This document shows positions 1-26,273 of a DNA stretch of 26,273 nt, one piece after another; within the stretch, counting starts at the first letter, position 1; each line of letters opens with the position of its first letter. Both the position numbers and the translations under genes were made by a program. This DNA comes from a virus, in IMG/VR virus record IMGVR_UViG_3300030104_000046, positions 3,208-29,480 of that record; one strand, 5' to 3'. Under the pieces are notes generated by a model that searched no databases, was not told where the DNA came from, and saw only the letters and a list, made by a program, of their open reading frames with translations.

Positions 1-21
1 GCAACTGGTAAAGAATTATGA
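1..21 (+). CDS. 3' end of an upstream gene (partial)
   Basis: Reading from base 1 gives six sense codons (Ala-Thr-Gly-Lys-Glu-Leu) and a TGA at 19-21. This stop overlaps the next start as ATGA, the same coupling seen at several later junctions, so it is probably the tail of an upstream gene in the same operon. Six residues are too few to identify the product. Confidence 0.4.
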   Translation, partial: ATGKEL

Positions 22-266
22 ATGGCAAGAAGTCTAAACTAATAAGAAGAAAAGCAGAAGGTAAACTTATTGACTGGTTAAGAACTATGATACCAGAAGG
101 AGAAGATGTTTCTAGAATTAACAAGAAAAATCTACATGAGTTTTTACCAGAACAGACACACATCTTTGCTAATAATAAATTTATGTTAAGTGCATATAGT
201 TTAAGATGGTTTTACAAACAGGTAAAACGAAATCCTAATATAACTCTGGAAGAATTAAATGGCTAG
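18..266 (+). CDS. Small basic phage protein, function unknown
   Basis: An 82-aa protein, basic at the N-terminus (GKKSKLIRRK) and with an aromatic-rich centre (LSAYSLRWFYKQVKR, about residues 57-71). I can assign no named domain. The EQTH and SAYSxxWFYK blocks recall small conserved proteins of cyanophage and pelagiphage replication regions, but this is from memory and gives no function. The basic, compact character would suit nucleic-acid binding (inference only). It starts within the stop of the gene before it and overlaps the endonuclease gene by 8 bases, so it belongs to the plus-strand nucleotide and DNA metabolism operon. Confidence 0.75.
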   Translation: MNGKKSKLIRRKAEGKLIDWLRTMIPEGEDVSRINKKNLHEFLPEQTHIFANNKFMLSAYSLRWFYKQVKRNPNITLEELNG

Positions 267-696
267 AAGAGTTCCAAGAAAACCAAGACCAAAGAAAGTT
301 AATGTTCCTAAAGGGTATGATAGTAAATGGGAATATGATATACATCAATCAGTTTTAAAAGATTGGGAACATCATAATCAAAACATAGATTATGTTATTG
401 AACATAAATATGAGCCTGATTTTATTAAAGAAATTGATGGTAAGATAATACTACTAGAAGCAAAAGGAAGATTCTGGGATTACTCTGAATATAGTAAGTA
501 TATATGGATAAGAGAATCTTTTTCTGAGAAAGTAGAAAAATATGAGTTGGTGTTTTTATTTCAAAAACCTTATGCTCCAATGCCTCAAGCTAAGAAAAGA
601 AAAGACGGAACAAAAAGAACTCATGCTGAATGGGCAGAAACAAATAATTTTAAATGGTTTAGTGAAGATACTCTACCAAAGGAATGGAAAGAATGA
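259..696 (+). CDS. T7-type endonuclease I (Holliday-junction resolvase)
   Basis: A 145-aa member of the phage endonuclease I family (T7 gp3 type, PD-(D/E)XK fold). These enzymes resolve branched DNA and, in T7, help break down host DNA. The catalytic set is visible: Glu25 in SKWE, Asp54 in EPDF, and Glu67 and Lys69 in LLEAKG, matching Glu20, Asp55, Glu65 and Lys67 of T7. The C-terminal block NNFKWFSEDTLPKEW also fits the family, and the length is close to T7's 149 aa. The N-terminus is very basic (RRVPRKPRPKK), as expected for DNA contact. The start overlaps the previous gene by 8 bases, with GGAAGAA upstream as ribosome binding site. Freed nucleotides would feed the ribonucleotide reductase encoded next. 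Confidence 0.93.
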   Translation: MARRVPRKPRPKKVNVPKGYDSKWEYDIHQSVLKDWEHHNQNIDYVIEHKYEPDFIKEIDGKIILLEAKGRFWDYSEYSKYIWIRESFSEKVEKYELVFLFQKPYAPMPQAKKRKDGTKRTHAEWAETNNFKWFSEDTLPKEWKE

Positions 697-971
697 GAAA
701 AAAAATAAATTATAAATTTAACGAAGGTAAAATATTAAATTTAGCAAAAGAATATATTGATAGTACTTATGCTCAACATTATTCTAATGGTAAGTATCAA
801 GCTACTGATATGATTATAGATGCTGGACATGGTGAGGGTTTTGCTGTTGGTAACATTATGAAGTATGCTATGCGATATGGTAAGAAAGATAACAAACAAG
901 CAGAACTATATAAGATAATACACTATGCTATTATTGCTTTATATTTAGAGGAGAAAAATGGTAGAAGATAA
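693..971 (+). CDS. DUF3310-like small phage protein
   Basis: A 92-aa protein resembling DUF3310, common in tailed-phage replication modules and sometimes labelled a nucleotide-kinase-like protein without firm biochemical support. The matching part is the C-terminal half: EGFAVGNIMKYAMRYGKK followed by a helix ending in YAIIALYLEE, which fits the family pattern GNxxKYxxRxGxK then a helical Leu/Tyr segment. I place the start at 693, where ATGA overlaps the endonuclease stop and the AAGGA at 678-682 is at usable spacing. An in-frame ATG at 684 (three residues longer) would leave almost no spacing. The 3' end overlaps nrdA by 14 bases. Confidence 0.75.
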   Translation: MRKKINYKFNEGKILNLAKEYIDSTYAQHYSNGKYQATDMIIDAGHGEGFAVGNIMKYAMRYGKKDNKQAELYKIIHYAIIALYLEEKNGRR

Positions 972-2853
972 AGTAGGAACTAAAGATTATTTAGGTATAA
1001 CTATTGACTATGACAAAGAAAAAAACTTTGACAAGTTTAGTTTAGACACATTAAAAGATAGATACTTCTGGGATGGAGAGACACATGCCCAAGAAGCATT
1101 CGCAAGAGCATCAGTATTTGGTGCAACATTTAAAGGAGAAACAGATTATGAAATGGCTCAAAGACTTTATAACTACAGTTCCGATTGTTGGTTCATGTTT
1201 AGCACTCCTATACTTAGCAACGGAGGCACTACTCGTGGGTTACCTATCAGTTGTTTCCTTAATTATGTTCCTGACAGTAGGACTGGGCTATCTGCTCACT
1301 ATGACGAAAACATATGGTTGGCAAGTTCAGGTGGAGGCATTGGTGGATTTTGGGGAGATGTTAGGAGTAATGGTATACCTACTACTCATGGCAGTCGTTC
1401 TACTGGTTCAATTCCATTCATGCATGTTGTAGATTCGCAGATGTTAGCTTTCAATCAAGGCACTACAAGACGTGGTTCTTATGCTGCTTACATGGATGTT
1501 AGTCATCCAGAGATTGAAGAATTTATTAACATGAGAAAAGAATCTGGTGGTGACATAAACAGGAAGTGTTTAAACTTACACAATGGTATTAACATAACTA
1601 ATGCATTCTTAGATGCTGTTAAGAATGATGAAGACTGGAGATTAATTGACCCTAAAACTAATGAAGCTGTTAATACTATAAATGCTAGAGCTTTATGGTT
1701 TCAAATTATAAATGCTAGGGCAGAAACTGGTGAACCTTACATGATTAATATTGATACTTGTAATGAACATTTACCAAAGACACAAAAAGATTTAGGGTTA
1801 TCAATTAGACAAAGTAATTTATGTTCAGAGATAACACTTGCTACCAATGAAGAAAGAACAGCAGTATGTTGTTTATCATCTGTTAATTTAGAACACTTTG
1901 ATAAGTGGTCAAAAGACTCACAGTTTATTGAAGATTTAATAACTATGCTTGACAATGTGATAGAACATTATATTGAGAATGCAGTAGACACATCACAATT
2001 AGGAGGCTATAGTGCAAATTTTAAACGGTTTACAAAATATATTAAAGAAGGTAAAGAAGGATACGCAAAGTCTGCTTACTCTGCTTATAGAGAAAGGTCA
2101 GTTGGTCTTGGAGCAATGGGTTTCCATGCTTATCTCCAGTCTCAAGACATTGCATTTGAAAGTATCTATGCTACTGGATTCAATCATAAAGCATTTAAAC
2201 ACATCAAATCCAAAGCTGTTCAAGCTACTGAAAGACTTGCTGATGTGCGTGGTGAATGCCCTGATTTACACAATACAAACCGTAGGAATGCTCATCTCCT
2301 TGCTATTGCTCCTAATGCTAGTAGTGGGATTATTTGTTCTGGTACTTCTCCCAGCATTGAGCCTTTTCGTGCTAATGTATATACCCACAAAACTTTATCA
2401 GGTTCTTACCAAGTCAGAAACAAATTTTTAGTTAAACTTTTAAAATCAAAAGGTTTAAAAGGTAAAGAGTTAGAACAAACTTTAAAAGATATATCAGGTA
2501 ATGATGGGTCAGTTGAAGATTTATGTATGCTTACAGATGCAGAGAAAGAAGTATTTAAAACTGCTAATGAGATAAATCAGATATGGGTAGTCGAACATGC
2601 TTACAAAAGACAAGAGTTTATTTGTCAAGCACAATCAGTTAATCTATTTTTTACTTTACCAAAAGCAACAGAAGACCAAGATATACATGATGAGTATATG
2701 CAATATGTAAATGATGTGCATTGGTATGGTATGAATAAATTAAAATCGCTGTATTACTTTAGGTCTAATGCAGCAAGAAACGTAGAGAATGTTAACATTA
2801 AAGTTCCAAGGATTCGTTTAGATGAAGTGGACTGTATAGCCTGTGAGGGATAA
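958..2853 (+). CDS. nrdA: Ribonucleoside-diphosphate reductase, large (alpha) subunit
   Basis: A 631-aa class I ribonucleotide reductase alpha subunit, which converts ribonucleotides to deoxyribonucleotides for phage DNA synthesis. Catalytic residues are visible: thiyl-radical Cys289 between Asn287 and Glu291 in SNLCSEITL; the redox pair Cys99 (LPISC) and Cys304 (CCLSSVNL); the radical-transfer pair Tyr599-Tyr600 (SLYYFRS); and C-terminal shuttle cysteines Cys626 and Cys629 (DCIACEG). It is shorter than E. coli NrdA (761 aa) because the N-terminal ATP-cone is missing: residue 1 lies near the start of the catalytic core. GAGGAG just upstream is a good ribosome binding site. The stop overlaps the next start as TAATG. 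It should pair with NrdB at 3986. Confidence 0.97.
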   Translation: MVEDKVGTKDYLGITIDYDKEKNFDKFSLDTLKDRYFWDGETHAQEAFARASVFGATFKGETDYEMAQRLYNYSSDCWFMFSTPILSNGGTTRGLPISCFLNYVPDSRTGLSAHYDENIWLASSGGGIGGFWGDVRSNGIPTTHGSRSTGSIPFMHVVDSQMLAFNQGTTRRGSYAAYMDVSHPEIEEFINMRKESGGDINRKCLNLHNGINITNAFLDAVKNDEDWRLIDPKTNEAVNTINARALWFQIINARAETGEPYMINIDTCNEHLPKTQKDLGLSIRQSNLCSEITLATNEERTAVCCLSSVNLEHFDKWSKDSQFIEDLITMLDNVIEHYIENAVDTSQLGGYSANFKRFTKYIKEGKEGYAKSAYSAYRERSVGLGAMGFHAYLQSQDIAFESIYATGFNHKAFKHIKSKAVQATERLADVRGECPDLHNTNRRNAHLLAIAPNASSGIICSGTSPSIEPFRANVYTHKTLSGSYQVRNKFLVKLLKSKGLKGKELEQTLKDISGNDGSVEDLCMLTDAEKEVFKTANEINQIWVVEHAYKRQEFICQAQSVNLFFTLPKATEDQDIHDEYMQYVNDVHWYGMNKLKSLYYFRSNAARNVENVNIKVPRIRLDEVDCIACEG

Positions 2854-3113
2854 TGAAAAAATATATACACGTCAATCAACATAAAATTAGAGCTAATAAA
2901 AAGAATGGAACTAATGAACCTGTTATAACTATAAAGGAAGGTAGAACTAATACTTACTGTCACGAAGTAAAAGTATTAGGAGAATGTACAATTAAATATG
3001 GTGGTAGTGATAAACCTATTTTACCATGTGGTGCAAGAGTTGTTATTGAAACTATTGCTGATTATGAAATAATAAAACCAGATAATTATGTGGAGGCAGA
3101 ATGCAAGATATAA
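2853..3113 (+). CDS. Small conserved phage protein between nrdA and nrdB, function unknown
   Basis: An 86-aa protein predicted to be mostly beta strand, with an N-terminal IHVNQHKIRANKK block and a C-terminal LPCGARVVIET block. I recall similar short proteins in marine phages near nucleotide-metabolism genes, but know no function. It has three cysteines (in TYCHE, GECT and LPCGA) plus one near the end. The start is set by TAATG overlap with the nrdA stop and a GAGGGA ribosome binding site. The 3' end overlaps the oxygenase gene by 13 bases. Position in the operon suggests a link to ribonucleotide reduction (inference). Confidence 0.8.
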   Translation: MKKYIHVNQHKIRANKKNGTNEPVITIKEGRTNTYCHEVKVLGECTIKYGGSDKPILPCGARVVIETIADYEIIKPDNYVEAECKI

Positions 3114-3790
3114 AAGTACAAGTGCATTCTTTACCTGCTGTTGTAATGCTAGAAGCACAGCTACCAGATAGTATGATAAAAAGTTTAAATAAATATTTAG
3201 ATAAATTATATAAAAGTAAAAAAAGAAAATCATTAGCTGGTACTTTGGTTGGTCAAATACATAGAGGTCAACAATTATTAATGGACCATAAAGACCCTGT
3301 ACTAGAAGAATACTATAAATTTATTACAAACATGGCAGTTAATTATTTAGATGTTTATAATAATATAACAGGTACAAGACATACTGGTAAGATGATAGAC
3401 ATAGATGAGCTATGGTCTGTTCATAGTTATGAGGGAGACTATAATCCTATCCATGACCATGGAACTAAAACTCTTATGGGAATTAGTACAACTACATGGA
3501 CTAAAGTTCCTGAACAAATAGGAAAGCAAGGAGAGAATCCTTTAGAAAGCTATGACTTGTATAATAGTTCAGGTGCATGTGATGGATTTCTTGCTTTTAA
3601 TTATGGAAGAAATAGTTTAATGGATTCTGAAAGATTAAGACCATCACAATCAGTAGTAATGCAACCTAAAGTTGGGAGACAACTTATGTTTCCATCATGG
3701 TTACAGCATATGGTATATCCTTTTTTTGGTGAAGGAGAACGTAGAACTGTAGCTGCTAATCTAAATTGTTTTAATAAGGAGGAAGAATGA
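3101..3790 (+). CDS. Putative 2-oxoglutarate/Fe(II)-dependent oxygenase
   Basis: A 229-aa protein resembling the phage 2OG-Fe(II) oxygenases of the 2OG-FeII_Oxy_5 type. The facial triad is plausible: His118/His120 in NPIHDHG, then His203 in SWLQHMVYPF, with Arg214 or Arg215 in GEGERRTVAANL to bind the 2-oxoglutarate carboxylate. The N-terminal half is helical and charged. The substrate is unknown. Members in marine T4-like phages have been suggested to modify proteins or nucleotides, and this copy sits between nrdA and nrdB, which need iron. GGAGG before the ATG is a strong ribosome binding site, and the stop overlaps the next start as ATGA. Family assignment is fairly secure, the role is not. 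Confidence 0.82.
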   Translation: MQDIKVQVHSLPAVVMLEAQLPDSMIKSLNKYLDKLYKSKKRKSLAGTLVGQIHRGQQLLMDHKDPVLEEYYKFITNMAVNYLDVYNNITGTRHTGKMIDIDELWSVHSYEGDYNPIHDHGTKTLMGISTTTWTKVPEQIGKQGENPLESYDLYNSSGACDGFLAFNYGRNSLMDSERLRPSQSVVMQPKVGRQLMFPSWLQHMVYPFFGEGERRTVAANLNCFNKEEE

Positions 3791-4005
3791 TAAAACAAAA
3801 ATTATATAATGCTTTACGCTTAAAGTATGAAGCAGAAAGGGCAGAAGCTGAAACTAATCTGTTAAATTATTTTAAAAATAGTGTTGGTGTTGCTGAACAT
3901 CCTAACATTATTGAAACAATGGATATGGAAATAGATAAGTTAGCAACTGCAGAAGATAAACTTGCAACATTAAAGGGGAATTTCGATGAGTTTACTTGGG
4001 AATAG
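3787..4005 (+). CDS. Small helical protein, function unknown
   Basis: A 72-aa protein that is almost wholly charged and helical, with a likely coiled coil (residues about 10-35 and 45-70) separated by the turn VGVAEHPN. No domain is recognised. It starts at an ATGA overlap with the oxygenase stop, with AAGGAGGAAGA as a strong ribosome binding site, and runs 20 bases into nrdB, so translation of the two is probably coupled. The junctions at both ends make it very likely a real gene. Confidence 0.75.
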   Translation: MIKQKLYNALRLKYEAERAEAETNLLNYFKNSVGVAEHPNIIETMDMEIDKLATAEDKLATLKGNFDEFTWE

Positions 4006-4960
4006 AGATTATTATAAACCGTTTGAATATCCATGGATGTTTGATTACTATGTATTACAGAATCAAATGCATTGGATGCCAGAGTCTGTGCCTTTACATA
4101 CAGATGTAAAAGACTGGCAAGAACTTACAGACACAGAAAAGAATTTACTAACACAGATATTTAGATTGTTTACTCAATCGGATGTCGATGTGGCTAGTGG
4201 TTATATAGATAAGTATATGCCTATCTTTAAAAAACCGGAAGCAAGAATGATGATGTCTTCTTTTGCTAACATGGAATCAATCCATCAACATGCTTACAGT
4301 TTACTACTTGATACTGTTGGTATGCCTGAGATAGAATATAAAGCATTCGCTGACTACGAAGAAATGGCAGACAAGCATGACTATGTTGGAAACTTTAAAC
4401 CTAGTAAAGCTAAAAAAGAAACCATAGCAAAAACTCTTGCTGTTTATTCTGCTTTTACTGAGGGACTACAACTCTTTAGTAGCTTTGCAATCCTGTTAAA
4501 CTTTCCAAGGTTCGGTAAAATGAAAGGTATGGGACAAATAGTTACGTATTCTATTCGTGATGAGTCTATGCACGTTGAAGCTATGACTAAATTATTTAGA
4601 GAGTTTATTAAAGAAAACATGGATATATGGACAGATGATTTTAAGAAAGAACTATATGACATCTGTAGAGAGATGGTAACATTAGAAGATAAGTTTTTAG
4701 ATTTAGTATTTGCAATGGGAGATATACAAGGACTAACTAAAAAAGATATGTATGCTTACAATAGATACATAGCTGATAGAAGATTACTACAACTTGGTTT
4801 AAAAACTAATTATGACCAAAGAGAAAATCCTTTAGGTTGGATTGATGAAGTAACTGGTGTCGAACATCAAAACTTTTTTGAAGGTCGTGCCACTACTTAT
4901 ATGAAAGCTGGACTTAGAGGTAGACAAGACAACATAACTTTTACAGGATTTGAAGAATGA
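3986..4960 (+). CDS. nrdB: Ribonucleoside-diphosphate reductase, small (beta) subunit
   Basis: A 324-aa class I ribonucleotide reductase beta subunit that holds the radical for NrdA. The metal ligands of the E. coli type are present: Asp66 (QSDVD), Glu97 and His100 (MESIHQHAY), Glu159 (FTEGLQLF), and Glu193 and His196 (RDESMH). Tyr104, seven residues after Glu97, is in the place of the radical tyrosine (E. coli Tyr122), so a standard di-iron tyrosyl-radical enzyme is expected. The C-terminal tail (NITFTGFEE) is the usual flexible peptide that docks on NrdA. AAGGGG lies 8 bases before the ATG. The small unknown gene before it overlaps by 20 bases and the one after by 4. Confidence 0.97.
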   Translation: MSLLGNRDYYKPFEYPWMFDYYVLQNQMHWMPESVPLHTDVKDWQELTDTEKNLLTQIFRLFTQSDVDVASGYIDKYMPIFKKPEARMMMSSFANMESIHQHAYSLLLDTVGMPEIEYKAFADYEEMADKHDYVGNFKPSKAKKETIAKTLAVYSAFTEGLQLFSSFAILLNFPRFGKMKGMGQIVTYSIRDESMHVEAMTKLFREFIKENMDIWTDDFKKELYDICREMVTLEDKFLDLVFAMGDIQGLTKKDMYAYNRYIADRRLLQLGLKTNYDQRENPLGWIDEVTGVEHQNFFEGRATTYMKAGLRGRQDNITFTGFEE

Positions 4961-5181
4961 AACAGAAAGAAGCAACTCTATTAGGCTATAAAGTTTTATA
5001 CAGTAGAACTGGTAAGTTAATTACTGAAAGAGTTTCTACAGATATTAAAGAATTAAAACCTTATTTTAGTCCAGAAGAGTATGCAACATTACAAACTGTA
5101 GTGCGAGAAAGTACAAGAAAGCTAGATGAAATACATAATTACATTGAAGCTAACCTAAATGCACGAATTATGACAGATTAA
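4957..5181 (+). CDS. Small protein at the end of the nrd operon, function unknown
   Basis: A 74-aa protein with a short N-terminal beta-like segment (GYKVLYSRTGKLI) and a helical C-terminal half (PEEYATLQTVVREST onwards). No family is recognised. It overlaps the nrdB stop as ATGA and is the last plus-strand gene before the convergent junction. A role linked to nucleotide metabolism would rest on position only. Confidence 0.75.
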   Translation: MKQKEATLLGYKVLYSRTGKLITERVSTDIKELKPYFSPEEYATLQTVVRESTRKLDEIHNYIEANLNARIMTD

Positions 5182-5304
5182 AGAAAATTGACTCACCAGA
5201 ATGCCCTGTATCGCAATATCTAACACTACCTAATGCGATAGGTATCATAAGTTAAACTTTGCAGTACAGAGCTTCTGTGTGCCTCTGAGAGGATTTAGCT
5301 ATAA
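5182..5304. other. Non-coding convergent junction rich in inverted repeats
   Basis: No ORF spans these 123 bases, the longest gene-free stretch in the window. They separate the plus-strand metabolism operon from the minus-strand late operon, both of which end here. They contain three separate inverted repeats: TATCGCA/TGCGATA (5209-5215 and 5234-5240), ACAGA/TCTGT with a 3-base loop (5266-5278), and CCTC/GAGG (5282-5292). A fourth, TAGCTA-TAAT-TAGCTA (5296-5311), runs into the end of hsp20. Two-way transcription termination is the simplest reading, but none of the four is followed at once by a T tract. I see no tRNA or attachment-site signature. Confidence 0.55.
5209..5240. repeat. 7-bp inverted repeat with 18-base loop
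   Basis: TATCGCA at 5209-5215 is matched by its reverse complement TGCGATA at 5234-5240. It lies in the convergent gene junction and could form a stem in transcripts from either side, or be a protein-binding site. No T tract follows directly on either strand. Confidence 0.5.
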
Positions 5305-5718
5305 TTAGCTAGATATACGTATCTTTTTAGGTTTTTCTTCTTCTGGAATGTTTTTTTCCAGTTCAATCACCAAGATACCATCAACAACTACTGCATCTTT
5401 TACTTCAACATACTCTGCTAAAGCAAATGTTTTAGTGAAGTCTTTTTCAGATATACCTTTATGGATATATTCTACTCCTTTCTTCTCATCTGTTTGTACA
5501 GCAGATACAGTAAGTGTTTTATCTTTAACCTCAACATCAATGTCTTCGACTTTAAATCCTGCCATTGCTATTTCGATTCGATATGCCTCACCTGATTTAA
5601 CTATGTTATAAGGTGGGTAGTTTGTTTGAGGTATTGATGCTCTTTGAAGTGTATCAAAGATTTCATCAAACCCAACTGAGAACGGACTGAATTGTCCAAA
5701 TGCTTTTAAATGTGTCAT
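5305..5718 (-). CDS. Small heat-shock protein, IbpA type (alpha-crystallin domain)
   Basis: A 137-aa class A small heat-shock protein, an ATP-independent holdase that keeps unfolding proteins soluble. It closely resembles IbpA/IbpB: GFDEIFDTL (16-24), YPPYNI (34-39), alpha-crystallin domain about 35-125 with AMAGF (51-55) and the DGIL turn (113-116), then a C-terminal IxI motif (Ile133-Arg-Ile135) used in oligomer assembly. The length is the same as E. coli IbpA. Small heat-shock genes are common in marine cyanophages and T4-like phages, where help in virion assembly or host stress control has been proposed. AAGGAG at usable spacing is the ribosome binding site. It is the last gene of the minus-strand block and, unlike its neighbours, has its own apparent promoter at 5777-5805. 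Confidence 0.95.
   Translation of the reverse strand: MTHLKAFGQFSPFSVGFDEIFDTLQRASIPQTNYPPYNIVKSGEAYRIEIAMAGFKVEDIDVEVKDKTLTVSAVQTDEKKGVEYIHKGISEKDFTKTFALAEYVEVKDAVVVDGILVIELEKNIPEEEKPKKIRISS
5311..5328 (+). terminator. Possible weak intrinsic terminator for the plus-strand operon
   Basis: AGATA (5311-5315), loop TACG (5316-5319) and TATCT (5320-5324), followed by further T to 5328. The loop is of UNCG type but the stem is short and AT-only, so this is a weak candidate. It lies inside the last codons of hsp20 on the opposite strand, about 130 bases past the final plus-strand stop. The TAGCTA hairpin just before it may help. Confidence 0.3.
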
Positions 5719-5745
5719 ATTAACTCCTTAATAAAGCAAGTTATT

Positions 5746-5768
5746 GAGTGCCGACCATTCGCACACTC
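5746..5768 (-). promoter_or_regulatory. Hairpin at the 5' end of the predicted hsp20 transcript
   Basis: On the minus strand GAGTG (5768-5764) pairs with CACTC (5750-5746). Inside, CGA and TCG can pair around an ATGG loop. It begins within a few bases of the transcript start predicted from the promoter at 5777-5805, about 28 bases before the hsp20 start codon. It does not cover the ribosome binding site, so it resembles a 5'-terminal stabilising stem more than a classical RNA thermometer. Confidence 0.45.
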
Positions 5769-5776
5769 TTATTTAT

Positions 5777-5805
5777 ATTATAGAGTCTTATTCAGGTTTT
5801 GTCAA
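5777..5805 (-). promoter_or_regulatory. Consensus sigma-70 promoter for hsp20
   Basis: Minus strand: TTGACA (5805-5800), exactly 17 bases of spacer, then TATAAT (5782-5777). Both hexamers match the sigma-70 consensus at all positions and the spacing is optimal. The -35 element lies inside the last codons of the adenylate cyclase gene. Predicted start of transcription is about 5770, giving a leader of roughly 50 bases to the hsp20 ATG at 5718. I found no comparable site elsewhere in the minus-strand block. It would be read by host RNA polymerase. Confidence 0.75.
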
Positions 5806-7548
5806 GTCTATTGTAGTATATATTTCTACTGGCTCTGCTATTCCTTTCATTGCTATTGGGTCTAGTTTAATTAAAGGTATGTCTGTTTGTTGTGCAGTAT
5901 TCTTAGCAATAACTATATCCTCTCCTACTTCTTTACAACTACTCTCACATCTAGCTGCAAGGTTTACATCTGAACCTATAGCAGTATAATCAAACCTATC
6001 TTCACTTCCACAGTTCCCAAGCATAACTATCCCAGAATTAATTCCTATACCAATTTCAATACCTAAGTCTGCCTCTTGCATCTTTTCTTTTATTTCTATA
6101 GCTGTAAGAATTGCTCTGTCCTCATGCATGTCTAAGTCTATTGGTGCATTAAAGATAGCCATCATCGCATCACCTATATATTTATCAACCATACCACCAT
6201 ACTTCTTAACTGCATTAGCTTGTATGGTTAATGTCTTGTTCATTAACTCTGTTACTTCTTCTGGTTCTAATTGTTCTGATAAGTTTGTAAAGCCTCTGAC
6301 ATCAGTAAACAACATGGTACAATACTTTCTTTCACCGCCTAGTTTTAAAGATTCTGGATTGTCTTGTAATTGTTTTACTTGTCTTGGGTCAAGGTAATGA
6401 CCAAACTGTTTCTTGATTTGTTGTCTAAGTTTATATTGTTCTCTGAATCTTAAATAGAATTGTTGTAATGACAAAAGTGTCATACATGTCATACTCCATG
6501 TGACATCAACTAAAAAGCCTCGTGATATTAAATAGTAACCGAGCCCACCCATCGACAGTATCAGCGTACCTGCCAATGATGCACCCATAGTAATACCAAA
6601 ATGATTTATCACGAAGACGATTAATAATCCTGAAATGCATAATAAAATAAGTTCTATAAATAATCTATAATCTGGAATTTGAGGAGAGTCTATTAAAATA
6701 CTTTCGGCTAAAGCTGCCTGTATCTTATGAGGTTCTAATAGTCCCTTTGGTGTAGCTAACTGTGGCATTACACCAGCAGCAGTCACGCCAACAAAAACAA
6801 ATGTACCTTCGACATCCATTTCTTCCAATGTTGTTTGTTTTGTATCTACCCAACTAATCCACTTCCTACCTAAACTGTCTGTACTAATTGGTGGTAGACC
6901 TCTAGCTCTTATCATCTCTATACCATTTTCGTTGGTCTTTATCTGATAAGTATTAGCACCAGCTAAAGTCTTTAATACTTCTGTACCAAAAGCAGCAACC
7001 CAACCATCAGGTGTTTGCTGTAGTAGTGGTAATCTTCTTACAAGGTTATCAACATCTACTGGAGCAGACACAGCACCTTGCGTAGCTGAATTACTTAAAG
7101 GTCTTATATTCTGTAAGAATCCTTTTGCTTTTGGTAAGTCTACATCTGGTCCAAGAATAACAGTACCATGAGTTTCTGGGTACATACCATTGTCAAACTC
7201 TGGCATAGCTAATACACTTGGAGCATAGCTTAATACATCAGAGAATATTTTATCACCACCAAACCTGTCATCCTGTGGAAATAATATTACCCAACCAACA
7301 CCTAATGCACCTTCGTTAAGTAAATCAATATGAATACTTGCTAAGTCTTGACGAGGAAAAGGATAGCCACCTTTAAGTTGTACATCTTCTTCTGTAATAT
7401 TTAATATAGTAAAATGACCTGAAGGTTCTGGTGTTTGTACTAAAGCATCAAAGGTTTTTAGTCTTAGTATTTCTAACGGTGCAAAATTAAACAACAAAGG
7501 TAATGTTAATAACCCTAGTAATAAACTTGCGTACTTTATATTAGTCAT
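5788..7548 (-). CDS. CHASE2-domain class III adenylate cyclase
   Basis: A 586-aa membrane-bound nucleotide cyclase. Order: N-terminal membrane anchor (about 6-23), extracytoplasmic CHASE2 sensor domain (about 28-290), three transmembrane helices (about 297-315, 320-341, 348-365), a short linker (FREQYKLRQQIKKQFGHYL), and a class III catalytic domain (about 405-580). Catalytic residues are complete: metal ligands Asp416 (LFTDVRGFT) and Asp460 (KYIGDAMM), adenine-selecting Lys456 and Thr522 (FDYTAIG), and transition-state Asn529 and Arg533 (VNLAAR). Lys plus Thr favours ATP over GTP. So it should make cAMP in the cytoplasm in response to a periplasmic or membrane cue. The start overlaps the fecR-like stop by 8 bases. 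In bacteria this CHASE2-cyclase often sits beside FecR proteins, as here. It is very unusual for a phage. Confidence 0.95.
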   Translation of the reverse strand: MTNIKYASLLLGLLTLPLLFNFAPLEILRLKTFDALVQTPEPSGHFTILNITEEDVQLKGGYPFPRQDLASIHIDLLNEGALGVGWVILFPQDDRFGGDKIFSDVLSYAPSVLAMPEFDNGMYPETHGTVILGPDVDLPKAKGFLQNIRPLSNSATQGAVSAPVDVDNLVRRLPLLQQTPDGWVAAFGTEVLKTLAGANTYQIKTNENGIEMIRARGLPPISTDSLGRKWISWVDTKQTTLEEMDVEGTFVFVGVTAAGVMPQLATPKGLLEPHKIQAALAESILIDSPQIPDYRLFIELILLCISGLLIVFVINHFGITMGASLAGTLILSMGGLGYYLISRGFLVDVTWSMTCMTLLSLQQFYLRFREQYKLRQQIKKQFGHYLDPRQVKQLQDNPESLKLGGERKYCTMLFTDVRGFTNLSEQLEPEEVTELMNKTLTIQANAVKKYGGMVDKYIGDAMMAIFNAPIDLDMHEDRAILTAIEIKEKMQEADLGIEIGIGINSGIVMLGNCGSEDRFDYTAIGSDVNLAARCESSCKEVGEDIVIAKNTAQQTDIPLIKLDPIAMKGIAEPVEIYTTIDLTKPE

Positions 7549-8650
7549 TTTGTTTTATTGTTATAGTCGATGAGCTACCACCGTTTACTATAATTTGTGT
7601 GCTCTTACCGTTTTGTACTAAGATAACCGTATAAGCATTATTTTTATCTAAATCTACTCTTACTGTATTTTCTAATGCTCTAATAAAAGTTATAGTATTA
7701 TCTGTAGTAAAAGTATTTATTTGTGTATCAGGGTCAAACCCTAATATTGTACCTTTTAAATCTAAACTAGCTTGAAGTAAAGTTTCAGTTTGGTCAAGCT
7801 CATTAACATCTTGTATAATGTCAAGCAAGTCCTCTAAAAAATTCACGTCAAGGTAATTTATATCTAGCTCTGTAAATTCTAAATCATCACTAGCTAAATA
7901 GTCTATATCCAAGTCCTCAAACTCAAGATAGTCAACATCAAGTAAGTTATTACTACCACTTGACACACTTTTCTCAGTAACATTTATATTCTCCTTTGGC
8001 GGATTGACAATCAACATGTTGTCTATTAGTTCAAGTGTTATATCTAATATTACAGGTTTAGTAGGTTCAGTTTCAAACATAGAAACTGTAGTAGCTTGAT
8101 AAGGTTGATTAAGTATAACCTCACCTACAGCAGTAGCAACAACTATCTCACCACTAGGAGTACCATCATCTTTTGGTAATAGTATAATTAAACTTTCACC
8201 CAGTTCATTGACTGTGATTGTAAAATCTGTACCACGAATTGATACGTTAGCACTTGGAGTACTAATAGCAATGTTTTCTTTATTAATAGTATTTAATTTA
8301 CCAGTAATAAATCTTGCTGTCCCACTTGCAAACTGCAAAGCCATCTTTGACTTTGATGGGTCAGGGTCGTAGATAAACTCATCAATGAGTAACTGTGAGT
8401 GCTCTGTTAATCTAACCTTAGTATCATTAAGAAATGTTATACCAATCCTACCATTAGTAGTCTCAACATTATCATAACTTTCAATACCAAAAGACAAGGC
8501 AGCATCATAAGGTTTATCCCTTACAATCCTGCCTGTTCCTTTAAATTCTGTTACGCTTCCAATATTAGCATCCGACTGCTGTGCCACCATCGTCTTGGAT
8601 AACACAAACAGTACCAGAATCGCCATTTGAAATAATCTTGAGCCAATCAC
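7541..8650 (-). CDS. FecR-domain periplasmic protein with acidic C-terminal repeat
   Basis: A 369-aa exported protein. It has a signal peptide (hydrophobic MAILVLFVLSK at 9-19, likely cleavage after Ala23), a FecR domain (about 30-185, with typical FLNDTKVRLTEHSQL and NVSIRGTDFTITV blocks), then a strikingly acidic segment (237-275) of repeated D-x-x-Y-L units, and a beta-rich tail (300-369). Classical FecR is an inner-membrane anti-sigma regulator, but this protein has no membrane helix after the signal peptide and belongs to the FecR plus CHASE2-cyclase type. It could be the ligand or partner of the CHASE2 sensor encoded next (inference from the 8-base overlap). The start is GTG at 8650, since an in-frame TAG lies two codons upstream and the ATG at 8626 gives a poor signal peptide. 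This forces an 86-base overlap with the curlin gene. Confidence 0.85.
   Translation of the reverse strand: MIGSRLFQMAILVLFVLSKTMVAQQSDANIGSVTEFKGTGRIVRDKPYDAALSFGIESYDNVETTNGRIGITFLNDTKVRLTEHSQLLIDEFIYDPDPSKSKMALQFASGTARFITGKLNTINKENIAISTPSANVSIRGTDFTITVNELGESLIILLPKDDGTPSGEIVVATAVGEVILNQPYQATTVSMFETEPTKPVILDITLELIDNMLIVNPPKENINVTEKSVSSGSNNLLDVDYLEFEDLDIDYLASDDLEFTELDINYLDVNFLEDLLDIIQDVNELDQTETLLQASLDLKGTILGFDPDTQINTFTTDNTITFIRALENTVRVDLDKNNAYTVILVQNGKSTQIIVNGGSSSTITIKQND
7826..7942 (-). repeat. Acidic D-x-x-Y-L repeat coding region in the FecR-like gene
   Basis: Codes for about 39 residues with repeated units LDVDYLEFED, LDIDYLASDD, LEFTELDINYL and LDVNFLED, spaced 9-12 residues apart. Nearly half the residues are Asp or Glu. 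The alternation of hydrophobic and acidic residues suggests stacked beta strands or a calcium-binding surface (inference). Confidence 0.6.
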
Positions 8651-9278
8651 TTGCTAAAGTACTCTGTTGTTGTATATTAAAGGTTCTTAAACTACCTGTT
8701 TGGTCTAAATAAAAATAACCATTAGCATAGCCATCACCATCATAAGTTACAGTATTACTATCTCCATCTATATCTACAAAGGAAGTAGCACCATCAACAT
8801 CTATATCAAATGTTAAAGTATTGCTACTACCATTGATAATCCAATCTAAATCTGTATTACTTGCTATAGCATTTGTAGCTAAATCCAAGTTAAATGTGTT
8901 ACTGTCACCAGTAGCTTGAACATTTAGATTAGAACCATCAGCACCGTAAGTATTAGTAGGGTCAACTTGAATAGTAAATGCATTTGAATTACCATCAAAA
9001 TTAAAATAACCAACAATATTATCTCCTAGTATATCACCAAGAAATGTATTACTGTCACCTATTTGATTTAATATTAAATCCAAAGTATTACCATCCAAAT
9101 CTAATGGAGTTAGACTTCCAGCAGTAGAGTCAAGCCCACCTATAATGTTGCCTGAACCAAGTTGCTCTAAATCTATATTAGCAGTATCACCTGATTGGTC
9201 TATATATATTTCGTTGTCAGCCCCGTACAATGATACATTCAACATCATTGCAAGGGTCAATAATTTTAATATTTTCAT
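8565..9278 (-). CDS. Curlin-like secreted amyloid subunit
   Basis: A 237-aa secreted protein built of curlin-type repeats. The signal peptide runs to about Ala20 (NVSLYGA). The mature part opens with IYIDQSGDTANIDLEQLGSG, close in style to CsgA/CsgB repeats, and the G-x-S-N signature recurs at 41-44 (GSGN), 74-77, 96-99, 124-127, 150-153, 172-175 and 219-222 (GDSG), each followed by alternating hydrophobic beta residues. Spacing is 22-33 residues, looser than the roughly 22 of E. coli CsgA. It is rich in Asp, Asn and Thr. Two cysteines lie at the end (225 and 237). It would be the fibre subunit exported through CsgG. It overlaps csgG by 62 bases and fecR by 86. Whether it is CsgA-like or CsgB-like cannot be told. 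Confidence 0.85.
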   Translation of the reverse strand: MKILKLLTLAMMLNVSLYGADNEIYIDQSGDTANIDLEQLGSGNIIGGLDSTAGSLTPLDLDGNTLDLILNQIGDSNTFLGDILGDNIVGYFNFDGNSNAFTIQVDPTNTYGADGSNLNVQATGDSNTFNLDLATNAIASNTDLDWIINGSSNTLTFDIDVDGATSFVDIDGDSNTVTYDGDGYANGYFYLDQTGSLRTFNIQQQSTLASDWLKIISNGDSGTVCVIQDDGGTAVGC

Positions 9279-10065
9279 ATTCCCAATACCCTCTTTCTAT
9301 TCCTATTTCTATTAAATTAAAAACTGCTGTCTCTACTGCCTTTTGCAAAGCAATAGAGCCAACCTCGTTCTCAGCGATGCCTCCTTCTATTTCTACTAGT
9401 TCAGTACCAGCTTCAATAAATCGGAAGACATCTTGAGATACACTTGTTGATAAAACATTTTTAGATACCGTAGTCTCTAATAATATTTCACCAGTTGACA
9501 CAGAAACTAATCGTAATGATATAGTTACTACGTCTTCTCGGTATTGTTTCGTGTTACCTATTCCTAAGTAACGTGCCCCAATACCACCAGATTGAATGTT
9601 TGTATCATAACTTATAACTCCACCTTGTACTATAAGACCAGCAAATAGTAAGGGTTGTAGTTTTAAGTCTTCCTCAAAGTTCTCTCTGGTTGACCGGATT
9701 AGTTGTCGTTCTTTGGTAAGATTATCTAACCCTACCCTTTCAACAACTCTAAAAAATTCACCATTAGCAGCATGTTTTAAAGCTCTAATAAGCAATGCTT
9801 CTGGAGCTTGAGTAACTGCTGTACTAAATAAAGCAAAGCTACTATTACTTTTTCTTTGCCCTGTTAAGTCTTGAAAACTGTTAGCATATACTGCTATAAT
9901 TGGTTTAATTTTTGCAGGAGGTAAATCAGCTAACTCTTGAGATTGTAAATCTAATACGTTAGCAGGTTCTATATTTTGTGTTAAAACTAAATCTGTATTC
10001 TTACTTAATACTGCACAACCACTAAAAGCTAAAATCGCCAATAGGCAACTCAATAATTGTTTCAT
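9217..10065 (-). CDS. csgG: Curli secretion channel lipoprotein CsgG
   Basis: A 282-aa homologue of CsgG, the nonameric outer-membrane lipoprotein pore of type VIII secretion. The lipoprotein signal is MKQLL...AFSGC, with the lipidated cysteine at 17. Strong family blocks follow: STAVTQAPEALLIRALK (81-97), FFRVVERVGLDNL (104-116), QSGGIGARYLGIG (158-170), LRLVSVSTGEIL (185-196), SVSQDVFRFIE (208-218) and ERGYWEYEN (257-265). The length is like E. coli CsgG (277). Against my memory of E. coli CsgG, the constriction loop keeps the Phe (Phe80, E. coli Phe56) but not Tyr51 or Asn55. The open frame extends to a TTG at 10083, but the ATG at 10065 gives a normal lipoprotein signal and is preferred. 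It overlaps csgF by 44 bases and the curlin gene by 62. Confidence 0.94.
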   Translation of the reverse strand: MKQLLSCLLAILAFSGCAVLSKNTDLVLTQNIEPANVLDLQSQELADLPPAKIKPIIAVYANSFQDLTGQRKSNSSFALFSTAVTQAPEALLIRALKHAANGEFFRVVERVGLDNLTKERQLIRSTRENFEEDLKLQPLLFAGLIVQGGVISYDTNIQSGGIGARYLGIGNTKQYREDVVTISLRLVSVSTGEILLETTVSKNVLSTSVSQDVFRFIEAGTELVEIEGGIAENEVGSIALQKAVETAVFNLIEIGIERGYWEYENIKIIDPCNDVECIIVRG

Positions 10066-10489
10066 TCCCATCTGCATCGACAATCCTTAATGTTATAATT
10101 CCATCTTCAATACTATACTCAATAGTATTACCTTCTAATTCTAATATGCCACTTGTACTTGGAGTCTCACCAAATAAATTTTCTACTAGCTGTCTTGATA
10201 GTTGTGCATATATTCTAGACTCTAAGTTTCTTATAAACCTTGCTAGTGTAGTATTCTCTTTATCTCTTTCTATTTGTTCTTGAATAGCTTTTAGTTCTTC
10301 TTTAATAGTCATCTTTCTTGAAAACTCTTGATTCTCTATGGTAAGATAATGTGCAGAAGTACCTATCCCACTAAAACTAGGGTTCTTAAATTGATGTACC
10401 ATCTCATCAGCTTTTATATCTGTTACTGCAAATAATGCTAATAAAAATATACTTACTAATGTTGCCATCTCAATCTTTTCTTTGGTCAT
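10022..10489 (-). CDS. csgF: Curli assembly factor CsgF
   Basis: A 155-aa secreted homologue of CsgF, which in E. coli plugs the outer face of the CsgG pore and presents the nucleator to growing fibres. The signal peptide ends near Ala27. The mature N-terminus contains VHQFKNPSFSG (31-41), matching the family motif FxFxNPxFGG that inserts into the CsgG barrel. A helical region (about 60-105) and a beta-rich C-terminus (about 113-150, ending GDFSF) follow the E. coli domain order. It precedes csgG, as in the bacterial order csgF-csgG. The start at 10489 overlaps the preceding membrane-protein gene by 20 bases. An in-frame ATG at 10468 would avoid the overlap but lose the basic start of the signal peptide. 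Confidence 0.92.
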   Translation of the reverse strand: MTKEKIEMATLVSIFLLALFAVTDIKADEMVHQFKNPSFSGIGTSAHYLTIENQEFSRKMTIKEELKAIQEQIERDKENTTLARFIRNLESRIYAQLSRQLVENLFGETPSTSGILELEGNTIEYSIEDGIITLRIVDADGNETIIELPIGDFSF

Positions 10490-10820
10490 TTCTTTCTGCC
10501 TTTGCTATCTTTTCTATATCAATTAAATTTGGAACACCTACCAAAGTCTTTAACAATACATCTTGTCTAATACTTTGATTGTCCAATGCTCTTACTCTAT
10601 CAATTAAACTTACAATAATACCATATTGACTATCAAGTTTAGTTGACACCCTTTCTTCCATAGTGTCTAATGCAGTTTGTACTTTTTCATCTAGGGTATC
10701 TAGTTTAGTTTCCATACCATCAATAATTCTATTGATAAGTTTCCAAACAAAAATACCTAGTCCTAAAGCTGCTGCAATAGGAAAACCTAATTCAGTTATT
10801 AGTGCTACTGCCGACTCCAT
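10470..10820 (-). CDS. Membrane-anchored coiled-coil protein, possible second holin or lysis regulator
   Basis: A 116-aa protein with one N-terminal membrane helix (about 4-27, LGFPIAAALGLGIFVWKLI) followed by a long charged coiled coil (about 32-85). The short MESAxxLIxxxGFPIA start resembles small BhlA/UviB-type phage holin-like proteins. It is encoded directly after the three-helix holin (TAATG overlap), so a lysis role such as pinholin, antiholin or membrane partner is likely but unproven. No spanin pair (Rz/Rz1 type) is visible nearby, so it could also be a divergent inner-membrane spanin part, although the C-terminus has no outer-membrane anchor. Confidence 0.6.
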   Translation of the reverse strand: MESAVALITELGFPIAAALGLGIFVWKLINRIIDGMETKLDTLDEKVQTALDTMEERVSTKLDSQYGIIVSLIDRVRALDNQSIRQDVLLKTLVGVPNLIDIEKIAKAERNDQRKD

Positions 10821-11290
10821 TAGTCTTGCTTATGTGAAGCCCCAAAGTAAAAAGATATAACAGCACTAGCAAGTCCACCAAGATAACCTAACACTAGGTT
10901 TATTAGAGCCTCACTATTCTGTTCTGGTGGTTGTAAAGTAACTAAAAATATATAGGCTAAAAATCCACCTACTGTGGCTACACCCATAATTCTAGCTGTC
11001 CAATCTTTTGAAAATCTTCCTCTAGCATCTTGAGTATCTGCAACTTCTAGTTTAAATACATCAACATCTAGTTCTTTCATTTGAACTTCAAAAGCTTGTT
11101 CAGCTTTTTTAAGTTCTAGCATTTGTTCAGGTGTTGCTTCTGCTATACCTTTCTCTATTGCTTTAGGATTGTTAGGTACACCTAAAACTTCTGCTATCAT
11201 ATTAGCAGCCATACCACCCATAGGTCCACCTAAAGCAGTACCTAGTGTTGGAGCTACAGCACCTACTACGTTCTTTAATAAATTTTTCAT
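10820..11290 (-). CDS. Three-helix phage holin (GTA_holin_3TM-like)
   Basis: A 156-aa holin candidate of the GTA_holin_3TM type, which makes holes in the inner membrane so that lysozyme reaches the peptidoglycan. It has a Gly/Ala-rich N-terminal hydrophobic stretch (9-37), a charged helix (55-95, ending in the family-like KDWTAR at 95-100), and two clear membrane helices (100-119 and 129-150) with a short loop between. AAGGAT upstream of the ATG is the ribosome binding site and lies inside the preceding 49-aa ORF, whose TGA overlaps this start as ATGA. Lysozyme is encoded just upstream, a typical lysis cassette. Confidence 0.82.
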   Translation of the reverse strand: MKNLLKNVVGAVAPTLGTALGGPMGGMAANMIAEVLGVPNNPKAIEKGIAEATPEQMLELKKAEQAFEVQMKELDVDVFKLEVADTQDARGRFSKDWTARIMGVATVGGFLAYIFLVTLQPPEQNSEALINLVLGYLGGLASAVISFYFGASHKQD

Positions 11291-11436
11291 AATATATCCT
11301 TATATAATATTTCTAATATTTGTTCAAACATGATTCTAAAATCTTGTAGTGTTATAAAAGCCATGTCTTGTTTGACTTGTGTTACCCTATAAAAATGGTA
11401 AGCATCTTCTAATTGCTTTTCAGTATACAGAATCAT
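11287..11436 (-). CDS. Small ORF (49 aa) in the lysis cassette, function unknown
   Basis: An open frame of 49 codons fills the space between lysozyme and holin. It starts at ATG 11436 inside the end of the lysozyme gene (17-base overlap) and ends in a TGA that overlaps the holin ATG as ATGA. The product has QLEDAYHFYRVTQVKQ (8-23) and an Ile/Leu-rich end. It is probably helical with no membrane segment. I have a faint memory of DAYxxYR-type small proteins in marine phages but no function. The ribosome binding site is weak. The exact fit between its neighbours and the ATGA coupling are the main evidence. Confidence 0.6.
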   Translation of the reverse strand: MILYTEKQLEDAYHFYRVTQVKQDMAFITLQDFRIMFEQILEILYKDIL

Positions 11437-11881
11437 TTTGCTGTAATACTAAATCTTGTAGTTCTTTACTACGTCTACCCACTTGACCAAACCAACGACT
11501 GTCTTCCATTTGTCTAGCCATCTCATTCCAATCATGTTTTCTACAAGCTGCTAACATATTTTTAAATTTAGATAATCTTGTACCACCTAAATTAAAACAC
11601 ATATTAACTATGACTCGTTGTATAGCTTCTGGTAAGTTTTTAAAATCTTCCTCACCTACTATATGTATAGCTTCTAATAAATGTTTATTAAAGTCACTAT
11701 CATAATACATATCTACTACTTCTTGAGAAACAGCAGTACCAACTTCCCAAGAATACTCAGGGTCTTCTGGCTGACATAGATGTCCAACACCAAGAGTTTT
11801 ATAGCCTAAACTATCCATGTATATTTCTAACACTTCACCTTCGTGTCTTTTTATTTCAGCTTTACATTGTTCTATGTTCAT
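11420..11881 (-). CDS. T4-type lysozyme (endolysin, GH24)
   Basis: A 153-aa muramidase that cuts peptidoglycan at lysis. The T4 lysozyme catalytic triad is exactly spaced: Glu14 (HEGE), Asp23 (YMDSLGY) and Thr29 (KTLGVGH), corresponding to Glu11, Asp20 and Thr26. Later family blocks include VNMCFNLGG and RWFGQVGRRSKEL. There is no signal peptide or signal-anchor, so it needs a holin for release, consistent with the holin gene that follows. I start at ATG 11881, two bases after the stop of the large virion gene. The open frame reaches 11899, but that would add six residues before the conserved start. Confidence 0.94.
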   Translation of the reverse strand: MNIEQCKAEIKRHEGEVLEIYMDSLGYKTLGVGHLCQPEDPEYSWEVGTAVSQEVVDMYYDSDFNKHLLEAIHIVGEEDFKNLPEAIQRVIVNMCFNLGGTRLSKFKNMLAACRKHDWNEMARQMEDSRWFGQVGRRSKELQDLVLQQNDSVY

Positions 11882-11883
11882 AA

Positions 11884-14800
11884 TTAATTTACTCCCCATA
11901 TTTTTTTAGCTTGTTTTATTGTAGCATCATTATATGATTTTTCTTTAGATGATAATGTATGATGATTATATAAATAAGCATTCATAGAAGCCTCTTTATT
12001 ACCTTCAAATAAAGCTGGTGTCAAATATCTATCACTACCCTCTGATTCAAAAATATTAGAAAGGAATAATGCATCTTGAATACTTTCCGATACAACAGAA
12101 GAATCATTACTATTTAAAATAGATTGAAATATTTTTGATTGTTCACCTGTAAAAAATCTATTAGTTGCTCTGTTATAAGCTGTCGGTACACTTCCTTCTA
12201 AAAATTGATAATAACCTGAAGCAGAACTTTTTAATTTATTTTTTCCTCTAGCTAAATTTTTATTTTTACTTTCAGCAAACTTAGTATTATCTATTAATAC
12301 TTGTGCATTACGTTTAAATGTATCATAAGAAACATTTTTGTATTCTGGATTATCTTTAATTAAACGAGCATACTCTATTTGTAATACAACATCATTTAAG
12401 TCTTTATTAGCTTTACCACCTTTAACTAATCCAAGTCTAGCCATCTGGTCAGAGTAAGGTGCTCCTGTAAAAGGGTCTACTCTGTCTGCTGCATTTTCTT
12501 TAGTATAAGGAACTTCTGGTCCTGATACTAAGCCACCTGTTACAAAATTTTCTCTAAGTTCATCACGAAGTTCCTTTAAATCTTCTTTTTGTTGTTTATA
12601 ATTATCTGGGTCAACTAATATTGGTAAATTACTAAAGTTTCTATCAATTTCATCTATTATTTGTAATAAATCTACGTATTCTGCAACACTATTAGTTGAG
12701 TCTAATAATTTTTGTTTAGTTCCATCAGTTAAACCTATAGGATTAAAAGATGGTCTTCCTACAAAAGATGCTATATCTATTTCACTCATACCAGCTTCTT
12801 TCATTAAATTTAAAGTATCTAAATTAAAATGATTAGCAGATTTATTTATTTTGTGAAACTTAGAATATTGTTTATAATATTTTTGATTTTCTTCTAAATA
12901 TCTATTAGTAAATTTATCTATATTTAAAGGTCTTGTAATTGAATCGTTTATTCTTGTTCTTCTTTTACCTTTATCTCTTACAATTTGAAAAACTTTCATT
13001 TTATAAATATTTTCTTTATATTCATCATTAAGAGGCATAGCACCCCAACCTGTTAAATATTTTAAAAATTGTTGTGTTGGATAAATATCTTGGTCCCATT
13101 CTGTTTTTTCTTTTCCTATAGTATCTATATAATCTACTCCTCTTGTTATAGTAGCAGGAGTTATAGCTTCTAAAAGATTACTAGATAAAATAGTTAAATT
13201 ATCTATATTCATCCAATTGTCTATTAATGTTCCACTATCATCATATTTTTGAGTTTTATCAAAAGCATTACGAATTAATTTACCATTTATATCTCTACCA
13301 TTTCTAATAATATAATTACTTAATTGTTCTTGTATAATAGATTCACCTAAAAATGGCGAAACAGTTTCTGTAAGAGTTGTTGTTAAAATATCTTTTATAA
13401 TATTTTCATCGTCTAATATAGGTTCTGATAAAGCTTTATTTATAATAATTTGAAATGGTTTTTTAGGAAAATCGTAAGCATCCCAAGAACTTAAATTAGA
13501 TATCATAGGTGTACCATCATCTGACAAAGTTACAATAACTTTTGAATTTTGCATATAATCAGGTTGAAAATCTTTAGCTGCTTCTAAATCTTCTTTACCA
13601 AAACCTGTAACTGTTTGATAACCTTTTTCAGCGACATCTGCACCTGCTCCTGCTACAGCAGTAAATGAACCTAATCTTTTTAATCCTCTATTTCTTATAA
13701 TTTTTCCAGCTTCTGTATCACCATTTTTAATTATTTGATTTCCTGAATTAACTTCTTTAATTCCTCTATATAAACTGTTAGTTGTAATTCTTACTGATTC
13801 TGACATAAAAGAAAAGAACCTACCAAAAAAAGGAGTTCTTCTTAAATCTTGTAAAAGTTCTGGAACTAAATCATAGTTAGGTAAAACATCTCTTACCATT
13901 CTAGCTGCTCTATCTTTAATTTCATTATCAGTTAATTTTAACGGTGAATTTTCTGGTAAAGCATTATTAAACTTTTTTAAATATTCTTGCTCTCTAAAAT
14001 ACATATTAATCTTAAAAAAATCATCTTCTGCTACATATGTTTTTTGTGCTCCTGATGCTATTTTTTTAATTGATGTAGACTTGAATTTTTTATTTTTTAA
14101 AGATATATAAGGAATAACTTCTCTTCCAAACACCCAATCAAGACCACCTAAAACTTTTCCTTTTGGTAAACTATCTACATCTTTTGCTAATCCTAATAAC
14201 TCTCTAGCTACTACACCTTTATTTAATAATCCTCTACCTGAAAGTTCTTCATGTAGTTGTTGTAATTCTTCATTATTACTTGTTCTAGCTTTTAATATAT
14301 TTTTAATTTTTAAAGTTTCTTTTACAGAAAAAACATTAACACCATTAGCTAATGACATTTGAACTCCACCCATAATATTTTTAATATGAGTAGCATGAGA
14401 CCAAACTGTTTTAGCTGCTTGAGATAAACCTTTTAAAACTACCATTCCTCTCCAAGCAGTATTATTTTCTAACATAGTTTGACCCATTCTTTTATAATCA
14501 CTAAAGTATCTTAACATTTCTGGAGTTGTATGCAAACCTGATAACTTACCAAACCCTTGAGGTATTACTTCGTTAAAGATTCCTTCTTTTTGTTCTCTAA
14601 AATATATACCTAAACCATCTTGATAAGCTTCTTGATAAAATTTATTATCTTCAATTAATCTACTTAATTTTGTAGTTGAGCTAATAAGTTTTTGAATAGG
14701 GTCTGTTACTTCACCAAGTAAATTTTTGATTTCTGTCGGTATTACTTTTTTACCTTTTAATATTTGTGTTCTTAATTTATCAAACTTATTTAAATTAGAT

Positions 14801-16419
14801 TGAAAAGAATTAACATTATCTCCTTTATCTAATATAGATTCTATTGTTGCATTAACTCTTAATAATAAAGTATCAGAATTTTCTGGTAAACCTAAAGTAG
14901 GATTGTCTTTAATTAAATTAAGTTCTATGTATTCTTTTGCTTTTTTAATAGCTTCAGGAGTAGGTGTATAATTAGGGTCTTCAAAAAGTTTATACGATTG
15001 TCTAACGTAAAACCCTAAATTATCTTTATATATTTTTTTTTGAGATTCAGTTAATAAATCAGATTCTAACATTAACTTACTTAAGTTATCTTGTAAAGCT
15101 CTTGCTTTTTTTATAGGTTCTCTTATGTTTTTAGGAAGTTTGTTTAACTCTTTTTCAAAAGTTATTTTTTGTGTTTTACCAACACTTATACCTTTTTTTG
15201 AAGTTACTAAAGTTGGAGTTCTAAAATCTGTAAATAAAACATAATTAATTTGGTCAATTAAATCTTCTTTATTTTTTCCTAGATTACTTACAATATCATC
15301 TATTTGATTTTCTAAATTAGTAGCAACATTAGAAATAGTATCAGTCCATTTTTCTTTTACATTTTCTGTTTTAAGAAATTTTTCATTTTGTTCTTTTGTT
15401 CTACCACCGGTAGTGCTAAATATTCTTTTTCTAAAATCATTTAAACTCCTTAAAATTTTATTTTCACTAAATTGTAAATTAGTAGAACTAATCCAACTAC
15501 CTACTGTTCCCGGTTCTAGTGATTCTATATCTCCTAAAGAAGATACTTTACCATCCTGTATAGCCTTTTTTCTATTTTTTAATGCTGTACTTTTTACAGC
15601 TTCATCACTTTTTGTTATTTCTTGAATCCTATTAATAAACTTATCTATTGATTCAGAGCCTTTTGAAGATATATTATCTAAAAGTTTTTTAAAATTTTCT
15701 CTGAATTGAATTTTTTCATTTAAAACTTTTGCTCCTTTTCCACCCAAACCTACAATACCCATACCACCGGCTATAATTAATCCATCAGCTAATAAATTAA
15801 TTCTATTTGTTAACTCAGATTTTGTTTGAACATCACCTTCTAGATAGTCTTTTAAATCTCCTAACATTCCTTCTTGCTCAGTAATCATACTACCAATTAA
15901 AGGAGCAAATAATAATTCATCTTCGTAAGGATTAGCACCTACCTGAGTTCCTGCTTCTCCAACAAATATATTTTTAGCACTTAATAATTTTTCTTGTTTT
16001 TGAGGTTTAAATAATTTAGCAGCTTTAGTAAATTTACTTGCACCAGCTATTCCTAAACCAATTCTTCCTATATCTGCAGCAATTGCTGTAGTTTCATTTG
16101 TAGGTCTTTTAACTGATGCAACTTCTTTATCTCCTCTTTGAGACATTTCTATATTTTCTTTACCTAGTACTACACCGTACAATTTTGATAAAGCATCTTC
16201 TTGTGTTGAGTATAAAGTTTCTAATTGAGGTTTAAAAAATTTACCATATTTTGTATTATCTAAAACCATTCTACCTAAAGAAATACTTTCAGTTATAGCA
16301 CCAGTAGCTATATTACCATAAAATCTTTTAAAATTTTGTTTTTGTTCATTAGTTAAGTTAGCGTATAAAGAACCATAAGGACCTAAACGAGCCTCTATTA
16401 ATTTATCTCTTATTGACAC
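11884..16419 (-). CDS. Giant internal virion protein with C-terminal lytic-transglycosylase-like domain
   Basis: A 1511-aa protein, in size and position the counterpart of T7 gp16, the ejected internal core protein that helps DNA cross the cell envelope. Several Gly/Ala-rich hydrophobic stretches (for example LLADGLIIAGGMGIVGLG near residues 210-225) could enter membranes. Most of it is charged, helical and unassigned. The last 130 residues look like a lytic transglycosylase: Glu1383 (FAESKNK) as possible catalytic acid, SASGYYQFLEGS (1399-1410) as the S-x-x-G-x-x-Q-F block, and a late AYLYNHHTL. In T7 gp16 the transglycosylase is at the N-terminus, so the order here is reversed. The start is a GTG at 16419 with AGGAT at good spacing. 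Confidence 0.8.
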   Translation of the reverse strand: MSIRDKLIEARLGPYGSLYANLTNEQKQNFKRFYGNIATGAITESISLGRMVLDNTKYGKFFKPQLETLYSTQEDALSKLYGVVLGKENIEMSQRGDKEVASVKRPTNETTAIAADIGRIGLGIAGASKFTKAAKLFKPQKQEKLLSAKNIFVGEAGTQVGANPYEDELLFAPLIGSMITEQEGMLGDLKDYLEGDVQTKSELTNRINLLADGLIIAGGMGIVGLGGKGAKVLNEKIQFRENFKKLLDNISSKGSESIDKFINRIQEITKSDEAVKSTALKNRKKAIQDGKVSSLGDIESLEPGTVGSWISSTNLQFSENKILRSLNDFRKRIFSTTGGRTKEQNEKFLKTENVKEKWTDTISNVATNLENQIDDIVSNLGKNKEDLIDQINYVLFTDFRTPTLVTSKKGISVGKTQKITFEKELNKLPKNIREPIKKARALQDNLSKLMLESDLLTESQKKIYKDNLGFYVRQSYKLFEDPNYTPTPEAIKKAKEYIELNLIKDNPTLGLPENSDTLLLRVNATIESILDKGDNVNSFQSNLNKFDKLRTQILKGKKVIPTEIKNLLGEVTDPIQKLISSTTKLSRLIEDNKFYQEAYQDGLGIYFREQKEGIFNEVIPQGFGKLSGLHTTPEMLRYFSDYKRMGQTMLENNTAWRGMVVLKGLSQAAKTVWSHATHIKNIMGGVQMSLANGVNVFSVKETLKIKNILKARTSNNEELQQLHEELSGRGLLNKGVVARELLGLAKDVDSLPKGKVLGGLDWVFGREVIPYISLKNKKFKSTSIKKIASGAQKTYVAEDDFFKINMYFREQEYLKKFNNALPENSPLKLTDNEIKDRAARMVRDVLPNYDLVPELLQDLRRTPFFGRFFSFMSESVRITTNSLYRGIKEVNSGNQIIKNGDTEAGKIIRNRGLKRLGSFTAVAGAGADVAEKGYQTVTGFGKEDLEAAKDFQPDYMQNSKVIVTLSDDGTPMISNLSSWDAYDFPKKPFQIIINKALSEPILDDENIIKDILTTTLTETVSPFLGESIIQEQLSNYIIRNGRDINGKLIRNAFDKTQKYDDSGTLIDNWMNIDNLTILSSNLLEAITPATITRGVDYIDTIGKEKTEWDQDIYPTQQFLKYLTGWGAMPLNDEYKENIYKMKVFQIVRDKGKRRTRINDSITRPLNIDKFTNRYLEENQKYYKQYSKFHKINKSANHFNLDTLNLMKEAGMSEIDIASFVGRPSFNPIGLTDGTKQKLLDSTNSVAEYVDLLQIIDEIDRNFSNLPILVDPDNYKQQKEDLKELRDELRENFVTGGLVSGPEVPYTKENAADRVDPFTGAPYSDQMARLGLVKGGKANKDLNDVVLQIEYARLIKDNPEYKNVSYDTFKRNAQVLIDNTKFAESKNKNLARGKNKLKSSASGYYQFLEGSVPTAYNRATNRFFTGEQSKIFQSILNSNDSSVVSESIQDALFLSNIFESEGSDRYLTPALFEGNKEASMNAYLYNHHTLSSKEKSYNDATIKQAKKIWGVN

Positions 16420-16422
16420 TTT

Positions 16423-17850
16423 TTAAAATCCTGAAAATCCTTTACTACCTTTGTTTACTTTAAAACCTATTTTAATATCTTCTGGATTTACAAATATATT
16501 ATTAAAATATCTTAGGCTTCTATTCATTTGGTCTTCTATATATTTTTGCTCGTTTCCTTCATAGTCTTCTTCTATAACTTTTGCTATTAATGGATTCCTA
16601 GCATCAGAAGAAACAGTATTAAATACAGTTAAAGTAATTCTATCTAAACCTTCAGCTCTAATATCATTCTCTAATGCACGAACTAAAGGTGCCTCAAGTT
16701 CAGTAACACCGTTTAATTTTAAATCTTGTAATTCATACATTTTTTCTCTTAAATTAATAGTATCTTCATCTCCTAATCCTGTTGTTCTATCTATAAAGTT
16801 AGCTCTTCTTAAAGAATAAGTAATACCTGTAGGAGTGCTTAAATCAGGTAAATTTTCTGAAGTTCTTAAATTAACATCTTCTATATTATCTCGTAACCAT
16901 AATTCGTCAAAATTTCTTCCTGCTTCATCTACTTTAGCTATAAAAGAATTAAAATTAGAAGTTTTCATTATAATTGAACTTTGTAACTTGCTTAAAGAAA
17001 TAGTTCCTGTATCAGGGTCGATTTTTTCACTAATATCATTTAAAACTTCTCTTCTTAAGTTAGCATCTTCTATACCTTGAACTAAAGATAGTTTTGCTTC
17101 ATCTTCTGTTAAAGTAAGATTTTTTGGATTTCTATACATCTCTATAGAACTTTCACCTGTTATTTCATCAGGGTCTATTAAATAATTAAAGTTACTTCTT
17201 TTAGCTGTATTTCTTTTATTTAAAATTTCAGCTTCTGTTAATTCTTCTTTTTTCTTACCTGTTAAAAAATTTATACCTTTATGAACTAAACTTATATTTT
17301 GAGGAGATGCAATTCTTTCTTTTTCAGAAACATAATAATCTTCAAAAGGTTTAAAAAATTCTTCTTTAGTTAATCTCTTAGTAACATTACCTGTTTTTAA
17401 TTTTTCTTTATGTAAATTTATTAAAGCACTTTCATAGTCATCTATTTCTTTTTGTTTTCTTGATATAGCACTTGTTGGTAAAAATCCTGTTTGTTCACTA
17501 TACATAGAATCATAATTAGGATTTAATTCATAAAATTTTGATTCTGCCTGTGTTCTAAAATATTTAGAATTGTTTTTAAATTCTGCATCATCATTCATTA
17601 AAGTATTATAAGCATTCCATTTATTTGTTACTTGAGCTTCATCAAAAATTCTATCTCTGTCAGATTGTTCTAAATTTTTTATAACTTTAGATTGCATATT
17701 AGCTTCTCTAAGATTAAAAAATAATGAAGCAAATAAAAGTTTTTTAGAAGTTTTATTTTTTCTTGAACCACTTCTTAAATAAGCACTAGCTATATCTGCA
17801 AAACCTGCATTAGAATCTCTTCCTAATAAACTTGTATAATCTTCTGCCAT
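16423..17850 (-). CDS. Probable internal virion protein (gp15-like position)
   Basis: A 475-aa charged, helical protein with no signal peptide, membrane helix or domain I can name. It opens with MAEDYTSLLGRDSNAGFADI; the SLLGR motif recurs at the end of the product of the preceding gene (SLLGRGE), which suggests shared interaction or processing motifs. By order it falls where T7-like phages keep gp15, between smaller core proteins and the giant gp16-like protein. GAGGAG before the ATG is a strong ribosome binding site. The assignment rests on position and size. Confidence 0.65.
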   Translation of the reverse strand: MAEDYTSLLGRDSNAGFADIASAYLRSGSRKNKTSKKLLFASLFFNLREANMQSKVIKNLEQSDRDRIFDEAQVTNKWNAYNTLMNDDAEFKNNSKYFRTQAESKFYELNPNYDSMYSEQTGFLPTSAISRKQKEIDDYESALINLHKEKLKTGNVTKRLTKEEFFKPFEDYYVSEKERIASPQNISLVHKGINFLTGKKKEELTEAEILNKRNTAKRSNFNYLIDPDEITGESSIEMYRNPKNLTLTEDEAKLSLVQGIEDANLRREVLNDISEKIDPDTGTISLSKLQSSIIMKTSNFNSFIAKVDEAGRNFDELWLRDNIEDVNLRTSENLPDLSTPTGITYSLRRANFIDRTTGLGDEDTINLREKMYELQDLKLNGVTELEAPLVRALENDIRAEGLDRITLTVFNTVSSDARNPLIAKVIEEDYEGNEQKYIEDQMNRSLRYFNNIFVNPEDIKIGFKVNKGSKGFSGF

Positions 17851-17851
17851 T

Positions 17852-18448
17852 TTATTCTCCTCTTCCTAATAAACTTGTGTTTGTTTCTTTTTCTACTCTT
17901 TCTAATAAACTAGGAGCAATTTCAGTTTCTTCTATTGTTTCTCTAATATCAGTAGGTACTGATTGAGGACTAACTCTATTAGCCGATATTTTTCTCATTT
18001 TATCTAATTCATTAATGGTCCCTTGTATTTCTTCTATTTGACTATCTGAAGACATCTCAATAGCAACTTCATTATCTCCAGCTTCCATATCATAATCAAT
18101 ACCTGCTTTTTCAGCTAAAGCCATAATCATATACATAGTCGGTTCCATTAACAATACCATTAAATCAGGATTCCATTTACCTTCTAAAAATCCAGCATAT
18201 AAAGTTATAGAAGCTATATCTATTACACCTATTCCTTTAGTAAGAGATATTAAAGTATTTGCTGTAGTTTCTGGAACTGTTAACGTTTCAAAAACATATA
18301 ACATAGCCTCTTTAGGATTAGTATACTCTGCAGGTTTTTCCCAGTTATAAGGTTGGTCTGGTGAATTTGTTAGACTTTGACCCGGAATAGCTTTTCCTGT
18401 ATTTAAACTATTTTCTATAAAATTTGTTGCTTTTTCTGATATTGCCAT
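17852..18448 (-). CDS. Probable virion protein, function unknown
   Basis: A 198-aa protein beginning MAISEKATNFIENSLNTGK, with two hydrophobic helical stretches (ISLTKGIGVIDIASITLYAGF and LMVLLMEPTMYMIMALAEKAG, about residues 60-115) that could be membrane-active or packed in a helical bundle. The end is acidic and carries SLLGR, as at the start of the next protein. I place the start at ATG 18448, five bases past the previous stop; an in-frame TTG at 18484 would force a 32-base overlap. T7-like phages have a small membrane-active core protein (gp14) in this part of the genome, and this is one candidate for it. Confidence 0.65.
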   Translation of the reverse strand: MAISEKATNFIENSLNTGKAIPGQSLTNSPDQPYNWEKPAEYTNPKEAMLYVFETLTVPETTANTLISLTKGIGVIDIASITLYAGFLEGKWNPDLMVLLMEPTMYMIMALAEKAGIDYDMEAGDNEVAIEMSSDSQIEEIQGTINELDKMRKISANRVSPQSVPTDIRETIEETEIAPSLLERVEKETNTSLLGRGE

Positions 18449-18452
18449 AATA

Positions 18453-19172
18453 TTACCCGTATATTCCTGATTGTAAGTTACCAAAATTAATACTATTGTA
18501 TATTTCTCCTAAATTCTGAGCTTGTGTATTTGGTAAATCAAGTGGTATACTTGCAGGTACTGTTGATGGTACATTAGAACCTACATTAGATACTATACCA
18601 TAACCACCCTCATCTACATCATCTCCTTGTAAGTTCATTATAACTGAAGCTCCTAATACATCTCTAGTAACATCACCTGCAAATTCACGAGCAGTATCAG
18701 CTTCAGGTATTAAAAAATCTTTTACTTCTGCTCCTACTTTAGCAAATTTTTGACCAGTAGTATCTAATTCGTTAAAAGGTGTATTTAATAAATCTATATC
18801 TTTATTTGGATTAATATCTATTGTTTTTATATTTCCAATATTAGATAAGTTACCTGCACCTGAACCATCTACATTTAAAGTTCCAGTTTCAACACCAAAA
18901 CCTCCACCTGCTCCAACACCTTCAGGAGCACCCTCCATTACATTAGTTACTTGTTCTATAGCTTCAGTACCTCTACCATTACCAAAAGGATTCATGTTTT
19001 GTAATGTGTTTTTAAAATTACCCCACCAATCTGCATTTTTAAATAAAAAATTAGCTCCATTCCAAAAACTTAATGCTAATCCTATGCCTCCAATAATTTT
19101 ACCAAACTTACCACCAAAAACTTTCTTTAGTCCTTTTTTAATTTTTTTTCCTACTTTTCTTAAAAATCCCAT
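18453..19172 (-). CDS. Probable virion protein with basic N-terminus and hydrophobic helix
   Basis: A 239-aa protein. The first 25 residues are very basic (RKVGKKIKKGLKKVFGGKFGK), followed by a glycine-rich hydrophobic segment (IIGGIGLALSFWNGANFLF, about 26-44), then a Gly/Asn-rich, acidic remainder. A basic amphipathic helix next to a hydrophobic one fits membrane insertion during DNA ejection, so this is another candidate for a gp14-like core protein, but no family is recognised. AGGAT is the ribosome binding site. Confidence 0.65.
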   Translation of the reverse strand: MGFLRKVGKKIKKGLKKVFGGKFGKIIGGIGLALSFWNGANFLFKNADWWGNFKNTLQNMNPFGNGRGTEAIEQVTNVMEGAPEGVGAGGGFGVETGTLNVDGSGAGNLSNIGNIKTIDINPNKDIDLLNTPFNELDTTGQKFAKVGAEVKDFLIPEADTAREFAGDVTRDVLGASVIMNLQGDDVDEGGYGIVSNVGSNVPSTVPASIPLDLPNTQAQNLGEIYNSINFGNLQSGIYG

Positions 19173-19176
19173 AATT

Positions 19177-21330
19177 TTATCCTAATCCTGTTCTATATGA
19201 ATTACCAATACTTGAAAGTAAGTTTTCTAGATAATCATCATATCTTTCACCCGGTTTACCTTCGTTAGCAATAGCTGTTGCAATAATTTGAGCTTTTCTG
19301 TTTTCTTCATTTTCAAAAGCTCTAAAATCAAAATCAGCTTGGTCTCTTAATTCTTGCCATAAAAATGCTTGGTTCTGACTGCTCATATTAAATGCATTCA
19401 TTGCGTTCTGCATATTAATTTGATTCTGAACAGCAGTATTAACTGTATTTGCTTGTCTTCTCCATTGTACATTAGAAGCTTCAACTGCTGCAGCATTCTG
19501 TGCATTCCATTGATTTCTTGCAAAATCTTGTTGACTATTAAACTGTTCAACTTGTGTTAATAATTGTGCGTTAAATTTTTCAACATCTGCTTCTCTACCA
19601 GCTCTTCTAGCTTCTGCTGCATTTTGTGAAGAGGCATTAAACTGTTCCATTGCATTAGCTTGTGAGGCATTGTACTGGTCTATTTGTGCTCCTAAGTTTG
19701 CAACAAACTGATTCATTTGATTTTCATTTGCAGCATTAAATTGTTCTGCAGCATTAGTAGCTGCTTGATTAGATAACATTCTTTGTTGATTCTGTTGAGC
19801 TGCTACCATGTTAGCTTGTTGTCTATTATTTAAGTTAGCCATATCCATTTGTAAAAAAGCTTGTGCATTTCTTATTTCTTCTTGTTGTTGAAAGTTAGCT
19901 TCTGCTAAATTTTCTTGTGCTTTTAAAGCTGCAGTTTGTATAGTAGCTTGTTGGTTATTACTAGCTTCAGTTAAACTTACAGTTTGTAAAAACTTACTAT
20001 TAGATAATTCTGTTTGTTGGTCAGCAGTAAACTGAGCCATGTTCATATTAAAAACATTTTGAGCCTTTGCTAATCCTACTTGTTGTTGTCTTTGAGCATT
20101 AGCTTCATTAACTCTAGCTTCTATATCTCTTTGCTGAACTACACTTTGTTGTAAAGCTTGTGCATTACTTTGAGCTATTGGCATAGCACTTTGAATAATA
20201 GCATTAAATAAAGAATCTCTACCAACAGTAGAAGCACTTAATCCTCTAGCAGCTAACATTTGTTCTACTTGTGCTACTGCTGGTGCAGCCCAAGGTGGTA
20301 TCTGTCCATTTTCCATACCTTCTAACAAACCATTTAACTGTGTTGATACTAAGGCTTCTTCAGGTAATCCTGCTATTAAACCTCTTTCTTCTTCACTAAA
20401 ATCAGCTAGTCTATCTTCTAAAGCTTCAGGGTCATTACCAATCTCTGCAATATCAGCATCAGATAAACCTGCTCTAGATAGTTGTTTCTTTGCTCTAGTA
20501 ATTCTAGCTAATGAAGTTCCAGCATTTGTAGCAGCATTTGCTTTTGCAGTTTCACTAAGTTTACCAACAACTCTTTCAGCTAAAGCACCTTCAGGGTCTT
20601 TAACATCAGCACCTTCAATAGGTTGTACATCTGCAACATCTGCTGCTCTAGCAATTCGCATATCTTCTGGATTAGTTTGAGCAGCTTTTACATCTTTACC
20701 TACTTCAGCTTTTTCATCTATAGTATCTGCTGTAGCTTCTCTAATTTCAATACCTTTAGGTCCTTCAACTTCAGGTGCTACTGTTCCAGTTGTTACTGTT
20801 TCAGGTGTAACTTGTTCTGCTGTTTCTCCTTCAACTTCAGTATCTACAAATCCCGGAACATCTTGCATTGTTGTAGTGCCTTGTTTAATATCTTCGTCTA
20901 CTGCTGTACCAGCTTCTTGAGAAACAGGGTCAATAACAGCATCTTCTGGAACTTGTCCTGCTGCTCTAGCTTCAGTTTCAGCTTCTGTTCTAGCTATTCT
21001 TTCTTTTCTAGCTTCTGAGGCTGTTGTATTTCTACCAAATGCTTGACCTTGACCTTGAACATCTCCTGCTGTTTCATCTATAATGATATCATCATCATTT
21101 CTATCATCATCATTTCTATCATCAGGTTCGTCTTCTCTACCACCATTAAAAGCTACACCTTGTCCTACTGGACCACCAGTTACGGGTTTTTCGTCTGGAG
21201 TGCTAATAGGTTTTTTAAGTTTTTCTTGCACACCACCAACTTGAGCTTGAACTCGCCCACCAGTACGCATGTCTACCCTACCACCAGTAGTGTATGTTGG
21301 TCTATATTTTTTCTTTCTATTTTTTGCCAT
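19177..21330 (-). CDS. Large Gln/Asn/Ala-rich coiled-coil virion protein
   Basis: A 717-aa structural protein in three parts. Residues 1-50 are basic with the repeated motif TGGRV (YTTGGRVDMRTGGRVQAQVGG), which I recall at the N-terminus of many marine phage virion proteins. Residues 70-270 are acidic and low-complexity, with a DDRND repeat and many Thr, Glu and Val. Residues 370-680 are a long Gln/Asn/Ala helical region with recurring FNAxxQNA, MEQFNA and VEQFN units, likely a coiled coil. Candidate roles are internal core or tail-tip fibre. GAGGT before the ATG is the ribosome binding site and the start overlaps the previous stop as TAATG. Confidence 0.72.
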   Translation of the reverse strand: MAKNRKKKYRPTYTTGGRVDMRTGGRVQAQVGGVQEKLKKPISTPDEKPVTGGPVGQGVAFNGGREDEPDDRNDDDRNDDDIIIDETAGDVQGQGQAFGRNTTASEARKERIARTEAETEARAAGQVPEDAVIDPVSQEAGTAVDEDIKQGTTTMQDVPGFVDTEVEGETAEQVTPETVTTGTVAPEVEGPKGIEIREATADTIDEKAEVGKDVKAAQTNPEDMRIARAADVADVQPIEGADVKDPEGALAERVVGKLSETAKANAATNAGTSLARITRAKKQLSRAGLSDADIAEIGNDPEALEDRLADFSEEERGLIAGLPEEALVSTQLNGLLEGMENGQIPPWAAPAVAQVEQMLAARGLSASTVGRDSLFNAIIQSAMPIAQSNAQALQQSVVQQRDIEARVNEANAQRQQQVGLAKAQNVFNMNMAQFTADQQTELSNSKFLQTVSLTEASNNQQATIQTAALKAQENLAEANFQQQEEIRNAQAFLQMDMANLNNRQQANMVAAQQNQQRMLSNQAATNAAEQFNAANENQMNQFVANLGAQIDQYNASQANAMEQFNASSQNAAEARRAGREADVEKFNAQLLTQVEQFNSQQDFARNQWNAQNAAAVEASNVQWRRQANTVNTAVQNQINMQNAMNAFNMSSQNQAFLWQELRDQADFDFRAFENEENRKAQIIATAIANEGKPGERYDDYLENLLSSIGNSYRTGLG
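21080..21123. repeat. Short direct repeat in the acidic region of the 717-aa gene
   Basis: On the plus strand the block ATCATCATTTCTATC occurs twice in tandem with small changes, giving the DDRND/DDRNDDD protein repeat. Such short repeats vary by slippage. Confidence 0.55.
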
Positions 21331-21572
21331 TATTTTACCTCAAAGAGTTTGTCAACCTTTTCATGTAGTTTTTCTAGTCTATCCATTAAGACATTCATTC
21401 CTTCTTTTACTTCTTGTTTGGTGACATAATCTTTTGCAATCTCTTCACGAGTTTTATTTAAAAGTATGTCTATTCTTTTTGCCTCTGCAGTATTACCACG
21501 AATACCGTAGAGTATGGGAGCTAACACCAAAGTTATAAAGATGTTCCAAAATAAATAAGGTGTTAGTTCCAT
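21330..21572 (-). CDS. Small membrane-anchored coiled-coil protein, function unknown
   Basis: An 80-aa protein with one N-terminal membrane helix (LFWNIFITLVLAPILYGI, about 7-24) and a helical, charged remainder containing VMDRLEKLHEKVDKLFEV-like heptads. It resembles small holin-like or accessory membrane proteins next to tail-fibre genes in T7-like phages, but no family is certain. It lies between the 110-aa gene (1-base gap) and the 717-aa gene (TAATG overlap). The topology is like that of the protein at 10470-10820. Confidence 0.65.
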   Translation of the reverse strand: MELTPYLFWNIFITLVLAPILYGIRGNTAEAKRIDILLNKTREEIAKDYVTKQEVKEGMNVLMDRLEKLHEKVDKLFEVK

Positions 21573-21573
21573 A

Positions 21574-21906
21574 TTAGCTAGGTATGCTAAATGCTTGGTC
21601 AGGTGTAGGGTTTACTACTGGATTAGTAATAACACTATCTACTTGACTAGCGAATACTGCATCCCATTGTGATACAGGACATAGTGCTACTAAGTCAGCT
21701 TTACTAAAGCTACCTTTAGCTTGTAATGTAAATACATTATTGCCATCACTATCTTTTTGGTCTACAGATACACTAAATACACTTTTGTAATATGTAGCAT
21801 CACCTTCGCTATCATTTTCATAAGTATACTCTAAGTCCCATTTTTCTACTTTACTAGAGCTATTTTCATATGGGACTGCTTTAGTTAAATCTTTACTTAC
21901 TGCCAT
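21574..21906 (-). CDS. Small protein after the tail fibre, function unknown
   Basis: A 110-aa mostly beta protein (WDLEYTYEN, YYKSVFSVSVDQ, NVFTLQAKGSF) with a Pro-rich C-terminus (NPVVNPTPDQAFSIP). No signal peptide or membrane helix. It has a near-perfect ribosome binding site, AAAGGAGG, suggesting strong expression, as for a virion protein or fibre accessory. It begins one base after the tail-fibre stop. I do not recognise a family. Confidence 0.7.
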   Translation of the reverse strand: MAVSKDLTKAVPYENSSSKVEKWDLEYTYENDSEGDATYYKSVFSVSVDQKDSDGNNVFTLQAKGSFSKADLVALCPVSQWDAVFASQVDSVITNPVVNPTPDQAFSIPS

Positions 21907-21907
21907 T

Positions 21908-24900
21908 TTATTCCTCCTTTAAGGTTTGTATTTCGGCTTTTAATTCATCTACTTGCGTAGATAGTTGTTGAACTGCATTAATTAAAGGTGTAATAAACAT
22001 TTCTCTTGAAATGCTTTGACTACCATCTTTGCGTTCTTTCCAACCTCCAAAAGTATCAACACCCTCTTTATCTAATGCCTCTTTAACTTCTTGAGCAATC
22101 ATACCATGTATTACTGCATCAAGATTCATGTTGTTTTCTTCGCTGTACTCATCCCATTCTTTAGGAAATTCATTGCTTGGTTTCCATTGGAAAGTTACAG
22201 GTCTTAAATTATTAATAAAAGATAAACCTAAGTTATCATCATTAACATTCCTTTTCTTTCTTATATCAGATGTTCTAGTCCAAGCAGCATCTGTATCAAA
22301 TTCATTTTGAACTACATTACTAGCTTTACCAAAAGTAAATTGAGAGTTTTCTCCGCCTGATATATTATGACCTATAACAATTTGATTTACTGCACCATTA
22401 CCTGATGGGTCAGTGCTTAGACCAATACAAACATTATCTGTTCCTGTTGTAATTACATCACCTGCTTGGGAACCAATAAGTGTATTTCCACCCCCCGTAG
22501 TAACTGATTCACCTGAATCTTTCCCCAAAGTAGTATTATCTGAAGCTGTGGTGTTAGCTGTTAAAGCATTTCTACCAATAGCTGTATTACTAGCACCCGA
22601 TGTAGTTGCTGTAAGAGCATTAGTTCCCATGCAAGTATTATCATGTCCAGTCATTACTGCTGTACCACCAGCAAAATAACCTACTGCGGTTAGGTCATCT
22701 AGTGTAGTTGCGTTTGCACCAGCTCCCACACCTATAACAGTGTTTCTATCTCCAGTTGTAATATCTTCACCAGCATCTTGACCTACAAAAGTATTTGCAT
22801 CTCCAGTAGAACATAGTCTACCTGCATCAAGACCAACAGCTGTGTTATTACTGCCTGTTGTATTTGTTTCTAAAGCACTATGTCCAACTGCTGTATTACT
22901 ACTGGCAGTAGTATTAGAACTTAATGCTGCTCTACCAATAGCTGTGTTGTTGCTGCCTGTAGTATTAGCATCAAAAGCATAAGTACCGACTACTGTATTT
23001 TGTGCTCCTGTAGTATTAGCAGTAGCAGCATCATATCCGATTGCTATATTGTCGTTAGCGGTAGTATTAGCATCAAGAGCTAAACTACCAACTGCTGTGT
23101 TTCTTGTACCTGTCGTGTTTGATAATAAGGCTTTATTGCCTACTGCTGTGTTGTTTGAGGCTGTGGTATTTGCATTTAAAGCACCATAACCTACGCCTAC
23201 ATTATCTATACCAGTTGTAGTAGATTGCAATGCTAATCCACCTACAGCTGTATTTTTAGTACCTGTGGTTATAGAAGTTCCTGCTTGATAACCAACTGCT
23301 ACGTTGTATACATCGGTAGTGGTAGTAAAATTTTGGGCAAGGAGAGCCTCGTTTCCTATAGCAACAGACCTGTCTCCTAAAGTATCTGCACCTAAAGCAT
23401 TAACACCAATAGCAATATTATTATTTCCTGTCGTTAAAGCATCACCTGCTAAAGAGCCTAACGCTGTGTTTGCAAAGCCTGTAGTATTTGATGTTAAAGC
23501 AGATTTACCAACTGCTGTATTGTTATCTGCTGTAGTGTTTGCAGCTAAAGCACTTGCACCAACAGCTGTATTGTTATCTGCTGTGGTGTTTGCTGTTAAA
23601 CTTGAAGTACCAAGAGCTGTATTTGTTGAACCTGTGGTGTTAGCATCAAGAGCATTACCACCGACAGCTACATTTGATGCACCTGTAGTATTGGCTGCTA
23701 AGGCAGTTCTACCTACAGCTGTATTAAAGTCTGCTGTAGTGTTTGCTGTTAAAGCACTTGTTCCTACAGCTGTATTATAAGCTCCTGTAGTGTTTGATGC
23801 TAGGGCTTGTTTTCCAACCGCTGTATTATTAGATGCAGTTGTATTAACCTTTAAGGCTTCTCTACCTATAGCTGTGTTACTACTACCAGTAGTTAAACTT
23901 GTTAAAGCTCTTTCACCAAAACCTGTATTATTATCACCAGATGTTAAGTCATCAAAGACTTCAAAACCTACGCCTGTGTTGTTGCTTGCAGAATCTAAAG
24001 TACCTGTGCCAGCATCGTTACTAATAAGTAAACTGTTTGAAAAGTTTGTAATATTAAAAGCTATACCTACGCCATTGATTGTGCCTGTAAAGGTTGTATT
24101 TCCTGAGGCATCAATGGTAACTCTTTCACTGCCACCTGTATGAAATTGTATTGTTTCAGTGCCAAACTCTGCATTTGCATCAGCAGTTAATACTAATGAG
24201 CCACTTAAGCCTGCTATAGAAGCATCATAATTATTGTCGGTATCTGTAAAATTTATTGCTGGTGTGCCTTCTGAAATTGTAATATCACCACCAAAAGTTG
24301 CACCTTTATTAAAAGTAGCTGCACCTGCTTCTGACATATCAAGGGTAAGGGCTGTTACGCTAGAACCACCATCGTTTCCTGTAAATATAATATCTTTATC
24401 TGATACACTTGACCTAATTGTTAGATTTGAAGAATCCATATTAATATGACCAACTTCTGTTCCAGCATCTTTAAATCTTATTTGGTCTCCAGCTGCATCA
24501 AGAATAATATCTCCTCCTACATCTACAGTTAAATCGCCACTATCAGAAATAGTAGAACCATTAATTGTTATATCATCTACTGTAAGGGTTGATAGCGTAC
24601 CAAGACTTGTAATGTTTGTCTGTGCTGCTGTAGATAACGTACCTGCTAGTTCTCCACTAGAACCATAAACAACTGCTTTGCTATTTACAACTGTGTTAGC
24701 TGTAGAGCCATCTAATAAATTTAATTCTGTTGCAGTACTTGTAACACCATCTAAGATATTAAGTTCAGCTGGTGTTGAAGTAATAGCAGTTGTTGTAGCT
24801 GCTGCCAAGACTGGAATATACCCACCTTGGTTTATTAAATACTGTGTATGGTCTGCTGTTGGGTCTACAATACTAAGTGTAGTTTCATTTGAATCTGCTG

Positions 24901-26273
24901 TAGCTCCTTCAAAAATAATAGCATTTGAAGCCTCCATAGTAACCGTATCTGCTGTAGTGGTTGTTCCTGCTACAGTAAGTTTAGGAACTAATAGTTCTCC
25001 TGTACTTGGATTATATCTTAAAGCACCTGTGTCATCTAATAAACCATTTGATTCATCATGGAAGACTACAGGGAAATTTGTGTTTGCTGTGCTATCTGTA
25101 ACTGTAGTCGTAGCAGCTAGTGTTGCATTTGATACTGTAGTTCCTGCTATAACACTTGCTAAAGCAGTTCCGTTTACTGTAATTGCATCGGCTTCTAAAG
25201 TACCGTCTATATCTACATCTCCACTTACATCTAAAGTGGCTGCATCTAGTTCACCTGTAATTGTTAAATTTCTTAAACCTGTGTAATCTTTATTAGAATC
25301 TAAAACAACAGCTTTAGAAGCTATTGCTGTGCCTACAGCAGTTGAACCTAAATCAAGATAATTAAGTTCACCAACAACAACTGTTGCTCCATCTAAGATG
25401 TTTAACTCTGCAGCTGTGCTTGTAACATTTGTTCCACCAATATCTAGTGTAGTCATTGAAACTTCACCTGCTACTGTTAAAACTCCATCAGCAAGAGTCA
25501 TTAAATCTGTATCGTCTGTATGACCTATTGTTGTACCATTAACTATTACATTATCAACTGTAAGTGTTGTAAGTGTTCCAAGACTTGTAATGTTTGGTTG
25601 TGCTGCTGTTGTAACTGTAGCTGCTGTACCAGTTGTATTTTGATTTAATGTACCAACTGTAAAATCTAATGTATTATCTGAATCATCATAGGCTACAGTT
25701 ATTCCTGACTCTGTATTAGAAGTTACCATAGCTCCTACAGTATCACTAATTGTTTCTGCTAGTGTAACACCACCAATAGTAATTGCATCAGCTTCTAATG
25801 TTCCATCTATGTCTGCATCACCACTAATATCTAATGTAGCTGCATCTAATTCACCACTAATAGTAATATTTCTACCACCAGTAATGTCTTTGTTTGAATC
25901 TGTTATAATAGCTTTACTTGCTATTACTGTTCCGTTTGTTATACCATCTATTAAATTAATATCAGTTGCACTAGCTGTAACACCATCTAAAATATTTAGT
26001 TCTGCAGCAGTACTTGTTACTCCGTCAAGGATATTTAGTTCTGCAGCTGTTGATGTTACTCCATCAAGTATGTTAAGTTCTGCAGCAGTTGAAGTAACTC
26101 CATCAAGAATATTAAGTTCGGCTGCTGTAGATGTTACTCCGTCTAAGATGTTTAGTTCTGCTGCTGTTGCAGAAATTGCAGTACCATTAAAGTTAATTGC
26201 ATCTACATAAGCAACCCCATCAATATATAAATCTTTCCATTCAGAACCTGAAGCACCTAAGTCATAAGTATTA
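21908..26273 (-). CDS. Tail fibre with LNILDG repeats, 17-residue head repeats and S74 autoprocessing domain (5' end outside window)
   Basis: The frame stays open from 21908 to the right edge, so at least 1454 residues are present and the N-terminus is missing; the first in-window ATG (25729) is internal. From N to C: five tandem AAELNILDGVT units, more single copies, two diverged copies of a GELDAATLD...DGTLEADAIT block, then about 30 units of 17 residues (NTAVGxxALxxNTTGxx) like the heads of trimeric adhesins, and finally a peptidase S74 intramolecular chaperone: TSDIRKKRNV with the Ser-Asp cleavage site coded near 22268, FINNLRPVTFQW, HGMIAQEV and a C-terminal coiled coil. S74 domains trimerise fibres and then cut themselves off. 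The protein should bind the host surface. Confidence 0.93.
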   Translation of the reverse strand, partial: NTYDLGASGSEWKDLYIDGVAYVDAINFNGTAISATAAELNILDGVTSTAAELNILDGVTSTAAELNILDGVTSTAAELNILDGVTSTAAELNILDGVTASATDINLIDGITNGTVIASKAIITDSNKDITGGRNITISGELDAATLDISGDADIDGTLEADAITIGGVTLAETISDTVGAMVTSNTESGITVAYDDSDNTLDFTVGTLNQNTTGTAATVTTAAQPNITSLGTLTTLTVDNVIVNGTTIGHTDDTDLMTLADGVLTVAGEVSMTTLDIGGTNVTSTAAELNILDGATVVVGELNYLDLGSTAVGTAIASKAVVLDSNKDYTGLRNLTITGELDAATLDVSGDVDIDGTLEADAITVNGTALASVIAGTTVSNATLAATTTVTDSTANTNFPVVFHDESNGLLDDTGALRYNPSTGELLVPKLTVAGTTTTADTVTMEASNAIIFEGATADSNETTLSIVDPTADHTQYLINQGGYIPVLAAATTTAITSTPAELNILDGVTSTATELNLLDGSTANTVVNSKAVVYGSSGELAGTLSTAAQTNITSLGTLSTLTVDDITINGSTISDSGDLTVDVGGDIILDAAGDQIRFKDAGTEVGHINMDSSNLTIRSSVSDKDIIFTGNDGGSSVTALTLDMSEAGAATFNKGATFGGDITISEGTPAINFTDTDNNYDASIAGLSGSLVLTADANAEFGTETIQFHTGGSERVTIDASGNTTFTGTINGVGIAFNITNFSNSLLISNDAGTGTLDSASNNTGVGFEVFDDLTSGDNNTGFGERALTSLTTGSSNTAIGREALKVNTTASNNTAVGKQALASNTTGAYNTAVGTSALTANTTADFNTAVGRTALAANTTGASNVAVGGNALDANTTGSTNTALGTSSLTANTTADNNTAVGASALAANTTADNNTAVGKSALTSNTTGFANTALGSLAGDALTTGNNNIAIGVNALGADTLGDRSVAIGNEALLAQNFTTTTDVYNVAVGYQAGTSITTGTKNTAVGGLALQSTTTGIDNVGVGYGALNANTTASNNTAVGNKALLSNTTGTRNTAVGSLALDANTTANDNIAIGYDAATANTTGAQNTVVGTYAFDANTTGSNNTAIGRAALSSNTTASSNTAVGHSALETNTTGSNNTAVGLDAGRLCSTGDANTFVGQDAGEDITTGDRNTVIGVGAGANATTLDDLTAVGYFAGGTAVMTGHDNTCMGTNALTATTSGASNTAIGRNALTANTTASDNTTLGKDSGESVTTGGGNTLIGSQAGDVITTGTDNVCIGLSTDPSGNGAVNQIVIGHNISGGENSQFTFGKASNVVQNEFDTDAAWTRTSDIRKKRNVNDDNLGLSFINNLRPVTFQWKPSNEFPKEWDEYSEENNMNLDAVIHGMIAQEVKEALDKEGVDTFGGWKERKDGSQSISREMFITPLINAVQQLSTQVDELKAEIQTLKEE
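22400..23985 (-). repeat. About 30 tandem 51-base units coding head-type repeats of the tail fibre
   Basis: Each 17-residue unit has the pattern N-T-A-[VI]-G-x-x-A-L-x-x-N-T-T-[GA]-x-x. Unit spacing is regular apart from one longer unit near 23310. DNA copies have diverged, but the two neighbouring units near 23500-23600 are nearly the same at DNA level. Confidence 0.88.
25130..25410 (-). repeat. Diverged duplicate of the fibre segment at 25750-25990
   Basis: Both segments code for the same order: GELDAATLD[IV]SGD, D[IV]DGTLEADAIT, then SKA[IV][IV].DSNKD[YI]TG upstream and an LNILDG-type unit. They differ by many synonymous and some amino-acid changes, so this is an old internal duplication. 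Confidence 0.6.
25979..26173 (-). repeat. Five tandem 39-base units coding AELNILDG repeats
   Basis: The 13-residue unit TSTAAELNILDGV is repeated five times head to tail, mostly by synonymous changes between copies. Degenerate single units recur near 25380 and 24740. The LNILDG unit is common in marine phage fibres. Confidence 0.85.

Follow-up and report, generated by a model that had tools for sequence, protein, structure and literature searches.

Adenylate cyclases have already been reported beside curli genes in marine phages. In the passages of PMC9599517 that deal with them, a cyclase and a FecR protein of alphaproteobacterial origin accompany the curli genes of HTVC023P-type podoviruses and of pelagimyophages, with a histidine kinase before csgF, and viral curli proteins are found at all 65 ocean stations examined; the same passages describe known Pelagibacter as lacking a type VIII secretion system (T8SS) and propose the cyclase as 'an alternative route to T8SS regulation'. 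Curli genes of phages also appear in PMC7029224 and PMC9004378. The word cyclase is absent from the text of these two papers, and CHASE2 goes unmentioned in the text of PMC9599517. Searching the literature on pelagiphage adenylate cyclase returned PMC9599517 only, and searching it for phage-encoded adenylate cyclase, under that and similar phrases, returned nothing. The records of phages HTVC008M and Melnitz already annotate the gene as a cyclase. On the bacterial side, parts of PMC9239204 report that most CHASE2 cyclases of Campylobacterota are clustered with a FecR-domain protein; according to parts of PMC5498481, S. meliloti CyaD1 without CHASE2 gives constitutive cAMP, and the targets of Clr include a FecR-domain protein. 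The gene family and its setting, the adenylate cyclase of pelagiphage curli cassettes, are therefore in print; what we add here is the identity of the pair as FecR and CHASE2-cyclase, the finding that Crp-type receptors are scarce, the curlin-like end of FecR, and the rearrangements.

The window, that is, the whole stretch of 26,273 nucleotides that we analysed, covers positions 3208-29480 of a 29,480-base virus record. Read along the minus strand, the genes come in the order lysozyme, 156-aa protein, 116-aa protein, CsgF, CsgG, curlin-like protein, FecR, cyclase and Hsp20 (Table 1), so that the cyclase is part of a csgF-csgG-curlin-FecR cassette and no isolated moron. This membership is constant: of the related loci that show the usual arrangement and extend 4.3 kb or more upstream of the cyclase, all 48 contain FecR, curlin, CsgG and CsgF. 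The curlin-like protein matches its families weakly (NCBIfam CsgB, E 5.3e-5, 23 bits against a cut-off of 165; Pfam Curlin_rpt, E 0.062), and its gene occupies the same place as the genes annotated as curlin in HTVC008M and Melnitz, which it also matches. The true start of CsgG may fall slightly downstream of the listed TTG. As for the 156-aa protein, it is named a holin in one of the best 15 of 114 matching phage records.

Table 1. Genes and RNA element of the curli cassette and its surroundings (positions in the window)
Feature	Position	Strand	Evidence
Long conserved RNA hairpin directly after hsp20, then UCAAUUUU	5170..5304	(-), cyclase strand	fold and covariation
Hsp20 small heat-shock protein, downstream of cyclase	5305..5718	(-)	PF00011 E 8.9e-19
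CHASE2-class III adenylate cyclase	5788..7548	(-)	586 aa; Pfam domains, catalytic residues, AlphaFold helices
FecR-domain protein, 369 aa, curlin-like repeat at extreme C-terminus	7541..8650	(-)	PF04773 E 7.5e-10
Curlin-like (CsgA/CsgB) protein, 237 aa	8565..9278	(-)	weak family matches and position
CsgG outer-membrane curli pore	9217..10083	(-)	PF03783 E 2.8e-50; 46% identical to HTVC008M CsgG
CsgF curli assembly factor	10022..10489	(-)	PF10614 E 9e-18
116-aa protein directly upstream of csgF	10470..10820	(-)	matched in 54/82 related loci
156-aa protein, perhaps holin-like, adjoining lysozyme gene	10820..11290	(-)	PHROG 1544 (unknown function) E 4.9e-26
Phage lysozyme/endolysin, upstream of cassette	11420..11899	(-)	PF00959 E 1.3e-7; PHROG endolysin E 3.2e-16

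The cyclase combines two Pfam domains. CHASE2 (PF05226, residues 18-307, E 2.3e-23, 83.5 bits against a cut-off of 26.3) stands N-terminal of the output domain Guanylate_cyc (PF00211, residues 409-575, E 1.4e-18, 67.6 bits against 21.9). Both metal aspartates (D416 and D460), the Lys/Thr pair for adenine (K456 and T522) and the Asn/Arg pair (N529 and R533) are present. In an AlphaFold model built from a 31-row alignment (mean pLDDT 88.5), helices are predicted at the N-terminus (residues 2-19) and at 295-342 and 350-382, an arrangement compatible with a putative extracytoplasmic sensor between membrane helices. The closest solved structures, by sequence as well as by fold, are class III cyclases including CyaB (3r5g), Cya2 (2w01) and CyaC (1wc1); 2w01 bears the title guanylyl cyclase. 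Calling the cyclase complete is justified at the level of sequence, and the enzyme would be expected to make cAMP from ATP. The first-pass annotation had described a complete, phage-borne, membrane-type CHASE2 cyclase with these six residues at these numbers, and had placed surface genes beside it. This much holds: domains and residues are as it said, a catalytically intact-looking site is supported by the sequence, the surface genes prove to form a cassette for curli (type VIII secretion), and the phage setting is confirmed by the ribonucleotide reductase, lysozyme and virion structural genes of the window, together with the relatives encoded in viral contigs (see below). It had given no strand; the gene lies on the minus strand, the plus strand from 5788 being full of stops.

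A scan of viral contigs with the cyclase matched at least 600 stretches, at least 597 of which encode relatives. From these we took the best 80, which together with HTVC008M and Melnitz form our phage set of 82 loci (L002-L083; L001 and L084 stand outside the phage counts); adding the window gives a cyclase alignment of 83 sequences. The pattern D, K, D, T/S, N, R (T or S at 522) is kept in 80 of the 83, the exceptions being two truncated proteins (L016 and L032) and Melnitz, which has D, K, D, D, S, R. The ratio dN/dS lies between 0.04 and 0.19 in all seven pairs tested (NG86), with dN about fivefold or more below dS (0.017 and 0.213 between the window and L002), which indicates purifying selection. 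Taken together, residue conservation and dN/dS imply that the catalytic site is maintained by selection.

The position of the gene is less constant than its sequence. In eight of the 82 loci (L004-L010 and L016) the cyclase is inverted, along with whichever of hsp20 and the hairpin the locus contains and shows; indeed hsp20 inverts with the cyclase in the relatives that carry both. In the inverted loci the cyclase comes after the reductase genes and runs in their direction; where FecR is in view (six loci) the cyclase and FecR genes stand tail to tail, and the remaining two were judged from the reductase gene. Co-transcription with FecR is therefore not obligatory. On a cyclase tree of 80 rows, seven of them inverted (L016, L032 and L068 were left out), the inverted form needs at least two changes, and the clade of the window is nested inside the inverted group. 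No convincing inverted repeats flank the cyclase-hsp20 block. There is also a sign of rearrangement within the gene: L066, L073, L077 and L079 share 79-80% identity with the window in the CHASE2 part, while their cyclase part is only 45% identical to the window and 58-59% to HTVC008M, a mosaic that reads as an exchange of the catalytic domain.

The hairpin that follows hsp20 is conserved too. The fold of 5176-5310 has a z of -5.4. RNAalifold found no structure on 27 aligned hairpins (L012 and L020 left out), and we then counted the fold of the window itself over the 13 rows nearest to it; there the paired cells, the cells changed on both sides and the covariation score exceed all 500 shuffles, while neither the pairs changed on both sides (16 against 13.8, as high in 74 of 500 shuffles) nor the pair types (165 of 500) stand out in number. 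In the window Rfam gave no match at the gathering threshold, with three scores far below gathering in 5100-5800, and the hairpin is absent from the terminator-like sites of a consensus scan. That scan, over 4800-12000, returned 29 promoter-like sites against 31.8 expected and three terminator-like sites against 2.5, counts so near to expectation that we draw no general claim from it. The window holds no tRNA genes.

FecR and CHASE2-cyclase also occur together outside phages. Scanning genome contigs with the phage cyclase alignment returned at least 571 related stretches, of which the best 80 were kept; these are about 27-32% identical, and their titles are mostly alphaproteobacterial (several of them Bradyrhizobium), with SAR86 and a few others. 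Matches in Acinetobacter phage MD-2021a were set aside, since the one examined, with mfd, hscA and iscU around it, resembles DNA of a host, and Salmonella record OR851715 (1499 bases) was left out. In a FastTree tree of 99 rows (80 bacterial, 17 phage and two from SAR11-family assemblies) the 19 phage-type cyclases split off with a support of 100. A FecR gene, detected with a phage FecR profile, is present in the fetched sequence around 28 of the best 80 bacterial cyclases against about 0.6 expected (from 73 PF04773 stretches in 58 random Alphaproteobacteria, about 160 Mb by rounded sizes), an enrichment that is large but rough because the detection methods differ (Pfam versus phage profile) and the 80 loci share genera. 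Twenty of the 28 FecR genes stand upstream of the cyclase and on its strand. From these neighbourhoods, FecR and CHASE2-cyclase are a bacterial pair. A profile search of the same flanks found CsgG and CsgF in none of the 80 loci; conversely, neither FecR nor a cyclase was found within the fetched 19 kb of two alphaproteobacterial csgF loci, the only ones among 142 genomes. In the bacteria examined (with only two curli loci), FecR/CHASE2-cyclase and curli are therefore separate modules, and they are joined in the phages.

What may tie the two modules together is the end of FecR, whose gene runs 8 nt into the start of the cyclase gene. Among 70 phage FecR proteins (those with incomplete ends or of at most 200 aa were left out), 69 end in G-x2-[NS]-x-[AIVL]-x-[VIL]-x-Q, and 68 have [QN] two places ahead of the G; we take this motif to be the register of the curlin repeat. 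The one exception, Melnitz, has a shifted version. The motif is found in none of the bodies of the 70 proteins, in 78 of 14,000 shuffled tails and in none of the 28 bacterial FecR neighbours, two of which (L100 and L128) reach the end of their locus and may have cut tails; the pattern itself was chosen after inspection of the tails. When a profile HMM of the tail was searched against 3,515 phage ORFs, 70 of them curlins, 16 of the 22 non-FecR matches at E<=10 were curlins; the FecR matches were 75 labelled proteins and three unlabelled ones judged to be FecR from their ends. Single curlin matches are not significant, and because the two best non-FecR matches are the 116-aa protein of L075 and L076 (E 1.1), ahead of the best curlin (E 2.2), and the ORFs are related, we regard the likeness as suggestive rather than as proof. 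A structure model of FecR was too poor to use (pLDDT 36.4) and was set aside. We found no published description of such a tail, the passages of PMC9599517 included, and it is possibly new; the one paper that a literature search on it returned deals with E. coli promoters. The tail suggests that FecR may report the state of curli to the cyclase.

Who receives the signal depends on the host. For the large subunit of the reductase, the best 10 of 4342 records all belong to Pelagibacter phages (54-59% identical). The 1511-aa structural protein matched nine phage records, none over more than 39% of its length: HTVC027P (the best, E 2e-25), 023Pt_psg01, six Cellulophaga phages and one Pseudoalteromonas phage. 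From these likenesses we infer a pelagiphage related to the HTVC023P type, whose hosts would probably be SAR11 bacteria. With seven of the nine records matching the structural protein coming from Cellulophaga or Pseudoalteromonas phages, the true host may differ from SAR11. The presumed SAR11 family was recognised by 16S probes: only two of 385 members of the class, G300 and G210, carry 732R, both match 732R and three further probes, which we take to be SAR11 probes, and the family of G300 gave 99 genomes. Just three of these have PF00211, two of them over the cut-off, and both of the latter are in phage-type cassettes (CsgF-CsgG-CsgA-FecR-AC in G395 and CsgA-FecR-AC in G431), which ties such phages to SAR11 assemblies, although a binning error is possible. 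The domain of Crp-type receptors, PF00027, occurs in five of the 99 genomes against 141 of 190 Alphaproteobacteria, and in none of 19 phage records (HTVC008M and Melnitz whole, 17 possible fragments). Because of this scarcity in the family and absence from the phage records, a typical host would offer cAMP from the cyclase no evident receptor of the Crp type. A domain search can miss receptors of other folds, and the genomes may be incomplete. The scarcity of PF00027 could also mean that the cyclase serves another purpose, or that SAR11 is not the true host.

Our preferred reading, which we hold with middling confidence, is that the cyclase provides the output of an envelope-signalling pair carried by the phage, FecR and CHASE2-cyclase, built into the curli cassette, with cAMP acting outside catabolite control. 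CsgG and CsgF would export the curlin-like protein. Periplasmic FecR, via its curlin-like C-terminal repeat, would sense or dock on curlin or the secretion pore and would signal to the extracytoplasmic CHASE2 domain, which would control the cytoplasmic cyclase and its conversion of ATP to cAMP. The nucleotide would then act either on a receptor of some family other than PF00027 or in a local or metabolic way; since most SAR11-type genomes and these phages are without a Crp-type receptor, some route other than catabolite control is the most likely. We propose, by analogy with the bacterial pair, that FecR and CHASE2 together act as a sensor in the envelope, which in this phage is tuned to the curli cassette; the FecR contact, the sensing of curli state and the cAMP target we infer.

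Four other explanations deserve to be weighed. That the cyclase and FecR do nothing else than control, by way of cAMP, how the phage transcribes its own curli genes would fit the constant membership of the cyclase in the cassette and comes close to the published proposal, at least as worded in the passages of PMC9599517 quoted above; however, with PF00027 found neither in the phage records nor in most SAR11-family genomes, the DNA-binding cAMP receptor would have to lie outside PF00027, and we think this account unlikely. It is improbable, in our view, that the cyclase times lysis or the energy state (by a drain of cAMP or ATP, or by gating of the CsgG pore) instead of gene expression: the cassette does follow the lysozyme and possibly holin-like genes on one strand, and PMC9004378 suggests that phage CsgGF may take part in lysis, but in the inverted phages the cyclase runs in the direction of the reductase. 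The first-pass annotation favoured a third account, in which the phage cyclase raises cAMP late in infection to steer the Crp regulon of the host, that is, catabolite control, energy metabolism and surface genes. Its attraction is an intact-looking adenylate cyclase together with a receptor domain that is common in Alphaproteobacteria. Against it stand the rarity of that domain in the SAR11 family and its absence from the phage records, as well as the pelagiphage kinship of the reductase. The search for Crp-type sites in the phage DNA, which the annotation had advised, found no match in the window to any of three exact palindromes. A SAR11 paper in which "CRP" occurs uses it as the name of a phage. 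The annotation had named the absence of a cAMP receptor in any plausible host as telling against its reading, and for the Crp type this is largely what we find, if the host is SAR11. Late action is likewise not supported, given the eight loci in which the cyclase is inverted. The catabolite reading thus fails for the likely host, and we consider it quite improbable overall. The fourth, a counter-defence or Pycsar-like enzyme that makes defence cyclic nucleotides or competes with them, is very improbable. The cyclase domain does match PADLOC PycC models (best E 6.8e-27), but these catch class III cyclases in general. The adjoining FecR and Hsp20 are no Pycsar effectors, and on these neighbours membership in Pycsar was rejected; the K/T adenine-selecting pair is present, and the nearest solved relatives are ordinary adenylyl and guanylyl cyclases, with 7r65, which we take to be a Pycsar cyclase, far down (E 1.6e-8).

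Returning to the pair built into the curli cassette, a bolder form of it, which we offer as doubtful, is that the phage installs a self-contained outside-in circuit: the curlin-type repeat of FecR would read the state of curli secretion or of the fibre, and the CHASE2-cyclase would pass it on as cAMP to a receptor of a kind so far not counted among cAMP receptors, in the phage or in a host that as a rule is without class III cyclase or Crp-type receptor. The matter is of some weight, as viral contigs from the sea commonly carry the cyclase. If the hosts truly are without a Crp-type receptor, a conserved cyclase under purifying selection would point to a new target of cAMP in bacteria that rank among the most abundant in the sea. 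The curlin-like tail of FecR, for its part, offers a concrete and testable bridge from the amyloid of the cassette to a signalling enzyme. These two points, the cAMP receptor and the tail, are the ones that deserve work.

Among known systems, the catalytic domains of Pseudomonas aeruginosa CyaB and Spirulina CyaC have the same cyclase fold as the window enzyme. CyaB and CyaC carry sensor domains other than CHASE2. The bacterial CHASE2 cyclases with FecR (S. meliloti CyaD1 and those of Campylobacterota) come closer, having the same CHASE2 and class III cyclase, with FecR nearby in 28 of the best 80; yet their loci are without CsgG and CsgF (0 of 80) and their FecR without the curlin-like tail (0 of 28), whereas the window has both. 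The nearest is the pelagiphage T8SS cassette (PMC9599517; HTVC008M, Melnitz), which shows the same csgF-csgG-curlin-FecR-cyclase order on one strand, the curlin of the window being assigned from weak matches and position. In the passages of PMC9599517 concerned, a histidine kinase precedes csgF, whereas the two genes there in the window, encoding the 116- and 156-aa proteins, match no histidine kinase family of Pfam or NCBIfam at E<=1. HTVC008M and Melnitz each have one extra gene between FecR and the cyclase, a hypothetical gene in the former and a second curlin-repeat gene in the latter, where the window has nothing, and the window cyclase is 33% and 30% identical to the cyclases of these two phages.

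The stretch downstream of hsp20, a gene that itself follows the predicted CHASE2-class III adenylate cyclase gene, contains a long conserved hairpin that has no Rfam match. A profile built from 10 seeds finds it in 29 of 83 sequences (E<=10), on the cyclase strand, where it lies 3' of either hsp20 or the cyclase. Folding is also stronger on that strand (z = -5.4 versus -3.4 on the opposite one). In an alignment of 13 rows, both-sided covariation reached 48 cells versus 26.8 in shuffles, with two of the five covariation measures unremarkable against shuffles. The hairpin is perhaps an unusually long terminator; it is absent from the list of terminator-like sites returned by our consensus scan.

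Features located in the window
Feature	Position	Strand	Evidence
Long conserved RNA hairpin	5170-5304	(-)	Profile, fold z, covariation
Sigma-70 consensus TTGACA-17-TATAAT, 12/12	5805-5777	(-)	Consensus scan; lies where the cyclase gene ends, ahead of hsp20
Very long repetitive tail-fibre-like protein	21908-25729	(-)	Many NTTA/NTAVG repeats in translated sequence

In phage loci L004-L010 and L016 the cyclase block is flipped relative to window 5170-7548, with breakpoints at gene borders, and hsp20 and the hairpin travel with the cyclase wherever they are present. At least two changes of orientation are required on the cyclase tree, and the inversion therefore recurred or reverted. A search of the block borders for flanking inverted repeats gave none that was convincing.

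Within the block, hsp20 is possibly controlled separately from the cyclase. Promoter-like sites in the scan that yielded the perfect sigma-70 match do not exceed chance level in total number, and that match is followed by a hairpin-like leader, also present in L015 and L011. The region upstream of hsp20 matches ROSE_3 (Rfam) at a score far under its gathering score.

Elsewhere in the window, the tail-fibre-like protein ends in a stretch that resembles an S74 chaperone domain.

Phage-type curli/FecR/cyclase cassettes also occur within two inferred SAR11-family assemblies (L178 in G395, L179 in G431), reflecting either a host link or a binning error. The record labelled Acinetobacter phage MD-2021a (L084) holds mfd, iscU and hscA besides an adenylate cyclase, and is apparently bacterial DNA.

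According to PMC9599517, a histidine kinase always precedes csgF in pelagiphage curli cassettes. The two genes at 10470-11290 (-) yielded no kinase domain in Pfam and NCBIfam (E<=1); at a guess, a coiled coil may have prompted the published annotation. Four relatives (L066, L073, L077 and L079) join a window-like CHASE2 domain to a swapped cyclase domain. In the cyclase of phage Melnitz (L083), D replaces T at the 522 position and S replaces N at the 529 position, substitutions that may alter its specificity or activity.

What the first reader, a model, noticed from the sequence alone, without database searches (positions are those of the whole stretch)
7541..10489. Phage-borne curli (type VIII secretion) locus: csgF, csgG, curlin-like subunit, FecR-like protein
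Four adjacent genes code for a CsgF with FKNPSF, a lipidated CsgG with all main family blocks, a signal-peptide-bearing curlin-repeat protein and a FecR-domain protein. Frames are intact and signal peptides present, so the locus looks functional. Curli genes are not a normal part of a T7-like phage. I recall reports of similar clusters in uncultivated pelagiphages, so the class is probably known, but its purpose is not: SAR11 hosts are thought to lack curli.
Basis: partly seen in the sequence, partly recalled or inferred. Interest (0 to 1): 0.9.

Follow-up and report, generated by a model that had tools for sequence, protein, structure and literature searches.

The report
Curli-secretion operon in a marine phage
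A marine phage, probably infecting SAR11 bacteria, carries a complete set of genes for secreting curli-like protein fibres; such phage operons were reported in 2020-2022, but here the same operon is found in a further phage lineage and in three bacterial genomes, and one of its genes appears to have been misnamed.

Summary
CsgF, CsgG, a curlin-like protein and a FecR-domain protein are intact at 7541-10489 (minus strand). The operon is larger than described: a small membrane protein ("TMcc", 10470-10820) precedes csgF and a CHASE2-adenylate cyclase (5788-7548) follows FecR. The class is published (Zaragoza-Solas 2020; Wittmers 2022; Buchholz 2022). The phage is not T7-like but an HTVC103P relative, a lineage for which I found no curli report.

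New here: (1) Among 107 phage CsgG clusters, curlin, FecR, cyclase, CsgF and TMcc are present wherever flanks allow a test (87/87, 77/77, 27/27, 100/100, 90/90), which argues against a pore-only role. (2) Three Caulobacterales metagenome-assembled genomes carry csgF-csgG-curlin-FecR-cyclase in the same order, so FecR and cyclase are not phage additions, contrary to Wittmers. (3) TMcc is absent from those bacteria, matches no histidine-kinase family and also occurs in curli-free phage lysis regions; it probably is the published "histidine kinase". (4) FecR is a secreted signalling domain, not an iron regulator. (5) Sampled Pelagibacterales lack class III cyclases and mostly lack cAMP-receptor domains.

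Best explanation: a working curlin secretion system with a periplasmic sensor. Purpose unproven.

The parts
10470..10820 (-). TMcc: 116-aa protein, one N-terminal TM helix plus coiled coil; phage-specific member of the module, directly before csgF
   Evidence: Present upstream of CsgG in 90/90 testable clusters; TM segment 3-33; no kinase family in Pfam up to E=1; alignment; also in csg-free loci beside a holin-like gene
10022..10489 (-). CsgF, curli outer-membrane/extracellular accessory protein with FKNPSF motif
   Evidence: PF10614 9e-18; aligned with E. coli CsgF; profile matches solved CsgF 6.6e-46
9217..10083 (-). CsgG, lipoprotein pore subunit (frame opens at a TTG; ATG at 10065 is a likely start)
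   Evidence: PF03783 2.8e-50; solved CsgG 2.4e-45; tree
8565..9278 (-). Curlin-like secreted repeat protein, 237 aa
   Evidence: Conserved Q-x-G and G-x-x-N positions; AlphaFold2 beta repeat pLDDT 86.7; profile match to 8c50 1.4e-6
7541..8650 (-). FecR-domain protein with N-terminal signal-like segment; periplasmic signalling domain only
   Evidence: PF04773 7.5e-10; model matches FecR/PupR-type domains 2e-5 to 1e-4; alignment
5788..7548 (-).
   Evidence: PF05226 2.3e-23 and PF00211 1.4e-18; D416 K456 D460 D520 N529 R533
10820..11290 (-). Neighbour, not part of the conserved module: holin-like membrane protein
   Evidence: Similar to unnamed phage proteins and one annotated holin; two TM segments; beside the module in only 29/87 clusters
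11420..11899 (-). Neighbour: endolysin (lysozyme family)
   Evidence: PF00959 1.3e-7; phrog_7 endolysin 3.2e-16
5305..5718 (-). Neighbour: Hsp20, also present at this place in csg-free HTVC103P
   Evidence: PF00011 8.9e-19; HTVC103P order

Best explanation
This is a complete phage-carried curlin secretion operon of a FecR/cyclase type also present in some Caulobacterales. Host Sec would export CsgF, CsgG, curlin and FecR. CsgG forms the outer-membrane pore and CsgF caps it; curlin passes out and assembles into beta-repeat fibres on the infected cell. FecR, in the periplasm, reports secretion or envelope state to the CHASE2 domain of the cyclase, which makes cAMP. TMcc is a phage-specific inner-membrane partner, recruited from a lysis cassette. 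In this lineage the operon follows the endolysin and a holin-like gene, so it is probably expressed late, and the fibre most likely changes how the infected cell or its debris sticks to other cells. Shown: gene content, order, conserved residues, co-retention, purifying selection. Inferred: secretion, fibre formation, timing, signalling partners and purpose.
For: Co-retention per CsgG 95% cluster: curlin 87/87, FecR 77/77, cyclase 27/27, CsgF 100/100, TMcc 90/90, against 29/87 for the neighbouring holin-like gene. Module genes are under purifying selection, median dN/dS 0.14-0.27. The curlin model is a confident beta repeat and its profile matches a solved curlin-repeat protein. The CsgF motif is kept. 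Cyclase catalytic residues are intact. Bacterial operons with the same order exist in L104, L105 and L106, with ordinary metabolic neighbours where checked (L104, L106). FecR with CHASE2 cyclase is a described pairing in Campylobacterota (PMC9239204). Wittmers 2022 reports expression of phage curli genes in metatranscriptomes (PMC9599517).
Against: No clumping was seen in cultures infected by Melnitz, which carries the module (PMC9004378). CsgE is absent from ten phage records, so gating is unexplained. The curlin model has no significant fold match in the PDB and its single-protein Pfam match is below cut-off. The presumed host order has no class III cyclase (0/97) and a cNMP-binding domain in only 6/97, five of them in 870-aa frames; twelve phage records have none, so no receptor for cAMP is known. 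In myophages the module is not beside lysis genes, so late timing may not be general.
Confidence: 0.55

Rival explanations
1. Lysis device: CsgG (with or without CsgF) acts as a pinholin-like or secretin-like pore that sets the time of lysis (Buchholz 2022).
For: In this lineage the operon directly follows endolysin and a holin-like gene; TMcc also occurs beside a holin-like gene in csg-free loci.
Against: Curlin, FecR and cyclase are retained in every testable cluster, which a lysis pore does not need; lysis neighbours are not conserved (29/87) and are absent near the myophage modules. CsgG is an outer-membrane lipoprotein family, whereas pinholins act in the inner membrane. The published premise that Melnitz lacks curlin genes conflicts with its own record.
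Confidence: 0.12
2. Superinfection exclusion: the same secretion system works, but the fibre or pore masks receptors against competing phages.
For: Proposed by Wittmers 2022 (PMC9599517); compatible with all module data; fits lack of visible clumping in Melnitz culture.
Against: In this lineage the operon is at the end of the late (lysis) region, whereas exclusion would be useful earlier; no direct test.
Confidence: 0.15
3. Uptake pore: an ungated CsgG channel lets nutrients or cofactors in, with curlin incidental.
For: CsgE gate is absent; suggested by earlier authors (PMC7029224, PMC9599517).
Against: Unbroken retention of curlin (87/87) under purifying selection; FecR here is not the iron-citrate regulator.
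Confidence: 0.06
4. Mainly a signalling device: the operon is kept for cAMP production by FecR/CHASE2-cyclase, and curlin secretion is the sensed process.
For: Cyclase catalytic residues conserved in nearly all of 90 sequences; cyclase in 27/27 clusters.
Against: No cAMP receptor found in phage records and few cNMP-binding domains in the presumed host order.
Confidence: 0.1

Closest known systems
Phage T8SS (curli) modules of HTVC023P-type podophages and pelagimyophages such as HTVC008M (Wittmers 2022, PMC9599517; Zaragoza-Solas 2020, PMC7029224)
   Same: Order small membrane protein(s)-csgF-csgG-curlin-FecR-cyclase; CsgE absent; marine phages of SAR11 type
   Different: Different phage lineage (HTVC103P-like); one curlin gene instead of two; module lies behind endolysin and a holin-like gene and before Hsp20
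Curli module of methylophage Melnitz (PMC9004378)
   Same: TMcc x2, csgF, csgG, curlin-repeat genes, FecR, cyclase
   Different: Myophage of OM43; cyclase has Ser at two catalytic positions; the paper states no csgA/csgB although the record lists two curlin-repeat genes
Caulobacterales operons in L104, L105 (Caulobacteraceae MAGs) and L106 (Hyphomonas sp. TMED17)
   Same: csgF-csgG-curlin-FecR-CHASE2/cyclase in the same order and strand; CsgG in one clade with phage CsgG, 100/99
   Different: No TMcc; module 50-53% G+C; larger or duplicated curlin
E. coli csgBAC/csgDEFG curli system
   Same: CsgG (41% identity) and CsgF pore parts, curlin-type repeat
   Different: No CsgE found; FecR and cyclase present; longer, irregular curlin repeats
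CHASE2-cyclase/FecR signalling clusters of Campylobacterota (PMC9239204)
   Same: FecR-domain envelope protein paired with a CHASE2 adenylate cyclase
   Different: Described with a phosphodiesterase and a TPR protein; no curli genes mentioned

Membership tests
Curli / type VIII secretion system | CsgG outer-membrane lipoprotein | tested here: met
   PF03783 2.8e-50; solved CsgG 2.4e-45; lipobox
Curli / type VIII secretion system | CsgF with the conserved N-terminal motif | tested here: met
   PF10614 9e-18; FKNPSF aligned with E. coli FRNPNF
Curli / type VIII secretion system | Secreted curlin-repeat subunit | tested here: met
   Family profile matches 8c50 at 1.4e-6; repeat residues invariant; single-protein Pfam match below cut-off
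Curli / type VIII secretion system | CsgE periplasmic gate | tested here: not met
   PF10627 in 0/10 phage records, control found in E. coli; described as helpful but not essential in PMC7029224, so this does not exclude membership
Curli / type VIII secretion system | Extracellular amyloid fibre formed | not testable with these tools
   Needs expression and microscopy
Pelagiphage T8SS module (Wittmers 2022) | Conserved order csgF-csgG-curlin-FecR-cyclase in a phage genome | tested here: met
Pelagiphage T8SS module (Wittmers 2022) | Histidine kinase upstream of csgF, as annotated there | tested here: not met
   The upstream gene (116 aa, one TM helix, coiled coil) has no kinase match in Pfam up to E=1 in ten members; read as a misannotation in the paper, not as a difference in gene content
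FecR iron-citrate anti-sigma regulator | Cytoplasmic anti-sigma region next to a sigma factor gene | tested here: not met
   Starts with a signal-like hydrophobic segment, periplasmic domain only; no sigma factor in the module
T7-like (Autographiviridae) phage | T7-type structural genes | tested here: not met
   Portal, capsid and tail-region genes match HTVC103P; that group has HMO-2011-type morphogenesis (PMC8528129)
Class III adenylate cyclase | Two metal Asp, Lys/Asp specificity pair, Asn, Arg | tested here: met
   D416, K456, D460, D520, N529, R533

The most novel reading that the evidence does not exclude
The module is a secretion-coupled sensor shared as a whole with bacteria: the FecR protein monitors curlin in the periplasm and drives cAMP through the CHASE2 cyclase in a host with no class III cyclase of its own, while TMcc, a former lysis-cassette protein, ties fibre secretion to the moment of lysis. 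A phage would thus introduce both a surface fibre and a new second messenger.
Probability: 0.15. Interest if true: 0.8.

Novelty: new member of a known kind. Interest (0 to 1): 0.5.

Why it matters
Phage curli operons are reported as widespread in the ocean and are unexplained. Retention of curlin, FecR and cyclase in every testable cluster tells experimenters to look for a secreted fibre and for cAMP, not for an empty pore. The Caulobacterales relatives show that FecR and cyclase belong to a bacterial curli operon type, in which the circuit could be tested. TMcc is the one part seen only in phages, so it is the place to look for what the phage adds.

Tried and rejected
Assembly chimera at 10.5-11.3 kb: rejected, the junction recurs in many contigs. 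Histidine kinase upstream of csgF: rejected, no kinase family. T7-like assignment: rejected. Close DNA relatives among deposited phages: none by megablast. Significant PDB fold match of the curlin model: none. CRP-type route for cAMP: little support. Phage monophyly of CsgG: neither shown nor rejected (AU p 0.19), so the direction of transfer between phages and Caulobacterales is left open. Rfam search of the window: nothing. A Salmonella 'phage' hit, OR851715, was set aside as probable host sequence. Paper searches for FecR with CHASE2 and curli together: none.

Full report
What is there. The window is 26,273 bases of a 29,480-base virus record. Between a large internal virion-type protein and an Hsp20 gene, all on the minus strand, lie an endolysin (11420-11899), a holin-like protein (10820-11290), a 116-aa membrane protein here called TMcc (10470-10820), CsgF (10022-10489), CsgG (9217-10083), a curlin-like protein (8565-9278), a FecR-domain protein (7541-8650) and a CHASE2-adenylate cyclase (5788-7548). 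The open frames overlap or touch from the holin-like gene to the cyclase. Pfam confirms CsgF, CsgG, FecR, CHASE2 and cyclase domains.

The curlin protein. Its Pfam match is weak (0.062), so membership was tested by other means. Across 42 relatives the residues Q28, G30, Q39, G41 and N44 are invariant and G-x-S-N turns recur. AlphaFold2 gives a confident beta-repeat model (pLDDT 86.7, pTM 0.84). The family profile matches one solved curlin-associated repeat protein, 8c50, at 1.4e-6. Foldseek against the PDB gave no significant match, which is a reservation.

Which phage. DNA polymerase is about 50% identical to pelagiphages HTVC103P, HTVC104P and HTVC115P. In a 53.5-kb relative with 99% identical CsgG, portal, capsid, primase and several tail-region genes match HTVC103P. 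HTVC103P-type phages carry HMO-2011-type morphogenesis genes (PMC8528129), so 'T7-like' is wrong. In HTVC103P, Hsp20 lies 75 bases from the large protein gene with no csg genes between, which looks like the empty site; this is a comparison of position. I found no paper in the searched library linking HTVC103P-type phages with curli, but the uncultured contigs used by Wittmers may have included some.

Conservation. Three viral scans gave 229 loci with CsgG, in 107 clusters at 95% identity. Where enough flank exists, curlin is present in 87/87 clusters, FecR in 77/77, cyclase in 27/27, CsgF in 100/100 and TMcc in 90/90, but the holin-like gene only in 29/87 (per-locus counts, where one locus of 57 lacks a cyclase match). 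Median dN/dS against the window: TMcc 0.14, CsgF 0.17, CsgG 0.19, curlin 0.27, FecR 0.14, cyclase 0.21. The loci were gathered by similarity to CsgG or TMcc, so they describe relatives of this module and not all phages.

Bacterial relatives. Of 80 bacterial-genome loci nearest to phage CsgG, three carry csgF-csgG-curlin-FecR-cyclase in the same order without TMcc: L104 and L105 (Caulobacteraceae MAGs) and L106 (Hyphomonas sp. TMED17, 705-kb contig). The neighbours checked in L104 and L106 are ordinary metabolic genes. G+C of the module is slightly below the flanks in all three. TMcc has no match in these three genomes. Phage CsgG plus these three form one clade (100/99) apart from other bacterial CsgG; the bacterial ones fall inside it, but phage monophyly is not rejected (AU p 0.19). 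So either a bacterial operon of this type was the source, or bacteria received it from phages. In both cases the statement that FecR and cyclase are not in bacterial T8SS operons (PMC9599517) needs correction. All three genomes are metagenome-assembled. Other loci titled as bacteria look like phage: L107 has T4-type clamp loader and processivity genes; L108, L109 and L129 are short contigs judged only by module type and low G+C.

TMcc. Wittmers reports one or two 'histidine kinases' always before csgF. In these data the gene in that place is TMcc, one copy in podophages, two in most myophages. Ten members show no kinase match in Pfam up to E=1. TMcc also occurs in six loci without csg genes, five of them beside a holin-like gene (L283-L286, L300; L307 lacks one); a seventh, L274, ends shortly after TMcc. 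That the published 'HK' is TMcc is inferred from position.

FecR and cyclase. The FecR model matches solved FecR/PupR-type signalling domains (E 2e-5 to 1e-4), but the protein begins with a signal-like segment and lacks the cytoplasmic part. FecR with CHASE2 cyclase is a described pairing in Campylobacterota (PMC9239204), and some sampled relatives of L106 have a FecR-like gene next to such a cyclase. The cyclase keeps its catalytic residues. Sampled Pelagibacterales had no class III cyclase (0/97; other cyclase classes not tested) and few cNMP-binding domains (6/97, five in 870-aa frames). Twelve phage records had none. The target of cAMP is therefore unknown.

Mechanism and rivals. The unbroken retention of curlin argues against pore-only roles. 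Buchholz's premise that Melnitz lacks curlin genes conflicts with its GenBank record, although the absence of clumping in that culture speaks against simple aggregation. Purpose (adhesion, aggregation, exclusion) cannot be decided from sequence.

Noticed in passing
window 958-2853 and 3986-4960 (+): Frames that read as ribonucleotide reductase large and small subunits (by eye), near a 2OG-Fe(II) oxygenase (3101-3790) and an endonuclease (259-696), which PHROGs confirm.
   Followed up: partly
window 21908-26272 (-): Very long tail-fibre-like protein of repeated N-T-A-V-G-x-x-A-L units with a C-terminal region resembling an intramolecular chaperone (by eye).
   Followed up: no
L107 1-20867: A 121-kb contig filed as a Sphingobacteriales MAG is a T4-like phage with the curli module followed by Hsp20 and an endolysin: probable mis-binning.
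   Followed up: yes
L109, and G015:C45:11358-11851: A 'Candidatus Pelagibacter' MAG holds a 3-kb curli-module contig that looks like phage and, on another contig, weak TMcc-like matches.
   Followed up: partly
L232-L248: In a myophage subgroup a TMcc copy lies between csgF and csgG, which suggests a functional tie to the pore.
   Followed up: no
L084 9673-11724: The Melnitz cyclase has Ser at the specificity Asp and at the Asn position, so it may be inactive or altered.
   Followed up: no
phage record OR851715.1: A 1,499-base record named Salmonella phage S.Kent 1-2-1 matches csgG; probable host sequence deposited as phage.
   Followed up: no
window 7541-8650, C-terminus of the FecR protein: Conserved end N-G-G-x-x-S-x-I-x-I-x-Q recalls a curlin half-repeat; could be a docking or nucleating segment.
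   Followed up: partly
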